Source: an uncultured Sphingomonadales bacterium | GTDB taxonomy: Bacteria > Pseudomonadota > Alphaproteobacteria > Sphingomonadales > Sphingomonadaceae | DNA length: 64,000 nt | Reading direction: 5' to 3' | NCBI GenBank assembly: GCA_903821605.1 | Contig: CAIJLZ010000012.1 | Coordinates: 1 to 64,000, forward strand | Position numbers and translations under genes: made by a program | Notes under the pieces: model-generated | The model's database searches: none | Told to the model about the DNA's origin: nothing | The model's input: the letters and a program-made list of their open reading frames with translations, nothing else | Part shown: piece after piece, positions 1-64,000 of the stretch | Layout of the letters: each line of letters opens with the position of its first letter | Numbering within the stretch: position 1 is the first letter of the stretch

Positions 1-85
1 TGTTCCCCGTCAGCACCTACGGCACAGATTTGAGGTTGTAATTTAAGGAGGGTTTGGGCTTCGTCGTAGTGACGAAGGAACGAAG

Positions 86-472
86 ATGAAGCCCAAACCC
101 TCTAACGCAAAATCGCCGGTGAAAGCCTCCGCTGAGCGGGTGGTGAAGGATATCCGGCGCGCAACCAGACGACATTTCACAGCCGAGGATAAAATCCGCA
201 TCGTACTGGATGGCCTGCGTGGCGATGACAGCATTGCTGAGCTGTGCCGCCGTGAAGGCATTGCCCAGAGCGTGTATTACAGCTGGTCGAAGGAGTTCAT
301 GGAAGCCGGCAAACGCCGTCTGGCGGGCGACACTGCCCGCGCTGCCACGACCGGCGAGGTGCAGGATTTGCGCCGCGAGGCCCGTGCATTGAAGGAATGC
401 GTTGCCGACCTGACGCTGGAGAACCGTTTGCTCAAAAAAAGCATGATCGCGGATGGGGGCGACGAAGAATGA
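86..472 (+). CDS. IS3-family transposase OrfA (HTH)
   Basis: [52 protein letters not shown] is typical IS3 OrfA HTH; C-terminal leucine-rich segment. Confidence 0.88.
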
Positions 473-1455
473 GATACCCCGCATCAGAAAAGCTCGAAAT
501 CATCCGGATCGTCGAGCAGTCGCATCAGCCCGCCAAGCGAACGCTGGACCAACTCGGCATCGCCCGGCGGACGTTCTATCGCTGGTATAACCAGTATCTC
601 GAAGGCGGGCCGGAAGCCTTGAAAGATCGGCCGTCAGCGCCAAACCGGGTGTGGAATCGCATTGGCAATGATATCCAGCAGCAGGTCATCGATATGGCAC
701 TGGATGAAGATACGACCGCCCTCAGTCCCAGGGAGTTGGCTGTGCGGTTCACAGACGAGAAACGCTACTTCGTATCGGAAGCCACGGTTTATCGGTTGTT
801 GAAGGCACATGACCTGATCACCAGTCCCGCCTACACGGTCATCAAAGCGGCGGAGGCGTTCCACACCAAGACCGTGCGACCGAACGAGATGTGGCAAACA
901 GACTTCACCTACTTCAAAATCATCGGGTGGGGCTGGATGTACCTGTCGACGGTGCTCGACGATTACTCGCGCTACATCATGAGCTGGAAACTGTGCACGA
1001 CCATGTGCGCCAGCGACGTCACCGACACACTGGACATGGCGCTGGCAGCATCAGGCCTCGATCATGCCCGCGTGTTGCACAGGCCACGCCTGCTCAGCGA
1101 CAACGGGCCGAGTTATATCGCCAGTGAGCTGGCCGAATATCTGGGCGCGAAGAATATGGACCATGTACGTGGCGCACCGTTCCATCCGCAAACCCAGGGC
1201 AAGATCGAACGCTGGCACCAGACCTTGAAAAACAAGGTGCTGCTCGAAAATTACTTCTTGCCCGGCGACCTTGAGGCCCAGATCGAGGCCTTCATCGAGC
1301 ACTACAATCACAGGCGCTACCACGAGAGCCTGAAAAACGTGACCCCAGCTGACGCCTACTTCGGCAGAGCTGCAGCCATCATCAAACAACGCGAAAGGAT
1401 CAAACGACAGACCATCGAATATCGGCGCTTGCAACACCGCAAGCTTGCCGCCTAA
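469..1455 (+). CDS. IS3-family transposase OrfB (rve integrase core)
   Basis: WQTDFTYFKIIGWGWMYLSTVLDDYSR ... LLSDNGPSYIA ... HPQTQGKIERWHQTLKNK DDE motifs; ATG overlaps the OrfA stop (ATGA). The ORF track begins at 397, consistent with frameshift fusion. Confidence 0.88.
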   Translation: MRYPASEKLEIIRIVEQSHQPAKRTLDQLGIARRTFYRWYNQYLEGGPEALKDRPSAPNRVWNRIGNDIQQQVIDMALDEDTTALSPRELAVRFTDEKRYFVSEATVYRLLKAHDLITSPAYTVIKAAEAFHTKTVRPNEMWQTDFTYFKIIGWGWMYLSTVLDDYSRYIMSWKLCTTMCASDVTDTLDMALAASGLDHARVLHRPRLLSDNGPSYIASELAEYLGAKNMDHVRGAPFHPQTQGKIERWHQTLKNKVLLENYFLPGDLEAQIEAFIEHYNHRRYHESLKNVTPADAYFGRAAAIIKQRERIKRQTIEYRRLQHRKLAA

Positions 1456-1732
1456 CATCAACCACCAGACGAGGCCCGCACTCCGCTAATCTACGCCGCG
1501 ATCTGAGCCAAATGTTTTGACGACGGACAAAGCAGCCTGCTCGCGGCCAGTCTCCACGCCAGTGCCCAAAATGATCCAAGTGCCTATCCAGCCACAACGT
1601 CGCTTGGCCAACCGGCGTCCTGTTGGTCGCTCGGCTGCCCTTGGTCTTCAGCGGTGCGCTGCCTGCTTGAAAGTCGTAACAAGGGATTCAAGGTCTGAAC
1701 TGGATCTAAGGCACTATTGATTGGAAACGCAT

Positions 1733-4297
1733 ATGGGCGGCGTGAACGAAGACCTTCCATACTGGAGCCAGGACCCATCCGTGCTGATGGCATTGTTTGC
1801 GTCCACCCCAGTCGGCCTCACTTCCAATCAGGCCGGAACGCAACTGGGGCTCATAGGTCCAAACAGCGTCGAGGATACACCGCGCCTGAGCGCCTTGCGC
1901 CTGCTCCTTCGCCAGTTCGAGAGCCCGCTTGTGCTCATCCTGGCTTTTGCCGCCGTGATCTCCCTCGTGCTCCAGCAATGGGTGGACGCGGCGATCATCC
2001 TGGCAATTGTCCTTGGCAGTTCGCTCCTCAGCTTCTTCCAGGAATATCGGGCATCCTCGGCCGTGGAAGAACTCAAGAAGCGCTTGGCGCTGACGGCCCG
2101 CGTCCTGCGAGACGGCGTGGTCCGCGACGTGCCGGTGAAAATGATCGTACCTGGCGACGTGCTGCTGCTTTCAGCGGGCAACCTCATTCCTGCCGACGGC
2201 TTGGTGATTGAGGCGGCAGACTTTCTGGTCAGCGAGGCAAGCATGACCGGCGAGTCCTTTCCTGTCGAAAAGCGCCCTGGGATGGTCGCGGCAGATGCGC
2301 CGATTACCAAACGCACAAATTCCGTTTTCCTCGGAGCCTCGGTCCGTAGTGGCACTGCAAAAGTCCTTGCGGTCAGAACGGGCCGTGGGACTGAATTCGG
2401 TGCCATCGCTGCACGGCTGAAGGCACGGCAACCCGAGACGGACTTTGCACGCGGGGTCCGGCAGTTCGGCTATCTACTCATCCGGGTCATGATCGTCATC
2501 GTACTGTTCGTGCTGACGGTGAACCTGCTGCTCCACCGCCCAGTGATGGAGTCGCTGCTATTCGCCGTGGCGCTGGCGGTGGGACTGTCACCGGAACTGC
2601 TTCCGGCGATCATCAGCGTGACCTTGTCCGCAGGGGCCCGGGCCATGAGCAAGCGGGGCGTCATCGTGCGCCGGTTGGATGCGATCGAGAACTTGGGCAG
2701 CATGGACATCCTGTGTACCGACAAGACCGGGACGCTGACCGAGGGTACGCTCATCCTGAGCGAGGTGCTGGACGCAGCCAGTCAGCCCTCGGATGATGTC
2801 CGGCACCTCGCTTTTCTCAACGCAGCCTTCGAGACGGGGATTGAAAACCCGCTCGACACAGCGATTATCGCGGCCGGCGAGAGCACCGGGCTGACGAAGC
2901 AGGGCTTCACCAAAATCGACGAGATCCCCTACGATTTCATGCGCCGTATGCTGACTATCGTGGTGGCAGAGGAAGGCAGCCCCGCGCAGCACCTGTTTGT
3001 CACCAAGGGCGCCTTTGCGAACGTTCTCGCCATCTGCACATCGTTCGACCGCGACGGCATCGAGGTTCCGCTTGATGCAGAAGCACGCGCGAGGCTGGAC
3101 GCCGTGTTCGAGGCCAAAGGTGCCGAGGGCTTCCGTGTCCTGGCTGTCGCCACGCGGCGAGTAGCGGTAAAATCAGACTATGACCGCGAAGACGAACGTG
3201 ACATGGTCTTTCGCGGCTTTTTGGTCTTTCTCGATCCTCCCAAAGGCGATGCTCGGCAAACGATCCAGAACCTCAACCGGCTTGGCATCCGTATCAAGGT
3301 CATCAGCGGCGACAATCGCCATGTGACGGCGCATCTGGCAGAGGCTGTCGGCCTTGATGCGAAGTCGATGCTGACCGGCGAGGAACTGGCCAGGCTCAAG
3401 GACGAGGCGCTGTGGCACCTTGCACCCAAGACCGATCTGTTTGTCGAAATTGACCCGCAACAGAAGGAGCGGATCGTCCGCGCGTTGCAGCGCACGGGCC
3501 ACTCCGTCGGCTATCTCGGTGACGGCATCAACGATGCGCCGGCGCTCCATGCGGCCGATGTCGGTATTTCCGTCGAGGAAGCCGTGGATGTTGCCCGGGA
3601 GAGCGCTGACATCATCCTGCTGAGTCGCGATCTCGATGTGCTGCGTTCGGGAGTCGAGGATGGCCGGAGGACATTTGCCAACACGCTGAAATACATATCG
3701 ATCACCACCAGCGCGAACTTTGGCAACATGATCAGCATGGCGCTGGTGACCCCGCTCCTGCCGTTCCTGCCGCTTGCCGCAAAGCAGATCCTGCTGAATA
3801 ATTTTCTCTCCGATTTGCCTTCGATCGCAATCTCCAGCGACACTGTCGATCCGGAGCGCGTCACGCAGCCGCAGCGCTGGGATGTCGCTGAAATCCGCAA
3901 ATTCATGATGGTTTTCGGGCTGGTGAGTTCTGTGTTCGATATCCTGACGTTTGCGCTGCTGATATTCGTTTTCCGAGCGAGTGAGGCAACTTTCCAGACG
4001 TCGTGGTTCATGATCTCGCTGCTGACGGAACTGGCCGTCGTGCTTGTCCTGCGGACCCACCGGCCTATGTTCCGCAGCAAGCCAAGCAAGTTGCTGCTGT
4101 GGTCGACCATTGGGGTGGTTGCTGCGACGTTCGCGATTCCGTTCCTGGGGGCATTGACGTCGGTCTTCGGCTTCGTGCCCCTCTCGCTGCCCCAGCTGTT
4201 TGCGATTGTTGCCATTGTGCTCGGATACATCGTGGCGACCGAATTGGCCAAGGCATGGTACTTTCGGCTGGAAAGGTCCGGGGGCACGGCAATGTGA
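1733..4297 (+). CDS. mgtA: Magnesium-translocating P-type ATPase
   Basis: P-type ATPase motifs: CTDKTGTLTEGTL phosphorylation site, MTGESFPVEK, YLGDGINDAPALHAADVGISV; MgtA-like length. A TTG at 1721 is an alternative start. Confidence 0.9.
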   Translation: MGGVNEDLPYWSQDPSVLMALFASTPVGLTSNQAGTQLGLIGPNSVEDTPRLSALRLLLRQFESPLVLILAFAAVISLVLQQWVDAAIILAIVLGSSLLSFFQEYRASSAVEELKKRLALTARVLRDGVVRDVPVKMIVPGDVLLLSAGNLIPADGLVIEAADFLVSEASMTGESFPVEKRPGMVAADAPITKRTNSVFLGASVRSGTAKVLAVRTGRGTEFGAIAARLKARQPETDFARGVRQFGYLLIRVMIVIVLFVLTVNLLLHRPVMESLLFAVALAVGLSPELLPAIISVTLSAGARAMSKRGVIVRRLDAIENLGSMDILCTDKTGTLTEGTLILSEVLDAASQPSDDVRHLAFLNAAFETGIENPLDTAIIAAGESTGLTKQGFTKIDEIPYDFMRRMLTIVVAEEGSPAQHLFVTKGAFANVLAICTSFDRDGIEVPLDAEARARLDAVFEAKGAEGFRVLAVATRRVAVKSDYDREDERDMVFRGFLVFLDPPKGDARQTIQNLNRLGIRIKVISGDNRHVTAHLAEAVGLDAKSMLTGEELARLKDEALWHLAPKTDLFVEIDPQQKERIVRALQRTGHSVGYLGDGINDAPALHAADVGISVEEAVDVARESADIILLSRDLDVLRSGVEDGRRTFANTLKYISITTSANFGNMISMALVTPLLPFLPLAAKQILLNNFLSDLPSIAISSDTVDPERVTQPQRWDVAEIRKFMMVFGLVSSVFDILTFALLIFVFRASEATFQTSWFMISLLTELAVVLVLRTHRPMFRSKPSKLLLWSTIGVVAATFAIPFLGALTSVFGFVPLSLPQLFAIVAIVLGYIVATELAKAWYFRLERSGGTAM

Positions 4298-4855
4298 AAG
4301 GCAAGCCAGTCCTAACTGCGAATCCGCGCCGTGGATGATTGTTCGGATGGCATGTCGGACAAGACCTTTCCGGAGGCCGTCGATCTTCTGGTCAATGGCG
4401 AGCAGCGGAAGGGATGCGCTGAACCGACGTGAATTTGTAAAAACCTCTGCAGGGCGAAAACACGACCCATGATATGATCGTAAGCAACGCAATAACTTTG
4501 CTGCCAGCAGGAGAAAAATGTCTTTTTTTGCTGAATCTACGAGGCAGTTACCGTTCCAGCCCGTGGATCCACGCTCCGCCGAAATCGTGATGATTGGAAC
4601 TTCGGTCCGGCGCGGGCGTTGGGGTATCGAGCGAATGTACCAGCGGTGCCGCTTGCCTCGTGATGTGGTTGATGATGGCCACAATAATGGTCACCATCGT
4701 CGATATATCACTCGGACAGCGCCGTAGGATGTCCGCAGCGGTTCAGCCCACTCCGCAAGCTGTAAGATTGTTTACGCGCTAACGGGTTATCGAGCCTCGC
4801 ATTGACCCGTTTGACCGCGTCCATTGGGGCCCCTTCATTGCTTTAGAGAGTTTTC

Positions 4856-5212
4856 ATGCCTGACCCACCCCCAGACGACCAAAGTGCTCTGGATTTACGC
4901 CTGAAAGCCCTTTCGCGATGGGACAACGAAGGAGGCGCAGGACCTGATGGCCCCCAGCAGACCCTCGCCGTCGACCCGTCCTATAATTCGGAGTGCGTAT
5001 ACGGGTCGTATAGCCCGACTTTTCCAAAAGCTCTAGGATTTGCTATGGACAACGACGAACCAGACGAAGCGATCCATATTTCATCAGACGATGCACGCGG
5101 TGCGTCTGGGTCTGATGAAGGCACCACCAGCGACACTTTGCTACCTATGTTGGGTATAGGACTTGTGCTGGTTATCATCAGCGTAATTGTGGCGGTGTTT
5201 TTATTCCGTTAA
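4856..5212 (+). CDS. Hypothetical single-pass membrane protein
   Basis: 118 aa, acidic N-terminus and one C-terminal hydrophobic helix (LLPMLGIGLVLVIISVIVAVFLFR). Confidence 0.45.
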   Translation: MPDPPPDDQSALDLRLKALSRWDNEGGAGPDGPQQTLAVDPSYNSECVYGSYSPTFPKALGFAMDNDEPDEAIHISSDDARGASGSDEGTTSDTLLPMLGIGLVLVIISVIVAVFLFR

Positions 5213-5286
5213 GCGAATGATATTACGTCTGAAGCCCCTAGATTTCTGGACGCCTTCAATCCTAATTTTGAGGACAGGAGGCGACG

Positions 5287-5358
5287 ATGGGGAAGGCCAC
5301 TTTCAGCGATGAGTTCAAGCGTGATGCGGTAGCCCAGATCACCGAGGGCTCCAGTGAA
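5287..5358 (+). pseudogene. IS3-family OrfA N-terminal remnant
   Basis: ATGGGGAAGGCCACTTTCAGCGATGAGTTCAAGCGTGATGCGGTAGCCCAGATCACCGAG = MGKATFSDEFKRDAVAQITE, a typical OrfA start, cut off right at the 3' end of the ABC ATPase gene. Confidence 0.6.
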
Positions 5359-5361
5359 GCG

Positions 5362-6048
5362 TCATGACCGAACGATCCGGCCATCAAGAAGTTCGATCCG
5401 GCGCGGACACTGGTCCGCGATATGCTCGTCATGCGTCGAGATCAGGAAACTGGTGGCCATCGTCTGGTTGATCGAGCGGATCAGGTCCATCACATGATCT
5501 GCCGATTGCCGATCAAGATTGCCGGTCGGCTCGTCTGCCAGAACCAGCACCGGATTGTTGATCAGCGCGCGCGCTACCGCAACGCGCTGGCGCTGGCCGC
5601 CCGACATCGCGGATGGCCGGTAATCTCTGCGGTCGGCAAGCCCCACGGCATCGAGCAATTCCGCTGCCCGTTCGCGCATGGCGCGCGTTTCCCGACCGGC
5701 GGCACAGGCCGCAGGCATCATCACGTTCTCCAGTGCCGATAGATCGGGCAGCAGGTGATGGAACTGAAACACAAAGCCGAGGTGCTTGCTGCGGAATTCG
5801 GTTCGCTTGGCCTCGCTGGCTTGCATGAGATCCACGCCCAGCATCTCGTGGGTTCCACCGCTCGCGCGCATCAGCGTGCCCAGGATGGTCAGCAATGTGC
5901 TTTTGCCCGACCCGGAAGGGCCAAGCAGTGCGGCCATTTCGCCTGCAGAAATCGACAGGTCTATGCCTTTAAGCACGAGTACTTCGGCTTCGCCTTCGCC
6001 GAAGTTCTTGGTTAGCGCCGTGACGGAAAGGATGGGTTCTGCGCTCAT
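5362..6048 (-). CDS. ABC transporter ATP-binding protein (LolD/MacB-like)
   Basis: Walker [10 protein letters not shown], signature [14 protein letters not shown], Walker [14 protein letters not shown]. Confidence 0.9.
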
Positions 6049-7250
6049 GCCCCGATAGCCTCCACCGGGTCGACGCGGGCTGCGTTGCGGGCTGGGAGGA
6101 TTGACGCCAGCATAGCCGCCAATGTGGTCAACGTAATCGCCAGCAGGAAATCACCCTGCGCCCGGTCGATCGGCAACCCGCCGTTGCGAACCTCGGTCAC
6201 CGGCGGCAGCGGCAACAGCGCGAGCCATGCGGCCACAGCACCGACGATTGCCCCGACAAGGCCGATCAGCGTGCCTTCCAGAACGAAGATCGAAATTACC
6301 AGCCCTTTGCTGGCACCCATGGCGCGCATGATGCCGATTTCCGATTGCCGTCTGACAATCGACAGCAGCATGGCGCTGGCAATGCCGACGATGATGGTCA
6401 CCAGCGAAAAGGCCTTGATGATGATGCCAGTGCGGGCTTGTGCATCAAGGCCTTCAAATAACTGGCTGTTGTCTTCGGTCCACGCTGTAGCCTTGAGCGC
6501 GGTGGACCGGCGCAGTCGTTCAGCGATGTCGGGCGCATCGGTGGCATGCACCACCTTGATCTCGATCCGGGAAACGCCGGTCGACAGGTCAAACAACGCG
6601 CGGGCGGTGGTGAAGTTCATGTAGACCACCTGCCTGTCGGCGCTGGCAATCCCCAGACTGAAGATGCCGCCAATCCGGAAACTGCGGGTGCGTCCTCGAT
6701 CTGAACTCAGGCGGAGCACTTGCCCGACCCTGAGACCCAGATCGCGCGCCAGCCGGCTGCCGATCAGGATGCCATCGGCAGGTAGGTTACTGCTGCCATC
6801 AATCATCGCTGAATCAATATCGGCAATCGCGGACAGCTTACCGGGCATGACGCCGATGACGCTAACGGGTGCCACGGCCTGCCCGCGTTCGACAAACGCC
6901 GAACCCCGGATTTGCGGCGATACAGCGGTGACGCCGGGGGTCTTTTCGATGATCGGTATGGCAGGCTGCCAGATCGCAATCTGATTTCGACGGCTGAGGT
7001 CCTTTTGCAGCACCACTTGCGCACGCCCATTCGGGGAAAGGGTGGCCGGATCGCGATCGGGCATTTCCAGCACGATATGGGGAATACTGCCCACCGTCCG
7101 CAGCGTCAGCAGGGTCGCCAATCCTCCTATGAGCGCACTCATGAAGATGAAGACGCTGACTCCCAGCGCCACGCCGGCCATCAGCAACGCTGTCTGCCCC
7201 GGATGGGACAGCAGGTGCCGGATGGCGAGCTTTACCGCATAGGGACTCAT
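6045..7250 (-). CDS. ABC transporter permease, FtsX/MacB type
   Basis: Four-TM topology with large periplasmic loop; C-terminal ...[20 protein letters not shown] typical of FtsX permeases; overlaps the ATPase gene. Confidence 0.87.
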   Translation of the reverse strand: MSPYAVKLAIRHLLSHPGQTALLMAGVALGVSVFIFMSALIGGLATLLTLRTVGSIPHIVLEMPDRDPATLSPNGRAQVVLQKDLSRRNQIAIWQPAIPIIEKTPGVTAVSPQIRGSAFVERGQAVAPVSVIGVMPGKLSAIADIDSAMIDGSSNLPADGILIGSRLARDLGLRVGQVLRLSSDRGRTRSFRIGGIFSLGIASADRQVVYMNFTTARALFDLSTGVSRIEIKVVHATDAPDIAERLRRSTALKATAWTEDNSQLFEGLDAQARTGIIIKAFSLVTIIVGIASAMLLSIVRRQSEIGIMRAMGASKGLVISIFVLEGTLIGLVGAIVGAVAAWLALLPLPPVTEVRNGGLPIDRAQGDFLLAITLTTLAAMLASILPARNAARVDPVEAIGA

Positions 7251-7251
7251 C

Positions 7252-8307
7252 CTATCTCGCTACCCGGACTTTTTCACCCGGCGCAGCGGATTCCGGATTG
7301 GCAAGGATGCGTTCACCTGCCTTGATGCCGCTGGTGACGATCACCTTTTCCGCAGGCCAATCGACAAAGCCTATCTCGCGTTCGATCACGACATCATCCG
7401 TGCCGACGATCCTGACCTTTGCCCCGCTGCTGGACTGGATGACGGCGCTGCGCGGCACACTGATTGCGCGATCCCGCCTTTCCATGACCAAATTGACCGT
7501 AACTGTCAGACCTGAAGGAACGTCGATAGCAGCGTCAACCAGGCTCAGTCGGACATCGCGCGCGCCAGTTGCGGGATCGACCCGCGGCTCGACATGCGCC
7601 ACAATTGCCCTGAGCTGGCGGGTTTGCCCCGGCAAGCTGACCATTGCCTCCATTCCCGGACGGATCTCCGCGGCATAGATCTCATCGACCTCGAGGGTGA
7701 CTTCCGGACTGGAAAGATCCGCCAAACGGTAGATGATGCTCTCCAGACCGACTGTCTGCCCGGGATCGACGGGACGCTCCAGGATTACACCGGCAAAGGG
7801 CGCGCGCAGCACCCGGCGGTCTCGCAATTCGCGGACCTGCACCACGCTGGCTCGGCGGCGGCTGAGTTCCCGCTCGCCTTCGAGCACCGCGAGGCGCCGT
7901 TGCTCCACTTCACGCTTCGTTGCAAACTGGCCCAGCGCCACGAAACGGGAAAGGTCCCGCCGCGCCTGCGCCAGCGTTGCCTGCTGTGTCTGGACCGATG
8001 CTTCCGCCTCGGCAATCGCTGCCGCTTCAGGTGCGTCATCGATCCGTGCGAGAACCTGTCCCGCTGTAACCCGGTCGCCGACATCAAAGGGCAAGGCGAT
8101 GAGTTCACCGCCGAGCGCAGGACGTATATCGACCTGCAAGCGCGGCCTGATCCTGCCATTGACCGCGAGGACCCGCTCCGCAGGCGCCACTTGGGAGACG
8201 AATGTAGCCACTTCCTTTGTGCGGGGCACGAGCAGCCAGTATCCGGCTGACGCCAGTAATATCATGGCCAGCGCCGCGAGAGTAAACTTCCGTTTGTTCA
8301 TTTTCAT
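7252..8307 (-). CDS. HlyD-family periplasmic adaptor subunit
   Basis: N-terminal signal anchor; membrane-fusion protein core (VAPAERVLAVNGRIRPRLQVDIRPALGGELIALPFDVGDRVTAGQVLARID); operonic with permease. Confidence 0.86.
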   Translation of the reverse strand: MKMNKRKFTLAALAMILLASAGYWLLVPRTKEVATFVSQVAPAERVLAVNGRIRPRLQVDIRPALGGELIALPFDVGDRVTAGQVLARIDDAPEAAAIAEAEASVQTQQATLAQARRDLSRFVALGQFATKREVEQRRLAVLEGERELSRRRASVVQVRELRDRRVLRAPFAGVILERPVDPGQTVGLESIIYRLADLSSPEVTLEVDEIYAAEIRPGMEAMVSLPGQTRQLRAIVAHVEPRVDPATGARDVRLSLVDAAIDVPSGLTVTVNLVMERRDRAISVPRSAVIQSSSGAKVRIVGTDDVVIEREIGFVDWPAEKVIVTSGIKAGERILANPESAAPGEKVRVAR

Positions 8308-8395
8308 CAGTTTCGACTCTACACCATCAATTGCATCCCGACATAGACGCTAACCGTCGATGGTCCTCCGCTTGTGAGCAATGTATGGGGCGCCC

Positions 8396-8628
8396 GTGTT
8401 CGTCCTGCGGACCCACCGGCCTATGTTCCGCAGTGAGCCAAGCAAGTGGCTGCTGTGATCGACTATCACCGCGGTCGGTACGACATTCGCCATTCCGTTC
8501 CTCGGCGGATTGACGTCGGTCTCCGGCTTCGTGCCCCTCTCGCTGCCTCAGCTGTTTGCGATTTTTTCCATTGTGCTCGGGTTCATCGTAGCGACCGAAT
8601 TGGCCAAGGCATGGTACTTTCGGGTCTA
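8396..8628 (+). pseudogene. Degenerate copy of the mgtA 3' end
   Basis: Near-identical to 4045-4275 (cctgcggacccaccggcctatgttccgcag ... gaattggccaaggcatggtactttcgg) but with an in-frame stop (ctgctgtga). Confidence 0.85.
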
Positions 8629-8695
8629 ATTCTAATTGGCAAGCGAACCAGGTCGCCATGCCCAATTTGCCGACGACTTTTCAAGTGAGTCAGTC

Positions 8696-9325
8696 TCAGG
8701 CGACGTGTTGGAATACATCAATCTGAAAACCCAACGAAAAAGCTTCTGTCAGTGAATTCCGGTCAAGCCTCTCAAGCATGGGCAAACGTCCAAGCCGGCG
8801 AACCTTGCCCATCGCGGCGATGGTCGCCTCACTGTCCTCGTTCGGGTCACCCACAAACGCTACCCCGTGGACTGCGATGCCTCGTGACCGAAGCGCCTCG
8901 AACGTCAGCAGGCTGTGGTTGATTGTTCCCAGTGTCGTTCGTGCAACGACGATCACGGGCAGGCCCCAACGCGCAAACACATCCGCATAAGTTACATTTC
9001 GCGTCACAGGAACCAACGCACCGCCAGCCCCCTCAATCACCAGCGGGCGTTGCGCGGGGAGAGCCAGGCGGGCAAGGTCGATTTGTACCCCATCAATCTC
9101 TGCGGCCCGGTGGGGAGAGCAAGGCGTGTTCAACCGATAGGCCTCGGGCAGCGTATGATCTGCCGGCATCCGGGAGAGGCGCAAAACCTCATCTCTGTCA
9201 GTCCTATCCTCCAGACCCGACTGGATTGGCTTCCAGTAATGTGCTTTCAAGGCCAAGGTTAGTGCCGCAGAAAACACGGTCTTGCCGATACCGGTGTCTG
9301 TGCCGGTGACGACGAAAGCAGTCAT
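8696..9325 (-). CDS. bioD: Dethiobiotin synthase
   Basis: [26 protein letters not shown]...KPIQSG...[12 protein letters not shown]: BioD P-loop and EGAGG motifs. Confidence 0.92.
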
Positions 9326-9338
9326 AAGTTGTTCCTGT

Positions 9339-11063
9339 TCAGATGTCCGCAAAGACGAACTTTTCCGCCTTTGCGCCTGGATGAGTAACGGCTCCTTTGA
9401 CTGCTGGCCCGACGGTATTACTGTAACGCCAGATCGCGCCCGAGCCGTAATCGTGTTCACGCATTTGCCATTGCGCGCAGCGTGCGGCGAGCACGTCTGC
9501 GCTGACCTCCAGATCGATGCTGCCGGCCTCAGCATCGATCCGGATGATGTCCCCGTCCTCGACAAGAGCGATGGGGCCGCCGACCGCAGCCTCGGGCCCA
9601 ACATGGCCGATACAGAAGCCGCGGGTGGCGCCAGAAAATCGACCATCGGTAATCAAGGCGACCTTCTCACCCAGACCCTGGCCATAGAGCGCGGCAGTGG
9701 TAGAGAGCATTTCGCGCATGCCCGGGCCGCCTTTCGGCCCTTCGTAGCGGATCACAATGACACAACCCTCTGCGATCTGCCGCGCTTCAACGGCGGCAAA
9801 AGCATCTTCCTCACAGTCGAAGACCCGGGCTGGTCCCGAAAACTGCAATCGCTTCATGCCGGCGATCTTCACGATCGCTCCTTCCGGAGCAAGCGTTCCG
9901 CGCAGCCCCACCACACCACCAGTCGGCGAGAGCGGCGCCCTCGCATCGTAGATCACCTTCTGGTCGGGATTCCAGGTGATCTCGGCGATGTTCTCACCGA
10001 GCGTCTTGCCTGTAACCGTAATGCAGTCGCCATTCAGAAGACCTTCGGCCAGCAAGGTCTTCATCAGCATGTACACGCCGCCTGCCTCATACATATCCTT
10101 GGCAACATAGCGACCGCCCGGCTTCAGGTCGGCGATGTAAGGGGTGGAGCGGAATATCTCGGCGACATCAAACAGATCGAAGTCGATCCCCGCCTCATTG
10201 GCCATTGCCGGAAGATGCAGGGCGGCGTTGGTTGAGCCGCCAGTTGCTGCGACAACACGCGCCGCATTCTCGAACGCTTCGCGGGTGCAAATGGTGCGGG
10301 GGCGAAGGTTTGAACCGATCAGTTCCATCACCTGTTGCCCGGCGGCCCAAGCAACGTCCGCGCGCGATGCATAGGGCGCTGGCGCCATGTTGCTGTTCGG
10401 CAGGGACAGGCCGATGGCTTCCGCCACGCAAGCCATGGTGTTGGCCGTATACTGGCCCCCGCAAGCGCCCTGACCTGGGCAGGCAACGCGCTCCAGTTCT
10501 TTCAGTTCGGCGATCGGGCAATTGCCGGCTGCAAATCGGCCAACCGCCTCGAAGACATCGACTACGGTTACGTCGCGTTCCTGAAAGCGGCCCGGCAGGA
10601 TCGATCCACCATAAACGAAGATCGAGGGGACATTGAGCCGCAGCATGGCCATCATCATGCCCGGGAGCGACTTGTCGCAGCCCGCGAATCCTACCAGCGC
10701 GTCATAACAATGCCCGCGCACCGAAAGCTCGATCGAGTCCGCGATAACTTCCCGGCTGACAAGCGAGCTCTTCATGCCCTGATGACCCATGGCGATACCG
10801 TCGGTCACGGTAATTGTATTAAACCGGCGCGGCAGGCCGCCGCCCGCCAACACACCCTCCCGACAAACGTCTGCCTGGGCATCCAGCGCGATATTGCAGG
10901 GCGCACTATCGTTGCCGGCACTGACCACGCCGACAAAGGGTCGCATAATCTCTTCTTCGGTCAAACCCATCGCATAATAGTAGCTGCGATGGGGCGCCCG
11001 TTCGGGGCCAACCGAGACATGCCGGCTTGGCAGGGACGACTTGTCGAAACGGGAGGCAGTCAT
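9339..11063 (-). CDS. ilvD: Dihydroxy-acid dehydratase
   Basis: [83 protein letters not shown]. Confidence 0.93.
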
Positions 11064-11077
11064 CTGGCAAACTCCAA

Positions 11078-11980
11078 TCAGAAATATCCGGCCTGCTTCT
11101 TCTTTTCCATCGAGGCAGCCTCATCATGGTCTACCGCGCGCCCTTGGCGCTCTGAGGTCGTCGCGAGCAGCATCTCCTGGATCACCTGGGTCAGGTCTTG
11201 CGCGGAGCTCTCGGTCGCGCCAGTCAGCGGATAGCATCCAAGCGTGCGGAACCGGACACGGCGCTGCGTGATGACATCTTCCGGCCTGAACCGCATGCGG
11301 TCGTCATCGACAACCAGCAGCAGCCCATCCCGCTCGATGGTTGGCCGCTCTTCCGCAAGGTAGAGCGGGACGATCGGGATCTTCTCGCGCAGGATATATT
11401 GCCAGATGTCGAGCTCGGTCCAGTTGGAGATCGGAAAGACGCGAATGGTCTCACCCTTCACCTTGCGGGCATTGTAGAGGTTCCAGAGCTCCGGTCGCTG
11501 GTTCTTGGGATCCCAGCCATGGCTGGCCGAGCGGAAGGAAAAGATGCGTTCTTTCGCTCGTGCCTTTTCTTCATCGCGGCGGGCGCCACCGAATGCGACA
11601 TCGAAACCATGGCGATCAAGCGCCGCCTTGAGCGGGTCGATCAGCATCATCTGTGCGTAGACCCCGGTGGAGGTTTCGAACGGATTGATGCCTTGCCGTT
11701 CGGCGTCCTCGTTGCGCGCGACGAGGAGCTCGAAGCCATAGCGCTCGGCCATCCGGTCGCGGTGCGTGAGCAGGTCCCGGAAATCCCAACCGGACTCGAT
11801 GTGCAGGAAGGGAAATGGCGGCGGTGACGGATAGAAGGCTTTCGCTGCAAGATGCAGCATCACCGAGCTGTCCTTGCCCACCGAATACAGGAACACCGCG
11901 TTCTCGGCCTCCGCGACGACCTCGCGCATAATATGAATGGACTCGGCTTCGAGCCGATCGAGATGCGTCAGGGTTTTCAT
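11078..11980 (-). CDS. cysD: Sulfate adenylyltransferase subunit 2 (CysD)
   Basis: [22 protein letters not shown]-loop, [28 protein letters not shown]-terminus ending KKKQAGYF. Confidence 0.93.
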
Positions 11981-11999
11981 TTACCCATTCCTTTTCGTT

Positions 12000-12842
12000 C
12001 TAGGGATTGCAGTAGTGGCAGTGAGCCGGCGCACCCTTGCGCTCGGGTTCGATGCATTGTTCGGCGCGGTGCCCGCAGGCTTCGCAAAGATGCTCCTCAA
12101 TCCAGGCTTCCACCGTCGGGCCATCACACCATGCACAAGGGCGACCGTCTCGGACCTGAGGTGTCCAATCGGGATAGGAGCAGGCGGGACATCGGGCCTG
12201 CAAGCGGTGGACCAGGTCAGCCGCTGCTGCGGCAACGGCTTCCATGCGAGTGGGGTTCAAGTGTGCCCGCATGTCGGCCTCCAGCCAGATTGGGCCACGA
12301 GCCTTGAAGTAGGGGTGACAAATCGACTTCAGCTCAACTTCACTGGTCAGACCTTTCGCGAGGACTGGCCCGTCCTTGCTCTCCATCACCACGATAGCGT
12401 GGCCCGGGAAGCCGATCGCTTCAGCAAAGGTCTGAACCTCGGCCCAGGACCGGGCTTCGACCTGCATGAAATTGGTGGCGGTCGAGAGATGGCGCCCGAT
12501 CACGGCTTTGCCCGTTTTCCCCTCAAGCAACGCCACCATCTCAAAGCCCGACGGCACGAACGGGATCTGGGGATGGGGTCCGAACGCTCCCTCACTCGCC
12601 AGAGCAAAGTCGGCATCAGGTGACAGGTCGAGCCCAGCCTGCGCCTTCGCCAACAGGGCATCGCGCTGGCTTCCTGCCCTGCCAATATCGCGCGTGAAAG
12701 TGCCGAAGCGATCAGTGTCGATGGAAGGCGCTGACAGGAAATGCAGGCCGAGGCCGGCAAGGGCAGGTTCGATCACCTGCTCCTTGCCGTGCATGGTTGC
12801 AATAACGACAGCCCTGCCATCAAGATCGAACGCCAGGCTCAT
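12000..12842 (-). CDS. DUF6671-like protein with multi-Cys zinc-ribbon tail
   Basis: C-terminal CPACSYPDW/CAWC/CEACGHRAEQC/CHYC pairs; N-terminal domain with ATMHGKEQVIEPAL; operonic position. Confidence 0.6.
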   Translation of the reverse strand: MSLAFDLDGRAVVIATMHGKEQVIEPALAGLGLHFLSAPSIDTDRFGTFTRDIGRAGSQRDALLAKAQAGLDLSPDADFALASEGAFGPHPQIPFVPSGFEMVALLEGKTGKAVIGRHLSTATNFMQVEARSWAEVQTFAEAIGFPGHAIVVMESKDGPVLAKGLTSEVELKSICHPYFKARGPIWLEADMRAHLNPTRMEAVAAAAADLVHRLQARCPACSYPDWTPQVRDGRPCAWCDGPTVEAWIEEHLCEACGHRAEQCIEPERKGAPAHCHYCNP

Positions 12843-12847
12843 CGTGT

Positions 12848-13198
12848 TCAGGCCGTAGCCTTGGCGAAGTAGTCTGAACGCATGACCTCAACGTCGGACA
12901 GGAAGGTCACGCCCGGACGCTTTGCGAACAGACGCGCCAGGCCGCGTGCGACGTCAGCGATGATCTTTTCCTCCGCGACGCCGACGAACATGACGAGCCC
13001 GCTCTGGTCGTTGAAGATGGTCTTGCCCTGATGGAAGCCGCTGTGGCCCATGCCCGCGACATCGCGGATCATCGTCCATCCCCCCACACCGGCGGCCTTG
13101 AGCAGGTCTTCGACAAGGGCATGGTCCTCGGCGAGGAGCACGATCTCAATCTTCTTAAGCCGGTGCAGGCTGAGATCGCCATAAGCAGCGTTGGTCAT
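12848..13198 (-). CDS. PII-like signalling protein associated with DabA
   Basis: About 116 aa; KKIEIVLLAEDHALVEDLLKAAGVGGWTMIRDVAGMGHSG... T-loop-like and AEEKIIADVARGLARLFAKRPGVTFLSDVEVMR; starts just downstream of dabA. Confidence 0.7.
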   Translation of the reverse strand: MTNAAYGDLSLHRLKKIEIVLLAEDHALVEDLLKAAGVGGWTMIRDVAGMGHSGFHQGKTIFNDQSGLVMFVGVAEEKIIADVARGLARLFAKRPGVTFLSDVEVMRSDYFAKATA

Positions 13199-13200
13199 GT

Positions 13201-15753
13201 TCAAATCTCCAGTTCATGAGTTTCAGGGAAGGCAGAGACCTCTGCGCCCAGTTCATCGTCGCGGCGCCAGCGCAGCGCCTTGCCGGTGTGCGGATCGATC
13301 ACGACCAGCGTGACCCAGCCATTGCCGAACAGGCGGCCGAGGATGTCGTTCGATTCCACCACCCGCTCGACTTGCTCGAAGGGGGCGAGGACGACCGTCA
13401 TCAACCGCTGGGGGACGTGGAAGGGCGTGCCATCGTCGGTGAATAGTGATTGTTTCGGCAGGCCGACCCTGAGGTCGCCGCCATTGCCCTGCAGGACGCC
13501 GATCCCGCCGACGACATTCTGGGTGACCTTGTCACCAGAGCCGTACCGGTCGTTGTCGATGGTCGAGAACAGGTACTGGCAGTTGATCCACTGGGCGACC
13601 ACCATCGGTGCGGTCAGGATTGTGGTCAGCGCCGTGCCATCGCCATCCGCCTGCCAGTCGTAGCTGTGCAGGAAGGCGCGGCCCTCAAGATCGATCTCCC
13701 GGGTCAGCGCCCGCGGGCCGACGATAAACGCCGCGTTGCCTGACAGCCCCCATTCGGGCCTGACCTCGCCCCAGTGCAGGGCACCCGTCAGCAGATCATT
13801 GGCGGTCCGTCCGAGCAGTGCTGCCCGCCGCTGCCGATTGGCATCGCCCGCCTTGGTGAGGCTTTCCACCAGTGCCTTAAGATCGCCGCGATGGCTTTCG
13901 GGCACGGAGAACCTGTCGAAAATGACTACCTTGTCGGTCGTAGTGTTGTGTTCGGCAGCGATGAACCAGGTAGTCTCCGGGATGGCGATACCCTTTGCCA
14001 CCAGCCCGACCCGAACTTCCGGATCATTGAGGATGGCAGTCAGTATCCGCGCGTTCGAACCGCCAGCGTGACCACCGCAGGCGCCGCAGTCGAGCGCGGC
14101 TGCATAGGGGTTGTTCACTGCGCTCCCACCATGGCCGACCAGCGCGACCAGCCGTGCGGTCTGGGAGGAGAGCCCCGTCAGCTTGAACAAGGCAAGGGCA
14201 AAGCCAACCTTCTCTTCCTGCGTGAAGGTCGGATGCCAGGCATGATCCTCATGACGGCCCAATGCGGGAGCAAGCGCTTCGTCCCGGGAAGACGAGAAGA
14301 CGGCACTAATCCGCTTGGCTAGACCTGGCGCGAGTGTGCGCGCCGCCATCAGCAAGCCGGCCACGGGGCCGGTCGCCTCGGCGGTCGCGAAGGCTGTTGC
14401 GGTACCCTGCTTGCCGGCATCGAACAGGGCGGACGCCTGCGTTGCCTGAGCCTGACTGGCGGCCAAAGCAGCGGCCTCCTTCTCCCGGCCGGGGACAGGA
14501 GCTTCGGTCACATCATGTTGTGGTGAAAGCAGTACCGGCAGCAGCCGCGTCCGCCGTTCGTCGCCATGCCGGTGCAGCGCGATAGGCAAGCCGAAGAAGC
14601 CGGCATAACCGAATGTCTCATAGTGGCCCTGCGCCTCCAGTGCCCGCCGGAACGGCTCCGAACGGACATCGATACAGAACACCAACTGGGCATCGGGCGT
14701 TTCTGACGGTGGAAGACTGGTCGCAGCAGACTGCAACTTGGGCGCAAGAGCGTTGCGATAGGTCCACTCCGCTGCGGTCTGATATAGAGCGCCAAGAGCG
14801 TCGTCATCCATGGCCGCGACGGCTGTAAACCGGGCATGACCTTCCTTGCCCAACGCCTCCTGAGACACATCGGTCAACCCGAAATGGGCTGCCAGTTGGG
14901 CAGCAACATCAGACCCGACGTTTGACCTGGAAGCAGCCGAAACTCCGCCGCCCCGCTCCAGCAGCAGCCACAGGGCCAGAAGATCCGCCATGCTCGCAGG
15001 GGAGCCGGCTGCGATGTCCAGATCGGCATTCTCATTGCGCCAGCGGATATGGCCCGCCCATCCGGGCAGCCGAGCGACGAGTTCCGCTAGCTTCTGCTCT
15101 TCCTGTCCGGGATGGAAGCCAAGTGCGACCAGCCCTTCGGAGATGGCCTCGAGAGGGTCGCGCGGAACGCTCAACAGCAGTTGCTGTCCGCTCTCACCAG
15201 TCAGCGTGCGGAACTCGGCATCGTAAGCGATGGCGGCCAGCGTTGCCCGGTAAAGGCCCAGCTCGCGATTGGGCATGGGACTTGCCGCTTGCCCCTGATC
15301 GAAGAAGGCCGCGCACCACTTGGCAATGAAGGCTGCATCAGGGGACAAGGGTTCAGGCGCAATGCCCTCGTCTTGCGACGGCAGATGCAGGAGCCGGGCC
15401 ATCAGCAGGTCGAGCCGCGAAATGTCCGGACCAATCAGTTCGAAGGCTGCGTTCAGGCCACCCAGCTTCTGGATGGCAGCATCGCGCAAGGTCCGTTCCT
15501 CCAGCTTGCCGGCAGCGAGCAGCTTGCGCCACTGAGCGAGCGGGAGGTTCTGCCGTGCGCCGAACCTTTGCGCGGCCAGCCGAACTGCCTCTTCGAAGGG
15601 CAAGCTCTCGAACCCAGCGAGGGGATTGACGGCGATGGCGCTTTCAAGCGGCCAGATCGGCGGGACAGTGCGGGAGGCCAGCGCCACCAGACCGGCTACT
15701 TCGGTCCGGGTAAGGATCGGTTCAACCGCAGTCAGAGGAACCATCATGTTCAT
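13201..15753 (-). CDS. dabA: DUF2309 protein, DabA-type inorganic-carbon transporter/carbonic anhydrase-like subunit
   Basis: AQLVFCIDVRSEPFRRALEAQGHYETFGYAGFFG and LVGHGGSAVNNPYAAALDCGACGG (DabA Cys/Asp...His...Cys metal-site motifs); ATG overlaps dabB stop (ATGA). Confidence 0.88.
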   Translation of the reverse strand: MNMMVPLTAVEPILTRTEVAGLVALASRTVPPIWPLESAIAVNPLAGFESLPFEEAVRLAAQRFGARQNLPLAQWRKLLAAGKLEERTLRDAAIQKLGGLNAAFELIGPDISRLDLLMARLLHLPSQDEGIAPEPLSPDAAFIAKWCAAFFDQGQAASPMPNRELGLYRATLAAIAYDAEFRTLTGESGQQLLLSVPRDPLEAISEGLVALGFHPGQEEQKLAELVARLPGWAGHIRWRNENADLDIAAGSPASMADLLALWLLLERGGGVSAASRSNVGSDVAAQLAAHFGLTDVSQEALGKEGHARFTAVAAMDDDALGALYQTAAEWTYRNALAPKLQSAATSLPPSETPDAQLVFCIDVRSEPFRRALEAQGHYETFGYAGFFGLPIALHRHGDERRTRLLPVLLSPQHDVTEAPVPGREKEAAALAASQAQATQASALFDAGKQGTATAFATAEATGPVAGLLMAARTLAPGLAKRISAVFSSSRDEALAPALGRHEDHAWHPTFTQEEKVGFALALFKLTGLSSQTARLVALVGHGGSAVNNPYAAALDCGACGGHAGGSNARILTAILNDPEVRVGLVAKGIAIPETTWFIAAEHNTTTDKVVIFDRFSVPESHRGDLKALVESLTKAGDANRQRRAALLGRTANDLLTGALHWGEVRPEWGLSGNAAFIVGPRALTREIDLEGRAFLHSYDWQADGDGTALTTILTAPMVVAQWINCQYLFSTIDNDRYGSGDKVTQNVVGGIGVLQGNGGDLRVGLPKQSLFTDDGTPFHVPQRLMTVVLAPFEQVERVVESNDILGRLFGNGWVTLVVIDPHTGKALRWRRDDELGAEVSAFPETHELEI

Positions 15754-17132
15754 TTCTCTTCTCCCTTGCCGGCGGCAGGCAGCGTGCCGGCGTTGATGAG
15801 GTGGACGTAGAGAGGAAGGGGTAGGCCGCGGCCGGTCGATACGCGCTGCTGCTGCCAGGCCCAGGCACCGAGGAAGACAATCAGCAGGGCCAGCAGAGCC
15901 CATCCCGGCACCAGGGCCGCCGCATCCGCGCCAACCGCCATCCCGGCAAGGGCCAGGCCTGCACTATGGAAGGCGATCAAGGCAGCCAGTGTAAGCATAA
16001 GCGTCACCTTCGCCCGCATCGGTAACTTGCCACCGAGCGAAGCCACCAGCGTCGAGACAGCCGTCGCGAGGCCCAGCAGCAGGGGCACGAGGCCGGCGTC
16101 TCCATCGCCGAAGTAGAGGATGGATATTGCGACACCGATGGTGCCCGCTGCGATAGTCAGGGTTACCCGGCCTACCAGGGTGGGTGCCGGCTTGCCGGAC
16201 TTCATACCGATCGTCGAGCCAGAGCCGAGGAACAGCCAGGCCTTGAACAGACCATGGGCGATGATGTGCCAAAGAGCCGCCGCATAAGCGCCCAGGCCGC
16301 AGCTCATGATCATGAAGCCCATCTGCGAAACCGTGGAGCCGGCCAGCGCGCGCTTCACGTCAGGCCTGACCATCATGATGCCGATGCCGTAGATCGCGCC
16401 AAAGAGCCCCAGTGCCACCGCCACTATCCGGGCAGCAGGAGCAGCCTCCAGCACCGGGGCGAAGCGGATCACCAGGAAGCCGCCAGCATTGACGAGCCCT
16501 GCGTGCATCAGGGCCGAGACCGGCGTCGGTGCGGTCATCGACGAGAGCAGCCAGCCGGAAAAAGGGGGCAGAGCGCAGCGTGCAGCTGCTGCCACAACCA
16601 GTAGCAGGGCCGCAGCAGTGGCGAGCAGGGGCGGCAGCGCGGAGGCGCCGGCAATGATCGCGTCAACCTTCAAGGATCCGGCTTGCCAGCCGAGAATGCC
16701 GAGTGCAGCCAGAAGCGCGGCATCGCCAACCAGGAACGCCAGCCGCGCGCGCCGGGCGGCACCTTCGGCTTCCCTCCAGCCGCCGCTATGGCCGATCAGC
16801 CCGGCCAGCAGGAAGCCGCTGGCGCACCAGGCCGCTGCCAAGACGATCAGGTTGCTCGTGAACAGAAAGGCCAGGACAGAGACAACCAGCGTCCCCAGAG
16901 ACACAAAGAAGCGGGTGGAGCGCCCGTCGGAGCGCATGTAGCGCAGCGAGAAGGTTGCGACGATCGCGGCGACAAAAAGGGTCAGGATCCCGATCGCCAG
17001 TGGCAGGCCCGAAGCGGGCGTAACCGCAGACTGCGTCAGTATCCACGCCCCTGCTGCGCCAAGACCTAGCCAAAGAATGCCAGCTACCATCCGGGATGGT
17101 GCGTTGTTTGATTGAACCTGCGAAAGCTGCAT
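15750..17132 (-). CDS. dabB: NuoL-like proton-conducting membrane subunit (DabB)
   Basis: Antiporter-like core SGWLLSSMTAPTPVSALMHAGLVNAGGFLVIRFAPVL and HIIAHGLFKAWLFLGSGS next to DUF2309 gene. Confidence 0.87.
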   Translation of the reverse strand: MQLSQVQSNNAPSRMVAGILWLGLGAAGAWILTQSAVTPASGLPLAIGILTLFVAAIVATFSLRYMRSDGRSTRFFVSLGTLVVSVLAFLFTSNLIVLAAAWCASGFLLAGLIGHSGGWREAEGAARRARLAFLVGDAALLAALGILGWQAGSLKVDAIIAGASALPPLLATAAALLLVVAAAARCALPPFSGWLLSSMTAPTPVSALMHAGLVNAGGFLVIRFAPVLEAAPAARIVAVALGLFGAIYGIGIMMVRPDVKRALAGSTVSQMGFMIMSCGLGAYAAALWHIIAHGLFKAWLFLGSGSTIGMKSGKPAPTLVGRVTLTIAAGTIGVAISILYFGDGDAGLVPLLLGLATAVSTLVASLGGKLPMRAKVTLMLTLAALIAFHSAGLALAGMAVGADAAALVPGWALLALLIVFLGAWAWQQQRVSTGRGLPLPLYVHLINAGTLPAAGKGEEK

Positions 17133-17201
17133 CGGAACCCCCTTTCGGGACCCCCTATGCCGCGCCGTCTTTCATTGCTGAAACGAGTTATTAAAATACC
17201 A

Positions 17202-17222
17202 ATCATTGACAAATGACATGAT
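17202..17222. promoter_or_regulatory. Candidate LysR-type operator (ATCAT-N11-ATGAT, T-N11-A)
   Basis: atcat tgacaaatgac atgat: perfect 5-bp inverted repeat with T-N11-A geometry in the divergent dabB/lysR intergenic region. Confidence 0.65.
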
Positions 17223-17240
17223 ATGCGATGATCTCACTCG

Positions 17241-18107
17241 ATGCCTGGAACCAGAACCCTCGATCTTGACCTGCTGCGATGCTTCGTGACCATCGCGGAA
17301 ACTGGCAGCTTCACGCGCGCCGGCGACCGGCTGGGCCGAACACAGTCCACCATCAGTCTTCAGGTGAAGCGCCTAGAAGATCAGTTGGGCCGGACCGTGT
17401 TAGCGCGAACGCCCCGGTCGCTCAGCTTGACGCCGGACGGGGAACGCTTGCTCGGTCCAGCGCGGCAATTGCTGCGGCTCAACGATGCGGCCATCGCCGA
17501 ACTGTTCGAACCTGACATGACCGGCCGGGTACGAATCGGCGTGCCCGAGGACTTTGCCACGGCCCATTTGCCAGCAGTGCTATCCGCCTTCGCGAAGGCG
17601 CACCCTTTGGTCGAACTCGAGGTAACATGCGACCTCACGCTCAACCTGCTGGACAAGTTCCACGATGGGGAATTCGATCTTGTTCTCGTAAAACGGGAGC
17701 CCTCGGCCCGCCTTGAGGGCGTGAGAGTATGGCGGGAGCCACTGGTCTGGGTAGCACGCGATCAGCTCGCCGCCTCGGGTATGGAAACCATTCCCCTGGT
17801 GGTATCACCGGAGCCCTGTGTCTATCGTAAGCGGGCTATTGATGCGTTGGAGGCTGTGGGGCGCAAATGGCGGGTTGCCTATACTTCCACGAGTCTCGCT
17901 GGAAGTCAGTCAGCGGTTAATGCGGGTCTAGGCATAACCGTGCTGCCGCGGGAAATGGTCCCGCCTTATCTGAAGCCGATCATCGATGACCCGGAGTTGC
18001 CCACGCTCTACGATACCGAGATCGCCCTGATCGAGGCGCCTGGCCTATCGCAAACCGCTCACCGACTTGCACAACATATCGTAGCGGCGCTGGAACGCGG
18101 CGAATAG
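17241..18107 (+). CDS. LysR-family transcriptional regulator
   Basis: N-terminal wHTH LDLDLLRCFVTIAETGSFTRAGDRLGRTQSTISLQVKRLEDQLG; divergent from dab operon. Confidence 0.92.
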   Translation: MPGTRTLDLDLLRCFVTIAETGSFTRAGDRLGRTQSTISLQVKRLEDQLGRTVLARTPRSLSLTPDGERLLGPARQLLRLNDAAIAELFEPDMTGRVRIGVPEDFATAHLPAVLSAFAKAHPLVELEVTCDLTLNLLDKFHDGEFDLVLVKREPSARLEGVRVWREPLVWVARDQLAASGMETIPLVVSPEPCVYRKRAIDALEAVGRKWRVAYTSTSLAGSQSAVNAGLGITVLPREMVPPYLKPIIDDPELPTLYDTEIALIEAPGLSQTAHRLAQHIVAALERGE

Positions 18108-18156
18108 AACAGAACAGTTCCCAAGAGCCACATGCTGCGGTGCCGAACATTAGCCC

Positions 18157-19230
18157 TTACGTGGCTGAACCCGCAAACCTCCAACGCAGCGTGGATCCTG
18201 CATGAAAAGGAACAACCTCGTCACCCCCGACGTCGCATAGTTCCGGAACATCCAGGGCCTGCCTGACTAGAATTATTCGGTCCTGATTGACTGGCAACCC
18301 ATAGAAGAGAGCGCCGTGTTCAGAGGCAAAACCTTCAAGATTATCGAGAGCATCTTCTTCCTCGAAGACGGTCGCATAGCTCTCGATAGCGACAGGTGCA
18401 TTAAATATCCCAGCGCATCCGCATGCAGATTCCTTGGCCCTCACCGGATGAGGCGCGGAATCTGTACCGAGAAAGAATTTCGGCGATCCCGAGGTGGCCG
18501 CATGCCGCAGTGCAAGACGATGCCGCTCTCTCTTGGCTACCGGCAGGCAGTAAAGATGAGGCCGCATGCCGCCTGCGAACATCGCGTTTCGATTGATCTG
18601 GAGGTGATGCGGCGTGATTGTTGCCGCAACATGGACTGGCGCGCTTTCGACGAAAGCAACGGCATCTGCCGTGGTGATATGCTCAAACACCACTTTGAGC
18701 CCCGGAAAATCCTTCAGGGTCGGTGTTAGAACACGGTCGATGAATACCGCCTCCCGGTCAAAGATGTCCACATCATGATCAGTGACTTCACCGTGAATCA
18801 GCAAGGGCATGCCAATGCGCTGCATCCTCTCCAGGACGGGGTAAATCGCGCGGATGTTTGTAACGCCATGAGCGGAGTTCGTGGTGGCATGGGCCGGATA
18901 GAGCTTGCAAGCAGTGGCGACGCCAGTTTCAAATCCGGCGGCAATATCATCCGCGTCAGAGCCATTGGTGAGATAGATCGTCATCAGCGGCATGAAGCGC
19001 ACCCCAGCAGGTACAACACCGAGGATTCGGGCGCGATAAGCTTCGGCAGCTAGAGTTGTCGTCACCGGTGGAGAAAGGTTCGGCATTACAATGGCACGAG
19101 CAAACTGGCGCGCCGTGTAATGCACCGCGCCACCCAGCATTTTCCCGTCTCGCAGATGGACGTGCCAGTCGTCAGGACGCCTGATTTCGATTGTTGTCTC
19201 TTGGCGTTGATGCGGAGGATTAGTAGGCAT
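18157..19230 (-). CDS. pyrC: Dihydroorotase, E. coli PyrC-type
   Basis: [51 protein letters not shown]. Confidence 0.92.
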
Positions 19231-19684
19231 TGCGGATTGATGCCTGATTGGTATCCGGAAGTGAAGTCTCAACGCCAAGTGGGATCAGAACTCATTGCCA
19301 GAACAATATAATCAACGACTTATTCCTCAGAGAAGGTTCGATCCCGGTCGACTTCCCACCGCCACACTTTTCAGCGAATTTGTCTCCACAGAAATTAGCC
19401 CTGAAAATCCCCAAGGTTTCCGGGGATTTTCCGGCTTTTATCCGGAGTATATTGGCGCGTATTTAGGACGAATTTCGGACGAAATCGGCCCTTTTAACCG
19501 CGAGTCTCCAGCGTGCAGAAAATGGCTCCGGTTTCCCTGTTAAACAGGGAATAACAGGGAATTATTTGAGGGCGGTGGACGGGTTCACCGTGGGAAGTAT
19601 CGGCCATCCGCCAGTTTCAGCCGTCAGCCCGACGATCGCCCCAAAAATTACAGGGATTTTTTTGTCGCCGGAACACGGAATGCG

Positions 19685-21325
19685 TCAGCGCAAAAATCCG
19701 AGAACCGTGCGCTGCGCCTCCCACTCAAGTGGGAGCTTGCAGGCAAGTAACCGCTTCACGGTTAAACCAGCGGGTTGATGACCATCCAAGATGGCCTGCT
19801 GAATGTCGGGTGCAAGGAAGGCGAGCTGACCGAGTTGGCGGATGTAAGAATCAGGATGTGCCTTTGCAGCGGCAAGGTCGGCGGGCGCGCTCAGTGGTGA
19901 GGCGCTGAGTTGAAGCTGCCAAGCATGTGCCGCCTTGAGAGCCTTGACCAATTTGGTGTCAACGCGCGAAGCCTTCAGTGGATGCTGTCCTGCGTCCCCC
20001 AAAATCCATGTCCGCCCGCCTCTGAAGGCTGCCCGACCCGGAACGCTTAGACGTATTTGATACCCATCCGGCTCACGCTGGGCCGTTCCCCAGCCCCGGC
20101 TTCGCACCATGAGCTGTTCGAGCGACAAACCGTGATCGGCTTCGATGAGCAGATCAACCGATTGCGCCTTGAGTTCAACGCGGGCCAAAGGTGCCTTCAG
20201 CGACACCCAATCAACCGATTGATCCGCACCGAGCACCTTGCGAAGCGCGTCGGATACCAATCCTTCAATTTGGTTGGCGGCCACGCGGCGCACATGATCC
20301 GTCGGATGGTCATACCCCTTGCCGCATTGCAGCGGGGAAGAAACATAATAACGGTAGGCGCGCTTCAGCTTGCCATAAGCGATGGTCGGGCTCATCGGCG
20401 CGCCGCTCTCGTCATGTAGAATACCTTTGAGCAACGATGTCCCGGGGCCTATTGGGCCTTGTTTACGGCGCTGCGCGTTGCCGGCCAGCATCTTCTGAAC
20501 AGCATCAAACAGATCCTGATCGATGATGGCCTCATGCAGTCCGGGAAAGATTTTGCCTTTGTGCGTTATCAGCCCGCGATAGATGGGGCTCTTGAGCATA
20601 TGAAACAACGCACCACGGCTGAAGATCTTACCCCCGACGGGCTGACCGGACTGCGCGATACGGGCCTTGGAGCGGATGCCTGTGACTTCCAGTTCGTCTC
20701 GCAACACATGGACGGAGCCCAGATCGAGATAGCGGGTGTAGATATGCCGGACCGTCTCGGCGTCTTCGGGGTTAATGGTCAGACTGCGCTGCGCCCCTTC
20801 GGCAGGTGCATCATAGCCCAGCGGGACCACGCCCCCCATCCACATACCCTTGGCCTTGGAGGCCGCAATCTTGTCGCGGATCCGTTCGCCCGTCACCTCG
20901 CGTTCGAACTGGGCAAATGACAAAAGAACGTTGAGGGTCAAACGCCCCATGCTGCTGGTGGTGTTAAACGCCTGCGTCACGGACACGAACGAGGCGCCCT
21001 TCCTATCGAGCAGTTCGACAATATTTGAGAAACCTGCGAGTGATCGGGTCAGTCGGTCAACCTTGTAGACCACCACCACATCAATGCGTCCAGCATCAAT
21101 GTCGGCGAGCAACCGCTTAAGCGCAGGCCGCTCAAGTGTGCCGCCAGAAAATCCGCCGTCATCATATTCGGCTGCAAGCGCAACCCAGCCCTCGGCCTTC
21201 TGGCTGGCGACATAGGCGAGACAAGCTTCGCGCTGCGCTGTGAGCGAGTTGAAATCCTGCTCCAGCCCGTCCTCGTGGCTCTTGCGCGTATAAACCGCAC
21301 ATCGGATCCGGGGTTTGGTCGTCAT
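19685..21325 (-). CDS. Large serine recombinase
   Basis: CAVYTRKSHEDGLEQDFNSLTAQREACLAYV resolvase N-domain, VVVYKVDRLTRSLAGFSNIVELLD, recombinase and Zn-ribbon-like C-terminal half. Confidence 0.9.
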   Translation of the reverse strand: MTTKPRIRCAVYTRKSHEDGLEQDFNSLTAQREACLAYVASQKAEGWVALAAEYDDGGFSGGTLERPALKRLLADIDAGRIDVVVVYKVDRLTRSLAGFSNIVELLDRKGASFVSVTQAFNTTSSMGRLTLNVLLSFAQFEREVTGERIRDKIAASKAKGMWMGGVVPLGYDAPAEGAQRSLTINPEDAETVRHIYTRYLDLGSVHVLRDELEVTGIRSKARIAQSGQPVGGKIFSRGALFHMLKSPIYRGLITHKGKIFPGLHEAIIDQDLFDAVQKMLAGNAQRRKQGPIGPGTSLLKGILHDESGAPMSPTIAYGKLKRAYRYYVSSPLQCGKGYDHPTDHVRRVAANQIEGLVSDALRKVLGADQSVDWVSLKAPLARVELKAQSVDLLIEADHGLSLEQLMVRSRGWGTAQREPDGYQIRLSVPGRAAFRGGRTWILGDAGQHPLKASRVDTKLVKALKAAHAWQLQLSASPLSAPADLAAAKAHPDSYIRQLGQLAFLAPDIQQAILDGHQPAGLTVKRLLACKLPLEWEAQRTVLGFLR

Positions 21326-21735
21326 GAGGCGACCTTTCCGTCCCGCAACCCGAAAAAGCGGGGTCCGTTCCAACGGGTGCCGGTAATGGTCCGCGCCACC
21401 TCGGAGAGGCTGCGATAGCGCCGTCCCTCAAAGAGCGGGCCATCATGATCGACAAGCACCTCGTAGCGCCGCCCCTGCCACTCTTTGACGATACGGGTGC
21501 CGACGTGAAGATTAGTCGGCGAGGCATTGCCCTTTTGAACCAGCCGGCGGCGCAAGGCACCATCAAGACCGCCATGAAAGTCAGCCTGCATGTGCCACGC
21601 AAGAAGACGACGGAGAAGGTCTGCGGATCGGAGCGCAGGCGGCGGGCCGAACCGCTCTGCCCACAGCTTGCGCAATTCCGGAAGGCCAAGGCCTTCGAGC
21701 TTTGCGACCCCTTGCTCGATCATCAATGATGTCAT
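21322..21735 (-). CDS. DUF2924 domain protein
   Basis: LPELRKLWAERFGPPPALRSADLLRRLLAW...RIVKEWQGRRYEVLVDHDGPLFEGRRYRSLSEVARTITGTRWNGPRFFGLR; overlaps recombinase start. Confidence 0.82.
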   Translation of the reverse strand: MTSLMIEQGVAKLEGLGLPELRKLWAERFGPPPALRSADLLRRLLAWHMQADFHGGLDGALRRRLVQKGNASPTNLHVGTRIVKEWQGRRYEVLVDHDGPLFEGRRYRSLSEVARTITGTRWNGPRFFGLRDGKVAS

Positions 21736-21840
21736 CTGTATCTCGTCTCAAAGTGCAGTCTGTTGCACTGAAACGAGCCCGAAAACCGGGCTGACACCCT
21801 GTCAGTTCACTCGAATTTGACCAGAAGTCCAGTCGAAAAA

Positions 21841-22470
21841 TCATTCCAGATCAGATTTTTGAATGTTCTTTTTCCAGGGGCGAAGCTGCTCCACAGCATA
21901 GGCATCGAATGCCTCTTTTGTTTGCGCCAAGGCGTTGCGGCGGGCTTCCTTATATTGCTCGGCAGTCCGGATCTGAGAGCCTAACAGGCCGCTGTGAAGG
22001 CCTATCAGTGGCGCACCGATGTCCGAAGGCGCCAGCCCGTATTCCTCGTCTACAACAAACATCCCGCAGCTAGCAGTAACGCGAAGTATCCGCGACAAGT
22101 GGCAGGTTAAACGCTGGCTCCTTGCGACTGCTTCTGGATCTGGCGCCGCCTGCTCTGGCTCGCGTGGCTGGCGGGCGGCGTCCGTCTTTTCGAGCGCCAA
22201 CAACAGCCGTTGCGAACTAATGTCTCCCGATGCGGCCTGCCCCACAACTTTTTTACCAATGACTTCAGCAGCCAGCATCGTGCTTTTTGTTCCGTCCTTT
22301 GCTGTCACAACCAAGTCTTCACCGAGGCACACCTTGATTGCCGAAAATATCGACGCTTCCTTCTTCGGGCGACCCTTGGGATTTGGCGAAGGCTGGCCCT
22401 TCTTGAACCGGTGGCCCTTCGGCGGGTTACGATATCCGACTTTATCGCCATCTTGGGGATCGTCGCTCAT
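21841..22470 (-). CDS. DUF5681 domain protein
   Basis: VGYRNPPKGHRFKKGQPSPNPKGRPKK motif typical of DUF5681. Confidence 0.8.
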   Translation of the reverse strand: MSDDPQDGDKVGYRNPPKGHRFKKGQPSPNPKGRPKKEASIFSAIKVCLGEDLVVTAKDGTKSTMLAAEVIGKKVVGQAASGDISSQRLLLALEKTDAARQPREPEQAAPDPEAVARSQRLTCHLSRILRVTASCGMFVVDEEYGLAPSDIGAPLIGLHSGLLGSQIRTAEQYKEARRNALAQTKEAFDAYAVEQLRPWKKNIQKSDLE

Positions 22471-23756
22471 GCAGACGCCTTCCGGCGCTCGCGCCTTTGA
22501 CCGAGGGTTTCACCCGTTGTCTCGAGCACCGGATCCCGTCCGGTCAATGCCGCCCAGCGGTCGAGCGCGACCTCGACATAATGGGGATCAATCTCCAGGC
22601 CATAACAAATCCGTCCGGTCCGCTCGGCTGCAATCAATGTGGTGCCTGAACCCATGAACGTGTCGAGCACGATGTCTCCCGGCTTGGTCACATCCTGAAT
22701 AGCGTCAGCCACCATGGCCACCGGTTTAACGGTTGGGTGCAGGGAGAGGTCATGTTTGCGGGTGCCGCTAAAGCCGTTGACCGAAGGGTATTCCCAGACG
22801 TTCGTACGGTAGCGGCCGTGCTTTCCGAGTTGCACATTATTGCGATGCTGGGTCTCACCCACCCGGCAGACAAAGATGAGCTCGTGCTGGGACCGGTATA
22901 GTTTACCAAGCCCCGCATTGTTTTTTGACCAAACACAGATGTTGAGGCGCAGCTCATATGCTTCATCCGCCGCTGCGATCAATTCTCCGGCATGGTGGTG
23001 ATCCATGCAGATGAAGTGGACGGCGCCCTTACGCGATACGGCAGCGCAGGGGCCAAGCGTGTCTGACAAAAACGCTGAGAACTCTGCCTTGCTCATTTCG
23101 CCGCAACCCACCTCGAATTCACGATGGCGGAACTGGCCGCGTCCGGTCGCATAACCGTCGATCGGGACATTATATGGCGGGTCGAGAAATGCGGCATCGG
23201 CTTTTGCCCCGGCCATCAACGTGTCGAGGTCGTTCGACTGCCGGACATCGCCGCAGCCAAGCCGGTGCTTACCCAACAACCAGATATCGCCGGGTTGCGT
23301 GACCGCGACCTCCACCGTTGGCGGGACAAGGTCTTCTGCCGGATCCGTTTGCTCTGCCAAAAAGACGTCGACCTCGCCGATCTCGAAGCCGGTGACCTCG
23401 ACATCGAGGCCCGAAATGGTGATTTCCTGAAGTTCCACCTTCAGCAGGTCAACATCCCAGCTGGAGTTCAGCGCAATCTTGTTATCGGCAATCCGGAGCA
23501 GCCTCTTTTGCGCCTCGGTTAGCCCCGGCAAGATAATGACCGGCGCCTCCGTGAGTTTCAGCTTTTTGGCGGCCAGCAGCCGCCCATGCCCGGCAATGAT
23601 GACCCCTGCCTCGTCAATCAGGATGGGATTTGCAAACGCGGTAGCCTCAATGCTTTTGGCAATCTGCTCCACCTGACGTGCGCTATGCATCCGCGCATTG
23701 GTCGGGCAAGGCTGAAGCTTGTCGAGAGAACGATATTGTAGTGTCAGTTCGTGCAT
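22467..23756 (-). CDS. ParB-like nuclease domain fused to DNA methyltransferase
   Basis: N-terminal ParB-like LQPCPTNARMHSARQVEQIAKSIEATAFANPILIDEAGVIIAGHGRLLAAK; MTase motifs DPPYNVPIDGY and LDTFMGSGTTLIAAERTGR. Confidence 0.88.
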   Translation of the reverse strand: MHELTLQYRSLDKLQPCPTNARMHSARQVEQIAKSIEATAFANPILIDEAGVIIAGHGRLLAAKKLKLTEAPVIILPGLTEAQKRLLRIADNKIALNSSWDVDLLKVELQEITISGLDVEVTGFEIGEVDVFLAEQTDPAEDLVPPTVEVAVTQPGDIWLLGKHRLGCGDVRQSNDLDTLMAGAKADAAFLDPPYNVPIDGYATGRGQFRHREFEVGCGEMSKAEFSAFLSDTLGPCAAVSRKGAVHFICMDHHHAGELIAAADEAYELRLNICVWSKNNAGLGKLYRSQHELIFVCRVGETQHRNNVQLGKHGRYRTNVWEYPSVNGFSGTRKHDLSLHPTVKPVAMVADAIQDVTKPGDIVLDTFMGSGTTLIAAERTGRICYGLEIDPHYVEVALDRWAALTGRDPVLETTGETLGQRRERRKASA

Positions 23757-24011
23757 AGCGCGCCTCGTCGATAAGAGTTGAGTATCGACCCCCTCCTGCT
23801 GGAGGGGCGCGCGCGCCTCACGAGGGCGTACGAACGTCATTAGAATCCGATATGGGAACGTTTGTGTCAAGCGCTCAAATTGCGTGAGTGGGAATGGCCG
23901 AGGAGACGCAGAATAGCCCGGTTGCAGATCAGCGGTACATCATCGAGGGTAAATGCGATCGGGTCATCGACGCGATACCATCCGCGATATCAAGCAGGAT
24001 CGGTTCCTCGG

Positions 24012-25127
24012 TCATTGGCATGCCTCCATCGCCTCGCGGGCAAGTGCAATCAGCGTCGGCAGGGCATTGGCCCGTTCCCGTGCATGAGCGGATGCTGCGG
24101 TGCCCCGGATGACCCGACCCTTGATACCATGAAAAATGGCGGCCAGCCGGAAGAAGTTGAACGCAATATAAAAGTCGTAACCGGGAATATTGTCGCGCCC
24201 GGTGCGTCGGCAATAGGCCTGCACATATTCGGCCTCGCTTGGGATCCCAAGGGCGGCAATATCCGCGCCGGCCAACCCGGCGACGATCTGCGGCGACATG
24301 CGGTACATGATCGCATGATAAGCGAAATCGGCAAGCGGATGGCCCAGCGTCGACAATTCCCAGTCGAGCACCGCCAACACCTTCGGTTCGGTCGGGTGGA
24401 AAATCATATTGTCGCAGCGGAAGTCGCCATGCACGATCATGGTCTCGTCCCCTGCTGGAATATTGGCGGGCAGCCATTCGATCAGGCGATCCATGTGCGG
24501 GTCACGCCCGGCATCGACATCATCGAGATATTGTCTCGACCAACGGCCAATCTGGCGGGCGAAATAATTGCCCGGCTTGCCATAATCGCCCAGCCCAACC
24601 GCTTGATAGTCAAGGCTGTGCAACTGGGCGATGGTTGCGTTCATCGCATCAAAATAGGCCGCACGATCCTCGCGCCGGACATCGGAAAAGGTCGCATCCC
24701 AATAGATGCGGCCTTCCACCATCTCCATCACATAGAACCGACTGCCAATCACGCTATCATCGGTGCACAGCCCATAAACATGCGCCACCGGGAAACCGAC
24801 GCTGCCCAATGCAGACAGCACCTTGGCTTCGCGCTCAACAGCATGCGCCCCTTTCAGCAACTGGCCCGGCGGCTTGCGCCGCAGCACATAAGAGCGCCCC
24901 GGCGTGACCAGCTTATAGGTCGGGTTGGATTGCCCGCCCTTGAATTGCTCGACCTTAAGCGGCCCCATGAAACCCTCAACATGCGCCACCATCCAGTCGG
25001 CCAGCCGCGTCTCGTCGAAGCTGAACCCCTCCCGCACGGCGGTTGTACCGGCATTGGATGACTGGTCGACCGCGTTCATGCGTGAAGCGCCTTCCAATCG
25101 CGCTTGATCTTCTTGGCGAGCGACCAT
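24012..25127 (-). CDS. Phosphotransferase family protein (APH/ACAD10-like)
   Basis: FKGGQSNPTYKLVTPGRSYVLRRKPPGQLL, IVHGDFRCDNMIFHPTEPKVLAVLDWELSTLGHPLADFA. Confidence 0.88.
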   Translation of the reverse strand: MVARQEDQARLEGASRMNAVDQSSNAGTTAVREGFSFDETRLADWMVAHVEGFMGPLKVEQFKGGQSNPTYKLVTPGRSYVLRRKPPGQLLKGAHAVEREAKVLSALGSVGFPVAHVYGLCTDDSVIGSRFYVMEMVEGRIYWDATFSDVRREDRAAYFDAMNATIAQLHSLDYQAVGLGDYGKPGNYFARQIGRWSRQYLDDVDAGRDPHMDRLIEWLPANIPAGDETMIVHGDFRCDNMIFHPTEPKVLAVLDWELSTLGHPLADFAYHAIMYRMSPQIVAGLAGADIAALGIPSEAEYVQAYCRRTGRDNIPGYDFYIAFNFFRLAAIFHGIKGRVIRGTAASAHARERANALPTLIALAREAMEACQ

Positions 25128-26252
25128 TTGTGGACTTCCGTCGGGCCATCATAGATGCGGAATGCCCGCACTTCACGAAAGACCTGTTCGACAATCGTGT
25201 CCTGCGTCACGCCGGTGCCGCCCATGATCTGAACGCATTTATCGGCCACGCGCATCAGCGCCTCGGATACCGCCACCTTCGCCATCGAGCTTTCGACCGT
25301 GCCGAGCGAGCCAGTGTCGAGAATGTCCGCACACCAGTCGATGATGAGTTCGGCCTGCTTCAGGTCGATCATATTTTCGGCCAGCATGAAACCAACCCCC
25401 TCATGATCGATCAGCGGCTTGCCAAACGCCATCCGTCGATTGGCATAGTCGGTCGCAATCTCATGGACACGGATGCACGCCCCCAGCCAGCGCATGCAAT
25501 GCGAAAGCCGGGCGGGTGACAGGCGCACCTGCGCATAGGTGAAGCCTTCGCCCGAATTACCTAACATCTGGTCGGCTGGCACCCGGAGGTTATCAATCGT
25601 CAACACGCAATGCCCACCGGGCATGGAGCTATCAATCGTGTTCGGGATGCGATCAATCCGGATCGCCGGATCGGGCAAATCGACAAGGAACATGCACGCC
25701 CCCTCGGTCGATTTGGCCATGACGATGCCAATACCTGCACCTTCTGCCCCGGTCGCGAACGCCTTGCGCCCATTGATGACCCAGTGATTGCCATCCAGAT
25801 GGCAGGTCGTCTTCATCATCATCGGGTCTGAACCCGCGCCATTTTCCGACGCTGGTTCAGTCATGAAGAATGCCGAGCGTGTTTTCCCCGCGATCATCGG
25901 CTCAAGAAAACGTTCCTTGACCGCCGGGCTGCCGACCTTACCGAGCAGGTACATATTGCCCTCGTCCGGCGCGGCCGTATTACAGGCCAGCGGACCAAGC
26001 GGCGACAGGCCGGACATGCGCAGCACCAATGCGGTTTCCCGCTGCGACAAATGGCTGCCGTCGGGCAGAATGTGCGGCGTCAATACGCCGGCCGCCCGCG
26101 CCTTTTCCTTGAGTTCGGCAATCAGTTCCTCGGTCGGCGCATCATGATGATCACGCCGCGGGTCCTTTTCATAAGGTGCCACGACATTGCGGACGAAAGC
26201 CTCGACGCGGGCAGCAATCTCTGCGGTGCGCGCTGGACCGACGCCGATCACT
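25076..26252 (-). CDS. Acyl-CoA dehydrogenase
   Basis: FFMTEPASENGAGSDPMMMKT, AYVQVRLSPAR-like FTYAQVRLSPARLSHCMRWLG, QIMGGTGVTQDTIVEQVFREVRAFRIYDGPTEVHKWSLAKKI. GTG start at about 26252 overlaps an SDR stop codon. Confidence 0.87.
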
Positions 26253-26387
26253 TCAGGGCGATCCGGATCGCGCCGTCGAGACGGATGGTCTCGCCGTTCA
26301 GCATGGGATTGACCCCAGAAATACGCCCTGAAATCCCCCCATCGGCGTCCGGGCATAGCCCGAAATCACTACTGGATCGGTCGCCAC
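26248..26387 (-). pseudogene. Chimeric remnant: thiolase N-terminus joined to SDR C-terminus
   Basis: From GTG at 26387 (AAGGAG upstream): VATDPVVISGYARTPMGGFQG = thiolase N-terminus; in another frame NPMLNGETIRLDGAIRIALK* = C-terminus of the SDR intact at 59044-59805. Confidence 0.7.
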
Positions 26388-26394
26388 TTGAAAT

Positions 26395-26650
26395 TCTCCT
26401 TAAAAACTGCGGGCGATGAGCATGCACTGGACATCGAACGTACCAACGTAAATCTGGCGCACGCGGACATCGCGATAAATTTTGCGAGGCCATATTCTTC
26501 CAGATAGCGATAGCCACGCAGCGTATGGATCGCGCCGGAGGCGACTTCCTCGTCCACTTCCGAGCAAATAGCTTCACCATCAAGGCAGGTCTGAGGCACG
26601 CTTCGCCCACATCCTTGCGGATGGCAGCGGCAAGCGCCATCTGGCGCGTG
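26395..26650 (-). pseudogene. Frameshifted acyl-CoA dehydrogenase C-terminal remnant
   Basis: QMALAAAIRKDVGEACLRPALMVKLFA... (one frame), IHTLRGYRYLEEYGLAK (second), IYRDVRVRQIYVGTFDVQCMLIARSF* (third) reconstruct an ACAD C-terminus. Confidence 0.72.
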
Positions 26651-26654
26651 GGCA

Positions 26655-28109
26655 TCACCCCCAAACGAATTGGTCTATCTCTGGCGAAGCCATTGCCTGA
26701 ACAAATGCATCATAGCTCCACGGCCAGGTCAACGGCACGCCATCCTTGTCCAGATACCAGCTTGAACAGCCCGACCCGAAGATGGTGCCGCGCGCCGCTT
26801 CAATACGGCGCCGGTCATAGTCGGCATGAGCCGCTTTCGTAGGCTGCACTGTGCGGGACTTGCCGGCTAGGATCGGCTTGATCAATTGCGCGATATAGGC
26901 CCATTGCTGTTCGGCAATGTCGATCAGAGAGAAATTGCCGACAGGACCGGTAGGCCCGTTGAGCATGAAAAAGTTGGGAAATCCGGGCAAGGCAACCGCA
27001 TAATGTGCCGTCGGACGATCCTTCCATAGTGCATCAAGGTCTGCACCATCGGCACCCTTTACTTTGGTCGGTCGAATGAATCGGTCAGCGCGAAAACCGG
27101 TGGCCAGCACGATCACATCCAACGGGTGGAAGGTCCCATCGATCATGCGGATGCCCTGCGGCTCGATCCGATCGATGCTCCCCGTTTCGATCGACACCGC
27201 AGCGGCTTGTGCCGCCTCATAGTAACTCCACGAATAGATCAGCCGCTTGCACGCTGCGCGATAATCCGGCCGCAGCTTTTCACGCAAGGCCGGGTCGCGC
27301 ACCGACTCTTCCAGATTGCGGCGGCAGAGATTCTCGATCTCCTGCATCGCAGGGCTATCGGGATCTATAATTGCGCTGTTGAACCGGCGTATGCCGCCCC
27401 AGTATTCGTCGCCCAACCTGATCGCGTCGATCTTGGTCACGTCTGCACGAAATGCAGCGCGATCCTCATCCGAATAGGCAAACTGCTGGACCGGCATGAT
27501 CCATTGTGGTGAACGCTGAAAATGGAGCAGTCGCTCGGCCCGCTCGGCCAGCGCAGTCACGATCTGGACACCGGTCGATCCGTTGCCGATCACCCCGACG
27601 CGCTTGCCATCAAGCACCACGCTGTCATCCCAGCGCGCCGAATGAAAGATGGCGCCGGCAAAGCTATCCTTGCCGGAAAAGACCGGCTCGTTGACATGAT
27701 GTAGCACGCCCGATGCGGCGATGACGATGTCCGCGCTGTCCTCGGCCCCGTCGGCCAGCGTCACGCGCCAGCATTCTCCATCCCACACGCAGGCCGTCAC
27801 TTCGGTGTTAAAGCGGATGAAATCGCGGACCCCGAAATCGTCGACCACCTTTTCAAAATAGGCCTTTATCTCAGCCCCGGGGGCATAGAACGCGCTCCAT
27901 TCAGCATGGGGAGCAAAGCTGTAGGTATAGCAATGCGCAGGCACATCGCAGGTCAGGCCGGGATAGCGGTTCTCTCGCCAGGTACCCCCGATCGAAGCAC
28001 CCTTTTCATAGAGGGTGAAATTACTCTGTCCCGCCTGCTTCAGACGAACCGCGGCCAAAATGCCGGACATCCCGGCTCCGATGACAATGAAGCGAAGCGG
28101 GCGGGTCAT
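26655..28109 (-). CDS. Flavin-containing / Baeyer-Villiger-type monooxygenase
   Basis: VIGAGMSGILAAVRLKQAG Rossmann, YPGLTCDVPAHCYTYSF, VGVIGNGSTGVQIVTAL, DVIVLATGF. Confidence 0.87.
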   Translation of the reverse strand: MTRPLRFIVIGAGMSGILAAVRLKQAGQSNFTLYEKGASIGGTWRENRYPGLTCDVPAHCYTYSFAPHAEWSAFYAPGAEIKAYFEKVVDDFGVRDFIRFNTEVTACVWDGECWRVTLADGAEDSADIVIAASGVLHHVNEPVFSGKDSFAGAIFHSARWDDSVVLDGKRVGVIGNGSTGVQIVTALAERAERLLHFQRSPQWIMPVQQFAYSDEDRAAFRADVTKIDAIRLGDEYWGGIRRFNSAIIDPDSPAMQEIENLCRRNLEESVRDPALREKLRPDYRAACKRLIYSWSYYEAAQAAAVSIETGSIDRIEPQGIRMIDGTFHPLDVIVLATGFRADRFIRPTKVKGADGADLDALWKDRPTAHYAVALPGFPNFFMLNGPTGPVGNFSLIDIAEQQWAYIAQLIKPILAGKSRTVQPTKAAHADYDRRRIEAARGTIFGSGCSSWYLDKDGVPLTWPWSYDAFVQAMASPEIDQFVWG

Positions 28110-29344
28110 AGCGATTCGATCCTGGACTTGAGCGTATTGAGAAAGGCGATCACCGGCCCGCCATCAAGCGCGCGATGATCGAAGGACAGCGACAGGCAGA
28201 TCGAAGGACGCACGGCCATCGCCCAACCGTCACCGTCACGCACCGCACAGGGCGCATGGACGATACCGGGCAGGCCCAGCAACGCCACTTGCGGTGGATT
28301 GAGCAGGGCTTCAGCTCGCAACACGGGCCCCACCGATCCCGGGTTCGAAATTGTAAAGCTGCCCCCAACTAGGTCCTCGGGCCGCAAAAATCCATTGCGC
28401 GCCTTGGCCGCCAGCGCGGCGATGGCCTCGGTCATTCCCAGCGCGCTCAGCCGCTCGGCATGACGCACCACCGGCACCACCAGACCTTCCGGTGTATCCA
28501 CCGCGATGCCCAGATGCACGGTACGGAACTGCAACATCGCGTCGTCACGCCAATGCGCGTTCAGTCGAGGATGTTCTAGCAGCGCCACTGCTGCTGCGTG
28601 CGCAATCATGCCGAGCACAGAGGCCCCGCGGCCTTGTGACGATTTGCGAAACGCCATCAGCGCGGTCAGGTCCACGGCCATGTCGGCAGTCAATGTTGGA
28701 ATCGCTGAGGCTTGCACCATGCGTTGTGCAATCGCGCGACGACGCATGCTGTGCAGCAGAACGTCTGCATCCGCAGACACGCCGTCCGCCACCTCGGCAG
28801 CAAAAGCACTCTCAGCCGTGACCGGCGAAAGTAAATGCGCGTTCAGTGCGGCCAGTACATCCTTGCCGCCGATCTTACCCCCGACGCCAGTCCCCGCCAC
28901 ATGGTCCAGATCGACCGCATGTTGCGCGGCAAGCCGCCTTGCCAACGGGGATATCCTCCGCCCACCCGCAGCCGCCCGGGGCAAGGGCCGCACCTCTGCC
29001 ATTGGCGCCACGCTTGTCGGAACCGGCACCACTTTGGGGCCAGCGACATCGGCAATCGCCTTAACGGTTTGCCCTTTCAGCGCCTGTGCGATTAAGGTCG
29101 GAGTAGTGCCCGGCGCGACCCAAAGACCAACGCGGTCGCCAACCTTGAACTCGTCGCCCGCCTGCGCAATGTGCTTGGCTAGCACGCCTCCCGCATCGGC
29201 CTCGACCTCGACCGACGTCTTGTCGGTCTCGATCTCGTAAAGCACTTGCCCCGGCGTAAAAGTTTCGCCTTCCGCCGCACGCCACTGCAGCAGGCGGGCG
29301 TTTTCCACGGAACCCATCCGGGGAATGCACAGATCCTTCAACAT
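28106..29344 (-). CDS. 2-oxo acid dehydrogenase E2 (lipoyl acyltransferase)
   Basis: One lipoyl domain (YEIETDKTSVEVEADAGG), E3-binding-like RRISPLARRLAAQHAVDLDHVAGTG, catalytic domain SLSFDHRALDGG. Confidence 0.88.
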   Translation of the reverse strand: MLKDLCIPRMGSVENARLLQWRAAEGETFTPGQVLYEIETDKTSVEVEADAGGVLAKHIAQAGDEFKVGDRVGLWVAPGTTPTLIAQALKGQTVKAIADVAGPKVVPVPTSVAPMAEVRPLPRAAAGGRRISPLARRLAAQHAVDLDHVAGTGVGGKIGGKDVLAALNAHLLSPVTAESAFAAEVADGVSADADVLLHSMRRRAIAQRMVQASAIPTLTADMAVDLTALMAFRKSSQGRGASVLGMIAHAAAVALLEHPRLNAHWRDDAMLQFRTVHLGIAVDTPEGLVVPVVRHAERLSALGMTEAIAALAAKARNGFLRPEDLVGGSFTISNPGSVGPVLRAEALLNPPQVALLGLPGIVHAPCAVRDGDGWAMAVRPSICLSLSFDHRALDGGPVIAFLNTLKSRIESL

Positions 29345-29354
29345 TACAGCCTCC

Positions 29355-30338
29355 TCAGATCGCTGCCAGCCGGCGGGCTTCACCGGTGATGGTATCGACC
29401 GAGGGAATTGCCGCCTGCTCAAGCTCGGCACTCTGGCATAGCGGAAAGTCTTTGGCGCCCAGCCTCAGCACCGGCGCCTCCAGATCAAAGAACGCACGCT
29501 CCTGTATCTGGGCAGCAATCTCTGCACCCGGCCCGGCGGTGCGAAATGCCTCGTGCACCACCATCGCACGGTGGGTGCGCGTCACCGATTCAAGCACGCA
29601 ATCCCAGTCCAGCGGAACTAGGCTGCGCAAATCGATCACCTCGGCGTCAACCCCCTCGCTCGCTAGCCGTTCTGCGGCCTCAAGCGAACGGGGTACCATC
29701 GAACCATAGGTAATGATGGAAAGGTCGCTGCCTGCACGCCGCGTAGCCGCCTTGCCGATCGGTACGATGAAATCAGGATCGAGCGGCACCTCCCCACGCG
29801 ACCAGCCGAGGCCCTGCACCGAATGGAACAGCACCGGATTGGGTTCACGCAGCGCAGATTTCATCAGACCCTTGGCATCTTCCGCAGTCGAAGGCACCAC
29901 CACCTTCAGCCCGGGGAAATGCATTCCTAGTACCTCGGTGCAAGAAGAATGCTCCGGCCCTGCGCCGCCCATCGCACCGATGGGAAAGATGATCACTGCC
30001 GTCATCGGCACGTCCAGCCCGTGCATATACCGCCACTTGGCCAGTTTGTGATATATCTCGTCGCCCGCGATCAGTGCAAAATCGCCAAAGCCCATGTTGA
30101 TCACGGGCTTCATACCCGCGATCGCCGCGCCAGCGGCTAGGCCCGCCTCAAATGCCTCGGCAATCCCGCAGTCGAGCACGCGATCGGTTCCGAATTCGGA
30201 AACTAGGCCCTTCTCCATGCCGAACCACCCGCCGGTAACGACGCCCTGACCCATGATGAAAATGGAATCGTCAGCACGCATTTCCTCAACGAGACCAAGT
30301 CCCATCGCAGCATTATAACCCATCACCTCATGCGACAT
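29355..30338 (-). CDS. 2-oxo acid dehydrogenase E1 beta subunit (acetoin dehydrogenase-like)
   Basis: Transketolase central region; LDCGIAEAFEAGLAAGAAIAGMKPVINMGFGDFALIAGDEIYHKLAKWRYM. Confidence 0.88.
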   Translation of the reverse strand: MSHEVMGYNAAMGLGLVEEMRADDSIFIMGQGVVTGGWFGMEKGLVSEFGTDRVLDCGIAEAFEAGLAAGAAIAGMKPVINMGFGDFALIAGDEIYHKLAKWRYMHGLDVPMTAVIIFPIGAMGGAGPEHSSCTEVLGMHFPGLKVVVPSTAEDAKGLMKSALREPNPVLFHSVQGLGWSRGEVPLDPDFIVPIGKAATRRAGSDLSIITYGSMVPRSLEAAERLASEGVDAEVIDLRSLVPLDWDCVLESVTRTHRAMVVHEAFRTAGPGAEIAAQIQERAFFDLEAPVLRLGAKDFPLCQSAELEQAAIPSVDTITGEARRLAAI

Positions 30339-31275
30339 GGTAGAGGTCCCTCTCGATCACCGAAGCATCGGGCTCGGGTGCCGCCTTTGCCGCTTCATAC
30401 GCTACGGCCACTTCCGCATCAGCCTGCTCGATCAGTCTCGCCGCCTCATTGCCGCTCAGGCGCGCCGCCAACAGCTCCAACGGATCACGATAATCCTTTA
30501 AGTAGTCGGGATCCCGATAATGCTGAGGATCACCAGCATAGTGCCCGTGCTTGCGGGTCACCTTCGCCTCGATCAGCGTCGGCCCCTCGCCAGCACGTGC
30601 CCGCGCGACAGCCTCCACTGTCACCTCATAAACGGCAACCGCATCCTGCCCGTCAACGATCACGCCGGGAATGCCGTAGCCCTTGGCCAGGTTCGCGATA
30701 TCAGCCGAAGCGGAGACATGTTCAGTCCTCGTGCCCACCAGCAATCCGTTATTCTCGCAGAAATAGATCAACGGCAGTTTCCACGCCGCCGCGTGCATCA
30801 TCGTTTCGTGAAATGTACCGCGCGACGCCGTCCCGTCTCCAAAATCGGCCAGACTGACGCGACCGTCCTTGCGGATCTTCGAAGCAAGCGCCGATCCTGC
30901 CGCCAGCGGATAGACCGAGCCCAATGTTGCGCCCTCACCCATGATGCCTAGGCCATAGTCCGACCAATGCGGCACGCCGCCGCCCTTGCCGCGCGTTGCC
31001 CCATTCATCTTGCCGAGCAAGTCACCAAGAATCGGTAACGGGTCCATGCCCTTTCCGATCGCCCAGGCACACCCGCGTCCCTGATACCACAGGTAGTCAT
31101 CACTCCTGAGCGCAGCGGCGGCACCGATCGGCGCCGCCTCCTGCCCCTCACCGGGATGCCACCAACCCGAAAAGCGCTCCTCGCGCGTGTGACGCAGCAT
31201 CAGCAGTTCAATCGCGCGTGAAACCGCCATCTTGTGGAACATGTCTGTAAGCAGCGCAGGCTCTGGCGCAGCCAT
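30328..31275 (-). CDS. 2-oxo acid dehydrogenase E1 alpha subunit (TPP-dependent)
   Basis: GEGATLGSVYPLAAGSALASKIRKDGRVSLADFGDGTASRGTFHETMMHAAAWKLPLIYFCENNG TPP-binding motif. Confidence 0.9.
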   Translation of the reverse strand: MAAPEPALLTDMFHKMAVSRAIELLMLRHTREERFSGWWHPGEGQEAAPIGAAAALRSDDYLWYQGRGCAWAIGKGMDPLPILGDLLGKMNGATRGKGGGVPHWSDYGLGIMGEGATLGSVYPLAAGSALASKIRKDGRVSLADFGDGTASRGTFHETMMHAAAWKLPLIYFCENNGLLVGTRTEHVSASADIANLAKGYGIPGVIVDGQDAVAVYEVTVEAVARARAGEGPTLIEAKVTRKHGHYAGDPQHYRDPDYLKDYRDPLELLAARLSGNEAARLIEQADAEVAVAYEAAKAAPEPDASVIERDLYHVA

Positions 31276-31340
31276 GGTACCTCTCCCGTGATCAACTCAT
31301 CTGTTGCGCCTTGCAGCGTCTAAACGCGTCCCCTTGAAAT

Positions 31341-31382
31341 ACGCATTTCATTAACAATGTCAACAATAGTGACATTTTGCGT
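31341..31382. promoter_or_regulatory. Operator site S1 of recurring 42-bp motif
   Basis: ACGCATTTCATTA-N16-TGACATTTTGCGT between E1alpha (-) and enoate reductase (+). Confidence 0.6.
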
Positions 31383-31506
31383 ATTTTTTTCGCGCAGTTC
31401 AGTTCGTTTTCGATTGAGCAGCCCCGCCATTCACGATAAGTCATGCTCCAAGCAGCGCCATAACAACGGTGTTGCACGAGAGTATGTCTGTCGAGGCCCC
31501 GCCATC

Positions 31507-33642
31507 ATGTCCCAACGCACGTACAAACATTTGTTAAGCCCGGGCCGAATCAACCAGCTCGAACTTCGCAACCGCATCTTCTTCTCGCCCATGGGCTCCA
31601 ACCTTGCCGAAGAAGACGGCAGCGTGGGCGATCGCCTGCGCACTTACTATGTGGAACGCGCGAAGGGTGGCGCCGCACTGATCACGATGGGATCCGTTTC
31701 TGTCGGCTTCCCCGAAGGCGCCAGCAACTGGCGTCAAGAAGCGATCAGCGATGACCGCTTCATTCCCTCGCTGCAGCGTCTGGCCGACGAAATTCACGAG
31801 CATGGCGGCAAATTGTGTGTGCAGCTCCACCATGGCGGGCTGGTCGCCATGACAGACATGCTCGATGGCCGTGCCGTAGCATGCCCCAACCCACCGCCTG
31901 CGTCTAAGGAGAGTGGTGATTTCGTTGATGTGATGCTTTCCGAGGAACAGGTGAAGTTCTTCGAACCCTATGCCAAAATGGGCGAGGTCCATTACAATTC
32001 ACTCGATGCAATGGGCGTGGATCACATCGTTGATCTCTTCGCCCGTGCCGCCGTTCGCGCGAAGCAGGCCGGTATCGATGCGGTCGAACTGCACGCCGGC
32101 CACGGCTATATCTTCTCCTCCTTCCTCTCGCCCGCCTATAATCACCGCACCGACGAATTCGGCGGATCGGTAGAAAATCGTGCGCGGTTGTTGACAAAAA
32201 CGATCCGCGCTGTTCGCGCTGCGGTTGGCCCAGACTATCCGGTGTGGATGCGGTTCGATAGTCAGGAGTTCCTGATGGACTATGGCATCACGCTAGACGA
32301 TGCGATCACCGTCGCCAAACTGGCCGAGGCCGCCGGACTGGATGCAATCCATGTGTCTGCCCACGGCGACGGCAACTATGGCGCGACCTATTCCACCGGC
32401 CACGCCACAGATATCCGCAACGGCTTTGTCGACAATGCTGCCGCGATCAAGGCGGCCGTCTCCATCCCGGTTATCTGCCCCGGCCGGATCGAGCCAGAGG
32501 ACGCCGATCGCTTTATTGCGCAAGGCAAGCTTGATTTCGTCACGATGGGCCGAAAGCTGCTGGCGGATCCCCACATGCCAAACAAGTTGGCCGCTGGAAC
32601 ACCGCAGGCGGTCCGCCCTTGCGTCTATTGCTACACCTGCATCAGCGCGATCTTCAACTCTAGCCACATCATGTGTGCGGTAAACCCGTTGACCGGCTTC
32701 GAAACCGAACGCCAGCCCGTCGCATCAGATCGCCGCAAAGTCATACTGGTGGTTGGCGGCGGCCCTGGCGGCATGGCCTCGGCCCGCGAACTAGCAGATA
32801 AAGGGCACAAGGTCGTACTCTGCGAAACGACCAACCGCCTTGGCGGCACCGCACAATTCGCCTCAGTCGCCTACGCACCCAACCAGCGCATCGTCGATTG
32901 GCTAAAGCGCGAAGTAGCCGCACGCTCGATAGACGTGCGCCTGAACACCCGTGCCACGCCCGATCTCGCCCGTGCGATTGGCGCAGACGAAGTCATCGTT
33001 GCCACCGGTGCAAGCCGCGCCATGCCGCCCATCCCGGGCGCGGATCGCGATTTCGTATTTTCAGGCGACGACATGCGCAATCTCGTGCTCGGCCAGAATC
33101 TCGGGAGCCTTGTGAATAAGACGGGTGCCGGCACGCGCCTTGCTATGAAGGTCGGCCGCATGACCGGCCTCACCAGACACCTTGGACTGCTGCGTCTCGG
33201 TTCAAAGGCATGGCTGCCATTGGGCAAGCAAGTCGTGATCATTGGCGGCGAACTGGTTGGGCTTGAACTCGCGGAATTCCTCGCCCATCGCGACCGTAAG
33301 GTAACAGTGCTTGAAGAATCCAGCCGTGTGGGCAAGGGTATTCCTCTGGTCCGCCGCTTCCGCGCGGTCAATGGTTGCCGTGATCTTGGCGTTGCAATGC
33401 TGACCGAAGCCGCTGATTTCCAAATTGGTTACAATCAGGTCACATATCGTAACGCCCATGGGCAGGAACGCACCATCCACGCCGATACAGTGATCGTGGC
33501 CAAGGGCGCGACAGCGGACGAAACGCTGGCCGATGCGATGAGGGCCGCCGGGTTCACCGTCCACACCGTCGGCGACTGCACGGGCGTAGGCTACATCGAA
33601 GGCGCGATGCGTGATGCCGCCCTTGTCACGCAGGGTATCTGA
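31507..33642 (+). CDS. OYE-family NADH:flavin oxidoreductase / 2,4-dienoyl-CoA reductase-like
   Basis: LLSPGRINQLELRNRIFFSPMGSN, VELHAGHGYIFSSFLSPAYNHRTDEFGGSVENRARL, C...C Fe-S cysteines (PCVYCYTCISAIFNSSHIMCAVNP), C-terminal FAD/NAD domain. Confidence 0.9.
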   Translation: MSQRTYKHLLSPGRINQLELRNRIFFSPMGSNLAEEDGSVGDRLRTYYVERAKGGAALITMGSVSVGFPEGASNWRQEAISDDRFIPSLQRLADEIHEHGGKLCVQLHHGGLVAMTDMLDGRAVACPNPPPASKESGDFVDVMLSEEQVKFFEPYAKMGEVHYNSLDAMGVDHIVDLFARAAVRAKQAGIDAVELHAGHGYIFSSFLSPAYNHRTDEFGGSVENRARLLTKTIRAVRAAVGPDYPVWMRFDSQEFLMDYGITLDDAITVAKLAEAAGLDAIHVSAHGDGNYGATYSTGHATDIRNGFVDNAAAIKAAVSIPVICPGRIEPEDADRFIAQGKLDFVTMGRKLLADPHMPNKLAAGTPQAVRPCVYCYTCISAIFNSSHIMCAVNPLTGFETERQPVASDRRKVILVVGGGPGGMASARELADKGHKVVLCETTNRLGGTAQFASVAYAPNQRIVDWLKREVAARSIDVRLNTRATPDLARAIGADEVIVATGASRAMPPIPGADRDFVFSGDDMRNLVLGQNLGSLVNKTGAGTRLAMKVGRMTGLTRHLGLLRLGSKAWLPLGKQVVIIGGELVGLELAEFLAHRDRKVTVLEESSRVGKGIPLVRRFRAVNGCRDLGVAMLTEAADFQIGYNQVTYRNAHGQERTIHADTVIVAKGATADETLADAMRAAGFTVHTVGDCTGVGYIEGAMRDAALVTQGI

Positions 33643-33646
33643 AGTG

Positions 33647-34852
33647 ATGCTAGACCACACCCCCGACCGCAACGCCGGCCCGATGGTTGCAGCGGTCTGC
33701 GTTGCGGGTCCCGCGCTCGTCGCACTGATCCCGATGGCGGCGGCGCCCGCGCTCGTCGCCATGGCTATCCATTTCGGCACCGGCGCGGACGACGCGCTCT
33801 TCTCACAGATTGTGATGACCCTTCCTGCGCTCATGCTGATTGTTGCTGCGCCTCTGGCCGGCCTGCTCGCGGGGCGGATCGGCCAACGCGCGGTCCTACT
33901 GTTCTCCCTGACGCTGTATGTGATCGGCGGTGCGGGTGTCCTGTTCATTGGAAGCAGCACGGCACTGGTTGCACTGCGCCTAATTCTTGGCATTGGCGGT
34001 GGCGGGGTGCTTACCTCGTGTCTCGGCCTGATCGGCGATCACTTTTCGGGCCACAAGCGCGAACGCGTTCTTGGCTGGGTGACTTCTGCGTCATCACTGC
34101 TCGCCGGTCTTGCGCTGATCGGTGGCGGCCGACTGGTGGATTTCGGGGGGTGGCAAGCGCCGTTCTCGCTCTACCTGCTCGGTATCCCCACGTTGGCGGC
34201 AGCCTTTACAGTCATTCGCAATTCGCCCGCCTGCCCGCCTACAGCGCCCTCTGGCACCCCCGTGCCACTCCTGACAACTCCGGTACGAGACCTTGCTCGG
34301 GTATGGCCCTATTACGCCCTGCTGGTGCTGCTCACGCTTGGCATGTTTACCCCGGCGATCCAGGCGGGCTTTCTACTTTCGGCGAGGGGGATGGGCAGCG
34401 CGCAAACCATCGGCAGCGTCATTGCAGCGACATCGTTCGTGGCGATGGTCACCGCCTTAGCTTTTGGCCCGCTGCGTGAGCGCATTGGGCTGCATGGCTT
34501 CCTCGCGCTCGATGCGCTGTCGATGGGCCTTGGCATCCTTGTCATCGCCCTGGCTTCGCAAACGTGGCAAGTCTTTGCCGGATGCTGCCTTGTCGGCATT
34601 GGCGCGGGCATGTCCGAGCCTGCCACAGCGTCGATTATATTCAGCCGGGCCCCGGCCTATGTCCACGCGCTTGCCATGGGCGTGATCGTCAGCGCTCTGA
34701 ACGCGGGGCAATTCCTCAATCCGTTGGTGTTTGACGCGCTGCGGCAGGTCACGGGACTGGCCGGTGCGTTCATCGTTTTTGCACTGGCGCTGATTGCAAC
34801 CGCAGTCTTCGTCGCCATACGCCGCCGAGACGATCTTCTCGAAAGGACCTGA
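33647..34852 (+). CDS. MFS transporter
   Basis: 12-TM-like hydrophobic protein, LAGLLAGRIGQRAVLLFSL motif A region; operonic. Confidence 0.82.
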   Translation: MLDHTPDRNAGPMVAAVCVAGPALVALIPMAAAPALVAMAIHFGTGADDALFSQIVMTLPALMLIVAAPLAGLLAGRIGQRAVLLFSLTLYVIGGAGVLFIGSSTALVALRLILGIGGGGVLTSCLGLIGDHFSGHKRERVLGWVTSASSLLAGLALIGGGRLVDFGGWQAPFSLYLLGIPTLAAAFTVIRNSPACPPTAPSGTPVPLLTTPVRDLARVWPYYALLVLLTLGMFTPAIQAGFLLSARGMGSAQTIGSVIAATSFVAMVTALAFGPLRERIGLHGFLALDALSMGLGILVIALASQTWQVFAGCCLVGIGAGMSEPATASIIFSRAPAYVHALAMGVIVSALNAGQFLNPLVFDALRQVTGLAGAFIVFALALIATAVFVAIRRRDDLLERT

Positions 34853-34857
34853 ATTCC

Positions 34858-35619
34858 ATGAATCCCCGCTTCACGAACAAGCGCGTACTCCTCACCGGGG
34901 GCGCATCGGGCATCGGCCGCGCCACAGCTGAGCGCTTCGCCGCCGAAGGCGCGCGCCTCGCGATCGGCGACATTGATGTTACTGGTGCCAACGCCGTTGC
35001 GGCTGAACTGGGCGGTGTCGCGTTTGCCTATGACGCGCGCGATCCGGCCGCTGCCCCGCAGCTTGTCGAACAAGCGGTTGCGGCGCTCGGCGGTATCGAT
35101 ATCCTTCTCAACGTTGCCGGAATCATGACGTGGGGTCGGTTCGAGGAAACCTCGCCCGAAAGCTGGCAACGCACGCTCGAAATCAACTTATCTGGCCCGT
35201 TTTATCTCACGCAGGCCGCTATTCCCCATCTCAAACAGTGCAAGGGCAACATCGTCAGCGTCGCCTCTGCTGGTGGCATGCATCCAGTCTATGGCACTTC
35301 CGCCTACGGCATCAGCAAGGCCGGCGTCATCGCCATGACCCAGTCGGCCTCGCTCGAATTTGCACGCTTCGGGGTGAGGGTCAACGCGGTCGCTCCTGGC
35401 GGCGTCGCTACGCCCATGCATGAAAAAAGCACCGCTGGTAGGGGCGTCGACCCTGCCATCTTTGCCGAAGCGGCAGGCCGCAACATGCCCAAGCTGACCG
35501 ACCGACAAGCCTGCACGCCCGAAGAGGTCGCCGCTGCCATCGCATACCTCGCCTCGAACGAAGCCCGCTTTGCCACTGGCACCGTGCTCGTGCTCGACGG
35601 CGGCCAGGTAACCGGCTAA
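34858..35619 (+). CDS. SDR-family oxidoreductase
   Basis: TGGASGIGRATAERFAAEG; NVAGIM; YGTSAYGISKAGV. Confidence 0.9.
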   Translation: MNPRFTNKRVLLTGGASGIGRATAERFAAEGARLAIGDIDVTGANAVAAELGGVAFAYDARDPAAAPQLVEQAVAALGGIDILLNVAGIMTWGRFEETSPESWQRTLEINLSGPFYLTQAAIPHLKQCKGNIVSVASAGGMHPVYGTSAYGISKAGVIAMTQSASLEFARFGVRVNAVAPGGVATPMHEKSTAGRGVDPAIFAEAAGRNMPKLTDRQACTPEEVAAAIAYLASNEARFATGTVLVLDGGQVTG

Positions 35620-35636
35620 GACAAAAGGGCGACCAC

Positions 35637-36578
35637 ATGGACACCCGCAAGCTGGTCGATCGGGAATTACTGGCCGCGATCGAACTGTTCCCGCCCCTTG
35701 ATCTCGATCGGATGCCGCTGGCGGATCTGCGCGTCGAAATGGGGGCGATGTTTCCAGCGCTCGAATCCCTCGCCAATAATGATGTCTCGCTAGACGTCGT
35801 GACCGTCCCCGCAGCAGGAGAAGGTCCTGCGATCGAGGTCATTTTGCACCGGCCACGCAACGTGGCCGATCCGCTGCCGCTATTTCTGCACATCCACGGA
35901 GGTGGCTTCGTTCTCGGTGCGGCGATTATGGCCTCGCCCGCCAACATTGACGTGGCGCGCCGTGTCGGCTGCGTCGTTGCGTCTGTCGAATACCGCCTTT
36001 CGCCCCATGCCACGGGACCTGAACCGGTCGAGGACTGCTATCGCGCGCTCACTTGGCTGCATGCCCACGCAGACCAATTTGGTATCGATCGCACTAGGAT
36101 AGCGATTGGCGGGGAAAGCGCGGGCGCTGGCTTATCCGCGGCCCTTGCGCTGATGGTACGTGACCGCCACGAATACCAACTCTGTCTGCAACTTCTCCTC
36201 TGCCCAATGCTCGATGATCGCACCGGGGACAATCACCCATTCTGTGGTGAATTTGTCTGGACCGCGCCCACCAATCGCATCGCATGGGCCACCCGCATCG
36301 GCGAATATATCATTGCAAACGACACCAGCGGCTACATCGCATCAGCCCGCGCAGAAAGCCTTGAAGGCTTGCCACCCGCCTATATTTGTGTGGGTGCGCT
36401 GGATCTTTTTCTCGAAGAAGATCTTGAATATGCGCGCCGCCTCGCCCGCGCAGGCGTGCCAGTGGAATTCCACGTCTGGCCCGGAGCCTACCACGGCTTC
36501 GAACTTGCAGCCGATGCTGCACTGACCCGACGCGCATTGGACGAACGCATCGCCGCACTTACCCGCGCATTCAGCTAA
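35637..36578 (+). CDS. Alpha/beta hydrolase, HSL-like esterase
   Basis: LFLHIHGGGFVLGAA, IAIGGESAGAGLSAAL, C-terminal HGFEL. Confidence 0.88.
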   Translation: MDTRKLVDRELLAAIELFPPLDLDRMPLADLRVEMGAMFPALESLANNDVSLDVVTVPAAGEGPAIEVILHRPRNVADPLPLFLHIHGGGFVLGAAIMASPANIDVARRVGCVVASVEYRLSPHATGPEPVEDCYRALTWLHAHADQFGIDRTRIAIGGESAGAGLSAALALMVRDRHEYQLCLQLLLCPMLDDRTGDNHPFCGEFVWTAPTNRIAWATRIGEYIIANDTSGYIASARAESLEGLPPAYICVGALDLFLEEDLEYARRLARAGVPVEFHVWPGAYHGFELAADAALTRRALDERIAALTRAFS

Positions 36579-36598
36579 TCTTGTAAGGAGCAATTCAC

Positions 36599-37672
36599 AT
36601 GAAGCACAGCGGTGTTGACCTCTGGGATACGTTCTGCGCCCGCCTTGGCGAAGCACGAGGAACGCTGCAAGCGGACGGTGCGCCTACCAGCGCGTTCGAT
36701 CAGGCCGAAGGTGCGCGCTATCTCAGCCGGATCGTCCGACTCGGGCTGGAAATGTACCTTGAAGGCGGCGACCCCGATTTCCCCACTTTTGTCCTGCCCA
36801 GCCATGAAACAGCCAAGCTAGGCGGCGACAATCCCGACAATCTCTATCTGTCAGCCACGATACTTGGAGACCGGACTTATCGGCTCACAGGCAATATCGG
36901 CTCGGCCCACTACCTGTCGATTGGTTCGAAGGCCAATCGCTACGCCATTGACGGCACCATGGCTTCCACCGGAGAACTGCAGAAGGAACAATTTCGCGCC
37001 GATGCGAACGGTAACTTCACCGTCATCGCCGGCTTGGAAAAGCCAAAGGGCAACGAAGCGTGGCTTCCACTCGCACCCGATTCCAATATTCTTCAAGTAC
37101 GCCAGACCTTCCTGCATCGAGCGCAAGAGCACCCTGCCCGCTTTGCCATCGAACGCATCAGCGAAGGCCCCACTTTTCCCCCACCGCAAGATCCGGACGC
37201 TATCGCCCGCCGCATGATAGCGGCGGCAGATTTCGTGGTGAATTCCACGCGAATGTTCGCCAACTGGTCAAAGCTATTTATGGCACACCCCAACCAGATG
37301 CGCGATTGGGGACAGGACATGTTCCACAAAGCCGGGGGCGATCCAGCCATCTTCTATTGCCACGGCTACTGGACCCTCGGCCCCGGCGAAATGCTGGTGA
37401 TCGAAACCGACGTGCCCGAATGCGAACACTGGAACATCCAGGTCGATAACTGGTGGATGGAATCAATGGATTACCGCTACGTGCCCACTTGCATCAACGC
37501 AGGCAACGCCGTGCGGGAAGCAGATGGCAGTGTCCGCATCGTACTGGCGGCGGAAAATCCAGGCATACCCAACTGGCTGACCACCCACGGCCACAGCGAA
37601 GGGCACATGCTGCTGCGCTGGGTCCGCGCTGTTTCACATCCTATCCCGCGCGTTAGAGTGGTGCGCCGCTGA
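36599..37672 (+). CDS. DUF1214-domain protein
   Basis: RYLSRIVRLGLEMYLEGGDPDFPTFV...LGGDNPDNLYLSATILGDRTYRLTGNIGSAHYLSIGS. Confidence 0.7.
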   Translation: MKHSGVDLWDTFCARLGEARGTLQADGAPTSAFDQAEGARYLSRIVRLGLEMYLEGGDPDFPTFVLPSHETAKLGGDNPDNLYLSATILGDRTYRLTGNIGSAHYLSIGSKANRYAIDGTMASTGELQKEQFRADANGNFTVIAGLEKPKGNEAWLPLAPDSNILQVRQTFLHRAQEHPARFAIERISEGPTFPPPQDPDAIARRMIAAADFVVNSTRMFANWSKLFMAHPNQMRDWGQDMFHKAGGDPAIFYCHGYWTLGPGEMLVIETDVPECEHWNIQVDNWWMESMDYRYVPTCINAGNAVREADGSVRIVLAAENPGIPNWLTTHGHSEGHMLLRWVRAVSHPIPRVRVVRR

Positions 37673-37674
37673 TT

Positions 37675-37707
37675 GACAATCCGGGGAGGGTTCCGCCCCG
37701 GATTGTC
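37675..37707. terminator. Bidirectional hairpin terminator between convergent genes
   Basis: GACAATCCGGGG-agggttccg-CCCCGGATTGTC, 12-bp perfect stem. Confidence 0.75.
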
Positions 37708-37715
37708 ATGCGGCT

Positions 37716-38510
37716 TTATAGCGGCAGGTAATCACCGCCATTGATGTCCAGCGTTGCGCCGGTCACCGACGACAATTCGTCAAGCAAGAATATAAGGATG
37801 CCACGCGCGCATTCCTCGTCACTCGGGACCCGGCCTAGCGCCATCGTTGCAGAAATGGCAGCCTCTGCTTCGGCCACGCTCGGCCCACCCTTGCCTGCTT
37901 CGCTTTCCAGCCATGCGCGCGCCGGTGCACTCATCGTCCAGCCGATCGCGGGTGTATTCACACGGATACCCTTCTGCCCCAGTTCTTTGGCTAGATAGCG
38001 CGTCAACGAGGCCTGCGCCGCCTTGGTCGCGGCATAGCCCCCCTGATGTTCGACGACCTTACGGGCCACCTGGCTGCCCACGTTTACAATCGCCCCCCCG
38101 CCTTGGCGCTCCATCTGCGGTACGACCGCCTTGATCATGCGGATAGTACCCATCACCGTCACCTCGAAGGCGCGGCCCAACGCATCAAGATCAAGGTCAA
38201 TCACCGGGGCAAGGCTGCCAGGGAAATAGGCACTGTTCACCAGCCCGTCGATCCGACCGAACGCTGACACCGCCTGTTCGACCACCGCAGCGCAATCGGC
38301 ATCATTGGTCACGTCGGCCCGCACGGCCAGTGCCCGTCGGCCAAGCGCCTCAATCTCGCGGACTACTTCGTCCATGATACCACCCGAACGCGAAACCATT
38401 ACCATGTCAGCACCCATTCGTGCCGCTTCGACGGCGATCGTGCGGCCCAGCCCCGGTCCGATACCGGTGACGATCACAACCTTTCCTTGCAACATGCTCA
38501 CAGGTTCCAC
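37716..38510 (-). CDS. SDR-family oxidoreductase
   Basis: VIVTGIGPGLGRTIAVEAARMGADM; C-terminal SSVTGATLDINGG. Confidence 0.88.
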   Translation of the reverse strand: MEPVSMLQGKVVIVTGIGPGLGRTIAVEAARMGADMVMVSRSGGIMDEVVREIEALGRRALAVRADVTNDADCAAVVEQAVSAFGRIDGLVNSAYFPGSLAPVIDLDLDALGRAFEVTVMGTIRMIKAVVPQMERQGGGAIVNVGSQVARKVVEHQGGYAATKAAQASLTRYLAKELGQKGIRVNTPAIGWTMSAPARAWLESEAGKGGPSVAEAEAAISATMALGRVPSDEECARGILIFLLDELSSVTGATLDINGGDYLPL

Positions 38511-39307
38511 CCTCCATCACAGGAAATTGTCTGGCCAGTAACATAGCCGGCGCGGCGCGAGGCGAGAAATACCGCCGTATCGGCCACCTCCTCGGGCTGG
38601 CCATAACGGTGCAATGCAATCGTCGCCTGAACCTGTGTGTGCCATTCCGCATCAAACGCCGTATCTTTCAGGCGGTGGAAGATACCGGCGTCGATCACCC
38701 CGATGGCAATCGTGTTGGCGCGCACACCGTTACCGCCCTCTTCGCGCGCAATGCCTTTCATCAGTTGCTGGATCGCTCCTTTGGGTGCCACCGACAGCAC
38801 ATCGCGCTCAGGCCATTTGACCACCCCGGCCGATCCAACATGAACGTAGGACCCGCCCTGCTTGCGCAGTTCGGGCAATGTCGCGTGTACCACATTGAAA
38901 AAACCGTTCACGTCGTTGTCCACCACGCGCCGCCATTCGTCGGGGGTCACTTCGTGGATCTTGCGCATCTGAATGTCATAGCCAGTTGCCACCACCACCG
39001 TGTGCACGCGTCCGAAGCGAACTACCAGCGCGGCCACCGCCGCCTGTAGACTAGCTGGGTCGGTCACATCGGCCTTAACTAGGTCCACCAACTGCCCGTG
39101 CGCGCGCACAGCCTCAGCCGCGACCTCAGCCCCTTCACGATTGTTCCGATAGGTAATGGCGACATTGGCGCCCGCTGCGGCAAGCCTCTCGCAGATCACC
39201 TGCCCGGTGCCGCCGCTGCCGCCGACAACCAGCGCCACGCCATCCGGAAAATCCGGACCTGATGGACGAATCATTTCACTCTCCCAGGATCGATTGTAAT
39301 TACACAT
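38498..39307 (-). CDS. SDR-family oxidoreductase
   Basis: ALVVGGSGGTGQVICERLAAAGANVAITYRNN; YVTGQTISCDGG. Confidence 0.88.
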   Translation of the reverse strand: MCNYNRSWESEMIRPSGPDFPDGVALVVGGSGGTGQVICERLAAAGANVAITYRNNREGAEVAAEAVRAHGQLVDLVKADVTDPASLQAAVAALVVRFGRVHTVVVATGYDIQMRKIHEVTPDEWRRVVDNDVNGFFNVVHATLPELRKQGGSYVHVGSAGVVKWPERDVLSVAPKGAIQQLMKGIAREEGGNGVRANTIAIGVIDAGIFHRLKDTAFDAEWHTQVQATIALHRYGQPEEVADTAVFLASRRAGYVTGQTISCDGGWNL

Positions 39308-39338
39308 TCAAAACGCATACTGCGGCGCAGCCGCAAAT

Positions 39339-39380
39339 ACGCAAAGCGAGTTTTTTATCTATTATTTTGATCATATGCGC
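39339..39380. promoter_or_regulatory. Operator site S2 of recurring 42-bp motif
   Basis: ACGCAAAGCGAGT-N16-TGATCATATGCGC between SDR (-) and Lrp-1 (+). Confidence 0.55.
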
Positions 39381-39491
39381 AATAAGATTCGCCGGAAATA
39401 AAGAAAATCACACCCTAGTACCCTCGCGAACAATGGGTTGATTTGCACTGCGGCTTCGCCTAGCCCTGCCTGAAATAAAGGAGTTCACGCC

Positions 39492-39962
39492 ATTTCCAAG
39501 CCACGGCTCGACGAACACGATGAAGCCATCATCGCCTGCCTGCGCGAAGATGGCCGCATGGCGATCCGGGATCTTGCGGTGCGGGTCCACCTTAACGAAG
39601 CGACCGTGCGCGCGCGCATCCGCAAGCTCGAACAGTCCAGCACCATGCGCGTCGTCGCTCGGCTCGATCTTGGCGCGGTGGGCTACCCTTTCACGGCACT
39701 TGTAGGCGTCCGACTGAGGGGGCGCTCGATTGAGGATGTATGCAAGGATCTGCTCGCCCTGCCTGAAGTGATATCCGTGCTCTCGGTGATTGGCCGGAAC
39801 GATCTGGAAATTCAGGTGATCGCGCCTTCGCTGGAAGAACTCAACCGCCAACTGACCGAGGTCATTCCAGCCATCGACGGAATCGTCGCATTGGAATCAG
39901 CCCTTGCCATGAAAATCTACAAGTATGTGCAACCATGGGGACGCTTCGATGAAAGCGATTGA
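39492..39962 (+). CDS. Lrp/AsnC-family regulator (first of tandem pair; probable non-ATG start)
   Basis: RLDEHDEAIIACLREDGRMAIRDLAVRVHLNEATVRARIRKLEQ HTH extends upstream of the annotated ATG (39558); in-frame ATT at 39492 preceded by AAGGAG with 8-nt spacing. Confidence 0.75.
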   Translation: MSKPRLDEHDEAIIACLREDGRMAIRDLAVRVHLNEATVRARIRKLEQSSTMRVVARLDLGAVGYPFTALVGVRLRGRSIEDVCKDLLALPEVISVLSVIGRNDLEIQVIAPSLEELNRQLTEVIPAIDGIVALESALAMKIYKYVQPWGRFDESD

Positions 39963-40416
39963 GCTCAACGACCTCGACCGCCGGATCCTCGAACGCCTGT
40001 CAGTCGATGCACGCGTCAGTAACCGCGAGATTGCGCGCGAGCTCGGCCTGACCGAAGGCACGATCCGCATGCGGCTGAAACGACTGACCGACGAAGATGC
40101 CATTCAGGTCGTGGCCATCACCAACTACGACCACATGGACGATCCGCTCGTTGCCTATTTGTGGATCGAGGTAGACGCCACTTTCCCGGTCGGCCCGATT
40201 ATCGAGGCACTCGTCGACGAACCCCAGATCACCTACGTCGCCTCACTGCTCGGTCGGGCAGATATAATGGCGATCACGTGGGTCAACGATGCCAGCCAGC
40301 TGGCAGATTACCTGCACAACCATATCGATAAAATTCCAGGTATCGCGCGCATCCACTACGAACTGACGCATAAGCTGATCAAGCACGACTATCGCACCAC
40401 CAGCATCGTCAAGTAA
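39949..40416 (+). CDS. Lrp/AsnC-family regulator (second of tandem pair)
   Basis: LNDLDRRILERLSVDARVSNREIARELGLTEGTIRMRLKRL HTH plus RAM-like domain; overlaps the first by 14 nt. Confidence 0.9.
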   Translation: MKAIELNDLDRRILERLSVDARVSNREIARELGLTEGTIRMRLKRLTDEDAIQVVAITNYDHMDDPLVAYLWIEVDATFPVGPIIEALVDEPQITYVASLLGRADIMAITWVNDASQLADYLHNHIDKIPGIARIHYELTHKLIKHDYRTTSIVK

Positions 40417-40419
40417 GAT

Positions 40420-40461
40420 ACGCAAAACATCATTTTTAAGACTGTTATTGATGTTTTGCGT
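40420..40461. promoter_or_regulatory. Operator site S3 of recurring 42-bp motif (perfect palindrome)
   Basis: ACGCAAAACATCA-tttttaagactgttat-TGATGTTTTGCGT, 13-bp perfect arms. Confidence 0.7.
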
Positions 40462-40511
40462 TGACATAGGCACATGGATGACGAAAAGCCCTCCAAGATT
40501 TGGAGAGACGC

Positions 40512-40958
40512 ATGACCGACTTTGCGCTGCGCCGCGCGCACCTGAAAAATTTGTTCACGCAGGCCATCACCGCCTATGGGACCAAAGACTTTGATATTTT
40601 CGCCACGTTCGTTCACGAGCAGGCGGAATTCGACTGGCCCTACCTGCCGCTCAAAGAATTTCCCGACCGCATGGTCGGCCGCGATGAGTTCATCGCGATG
40701 TCTCGCGCAGGGATGGCCGATTGCGACGGCTATCACCACCAGATCGATCGCTTCTACGATATGGCAGATCCTGACATGGTTCTGGTCGAATATCACTCTG
40801 GCACTACGCTGCACTCCTCCGGCCGGACATATGCCAACAAATACCTTGGCATCTTGCGCTTCGAGGGCGATCTCGTGGTTCATTGGCGCGAATACGTGAA
40901 CCCTCTGCCAATTATTGAGGCTTTTGGTTTGGAATTCCGAAACGAAGCACTAGCATGA
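40512..40958 (+). CDS. SnoaL/NTF2-like protein
   Basis: LKNLFTQAITAYGTKDFDIFATFVHEQAEFDWPYLPLKEF...LRFEGDLVVHWREYVNPLPIIEAFG, SnoaL-like fold pattern. Confidence 0.75.
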   Translation: MTDFALRRAHLKNLFTQAITAYGTKDFDIFATFVHEQAEFDWPYLPLKEFPDRMVGRDEFIAMSRAGMADCDGYHHQIDRFYDMADPDMVLVEYHSGTTLHSSGRTYANKYLGILRFEGDLVVHWREYVNPLPIIEAFGLEFRNEALA

Positions 40959-42649
40959 ACGGCATCTGGGACAAGGAGGTCGAGGTTCTCATCGTCGGTT
41001 CCGGCGCGGGTGCGATGGCATCCGGCGTCTTTGCTGCCCATCGCGGCGCACGCACGCTGATCGTTGAAAAGAGTGCTCTCTACGGCGGCACAAGCGCCAC
41101 TTCCGGCGGCGGCGTCTGGATACCAGCAAGCGATTCTGCGCTTGAGCAAGGTCAGCAGGATACGCCCGAAGAAGCCTATACCTATATCAAGGAATTGACT
41201 GGCAATACCGTCGCGGATGATCGCATCCGTGCCTTTGTCCAAAACGCCCGTGTTATGAAGGGCGCGATCGAGGCCGTGTCGGCCTTGCGCTTTACCGCCA
41301 TTCCCTACACCGATTATCAGGCCGAGAAACCCGGCGGTAAAATGGGTTACCGCAGCCACGCCTGCAATACGATCCACGCCAGCGAGCTTTCGCCAGAAGA
41401 TTTCGCCACGCTACGAACCACACACCGTTCCGCCATGCTGTTCGGCAAAATTCCTTGGACGATCATGGAATCAGCCCCAATGATCACGCGCGGCCCCGGC
41501 TGGAAAAGCACCATGGCGCGCGTTTTGTTGCGCTATTACAGTGACATCACCCAACGCCTCAGAAGCCCGCGCAGCCGCTTCATCGTGTTCGGCTCGGCTA
41601 TAGCTGCCCACCTCAAAAACGCGCTAAACCGCACCGGCGGCGAACTTTGGCTCAACACCGCACTAATCGATCTACTGCGCGATGAAAGCGGTGTCGTGAC
41701 CGGTGCGTTGGTGCAAAAAAATGGCAAAGTTTTGCGGATCCGAGCCACCCGGGGTGTGATCCTTGGCGCGGGCGGTTTCGAGCGCAATCAGGCCATGCGC
41801 GACCGCTACCTGCCCGGCGAAAGCCGCACCACCTTTTCCGCTAGCCAGGAAAACAATACCGGCGATGCGATCGAGGCTGGCATCCGCATTGGTGCGTCAA
41901 CAGACCTGATGGATGAGGCATGGTGGGCTCCCACTGTCCATGTGCCAGGCGAAGATACCGCTCGCCCGCTGTTTTTTGAACGCGCCTTACCTGGCTGCAT
42001 CATCGTCAACCAGGCAGGCGATCGCTACATGAACGAGGCAAAAAGCTACGACATCGCCGGCAAGGCGATGATAGAGGCTGATCGTCCTGATGCGCGCACA
42101 ATTCCTTCATGGATCATCCTCGATGCCCGCTTCCGGAAGAAATACCCGATGGGGCCGATCATACCGCTATTGCCAGACTGGATGCAATCGCCCGCCGCGC
42201 GCAAGGCCATGAAGAAAGCGTCCACCATAGAAGGCCTAGCGCGCATGATAGGCGTCGATCCTGGCCGGCTTTCAGCCACCATTGCGAAGATCAATCGTTA
42301 CGCCAGCACTGGGGTAGACGAGGATTTCCACCGTGGCTCAGCCCCTTACGACCGCTACTATGGAGATCAGTCGGTCAAGCCAAACCCCAACCTCGCCCCG
42401 CTCGATTGCGCGCCGTTCTATGCCTTACAGGTTTATCCGGGCGATATCGGCACCAAAGGCGGCCTTGCAACCGATGACCGCGCCCGCGTGATCGACATGG
42501 CAGGCGAGCCGATCTCCGGTCTCTATGCTATCGGCAACACCGCAGCCTCAGTTATGGGGCCCTCATATCCCGGTGCGGGGTCCACGCTCGCCCCGGCGAT
42601 GACCTTTGGCATGCTCGCGGTTTACGACATGCTAGGTGAACCGGCATAA
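40955..42649 (+). CDS. FAD-dependent oxidoreductase, 3-ketosteroid dehydrogenase/fumarate reductase-like
   Basis: VEVLIVGSGAGAMASGVFAAHRGARTLIVEKSALYGGTSATSGGGVWIP; C-terminal ISGLYAIGNTAASVMGPSYPGAGSTLAPAMTFG. Confidence 0.88.
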   Translation: MNGIWDKEVEVLIVGSGAGAMASGVFAAHRGARTLIVEKSALYGGTSATSGGGVWIPASDSALEQGQQDTPEEAYTYIKELTGNTVADDRIRAFVQNARVMKGAIEAVSALRFTAIPYTDYQAEKPGGKMGYRSHACNTIHASELSPEDFATLRTTHRSAMLFGKIPWTIMESAPMITRGPGWKSTMARVLLRYYSDITQRLRSPRSRFIVFGSAIAAHLKNALNRTGGELWLNTALIDLLRDESGVVTGALVQKNGKVLRIRATRGVILGAGGFERNQAMRDRYLPGESRTTFSASQENNTGDAIEAGIRIGASTDLMDEAWWAPTVHVPGEDTARPLFFERALPGCIIVNQAGDRYMNEAKSYDIAGKAMIEADRPDARTIPSWIILDARFRKKYPMGPIIPLLPDWMQSPAARKAMKKASTIEGLARMIGVDPGRLSATIAKINRYASTGVDEDFHRGSAPYDRYYGDQSVKPNPNLAPLDCAPFYALQVYPGDIGTKGGLATDDRARVIDMAGEPISGLYAIGNTAASVMGPSYPGAGSTLAPAMTFGMLAVYDMLGEPA

Positions 42650-42973
42650 TCCTTAGCCTGACGCTAACCGGCGTCTCAACCGAGTTCGTTGCGGAAGTCG
42701 CAATGGGCGCTGCACACCTCGACTGATGTGTCTTTGCGACGATATACGATCTGGCCAATACCGCGCCACTCGTCGGGCTCCTTCTCACCGGTCCGCCCGC
42801 CTCCGGTCAACGTCGCCGACAGTAAAGCTGATTGGCCAGTCGCCTCCCGTATCTTCGCGCGCGTCGCAACCAGAGCGGGCGAGGACCCCGGCGTTGCCGA
42901 TGCCCTCGCCCTTAAATTCGGCCTCGGTTAAGGGCAGGTCCGGCGCAGATCCTCCGCAGCGGCGGACCTGTTC

Positions 42974-43519
42974 TCAGGCAGCCGGAGCCGGGGCAATTCC
43001 CTGGTTCAAGCTGTCGATGATCCGGCGCTTCATTGGGCCGACCCATTCAGCCTCAAGCCTCGCATCAAGTAGGCCCGCGCCTTTCAACTCGTCACACAGC
43101 TTCATCTGATGCCCGATGTCGAATAGGTCGAGCTGCGATGAAAACTTACCGCCGCCGCCATAAGTGATGAAGCTCACGCCCTCGGTCTCATAGAACGAAC
43201 CATCGGACCGCGTTCCAGGCCCGCGATTGACCCAGCGACTGAATATCCGATCGCCATTGACGGCGTATTCTAGGATGGGAAAGCTCCATCCAGTCCAGCC
43301 CGAACCGACATCCATGTCGCGTCCGTAATGGGTTGCGCGGATTTCGTCGCGATTGCGCGCGAATACCGGCATCGCCCCGCCATAGGGGCAAAAATACGTC
43401 GCATCTTGGTGATAGAACTCGTCGGCGATCCACGCCCAATGGTTCCGCCGTTCAGCCTCGACAAAGGCATTGCGCAACCCTTCGATTGCAGCTTCCACTT
43501 CTTCGCGGGGGTATGACAC
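42974..43519 (-). CDS. SnoaL/NTF2-like protein
   Basis: EAAIEGLRNAFVEAERRNHWAWIADEFYHQDATYFCPYGG...EYAVNGDRIFSRWVNRGPG; GTG start with AGGAG upstream. Confidence 0.72.
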   Translation of the reverse strand: MSYPREEVEAAIEGLRNAFVEAERRNHWAWIADEFYHQDATYFCPYGGAMPVFARNRDEIRATHYGRDMDVGSGWTGWSFPILEYAVNGDRIFSRWVNRGPGTRSDGSFYETEGVSFITYGGGGKFSSQLDLFDIGHQMKLCDELKGAGLLDARLEAEWVGPMKRRIIDSLNQGIAPAPAA

Positions 43520-43609
43520 AGGTATCTCCTCTCTGAAGCCCCTCTCTGATAGGGCCGCGTTTCCATACAAATTAATTGCACATTGCGCTTTTATAATCCA
43601 TATAAAACT

Positions 43610-43651
43610 ACGCAAAACGACGTTTTATAGAAGGTATTAGGCATTATGCGT
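43610..43651. promoter_or_regulatory. Operator site S4 of recurring 42-bp motif, overlapping a start codon
   Basis: ACGCAAAACGACG-N16-AGGCATTATGCGT; the ATG at 43646 is the start of the sulfotransferase-family CDS. Confidence 0.55.
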
Positions 43652-44809
43652 TTTCTAGATCAACTTAACGCGGAGTGCCTGATCGCACGCGCCCGCGCCA
43701 GCACCGGACTGGCGGACCTCGGTCCGGATCATTATCGCGAACCGCTCGATCAGCTGCTGCGCTCAATGCTCGCTGAAGCGCAGCTCAACGATGCAGGTGC
43801 CAACACGCACGCTGGACGCATCGTCAACGCATTAGAAAATCGCCTGCGCCGCGTCGATCTGGTAAAGCGGCACCCTGGAATCCTCGACGAACAGGTCGAT
43901 GTCGGCGTAATCATCGTCGGCCTGCCACGCACTGGCAGCACCATGCTGCAGCGCCTGCTGGCCGCCAGCCCCCAGGCGACTGCGATTGTGTGGTGGGAAA
44001 CTATTTTTCCCCTGCCCCGCGACGAAAGTGGCCCGGCGGACATCGCCGCACGCAAGGCCGATGCGAAAGCACTGTCCGACCAGTTGGTCGCTGCCTCTGA
44101 AGGCTTCGAGGCGATCCACCCGATGGATGCGTTCGCTCATGATGAGGAACTGCCGCTGATCGAGCAGTCGTTCATCTCCAATATTCCCGAAGCCATGCTC
44201 TACCTGCCCAGCTACGGCGAATGGCTCCTCGCCGCCGACCAGACGCACGCTTATGGCGAACTGCTGGAATGGCTCAAGATTCTCCAGTGGCAAGACCCGA
44301 CGCGGCGCGGCAAGAAGTGGATTCTCAAGGCGCCACATCACCTCACGGCCGTGCGCACAACACTTGAAACCTTCCCCAACGCCATCATCGCCATGACCCA
44401 CCGCCGCGTCGATCACGTCATGGGCAGTTATTATTCGATGGTTGGCTCACTCACGGGTGGGAATACCGATGCTGATCTTTCTAGTGCGCAAGCTGCACAC
44501 TGGACGCAGCGCCTGCACCGCAACCTTGTTGACATGATCCCGGTCCGTGCCGAACAGCCCGACCGCTTCTTCGACATCCAATACGGCGCCCTGTTGACTG
44601 ATCCAGTCGGCAGCGCCCGCGCGCTCTTTGCCGCCGCAGGCATCCCCGTGACCGATGCCGACATCGCAGCCTGGCAACAATGGCTTGGCGGAAACAAGCG
44701 CGACAACCGCCCTTCGCACAAGTACGACCTTGCTGATTACGGCGTCGACAAGGCTCAACTGCTTGCCAATTTCGCTTTCTATTCCAACGCCTACGTCACC
44801 GAGATCTGA
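43646..44809 (+). CDS. Sulfotransferase-family protein
   Basis: VGVIIVGLPRTGSTMLQRLLAASPQ (PAPS 5'-phosphosulfate loop-like); WILKAPHHLTAVRTTLETFPNAIIAMTHRRVDHVMGS. Confidence 0.85.
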   Translation: MRFLDQLNAECLIARARASTGLADLGPDHYREPLDQLLRSMLAEAQLNDAGANTHAGRIVNALENRLRRVDLVKRHPGILDEQVDVGVIIVGLPRTGSTMLQRLLAASPQATAIVWWETIFPLPRDESGPADIAARKADAKALSDQLVAASEGFEAIHPMDAFAHDEELPLIEQSFISNIPEAMLYLPSYGEWLLAADQTHAYGELLEWLKILQWQDPTRRGKKWILKAPHHLTAVRTTLETFPNAIIAMTHRRVDHVMGSYYSMVGSLTGGNTDADLSSAQAAHWTQRLHRNLVDMIPVRAEQPDRFFDIQYGALLTDPVGSARALFAAAGIPVTDADIAAWQQWLGGNKRDNRPSHKYDLADYGVDKAQLLANFAFYSNAYVTEI

Positions 44810-44812
44810 GCG

Positions 44813-45634
44813 ATGGAAATCCGGGGAGAAGAAGCAGCCTATCTGATGGGCAGCGAACGGCCGGCAGCGGGATCCGTGCTCACCAGCACCTCACGCTATC
44901 TCAACAACCCGCGCTTCCGCGATGTCTATGCGCAGATGGGACTGAAGCGCGATGGGTACGATCTGCCGTCCGCATACCTGATCCCGGAAGTAAATCGCGC
45001 CATGGCCGAGGAGATGGACGTCGAAAGCCTCCATGCCCTGCTCGCGGCAGAGCGCAAACGCCTTCCGGAATTTGCACAGTGGCTCGATGCACGCTTCACG
45101 TCGCACTGGAGCGAAGACAGCGTCGCGTCCTGCGCTCCGGGCACCGTTGGTGCGCTGATCCATAATTTCCTGAGCACCAGCGGCATGGAGATAGACTTCA
45201 TGTTCCGTGGCGAACCAGCCGACGATTTCGGCTACCTGATAAAGCGGCGTGTTCAGAACCACGATATCGAGCACATGGTCAGCGGGCTCGATCCCAGCCC
45301 GGTCGGGGAAATCGCGCTGATTGTCGCCAATACAGTCGCGCTGTTCAATTACTTCACCCCCGAATTTGCCAACATGCTGTCATTCCAACCGATGTTCCTC
45401 GCATCGACCAGCTTGATGCGCGCTGCCTGTCACTATCCTGCGGTCACACCGGCCATGCTCGAAGGCTTCGCACTTGGTCACACGGTCGGACGCCGCCAGC
45501 CGCGCCCGCTGTTCATGATCCGTTGGGAAGACTGGATCGACACCCCAGTGGCCGAAGCGCGCGCCGCGCTCGGCTTCGAAGATGGCCCTGCTGCAGAGCA
45601 TTGGGCCTGGACACAGGAGGCTGCGCGTGGATAA
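44813..45634 (+). CDS. Coq4-like protein
   Basis: HDIEHMVSGLDPSPVGEIAL matches the Coq4 metal motif HDxxH-x11-E. Confidence 0.7.
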   Translation: MEIRGEEAAYLMGSERPAAGSVLTSTSRYLNNPRFRDVYAQMGLKRDGYDLPSAYLIPEVNRAMAEEMDVESLHALLAAERKRLPEFAQWLDARFTSHWSEDSVASCAPGTVGALIHNFLSTSGMEIDFMFRGEPADDFGYLIKRRVQNHDIEHMVSGLDPSPVGEIALIVANTVALFNYFTPEFANMLSFQPMFLASTSLMRAACHYPAVTPAMLEGFALGHTVGRRQPRPLFMIRWEDWIDTPVAEARAALGFEDGPAAEHWAWTQEAARG

Positions 45635-46076
45635 CTTTGCCGTTAGCGACCTACTAGCCATTCAGAAACTGGTACACCTGTACCCCCGCCACCTCGATTC
45701 CGGCGATCTTGACGGATTGGGGCAGCTGTTCGCCCAAGCTACGGTTCATTTCGAAGGCGCCCCTCCAGTCGTCAAAGATCCGATTGAAGTTACCCGCATG
45801 TTCGCCGATTTCCTGCGGCTTTATGAAGGGATCCCACGCACCCGCCACATGATCTGCAACTTGATCGTGGAACCGGACGGCCCCGGTCGGGCTGCGGCGA
45901 TCAGCGCGGTCTTTGTGCTTCAGGATGCGCCCGGTGTGCCACTCCAACCGATCATCACCGGTGATTATCACGATCACTTCGCAAAGGTTGACGGGATATG
46001 GCATTTTACCGAACGCCGTATAACCAACGACCTATTCGGCAACCTCTCTGCCCATGGAAAATACGCCATCGACTAA
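45627..46076 (+). CDS. SnoaL/NTF2-like protein
   Basis: DLLAIQKLVHLYPRHLDSGDLDGLGQLFAQATVHFEG...GDYHDHFAKVDGIWHFTERRI; GTG start with ACAGGAGG RBS, overlaps the Coq4-like gene. Confidence 0.78.
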   Translation: MDNFAVSDLLAIQKLVHLYPRHLDSGDLDGLGQLFAQATVHFEGAPPVVKDPIEVTRMFADFLRLYEGIPRTRHMICNLIVEPDGPGRAAAISAVFVLQDAPGVPLQPIITGDYHDHFAKVDGIWHFTERRITNDLFGNLSAHGKYAID

Positions 46077-46086
46077 CAGTGACGGA

Positions 46087-46116
46087 CAGGAATGGGACAG
46101 CCCTTCCCCATTCCTG
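46087..46116. terminator. Hairpin between convergent genes
   Basis: CAGGAATGGG-N10-CCCATTCCTG; no U-tract. Confidence 0.45.
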
Positions 46117-46126
46117 CCGCGTCGCC

Positions 46127-46906
46127 TCAGGCCAGATAGCCGCCGTCGGCAGCGATCACTGCTCCGTTGATGTAGGCGCTCTGGTCCGACAGCAACCAAA
46201 GCGCCGCTTTAGCGATGTCGCCGGGCGTGGCAAAGCGCTTGAGTGGTATCGGTGCGAGCAGCATCTCGCGGTATTCTTCGGCATGGATCACGCCATTAGT
46301 CAGCGGCGTGTCCACCACGCCGGGCGACACGGCATTGCAGCGAACGCCCTGCGCGCCATATTCCTTGGCGATCGTCCGGGTCAGGCCCAGCACACCATGC
46401 TTGGCCGCCGTATAGGCCGCAGTGCGTGGATAGCTGATATGCGCCTGCAACGACGTGGTGTTTACGATCGCGCCACCGCCGCCTTGCAACATCAGCGGCA
46501 GTTCCGCGCGCAGGCAATGGAACACGCCGTCCAAATCCACGCTCAGCACCTTGCGCCACACGTCGAGCGGCAGCGCATGCGTCTCGGGCAACTGCGCACC
46601 TTTCAGCGCCGTCACTTCGGTGATCCCGGCATTGTTGAAGGCGCCGTCTAGTCGCCCGAAGCGCTCGCCGATCGCCGCCACCATGTTCTCACAGGCTCGC
46701 GCATCAGTAACGTCGACCGCCCAGGCAAGCGCACCGGAAAGCTCTGCCGCCACGGCTTCTGCACCGGCCATGTTGCAGTCGGCCACTATCACGTTCGCGC
46801 CTGCCTTGGCCAGCATTCGGCAAGTCGCGGCGCCAATGCCACTGCCACCGCCGGTGACCAACACCACCTTACCCGTGAATTCCAAGTTTTTGCTCCTCTC
46901 GCTCAT
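46127..46906 (-). CDS. SDR-family oxidoreductase
   Basis: VLVTGGGSGIGAATCRMLAKAGANVIVADCN; YTAAKHGVLGLTRTIA. Confidence 0.9.
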   Translation of the reverse strand: MSERSKNLEFTGKVVLVTGGGSGIGAATCRMLAKAGANVIVADCNMAGAEAVAAELSGALAWAVDVTDARACENMVAAIGERFGRLDGAFNNAGITEVTALKGAQLPETHALPLDVWRKVLSVDLDGVFHCLRAELPLMLQGGGGAIVNTTSLQAHISYPRTAAYTAAKHGVLGLTRTIAKEYGAQGVRCNAVSPGVVDTPLTNGVIHAEEYREMLLAPIPLKRFATPGDIAKAALWLLSDQSAYINGAVIAADGGYLA

Positions 46907-47210
46907 GAATGCGCGTCCTCACTCATGATGCGACGCAGATTTGCGCACACCACGCGTGCGATGACGGACATCATGCCGAGACGGCGGATTTCAATTGTTG
47001 CCGCAGGCGCAATCGATCGAGGGTTTCGAAAGGCAAATTTCACGTCACTCCCTTTACGTATTTCGTTGTTTGGGTGGACCGATTCGCCGAATTGCGCATC
47101 ATCATGCAAATCTTACACCCATTTTCGGAAATTCCTGTGAACTCAGCGAGAATTTCCAGAGTGCCCCGCGACGGGCGACGGCCACCTCCCCTCAGTGAAT
47201 GATGCAAATT

Positions 47211-47253
47211 ACGCAAAACGTCAATCAAAAGCTCAATAATTGATGCTTTGCTT
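47211..47253. promoter_or_regulatory. Operator site S5 of recurring motif (N17 spacer)
   Basis: ACGCAAAACGTCA-N17-TGATGCTTTGCTT upstream of TonB-dependent receptor. Confidence 0.6.
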
Positions 47254-47352
47254 TAAAATGCCCTTGATTGAGTCGGCATATATCTCTAATGGAGACCGCA
47301 ATAATACAAACAGCATACGGCCAAACGCCCGATGCTTCCATGGGAGAGATTT

Positions 47353-49638
47353 ATGAAGTTTCGCACCGCCACCCTGACCTGCACGGCCATCGCCGCTCTA
47401 CTTCCGCACGCAGCTTTTGCTGCTGACAATCAGGGCGCAAACAGCACGGGCATCACCGACATCGTCGTCACCGCCCGTCGCACTCAGGAGCGACTGCAGG
47501 ACGTTCCGGTCGCCGTGACCGGCTACGATACGGCCGAACTCAAGGCACTCGACATCAAGGGCTTTGGGGACATCGGCAAGACTGTCCCCAACCTTGACGT
47601 CCAACGCCAATTCGGTTCCGCGAACGCGCCGCAGTTCTACCTGCGCGGTGTCTCCACCGGCACCTTGAAATTCGAAGCGGACGCCGGCATCGGGTTGTAC
47701 ATCGACGGTATCTACCTCGGCCGGCCAGCCGGCACAGCCTTCTCGCTGGCGGATATAGAGCGCGTCGAAGTGCTCCGTGGCCCGCAGGGCACACTATTTG
47801 GACGCAACTCGACCGGTGGTGCGATCAACTTCATAACATCAGCACCCAAGGGCGAATTCGGGGTCAAGGCCGAAGGAACGGCGGGCAACTTCGATCGCTA
47901 CAAGGGCCAAGTCACGATCAACCTGCCCGCACTCGGCCCCCTCACTGCGCGCGTTTCGTACCTTCATGACGAGAACAGAGGCTATGTCCGCAACCTGACA
48001 CCGGGGGTAACCTTCAACTTCGATAAGCCATTCGGCACGGTCAGTTCAGCCAAGACCTTCGGCGCGGAAAATACCGATGCCGTAGCGGTTGCCGTCCGGC
48101 TTCAAGAGGGAGATTTCACCGCCGACTACAAGTTCGACTACACCGACAAGGTCAGCACGCAGATGGCCCAGCAACTACTTGGCTATGACCCGAGCTTCAC
48201 CGCCGGCGTCGGCGATCCGCCGTTCTATACGGCCTCGCCTAGCATCTATGTTCCAGCGTCGACCTCTCGGCAGAATGCAGTAGCTCTTGATTTCACGACA
48301 CCTTCGCACCTCAAAATCCAGGGACACAGCCTGACGTTGGCGTACCGCGCGTCGGATGCAATCACGCTGAAAAGCATTACTGGTTATCGCAAAATGGACG
48401 AATTTGTCGGCGGTAACGATATCGATGGCGGCGCCTATGTCGTCGGCGGATTACCCTTCACCAACATCTCGTCGATTCAGGATCGCCACCAGAAGCAGTT
48501 CACGCAAGAAGTCCAGATGTTGGGCAAGTCTGGGAACCTCGATTGGGTACTTGGCGGGTTTTACTTCCGTGAAACCGGTCGCGACAACAACCCCGTGTTT
48601 ATCGGAACTCTGTTCCCCACCTACCTTCCCACGATCGTGCCCACGCTGGATGCAACCACCGGCAACACCATCAATATCTTCGAGGTGCCAAGCGACTATC
48701 TTGCCGGCAGCGATGCCTCGATCCGCAACCGCTCCATCGCCGGCTACGCCCATCTCGGCTACAAGACCGACAAGTTCGAACTGGCCGGCGGCTTGCGCTA
48801 CACCAAAGACAATCGCCATGAAGACCTGCGCGCGGGTGGCTTGATCCCAATATTTCTGCCGCCGATCAACGCCGCCGCAAGCTTCGATCATTGGGATTTC
48901 GATGCCACCGCCACCTATATCTTCAATCCCGACGTGCGCACTTACGCCCGCTTCGCTACCGGCTATCTGTCAGGCGGCGTCTTGGGGGGCACCACTTTCA
49001 AGCCGGAAACTGTCAAGAGCTATGAAGTCGGCCTCAAGGCCGATGCCCTGAACAAGACCGTGCGCGTCAACGTGGCGGCCTTCATCACTCGGCGCAAGGA
49101 TGTGCAGACGCTAGGCTTCAATGTCGCCAGCGGAACTTTCCTGTTTTCTTCGCCCTTCGGCCACGAAGAAGGCTTTGAGATTGAACTGGTCGCCAAACCC
49201 TCCCCCAACTTCACCTTCAACACCACTTATGGCTACCTGCATCAAAAGTTGGCTGCGGACCCGGTAAATGGCCCAGTTAACTCGCTCGCACCCAAGAACA
49301 CCATGAGCATCGGTGCGCAGTATGACTCGCCATACTTCTCGAATGGCAGCCACGTACAGTTCCGCGTCGACGGGTTCTTGAAGGATAAGCGTTTGTCCGA
49401 CCCGATCCAAAGCGCCTCGACACTGGCATTGACGACACTGCCTTCACGTTTTGACGTGAATGCGCGTCTGTCCCTGCTCGACCTTCCAATTGGCGGATCG
49501 AAGGTGAACATCGCCGCTTGGGTCCAGAACCTGACCAACAACAACAAGCTGGACTTCGCCCGCAACCTCTCCACCAACGTGATCGGCGTGTTCCAGGTGC
49601 CCCGGACTTTTGGTCTCGATGTCGGGTTCGCCTTCTGA
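47353..49638 (+). CDS. TonB-dependent receptor
   Basis: Signal peptide, plug domain DIVVTARRTQERLQDVPVAVTGYD, IERVEVLRGPQGTLFGRNSTGGAINF, terminal aromatic FAF. Confidence 0.93.
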   Translation: MKFRTATLTCTAIAALLPHAAFAADNQGANSTGITDIVVTARRTQERLQDVPVAVTGYDTAELKALDIKGFGDIGKTVPNLDVQRQFGSANAPQFYLRGVSTGTLKFEADAGIGLYIDGIYLGRPAGTAFSLADIERVEVLRGPQGTLFGRNSTGGAINFITSAPKGEFGVKAEGTAGNFDRYKGQVTINLPALGPLTARVSYLHDENRGYVRNLTPGVTFNFDKPFGTVSSAKTFGAENTDAVAVAVRLQEGDFTADYKFDYTDKVSTQMAQQLLGYDPSFTAGVGDPPFYTASPSIYVPASTSRQNAVALDFTTPSHLKIQGHSLTLAYRASDAITLKSITGYRKMDEFVGGNDIDGGAYVVGGLPFTNISSIQDRHQKQFTQEVQMLGKSGNLDWVLGGFYFRETGRDNNPVFIGTLFPTYLPTIVPTLDATTGNTINIFEVPSDYLAGSDASIRNRSIAGYAHLGYKTDKFELAGGLRYTKDNRHEDLRAGGLIPIFLPPINAAASFDHWDFDATATYIFNPDVRTYARFATGYLSGGVLGGTTFKPETVKSYEVGLKADALNKTVRVNVAAFITRRKDVQTLGFNVASGTFLFSSPFGHEEGFEIELVAKPSPNFTFNTTYGYLHQKLAADPVNGPVNSLAPKNTMSIGAQYDSPYFSNGSHVQFRVDGFLKDKRLSDPIQSASTLALTTLPSRFDVNARLSLLDLPIGGSKVNIAAWVQNLTNNNKLDFARNLSTNVIGVFQVPRTFGLDVGFAF

Positions 49639-49660
49639 CGAAAGTCAAATATCCCTCCTT

Positions 49661-49696
49661 GTTGCGGCGGCCACCATGGCCGCCGCAACTTTTTTA
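49661..49696 (+). terminator. Rho-independent terminator of TonB receptor gene
   Basis: GTTGCGGCGGCC-accat-GGCCGCCGCAAC followed by TTTTTT. Confidence 0.85.
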
Positions 49697-49725
49697 TCTG
49701 CCATTGTTTGATTGAGGCGTAGCTG

Positions 49726-50928
49726 ATGACGTCCCCCGTCGCTGCCAAAACACATAGCCGATGGGGCCAAGTTGCTATTGCCACTCTGGCCCAGAACCTA
49801 GCGACCGGCCTTACTTTCGGTAGCTTTGGGACGATGATCCTCGCCATTGAGCGGGACTACGGTGCCAGCCGGTCACAATCTTCGTTGGCGCTGTCCTTGG
49901 CAGTCGTCACACTGTCGCTCACGGGAATGCTTGTCGGTCGCATTCTTGACCGGGTGAATTTGCGGAATCTGATGCTCGTGGGGGCGCTACTGAGCGCGGC
50001 AGGTTTCTCAGCCGCAGCACTTGCGCGCACGCCGACCGATCTCCTGATGGCATACGCCCTGCTTGTCGGGCCGGGTACGGCAATGCTCGGCGTGCTGCCC
50101 TCGATGACACTAGCAAACCGCTGGGCGCCCGAAGCCATGCGCGGTCGTGCGTTGGGGTTCGTAAATATGCCGATCATGGTAATGACCGTCCCGTTGGTCA
50201 TCGCGCCCATGCTTGCTTCGCTTGGTCCGCGCTACATATACGGCCTGCTTGCAATGGCCGATATCGCCATGCTTCCGCTACTTTTACTGGTGCGCAATGG
50301 CGCTTCCGTTGCGCCTGCTCACGGCCGGGTCGATGTCTCCGCGCGCGTTATCCTGCAAAGCCCGGCGTTCTGGGTGCTGAGCGTTGCCGTCGGTCTAATC
50401 ACAGGGGCCGGCACAATGAAACTTGCACATTTTATCCCGCTGCTGGTCGGCCAGGGGCGCAGCTTTGCCGAAGCCAATATGCTATTAGCGCTGTCCGGAG
50501 GTGCCGGGCTAGCAGGTTCGCTCGCATTTGGCTGGCTTGCAGACCGGATCGGCGGCCCACGCGCGTTAGCTTTTAATGCAGCAATTCAGGCTATTGTGTT
50601 CATGATCTTCCTTGCGCCGGTTACCTTACCCGTTTTGATGCTGGACGCGATCATTGTCGGCGCCTGCGGCGGTGGAGTGCAGGGGGCATTCGGCGTGGCT
50701 GTGGTCACATTTTTCGGCGCGCGTGCCTTTGGCCGGGCATATAGCCTCTTCCAGCTTTCCACCCTACCGTTTCTGTTCGGACTGACGCCGCTGGCCAGTG
50801 TGTTGTTCGAACGCTCGGGTAGCTATTACTTGCCAATGGCGGTCACCATCGCCTGCCTCGCGATTTCTTCTCTGGCCCTGTTCGCTGCGGCCCACCAGGT
50901 TCCCCCATCCCATTCCGTAGGAGATTAG
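49726..50928 (+). CDS. MFS transporter
   Basis: Multi-TM; SLTGMLVGRILDRVNLRNLMLVGALL; monocarboxylate/oxalate-porter-like architecture. Confidence 0.85.
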   Translation: MTSPVAAKTHSRWGQVAIATLAQNLATGLTFGSFGTMILAIERDYGASRSQSSLALSLAVVTLSLTGMLVGRILDRVNLRNLMLVGALLSAAGFSAAALARTPTDLLMAYALLVGPGTAMLGVLPSMTLANRWAPEAMRGRALGFVNMPIMVMTVPLVIAPMLASLGPRYIYGLLAMADIAMLPLLLLVRNGASVAPAHGRVDVSARVILQSPAFWVLSVAVGLITGAGTMKLAHFIPLLVGQGRSFAEANMLLALSGGAGLAGSLAFGWLADRIGGPRALAFNAAIQAIVFMIFLAPVTLPVLMLDAIIVGACGGGVQGAFGVAVVTFFGARAFGRAYSLFQLSTLPFLFGLTPLASVLFERSGSYYLPMAVTIACLAISSLALFAAAHQVPPSHSVGD

Positions 50929-50932
50929 ACCG

Positions 50933-51946
50933 ATGCGGTGCGCAGATTTCACGAAGCCTGGCGCGATCGGGTATCGCGCCGATGCGACTGCGCCACAGGC
51001 TGGCCCCGGAGAAGTGCTGGTATCGGTAAAAGCCTGCGGCATTTGCGGTTCGGACCTCCACATGTTCCGGGACAACAGCTATCGCGACAAGCTCGTCCGC
51101 GAAACGGCCGAGGGTTACTCCATTCCCGGCCACGAGTTCGCCGGGACGATTGTTGCGATCGGGGAAGGTGTGGAAGGCTGGCAGTTGGGCGAACATGTTG
51201 TCGGGGTTACTGGCATGGGCGGCGGTATGGCCGAACTCGTGGCAGTACCGGTGAACCCATGGCAATTGGTGCGCATTCCCGCAGGTCTGTCATTCGACCT
51301 CGCCGCAACGACCGAACCCCTAGCTGACGGCCTACAAATGGTACGCAAAGGCGCACCGGCCGATGACGAAAATCTGGTGGTCATCGGAGTTGGCATCATC
51401 GGCCTTGGCGTGATTCAGGCAATCCGCGCGCGAGGCATTTCCCCTGCCCGGATCATTGCGGTCGACGTCCAGCACGCGCGGTTGCATAAGGCACTGGAAG
51501 TGGGAGCAACCCATGCAGTCAATGCCCGCGATGGCGATGTGTTCGATCAAATTGCCGCGATTTGCGGGCTGGAAGAGACCTATGCAGGGCCATCTGCATC
51601 GGTGGCGCTGGTGTTCGATTGTGCGGGCTATATCCGCCATATGCAGGGCCCTCCCCCACTGGAAACCGCGCTTCGACTGGTGGTACCAGGCGGACGCATC
51701 GTCTGCTTTGGCGGCTTTGAGGGTCGTATGGAAATCGACATGAGCCCGCTAATCGAAAAGCAGCCGACCATCTATGGGTCGAACGGTTATGCGCCCGATG
51801 AACTTGTCGAGGCGCTAAATCTCATGTCAAGTGGCCGGGTGGATCGCGGAACGCTTATCTCACATAGGTTGCCACTCGAGGCCGTGGCTGAAGCCTTTGC
51901 CGTGCAGCAAAAGCCTGACGCGGTGAAAGTAATGCTGCACGTTTAG
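50933..51946 (+). CDS. Zinc-dependent alcohol dehydrogenase (MDR superfamily)
   Basis: VKACGICGSDLHMFRDNSY, IPGHEFAGTIVAIGEGVEGWQLGEHV, VIGVGIIGLGVIQAIRA. Confidence 0.9.
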   Translation: MRCADFTKPGAIGYRADATAPQAGPGEVLVSVKACGICGSDLHMFRDNSYRDKLVRETAEGYSIPGHEFAGTIVAIGEGVEGWQLGEHVVGVTGMGGGMAELVAVPVNPWQLVRIPAGLSFDLAATTEPLADGLQMVRKGAPADDENLVVIGVGIIGLGVIQAIRARGISPARIIAVDVQHARLHKALEVGATHAVNARDGDVFDQIAAICGLEETYAGPSASVALVFDCAGYIRHMQGPPPLETALRLVVPGGRIVCFGGFEGRMEIDMSPLIEKQPTIYGSNGYAPDELVEALNLMSSGRVDRGTLISHRLPLEAVAEAFAVQQKPDAVKVMLHV

Positions 51947-52365
51947 GTCCGGAATGGTTGATTGCAGGCCGCAACCCTACCGGATCGGTCGTTACGTCAA
52001 ACCGTATTTTTGCGCCACGGGGACATTTCACAGCAAGATTTCGCTAATGCGATCAACATTCTTCCGGAACCATTGCGGCCGCAACAGGGGGGGGCGGAGG
52101 AGTATGGACCGAGTCTTATTACTCCGCCTAGTTCGTGCGGACTGACTGCTAGCATCAAAATAAAGGGCGAGTTAGTTTCCTAACTTGCCCCATATACAAT
52201 GGCCCAATTGTACTTTTCTACTTGGTCTCCCACCCAAACAAACGTGCCAAGCGACGAAACTGTCATGCAGATTTTAGGAAAAATACCCCCCCCCATATGG
52301 GGGTGGTGGTAGGTGGATTGTAGGACTGATGGACTGATGGATCACCGGATCAAGGAGAGAATGGA

Positions 52366-53181
52366 ATGAATGCACTTACGGCCAAGGTCGGCATCATCAC
52401 CGGGGGCGGCTCCGGCATGGGCCGGGCCGGCGGGCTGCTGATGGGCGAGCGTGGCGCGCGCATCGTCGTCACCGACATTTCCGCTGACGGCGCGGAGGCG
52501 ACGGCCCAGGCGATCCGCTCGCGCGGGGGTGAGGCGATCGCCTGCCAGGGGGATATCGCCAGCGAAGCCGATTGGCGCGCCGTGGTTGCCGCCGCGCTGG
52601 ATAGCTATGGCCGCATCGACATCCTGTACAACAACGCCGCCGACCTGCGTCCCGAGACCTATGGCAGGGACGCAAGCATCGCGCTGGAGGACATGGACGT
52701 GGCCCTGTGGGATCACGTGATGGCGGTGAACCTGCGCGGCACCATGCTGGGCTGCAAGCACGTGATCCCCGCGATGACGCGGCAAGGGGCCGGCTCGATC
52801 ATCAACGCTTCCTCAAACGCGGCGGATTCGGGACAAGAAACGACAATGGCCTACGGCGCCTCGAAAGCGGGCGTCAACATTCTCACCCAGTACGTGGCGA
52901 CGGCTTATGGCCAGCGCGGCATACGCTGCAACGCGATCGCTCCCGGACTGGTTGTCAGCAGCGAACGCAAGGCTGCGCTGGATCCGGCGCTGGTGCGCAT
53001 ATTCGAGGATAATATCCTGACGCCCTATACCGGTGTCCCCGAGGACGTGGCCGAGGTGGCCGCCTTCCTGGCGTCGGATGCGTCGCGCTATATCACCGGC
53101 CAGATCATCGCCGTGGACGGAGGGCTTACCGCACACGCGCCGTACTATTCTGATTTCCGCCGTTTACGGGGCCAATCGTAA
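52366..53181 (+). CDS. SDR-family oxidoreductase
   Basis: VGIITGGGSGMGRAGGLLMGERGARIVVTDIS; MAYGASKAGVNILTQYVA. Confidence 0.9.
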   Translation: MNALTAKVGIITGGGSGMGRAGGLLMGERGARIVVTDISADGAEATAQAIRSRGGEAIACQGDIASEADWRAVVAAALDSYGRIDILYNNAADLRPETYGRDASIALEDMDVALWDHVMAVNLRGTMLGCKHVIPAMTRQGAGSIINASSNAADSGQETTMAYGASKAGVNILTQYVATAYGQRGIRCNAIAPGLVVSSERKAALDPALVRIFEDNILTPYTGVPEDVAEVAAFLASDASRYITGQIIAVDGGLTAHAPYYSDFRRLRGQS

Positions 53182-53248
53182 GCCACGGGTCAGGCAACAG
53201 GTTGCGCCGCGAGGCCGGCGCGCGGATGTTCAGCTCAAGAAAAGGCAG

Positions 53249-54136
53249 ATGGTTATGCCGGTATTGTCGCACCGTGGGATATGCGTCAGCGATCTGGAAG
53301 CCTCGCTGCGCTTCTATCAGGAGGCGCTCGGCTTCGAGCCCTATCAGGATCACGGGATCGTAGAAGGCCCCGACATGGACAAGACGATGGAGATCTCCGG
53401 CGTCCGCCTTCGCGCCGTTATGCTGAAGCGGCCGGACGGCCCGGTGATCGAACTGCTGCACTTCCTCCAGCCGCCGGCCACCGGTCCGCGGGAGAGACGC
53501 TCCACCCTGCAGTACGGGCTGGTCCATATCTCGTTCTACGTCAACGACATCGACGCCTGGGCGAAGCGGATCGCCGATGCCGGCGGCACCGTCCACGAAC
53601 ACACCCGGGCGCAATTCGAACACAATGATACCACGTTGCTTTACTGCACCGACCCCGATGGGGTCCGGGTGGAGCTGATGAAGTCGCCGGGGGAGGCCGA
53701 ACGCTTCTCCCACGGCGGCATCTGCATCGACGATATCGACGTCGCCATGCGCTATTACGAAGCCCTCGGCTTCACCCCGGCCGACAACTACGTGCTGGAC
53801 GAGGGGTACGACTGGCTCGGCGTGATCAACGAAGTGCCGGGCATCAAGCTGCGCGCCCAGATGATGCGGGATGCGGCGGGCAACGTGATCGAGCTGTTGA
53901 AGGTGTTCGAGCCGGATTGCTTCGGCTCGCGCGAGCGCCAGCCGCTGAACCGGTTCGGCCTGACCCACCTGGCCTTTTGGGACGACGACCCGGCGGCCAC
54001 TGCCGCCCAGCTGAGCGAACTTGACGGCTACTTCGTCGAGGCCGCCCACGTGACGACACCCGTGATCGAGCTGATGCACGGCGCGGACCCCAATGGCGTG
54101 CGCATCGAACTGATGCGCCCGGTCAAGGCCGCCTAG
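53249..54136 (+). CDS. Two-domain VOC-family protein (glyoxalase/dioxygenase fold)
   Basis: Tandem VOC units (HRGICVSDLEASLRFYQEALGFEP... and HGGICIDDIDVAMRYYEALGFTP...), terminal NGVRIELMRP. Confidence 0.88.
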   Translation: MVMPVLSHRGICVSDLEASLRFYQEALGFEPYQDHGIVEGPDMDKTMEISGVRLRAVMLKRPDGPVIELLHFLQPPATGPRERRSTLQYGLVHISFYVNDIDAWAKRIADAGGTVHEHTRAQFEHNDTTLLYCTDPDGVRVELMKSPGEAERFSHGGICIDDIDVAMRYYEALGFTPADNYVLDEGYDWLGVINEVPGIKLRAQMMRDAAGNVIELLKVFEPDCFGSRERQPLNRFGLTHLAFWDDDPAATAAQLSELDGYFVEAAHVTTPVIELMHGADPNGVRIELMRPVKAA

Positions 54137-54197
54137 CGGCCTTGTCAGAGCAAATGCACCGGTTGGGCGAAAGAGCTTAACCGGCTAAGTCTACTCC

Positions 54198-54840
54198 ATG
54201 CCCCGTCGCCGAAAACCAGCCAGTCCGTTCCGGCATCTCAACTCATCGCCTGAGATCATTCGCCTGGCAGTGATGATGTATGTACGGTTCCCGCTCAGCC
54301 TGCAGAACGTCGAGGACCTGCTATACGAGTGCGGAATCGACATGTGCCACGAGACCGTGAGGTTCTGGTGGAACCGGTTCTGCCCGATGTTTGCCTCGGA
54401 GATCCGGCGCCAGCGCGTATCCCGGATGCGTGGGATACGTCACTGGCGCTGGCACCTCGACGTGGTGTTCGTGAAGATCAACGGGGAGCAGCATTATCTA
54501 TGGCGCGCGGTCGACCATGAGGACGAAGTTCTCGAGAGCTATGTCACGAAGAAACGCAATAAAGCTGGTGCTTTGGCGTTCCTGAAGAAGCCGTTGAAGC
54601 ACAATGGCCGGGCCGAGACCATCGTCACCGACGGCATGCGATCCTACCAGGTTGCCATGCGCGAACTCGCCAATGTCGATCGTCGTGAGATGGGCCGTTG
54701 GCTGAAAACAGCCACCTCCCCTTCCGACGACGGAAGCGGGCGATGCAGCGATTTAGGGGAATGAAGTCTCTGCAAAGGTTTGCGTCAGTTCACGCATCTA
54801 TTCACAACCACTTTAATCAGGAAAGCCACCTCACCGACCG
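54198..54840 (+). pseudogene. IS6-family transposase, frameshifted and 3'-truncated
   Basis: FRHLNSSPEIIRLAVMMYVRFPLSLQNVEDLLYECGIDMCHETVRFWWNRF...DHEDEVLESYVTKKRNK; C-terminal AENSHLPFRRRKRAMQRFRGMKSLQRFASVHASIHNHFN is in another frame. Confidence 0.85.
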
Positions 54841-55616
54841 ACAGACTGACAAAGAACGACGCTCACCAAGGCAGTTTCAAAACTGTCACTAGTCTCTACG
54901 GCCCATAATGCGGCCTCAAGGGTATTCAGCACATAGCCTGTCGCGCTAATTTCATCTGCTATTTTAGATTTCCACGCCCCGGACGCGATCATTTCAAATT
55001 CAGGGGGCATATCGTCCCGCACATTGCCATCTAGTGCGACACGCCAGTGCTGCCCGGCAATCAATCCGCACAGAACTCCGGCCAAAAACGCACACGAAGC
55101 AGCGGAAAGCTCGGAACAGTGGGTCGTCTTGCTTTGCGCCACAGCGATCAGGCGCGCCTTTTCAGGCACCTCCCAATGCATACACGCCACCGGCGCCAAA
55201 CGCATGATGGCGCCATTTCCATCTGACCGCCGACCATGCGACGGTGCGAGCAAGTCTCCTTTACGAAAATAATTGCCGAGCGCATTCATCGTGTTCTGGC
55301 CGATACCGATTGCCCGGCCAGTACTGGTATTTTCTCCATGCTCCATCCAGCGACAGAAGCGATCAAGCAGATCCTTGGGGTCAAAGTTTGGGTGCTCAAG
55401 CAGGCTATCGGCTAAACAGAGGGCCATCGCAGTGTCGTCTGTCCATGCCCCGGCAGGCAGACGAAAATAGCCCCCTGCACGCATCTCATCTACGTGGGCG
55501 AAAGTGCCTCGCGGCTTAAACTCGACTGGAGCGCCAAGCGCATCTCCCACAGCAAGACCAATAAATGCCCCTAAGGAACGATCTTGAGACGAGGACAGAG
55601 ATTTGCGTGTGGTCAT
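54831..55616 (-). pseudogene. ADP-ribosylglycohydrolase family gene, C-terminally truncated
   Basis: RSLGAFIGLAVGDALGAPVEF, AGAWTDDTAMALCLADSLLE, GRRSDGNGAIMRLAPVA; the conserved C-terminal GDDADT segment is missing, replaced by VLCQSVGR* at the IS6 junction. Confidence 0.8.
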
Positions 55617-55702
55617 TCATTCTGCCTCAAGCAAACGAGGCAGTGGGTCAATGGCAATGAAAACATGAGGCGTCGCTGATACGACGACAGACACAATCAG
55701 CA

Positions 55703-56007
55703 TTAATGACCGGGATGACACACCCCACCACGCCAGTTCAGGCCAGCGCGCGCGGTCATATGCGCCCTGATCCACTCGGACAGACCGAGGCGGGTGACCA
55801 TTTCAGCGAAGAGTTTCGCTTCCAGCGGGCCGCCCGACATTTCCCTGCCATCCTTGCATCGATAGCAGCGATAAAAAGGGGCCGCGCCGGCCAGCAAATG
55901 CTCGCGCCGGTCAACTGAAATCTGACCCGATCCCGGTGAACTCCACCACCCGGATGCCGGTCAGCGGCCCTGCCGCCGGGAATGGCGTGCCGTTCAGCAT
56001 CCCTTCC
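55703..56007 (-). pseudogene. CaiB/BaiF CoA-transferase remnant with internal deletion
   Basis: N-terminus MLNGTPFPAAGPLTGIRVVEFTGIG directly joined to a later segment LAGAAPFYRCYRCKDGREMSGGPLEAKLFAEMVTRLGL in another frame. Confidence 0.7.
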
Positions 56008-56770
56008 ACCGCGGCGCGCGCTTCTCGGCAAAGGCCGCTGGCCCTTCCATCGCATCGGCAGAGGCCAGCATCTCCCTCATCGCCGGATATTCCCATTCCT
56101 CGGTGAGCGCCTGTTCGACCGGGATCGTCAGCCCCTTCATCACCGCTTCCTTGGTGGCGCGGATCGACATCGGACTGCACGCCAATATCTCGCCCGCCCA
56201 GCGCCGTGCCGCGCCCATCAGATCGTCGGCCACGACTTCATTGATAAAGCCCAGTTCATAGCCTTCGCGCGCGGGCACCCGACGACCGGTGAGCATCATA
56301 CCCATCGCGCGCTTCAGGCCAATTTCACGCGGCAAGCGTTGCATGCCGCCAGCGAGCGCCGCCAGCCCAACCCGTGGTTCCGGCAAGGCAAACAACGCAT
56401 TTTCCGAGGCCACGACAATATCGGCCGCCAGCACAATCTCGAAGCCGCCGCCCATGGCGACGCCGTTCACCGCCGCGATCACCGGCTTGTTCAGATTGAA
56501 GCGCCCGGTCAGCCCGGCAAAGCCATTGTCCGGCACCACCATACCGCCACCTGCCGCTTGCTGCTTCAGATCATGACCTGCGCAAAAGGCTTTGGCCCCG
56601 GCCCCGGTGATAATCGCCACCCATTGATCGGGATCGGCAGCAAACTGATCAAATGCGGTATCCAATTCGACATGCGCTTCGGCGTTGAGCGCATTATATG
56701 CCTCTGGGCGATTGATCGTGATGATCGTCAACGCGCCTTCGGTCTCGACGGTGATATAGCGATAGGCCAT
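55994..56770 (-). CDS. Enoyl-CoA hydratase/isomerase family protein
   Basis: TIITINRPEAYNALNAEAHVELDTAFDQF, ITGAGAKAFCAGHDLKQ, KPVIAAVNGVAMGGGFEIVLAADI. Confidence 0.92.
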   Translation of the reverse strand: MAYRYITVETEGALTIITINRPEAYNALNAEAHVELDTAFDQFAADPDQWVAIITGAGAKAFCAGHDLKQQAAGGGMVVPDNGFAGLTGRFNLNKPVIAAVNGVAMGGGFEIVLAADIVVASENALFALPEPRVGLAALAGGMQRLPREIGLKRAMGMMLTGRRVPAREGYELGFINEVVADDLMGAARRWAGEILACSPMSIRATKEAVMKGLTIPVEQALTEEWEYPAMREMLASADAMEGPAAFAEKRAPRWKGC

Positions 56771-56781
56771 GGCGGCTTTCC

Positions 56782-58922
<2,141 letters not shown>

Positions 58923-58923
58923 G

Positions 58924-59045
58924 ATCAGTTCGCTCCTTTGAAATTGGGTTTCCGCTTCGCCAGAAAGGCGGCAACGCCCTCGCGGCTTTCCAGCAATACC
59001 GCACGGGCAGCAATCTGCGCGGTGCGCGCTGGACCGACGCCGATC
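58924..59045 (-). pseudogene. Enoyl-CoA hydratase C-terminal fragment fused to ACAD 5' sequence
   Basis: Reverse strand from SDR stop: VIGVGPARTAQIAAR (ACAD N-terminus as at 26.25 kb) then AVLLESREGVAAFLAKRKPNFKGAN* (crotonase-like C-terminus). Confidence 0.65.
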
Positions 59046-59805
59046 ACTTCGGGGCCATCCGGATCGCGCCGTCGAGACGGATGGTCTCGCCGTTCAGCAT
59101 AGGATTGGCGACAATGCTTTCGACCAATTGAGCATATTCATCGGGCTGGCCAAGGCGGTTCGGGAACGGCACCTGCTTACCCAATGAATCCTGCGCTTCC
59201 TGCGGCAGGCTGGCGAGCAATGGCGTCCAGAAAATGCCCGGCGCAATCGTCATCACGCGGATGCCCAAACGCGCAAACTCACGCGCGATGGGTAACGTCA
59301 TGCTGACGATACCGCCCTTGGATGCAGAATAAGCCGCCTGACCGATCTGGCCCTCAAACGCCGCGACGCTGGCGGTGTTGACGATGACGCCGCGCTCCTC
59401 ACCGATCAGATCGGCATCCTGCAGCCGGGCCGCGAATTTGGAGAGCACGTTGAACGTGCCAATCAGATTGATGTTGATGATCTTCGCAAAGTCGCTGAGC
59501 GCGCCCGCGCTGCCATCGCGGTTCAACACCTTGGCAGGCGGCCCGATGCCGGCGCAATTGACGAGAATACGGGCCTTGCCATGCAGGCCTTCCGCCTCGG
59601 CCAGCGCGGCATCGATCGCCGCTTCATCGGTGACGTTGACGGCAATCGCATGGCCACCAATGTCCTTGGCATGCGACCGGGCCAAATCTGCGTTCAGGTC
59701 AAAAATCGTAACCTTCGCCCCGGCCTTGGCCAGTCGCGCCGCCGTGGCGCCGCCTAGACCAGACGCCCCGCCGGTCACAATGGCGGCAACTCCGTTGATG
59801 TTCAT
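59044..59805 (-). CDS. SDR-family oxidoreductase (HSD17B10-like)
   Basis: AAIVTGGASGLGGATAARLAKAGAKVTIFDLN; AYSASKGGIVSMTLPIARE. Confidence 0.9.
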   Translation of the reverse strand: MNINGVAAIVTGGASGLGGATAARLAKAGAKVTIFDLNADLARSHAKDIGGHAIAVNVTDEAAIDAALAEAEGLHGKARILVNCAGIGPPAKVLNRDGSAGALSDFAKIININLIGTFNVLSKFAARLQDADLIGEERGVIVNTASVAAFEGQIGQAAYSASKGGIVSMTLPIAREFARLGIRVMTIAPGIFWTPLLASLPQEAQDSLGKQVPFPNRLGQPDEYAQLVESIVANPMLNGETIRLDGAIRMAPK

Positions 59806-60054
59806 GCGAGATCCCTTCCGTTCAGTTCAGTTCGATGGCCATGGCAGTCGCTGCGCGATTGACGTTCAACCTCTCCTCGACGCTGCGACGGGCTAGCCAC
59901 AGCCGTGCCGTGAGAGCCGCTGATCTCCATTCGCGCATCCGAAAGAATCATAAAACCGCCTTGAATATTATATACTGATGAGTAGATTGCATTCCTATGA
60001 GTTTGATGTCAACACAAGGGCGAACTCGAAAACACGCGGAATTGAAGGTCAGTA

Positions 60055-60672
60055 GTGGAACAAGCGCAATCCCCTTTTAGGACAGCCCAGCAGAAGCTGG
60101 ATGAGCGCGACGCCAAGCGGCGGGCACTGCTGATTGCGGCGGCACAGATGTTCAACCTGCGTGGTTTTCATGCCACCTCGCTTGATGATGTCGCGGCCAG
60201 CCTCGGCATTTCGAAACCGACAATCTACCATTATCTGGGCAATAAGGAGCAGGTGCTGGTCGAGTGCCTGACCATCGGGCTGGAGCAGCTCTTCGCCGCC
60301 GCCAATGAGGCCAATAGAGAACCTGGCACCGGGTTGGAGCGGTTGCGCAAGTTTCTGTGCCGCAACGCCGAAATCAACATGGGCGTTTTCGGGCGCTGCG
60401 TCATCCTCTCGGGAGACGAAAACCTCTCCCCAGAAGGGGCGCGAAAATTGCGCGCGATGAAGCGGCGGGTGGATGATGCGATGCGCGCCTTGATTGTCGA
60501 AGGCGTCAAGGATGGCTCCATCGCCCCGGTCGATCCCAAGGTGGCGGCCTTTGCGTTGGCAGGCGCCGTCAATTGGTCCGCGCGATGGTTCCGCGCCGAT
60601 GGCGCGCTATCCGCCGAAGAAATGGCGTTGCAGCTTGTCGATTTTCTGACCGTCGGATTTGCCCCGCGCTAA
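60055..60672 (+). CDS. TetR-family transcriptional regulator
   Basis: RRALLIAAAQMFNLRGFHATSLDDVAASLGISKPTIYHYLGNKEQVLVECL. Confidence 0.92.
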   Translation: MEQAQSPFRTAQQKLDERDAKRRALLIAAAQMFNLRGFHATSLDDVAASLGISKPTIYHYLGNKEQVLVECLTIGLEQLFAAANEANREPGTGLERLRKFLCRNAEINMGVFGRCVILSGDENLSPEGARKLRAMKRRVDDAMRALIVEGVKDGSIAPVDPKVAAFALAGAVNWSARWFRADGALSAEEMALQLVDFLTVGFAPR

Positions 60673-60675
60673 AGG

Positions 60676-61830
60676 TCAGAGCTTCCGCCCGATCAGTTCC
60701 TTCATGATCTCGCTGGTGCCACCATAAATGCGCGTCACACGGGCGGCACGCCATGCCCGCGCAATCGGATATTCGTTCATATAACCGGCACCACCATGCA
60801 ACTGGAGGCATTTGTCCATCACCTCCCATTGCAGTTCGGTATGCCACAATTTGGCCGCCGCCCCTTCTTCCGGCGACAAGCCCCCGGTGCAATGGCGGTT
60901 CAGCGCCCAATCGAGATGCGCCCAGCCGACCTGCAATTTGGTCTTCAGATCAGCAAGGGTGAAGCGCGTATTCTGGAAATCGAGCACCTGCTTGCCAAAG
61001 GCCTTGCGATCACGGGTAAATTCAACCGTGTCATCAAATGCCCGCTGGGCCGATGCCTGCGCGTGCACCGCAATCGACAGCCGCTCTTGCGGCAGCTCGC
61101 TCATCAAATAGATAAAGCCCTGCCCTGCTTCGCCCAGACAATGAGCGACAGGCACCCGGACATCATGGAAAAACAATTCTGAGGTATCCGCCTCATCCTG
61201 CCCGATTTTATCGAGGTTGCGCCCGCGTTCGAAACCGGCGCGCCCCGCCTCGACCAACATGATCGACACGCCCTTCCAGCGCGGTTCGATACGGGTATCG
61301 GTTTTGCAGCAGACCAGCACCAGATCGGCGGTCTGGCCATTGGTGATATAGGTCTTCGACCCGTTGATGACATAGTCGTCACCATCCCGCCGCGCGGTGG
61401 TCCGCATCGCTTGCAGATCGGACCCGGTGCCCGGCTCTGTCATCGCGATGGCGGTCACGACCTCGCCAGAGACCATCTTCGGCAGCCAGTGCAGGCGCTG
61501 TTCCTCGGAGCCATATCGCACGATGTAATTGGCGACGATATCCGAATGCAGCGAAAAACCGGTGATGACCCGACCACTATAGGCGGATTCCTCATCGACG
61601 ACGGCGTTGTAACGGAAATCGAGCCCCGGCCCGCCATAGGCTTCCGGCACGGTCGGGCATAGCAAGCCCAGCGCACCCGCCTTGATCCATAGCTCTCGCG
61701 GGACGATGCCATTGGCCGCCCATTCCACCTCATGCGGGGCGACTTCCCGTTGCATGAACTGGCGAACCGACTGGCGAAACGCCTCATGATCCGCACCATA
61801 TGCCGCCCGCGAGATAGCATCTATCGACAT
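60676..61830 (-). CDS. Acyl-CoA dehydrogenase
   Basis: AMTEPGTGSDLQAMRTTARRDGDDYVINGSKTYITNG; QLHGGAGYMNEYPIARAWRAARVTRIYGGTSEIMKELIGRKL. Confidence 0.93.
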   Translation of the reverse strand: MSIDAISRAAYGADHEAFRQSVRQFMQREVAPHEVEWAANGIVPRELWIKAGALGLLCPTVPEAYGGPGLDFRYNAVVDEESAYSGRVITGFSLHSDIVANYIVRYGSEEQRLHWLPKMVSGEVVTAIAMTEPGTGSDLQAMRTTARRDGDDYVINGSKTYITNGQTADLVLVCCKTDTRIEPRWKGVSIMLVEAGRAGFERGRNLDKIGQDEADTSELFFHDVRVPVAHCLGEAGQGFIYLMSELPQERLSIAVHAQASAQRAFDDTVEFTRDRKAFGKQVLDFQNTRFTLADLKTKLQVGWAHLDWALNRHCTGGLSPEEGAAAKLWHTELQWEVMDKCLQLHGGAGYMNEYPIARAWRAARVTRIYGGTSEIMKELIGRKL

Positions 61831-61959
61831 CTATATTCCTTGCCATGGGGGAAGATCGCCCCGCTGCGCGCGATACTATCGAAATCGTGGCGTTCAGGGA
61901 AGCAAGACAGCCTTGATACACTCACCCGCCGCCTGCGCGGCGACAAGACGGACATATAT

Positions 61960-62090
61960 GCTGGCCCGATGCGTCACGAGATCGTCGAACCGATGCGCGC
62001 GGTGCGCATTTTCGTTGAAGAAAACGATACCGGCTTCACATGCGACCTGACCTTTCACGCCAGCACCATGCCCCATGAAGAGCCTGGCAA
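61960..62090 (+). pseudogene. Fragment of an unidentified gene
   Basis: In-frame GPMRHEIVEPMRAVRIFVEENDTGFTCDLTFHASTMPHEEP reads as protein core but has no start or proper end. Confidence 0.4.
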
Positions 62091-62236
62091 CCATGTCCGC
62101 CGGGGGGGGCACCGTCGCGCACATGAAGCGCGTAAGCTTCGTGGCTGACCGCGTCCGGCGCACGCTCGATGATCTCCGAAAGGAAATCCGCAACCGGCCG
62201 GTGGTTTTTGGTCGTAGACCTGCTAGGCAGGGCAGC

Positions 62237-62557
62237 ATGACCAAGATCCACAAGCTTTCCGGTATCGTCGACGTCGGCGGGTTTCAATATGAGTGGGAAC
62301 TGCGGAGCGAGCCGCAGTGGGGCGAGTCTGAAGGCTGGAAAGGCATGACCGTCGCTTTGCTGCGCAAGCACACCCAGCGCGGCGCTTTGCTGGAATTCCC
62401 GCCGCCGAAACGCTTGCTGAAGGGTATGCAGCGAGGCCGCCTCCAGATCAGCGACGCGATTGTCATCAGGAGCATACAGGCAGCGTTAAACGCCGGCTGG
62501 GAGCCTACTTCTCGGGGAAGGCCGATGGTTTTCGAAGTCGATGCTGACGGCAACTAG
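62237..62557 (+). CDS. Conserved hypothetical protein
   Basis: MTKIHKLSGIVDVGGFQYEWELRSEPQWGESEGWKGMTVALLRKHTQRGALLEFPPPKR...; 106 aa, codon-like composition. Confidence 0.5.
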   Translation: MTKIHKLSGIVDVGGFQYEWELRSEPQWGESEGWKGMTVALLRKHTQRGALLEFPPPKRLLKGMQRGRLQISDAIVIRSIQAALNAGWEPTSRGRPMVFEVDADGN

Positions 62558-62733
62558 CCACAGGCCACCGTATGGCGGCAAGGGTGCAAGATGAGCATTT
62601 TGTCAACCGCATGGAATGGCGAGCAGCTCTGCAAATGGCTGGAATGCCCCATTGATGCAGCGCGCCTCGATCAGGCAGCGCCCGATAGCGCCGCTATTCC
62701 TTCTCTAGGAGAAGCGGGCGATGAGGGTTTATT

Positions 62734-63564
62734 TTAATCGCCCAACCATTCGGTTGCGATCTCACCCCTATGCCCCTCGGGCGCCAGCGCGGCGCGCAGG
62801 GCGTCCAGCAGAGGCGGCAGTGCCTGCATAAAGGCGTAGGGCGGGTTGACGATATAAAGGCCTGCGCCGTTATAGATGCCGGGCTGATCGCTATCGTACA
62901 GCCAATGCTCCACGCACAGCAATTTCGGAATGCCGAGCTTGCGTAACTGCTCCTTCCACCGCCAATGCGTGGCGCGGTCTTTCAGCGGATACCAGATCAC
63001 CGTCACGCCATGCGCCCATTTGCGGTGAGCCGCGGCAAGGGTAGCTGTAATACGCGCGCGTTCGTCTGTCTGCTCATACGGCGGGTCAACCACCACCACG
63101 CCGCGCGCGGTACGGGGCGGCAGCATCGCCAGCCAAAACTCATAGGCGTCGCGCTCATGCACGGCAGCGGATGTGCCGCGCATCACGCCGCGCAGGGCAT
63201 AGACATCCTCGGGATGCTTTTCGTTCAGGATCAGGAAATCCTGCGGGCGCAGAAGCTGCGCCAGAATTTGCGGCGAGCCGGGATAGAACTGCGGCTCGGC
63301 CCCAACATTCACCGCCTGTACGGCGGCGCGGTAGTCGTTCAGCAAGGGGTTCAGGTCGGCAAAGGCTCGCAGCACGCCCTGCGTGGATTCGCCGGTGCGT
63401 TGGGAGTCCTCGCCGTTCAGGTCGTACAGCCCGCAACCGGCGTGGGTGTCGATCAGGGTCAGCGCGCTTTGTTTATGCTGCAAGGCCCGCACGAGGGCGA
63501 TCAGCAGGCCGTGCTTCACGACATCGGCGCTATTGCCGGCATGGAAGGAATGGCGATAATTCAT
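62734..63564 (-). CDS. rlmJ: 23S rRNA (adenine(2030)-N6)-methyltransferase
   Basis: MNYRHSFHAGNSADVVKHGLLIALVRAL; VVVVDPPYEQ; GAGLYIVNPPYAF. Confidence 0.93.
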   Translation of the reverse strand: MNYRHSFHAGNSADVVKHGLLIALVRALQHKQSALTLIDTHAGCGLYDLNGEDSQRTGESTQGVLRAFADLNPLLNDYRAAVQAVNVGAEPQFYPGSPQILAQLLRPQDFLILNEKHPEDVYALRGVMRGTSAAVHERDAYEFWLAMLPPRTARGVVVVDPPYEQTDERARITATLAAAHRKWAHGVTVIWYPLKDRATHWRWKEQLRKLGIPKLLCVEHWLYDSDQPGIYNGAGLYIVNPPYAFMQALPPLLDALRAALAPEGHRGEIATEWLGD

Positions 63565-63852
63565 AGTGACTCAAAATCCTGACGATCGACCTTTGTCCGG
63601 GCTGCTGGGCGCGGAAACCGAGCAAGGCGATTGAAGTGACCAATTCGGTGCTCGTATAGAGGCGGACGAAAACATTCAAAGCACTTCTGCGGGAGGCTTC
63701 ATGCCCGCGTTGACGATCGCGACCAGCGGCGGAGCAGTAAGACTCCGGGCGCGTGGAAATGTTCGCGTCAGCGTCTGCTTGTGTCAGGAACAGACGTGCA
63801 TCCGCTCAATTTAGGATGGCTTAGGCGGAGGCGGCGATAAATCGGGTAGATG

Positions 63853-64000
63853 CGCAAGTCCGATAACGCTTTCCGCCAGTTTAACTCCTCGCCCGAAGTC
63901 ATCCGCTTGGCGGCGCACCCCCGCTGTCACTGCGCATTGTCGAAGACCTGCTGTTCGAGCGGGGGATCAACATCTGCCACGAGACGGTTCGGTTTTGGTG
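63853..64000 (+). pseudogene. IS6-family transposase fragment running off the window
   Basis: FRQFNSSPEVIRLAA then, after a frameshift, PLSLRIVEDLLFERGINICHETVRFW; homologous to 54198-54370. Confidence 0.75.

Follow-up and report, generated by a model that had tools for sequence, protein, structure and literature searches.

Five palindromic sites as probable operators of a tandem Lrp/AsnC gene pair in a sphingomonad catabolic cluster

Five copies of a long palindromic motif lie between the genes of one catabolic cluster in the 64,000-nucleotide stretch of DNA analyzed here (the window). We consider it probable that these sites serve as operators for a regulon specific to the pathway and limited to this cluster, and that they are read by the tandem Lrp/AsnC proteins, Lrp1 and Lrp2, encoded between the second and the third site. 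As in a pathway-specific regulon, the sites are restricted to pathway genes and are conserved before the same genes in related clusters. The genome-wide exclusivity of the motif and its conserved placement beside the Lrp pair argue for a genuine circuit of local control, which in its general type is already known. From sequence we infer the binding of Lrp1 and Lrp2 to the operators, the formation of a heteromer, the sign of regulation and the inducer.

The five sites (no strand assigned) were proposed in a first-pass annotation, and their sequences match the window letter for letter. S1 (ACGCATTTCATTA-N16-TGACATTTTGCGT; 31341-31382) lies between the E1-alpha operon on the minus strand and the OYE operon on the plus strand, and S2 (39339-39380) between SDR genes (minus) and Lrp1 (plus). 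S3 (40420-40461), with perfect 13-bp arms, precedes SnoaL1-KstD, and S4 (43610-43651) separates SnoaL2 (minus) from a sulfotransferase gene (plus). S5 (47211-47253; 43 bp with an N17 spacer) precedes the gene of a TonB-dependent receptor. All five are real, but a degenerate sixth site had been overlooked. This probable operator, S6 (47056-47097, no strand assigned), has a PWM score of 12.1 and lies in the intergenic region between SDR4 and the TonB receptor, towards the SDR and 155 bp from S5. The corresponding distance on plasmid pNL2 of Novosphingobium aromaticivorans is 154 bp, and the pNL2 counterpart of S6 (L057:28138) scores 21.1, better than S6 itself. With S6 included, the window probably holds six copies of the motif. 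An extra half-site, TGCGC (43584-43588, no strand assigned), is located 26 bp before S4; TGCGT or TGCGC is found at -26 in 5/5 loci.

The core of the motif is ACGCA-N32-TGCGT. Its interior is AT-rich, and the flanking base is usually T or A. The outer bases hardly vary among 38 half-sites taken from the window and related loci (A34 C36 G38 C38 A38), GCA being present in every one. The inner arm is weakly conserved and consists of an A/T-rich stretch followed by a weak C-G/A-T-C-A. Of the long arms originally described, the outer ACGCA...TGCGT thus stands as the invariant part and the inner part does not. A spacer beginning with TTTT(T)A, also part of that description, applies to S2-S4 only; it does not hold for S1 and S5 and is not conserved. 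The operator spans 42 bp, or 43 bp at S5 and its pNL2 counterpart and at S4 of one orthologous locus (L055), and the arm centers are 29 bp apart (~2.8 turns), constant to within 1 bp.

Close relatives of Lrp1 occur in Novosphingobium jiangmenense, a Novosphingobium MAG, Sphingomonas jatrophae, an uncultured Sphingomonadales bin and N. endophyticum, and on pNL2 of N. aromaticivorans DSM 12444 (L057; 85% identity), where the orthologues of the pair are SARO_RS19550/RS19545. The surrounding cluster is syntenic in L051, L054, L055 and L057. Conservation in syntenic clusters had been put forward as a check on the sites, and in these four loci the motif does precede the same genes: E1-alpha/OYE, SDR/Lrp1, Lrp2/SnoaL1 and SnoaL2/sulfotransferase. 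Site by site, S1 is kept in L051, L054, L055 and L057, S2 in L051-L055 and L057, S3 in L051, L053, L054, L055 and L057, and S4 in L051, L054, L055 (43 bp) and L057. The SDR4/TonB-receptor motif is present in both loci that cover this region, with an N16 spacer in L051 and N17 in pNL2 (L057:28292). The motif-bearing orthologous clusters are those of N. aromaticivorans pNL2, N. jiangmenense, N. endophyticum and the uncultured bin. The E1-alpha/OYE and sulfotransferase sites of L055 score low on the matrix, yet are aligned in place with intact ACGCA/TGCGT ends. In the rearranged cluster of S. jatrophae (L053), the Lrp pair is bordered by sites, with a weaker one ahead of SDR4, and on a short MAG contig (L052) the S2 counterpart is present beside the pair while S3 is missing. 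The operator sites persist where the adjoining DNA has diverged. Note that sites and Lrp pair could have been co-inherited simply through linkage.

Target functions were assigned by Pfam. Downstream of S1 on the minus strand are E1-alpha, E1-beta and E2 of a 2-oxoacid dehydrogenase (28106-31275). The plus-strand operon behind S1 (31507-37672) encodes an OYE-type enoate reductase, whose closest solved relatives are OYE-type, an MFS transporter, an SDR, an alpha/beta hydrolase and a DUF1214 protein. Behind S3 are a SnoaL-like protein and a homologue of 3-ketosteroid delta1-dehydrogenase (KstD; 40512-42649, plus strand), the latter very close to PDB 7p18, '3-oxosteroid 1-dehydrogenase' (E = 1.3e-148). 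Sulfotransferase, Coq4-like and SnoaL_4 proteins follow S4 (43646-46076, plus strand), and the TonB-dependent receptor follows S5 (47332-49638, plus strand; Plug domain; orthologues in L051 and L057). A Baeyer-Villiger-type monooxygenase with cyclohexanone and steroid monooxygenases among its relatives is also encoded in the cluster, alongside SnoaL-like proteins, SDRs, a sulfotransferase, a TonB receptor and an OYE-type reductase. The predicted substrate is likely a steroid or a related polycyclic terpenoid. No conserved operator was found before the acyl-CoA dehydrogenase/APH genes (24012-26356). Little is known about how sphingomonads regulate the breakdown of steroids and terpenoids. In the present cluster, the operator, its likely readers and the target operons are closely defined, and a close orthologue exists in N. 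aromaticivorans DSM 12444.

The position of the sites relative to promoters was analyzed in offsets for which the operator's last base counts as zero; note that -35 boxes were assigned by eye and that -10 boxes are weak. Boxes of TTGA- or TTGT-type occur at offset 0 from S3, 11 from S5 and 32-33 on the OYE side of S1, with no conservation of the DNA in between. The probable -35 box at S3, TTGACA (40461-40466, plus strand), shares one base with the right end of the operator and is in the same place in 6/6 loci. That of the TonB-receptor promoter, TTGATT (47264-47269, plus strand), has an offset of 11 in 3/3 loci, and that of the OYE operon, TTGAGC (31414-31419, plus strand), an offset of 32, which is 33 in four orthologues. 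These conserved offsets near whole turns suggest helical phasing between operator and -35 box, although three distances are few. The arrangement differs at two other places. GTCAA (31359-31363; TTGAC on the minus strand), the probable -35 box of the E1-alpha operon promoter, is at the center of S1, with an offset of 18 in 5/5 orthologous S1 sites. At S4, the sulfotransferase ATG (43646) falls inside the right arm of the operator. The N-terminus encoded from this ATG, MRFLDQL, is conserved in two orthologues, and the S4 spacer carries a purine-rich stretch resembling a ribosome site in several orthologues. Because S4 covers the start codon, the sulfotransferase promoter must lie upstream of or within S4. 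The sites had been described as lying in divergent promoters or just before operon starts. This is correct for S1, whose overlap with the longest OYE ORF call comes only from an in-frame upstream ATG at 31357, whereas orthologue annotation and sequence place the OYE start near 31507; it needs amending for S4, which does contain the sulfotransferase ATG.

Site placement thus gives no single sign of regulation. For S3, S5 and the OYE side of S1, ~0, 1 and 3 helical turns upstream of a -35 box, we lean slightly towards activation. The E1-alpha side of S1 and S4, where the operator overlaps a promoter or gene start, look like repression. With activator-like and repressor-like placements side by side, a dual role of the regulator is likely. 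That the Lrp complex is instead a plain repressor, released by an inducer from the pathway, is plausible but somewhat doubtful. It would account for the cover of the sulfotransferase start codon by S4, the E1-alpha -35 box at the center of S1 and the contact of S3 with its -35 box, but simple blocking does not need the conserved 11 and 32-33 bp by which S5 and the OYE side of S1 stand upstream of theirs.

Both putative regulators have the architecture of the Lrp/AsnC family. Lrp1 (type A; 39492-39962, plus strand) probably starts at an AUU codon with the Shine-Dalgarno sequence AAAGGAG: between the in-frame stop and this ATT there is no ATG, GTG or TTG, the next such codon is 22 codons inside, and the pNL2 orthologue is annotated from ATT. 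Lrp2 (type B; 39949-40416, plus strand) overlaps the end of Lrp1, and its orthologues, 63-90% identical, are always directly behind Lrp1. An N-terminal AsnC-type helix-turn-helix (HTH) was detected in Lrp1 (HTH_AsnC-type, PF13404, E=5.7e-13) and Lrp2 (HTH_24, PF13412, E=8e-14; PF13404, E=1.9e-13), as was a C-terminal RAM (AsnC_trans_reg) domain (PF01037, E=3e-11 in Lrp1 and E=1.4e-8 in Lrp2; PF22482, E=1.2e-12 in Lrp2). The best solved relatives are 7fby, 9w4v, 2cyy and 1ri7. Neither protein could be placed in a named subfamily (Lrp, AsnC, LysM, LrpA), every NCBIfam equivalog score being far below its cut-off.

Tandem Lrp pairs are common in sphingomonad catabolic clusters. A tree of 46 non-redundant pairs separates first genes (A) from second genes (B) with a single change, and the A and B identity matrices correlate with r=0.96, a value never reached in 1000 permutations but partly expected from physical linkage. 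At the gene level, the members of these 46 pairs are together, in the same order and co-evolving, as a hetero-oligomeric Lrp pair would be; a few genes of type A or B were classed as single. Judged from these comparisons, Lrp1-Lrp2 belongs to an ancient two-gene unit. B-type relatives look rare outside the Sphingomonadales (two other genomes among 289 sampled from the class, E<=1e-14). Upstream of tandem pairs, the half-site TACGCA/TGCGTA has a frequency of 1.96 per kb, compared to 0.32 upstream of single Lrp genes and 0.27 overall. Paralogous pairs of roughly 28-51% identity also carry it, which links the half-site to the family of the proteins and not to this particular pathway. Note that this ~six-fold difference between pairs and single genes supports the link but does not prove it, because the sequences counted are related, hence not independent, and the promoters are AT-rich. 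A 42-bp palindrome common to all tandem pairs was not found: most paralogous loci show none, and a few have palindromes of 41-44 bp and other sequence near the pair (L043:14745, L038:14907). Only the half-site is thus claimed as shared.

In the mechanism we propose, Lrp1 and Lrp2 would work jointly, probably in the form of mixed dimers or higher oligomers. One dimer would occupy each 13-bp arm, somewhat less than three helical turns from the other. An intermediate of the steroid-like substrate may bind the RAM domain and switch the complex, and S2 would mediate autoregulation of the pair. A tentative extension, which we regard as close to an even call, is that types A and B form an obligate hetero-oligomeric regulator, a paired-Lrp class that arose from one ancient duplication and was reused in sphingomonad catabolic clusters, with TACGCA kept and the geometry set for each pair, here as a 42-bp palindrome set at whole helical turns from the -35 box. 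If true, this would provide a general key to the target genes of many tandem Lrp pairs in sphingomonad degraders and a case of two Lrp paralogues working as a single switch. Alternatively, a single Lrp protein might read the operator as a homo-oligomer, leaving the other with a separate role. We hold this for a credible possibility, if with some doubt: each protein has a complete HTH and RAM domain, and a homodimer on each arm would satisfy the symmetric site. It fits less well with the fixed order of the pairs and the evolution of A and B in step, part of which linkage could explain.

The assignment of the sites to one or both Lrp proteins, proposed in the first-pass annotation, is strengthened by these sequence comparisons. 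Besides the Lrp pair, no regulator shared by the orthologous loci was found; no other one is annotated in 40 kb around the pNL2 pair, where the plasmid gene table is incomplete. It is unlikely that the operators, although real, have as their reader a regulator from another family (TetR, LysR, AraC or similar) that is not linked to them, with the Lrp pair as a mere target. In favor of this reading, such families more typically have long clean palindromes, the Lrp genes are flanked by sites as any target would be, and the window contains a LysR gene (17241) and a TetR gene (60055-60672). However, the TetR protein has no homologue in L051-L055 or L057, and the LysR gene has no counterpart in the orthologous loci. 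Moreover, the rearrangement of the S. jatrophae locus has not parted the sites from the Lrp pair, the half-site is over-represented in front of paralogous Lrp pairs whose target genes differ, and the motif is absent elsewhere in the genome.

This exclusivity was determined by scanning the whole genome (2,670,314 bases in 19 contigs). In leave-one-out PWM analysis, every omitted site outscored everything else in the 64 kb except the other sites. A degenerate pattern (ACGCAWWDBN{23,26}VHWWTGCKY) returned the five sites and one other match, on a different contig (C13:322690), from the whole genome, and the reversed-pattern control one per strand. A 42-position sequence-only model returned the five sites and nothing else at E<=10; it was built from 17 conserved sites, among them four of the window, and so its specificity is informative, not its sensitivity. 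Competing matches in coding DNA, against which such a scan had been suggested as a check, were absent there and elsewhere in the genome. Among 401 sampled genomes of the order, the motif (E<=0.003) was found in its own genome only, under stricter filters that weak sites could escape; likewise, a relative of Lrp1 with >52% identity was found in its own genome only. Chance similarity or a dispersed repeat, for which the short, AT-rich arms might speak, has next to no probability as an origin of the five sites: both are ruled out by genome scans that return essentially these sites only and by positions kept across species.

Predicted from sequence, the regulon and operator type are new within the known Lrp/AsnC family, and "undescribed" holds within the literature searched: the best-ranked papers in a search for the operator core were all unrelated, with most subscription journals outside the scope of that search. 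Lrp1 and Lrp2 have the AsnC-type HTH and the RAM domain in common with the Lrp/AsnC (feast/famine) regulators, such as E. coli Lrp and AsnC, Pyrococcus FL11 and PH0140, and also LysM. At Lrp targets, several sites occupy the same face of the helix at a spacing of 2-3 turns, and published sites are usually degenerate and clustered (PMC2995911, review). A sharp motif is thus unusual for the family: in contrast to such degenerate sites, the window operator is a sharp 42-bp palindrome with near-invariant ACGCA/TGCGT ends, its regulon is confined to one catabolic cluster, and its putative readers are two co-inherited tandem paralogues. By description, the closest likeness is the bile-salt cluster of Sphingobium sp. 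Chol11, likewise a sphingomonad steroid-degradation cluster, with two contiguous Lrp/AsnC genes (NCHOL11_RS15865/RS15860) mentioned without operators; unlike the present case, that account gives no operator, cross-genome pairing or mechanism (PMC12882949). In Caenibius tardaugens, palindromic operators have been proposed for a TetR regulator of steroid clusters (PMC12882949). These resemble the window's sites as local control of steroid catabolism through intergenic palindromes, but they are short, of other sequence and assigned to TetR, whereas the clusters described here have no conserved TetR homologue.

Judged from the nucleotide sequence, translation of Lrp1, the type A gene of the tandem Lrp pair, appears to start at AUU, a codon very rarely used as a start. 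In the window (ATT at 39492) and on the Novosphingobium aromaticivorans plasmid pNL2 (L057:20004), ATG, GTG and TTG are absent between the preceding in-frame stop and the ATT, and the first such codon past it occurs 22 codons inside the HTH. Five loci share the conserved ATT together with a Shine-Dalgarno-like sequence: these two and the orthologous loci L051 (ATT at 10004), L052 (a short MAG contig; 1772) and L053 (S. jatrophae; 10004). In L051 and L052 a GTG is also present three codons after the ATT, and in L053 an in-frame TTG is found upstream of it. The orthologues in L054 and L055 have ATG starts available.

The same genome contains two more tandem A/B pairs (C4:287209-288128 and C4:295804-296701), which adjoin SDR, OYE and BVMO-like genes. 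Tandem A/B pairs were also found on Sphingobium and Novosphingobium plasmids (L058, L059 and L061). Their neighbors, which include extradiol dioxygenase, acyl-CoA dehydrogenase, hydrolase and 4-hydroxy-2-oxovalerate aldolase genes, resemble a 9,10-seco steroid pathway.

At 12848-18107 the window carries DabA/DabB-like inorganic carbon transporter genes, accompanied by genes for a P-II-like protein and for a regulator of the LysR type. Resolvase/recombinase, DUF2924, DUF5681 and DNA methylase genes follow one another at 19685-23870, probably representing a mobile element immediately adjoining the catabolic cluster.

Near a distant Lrp pair, in genome G049, lie three inverted repeats that differ from one another, each spanning 42 bp with a 16-bp spacer (L043:14695, 14745 and 19577); one of them resembles the window motif with ACTAAA replacing ACGCAA. 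In another clade (L065-L067), whose Lrp pairs are ~50% identical to that of the window, a conserved everted repeat, TGCGT-N20-ACGCA, is located between Lrp1 and KstD-like genes. This repeat is similar to the half-site 26 bp before the window's operator S4 (43610-43651).
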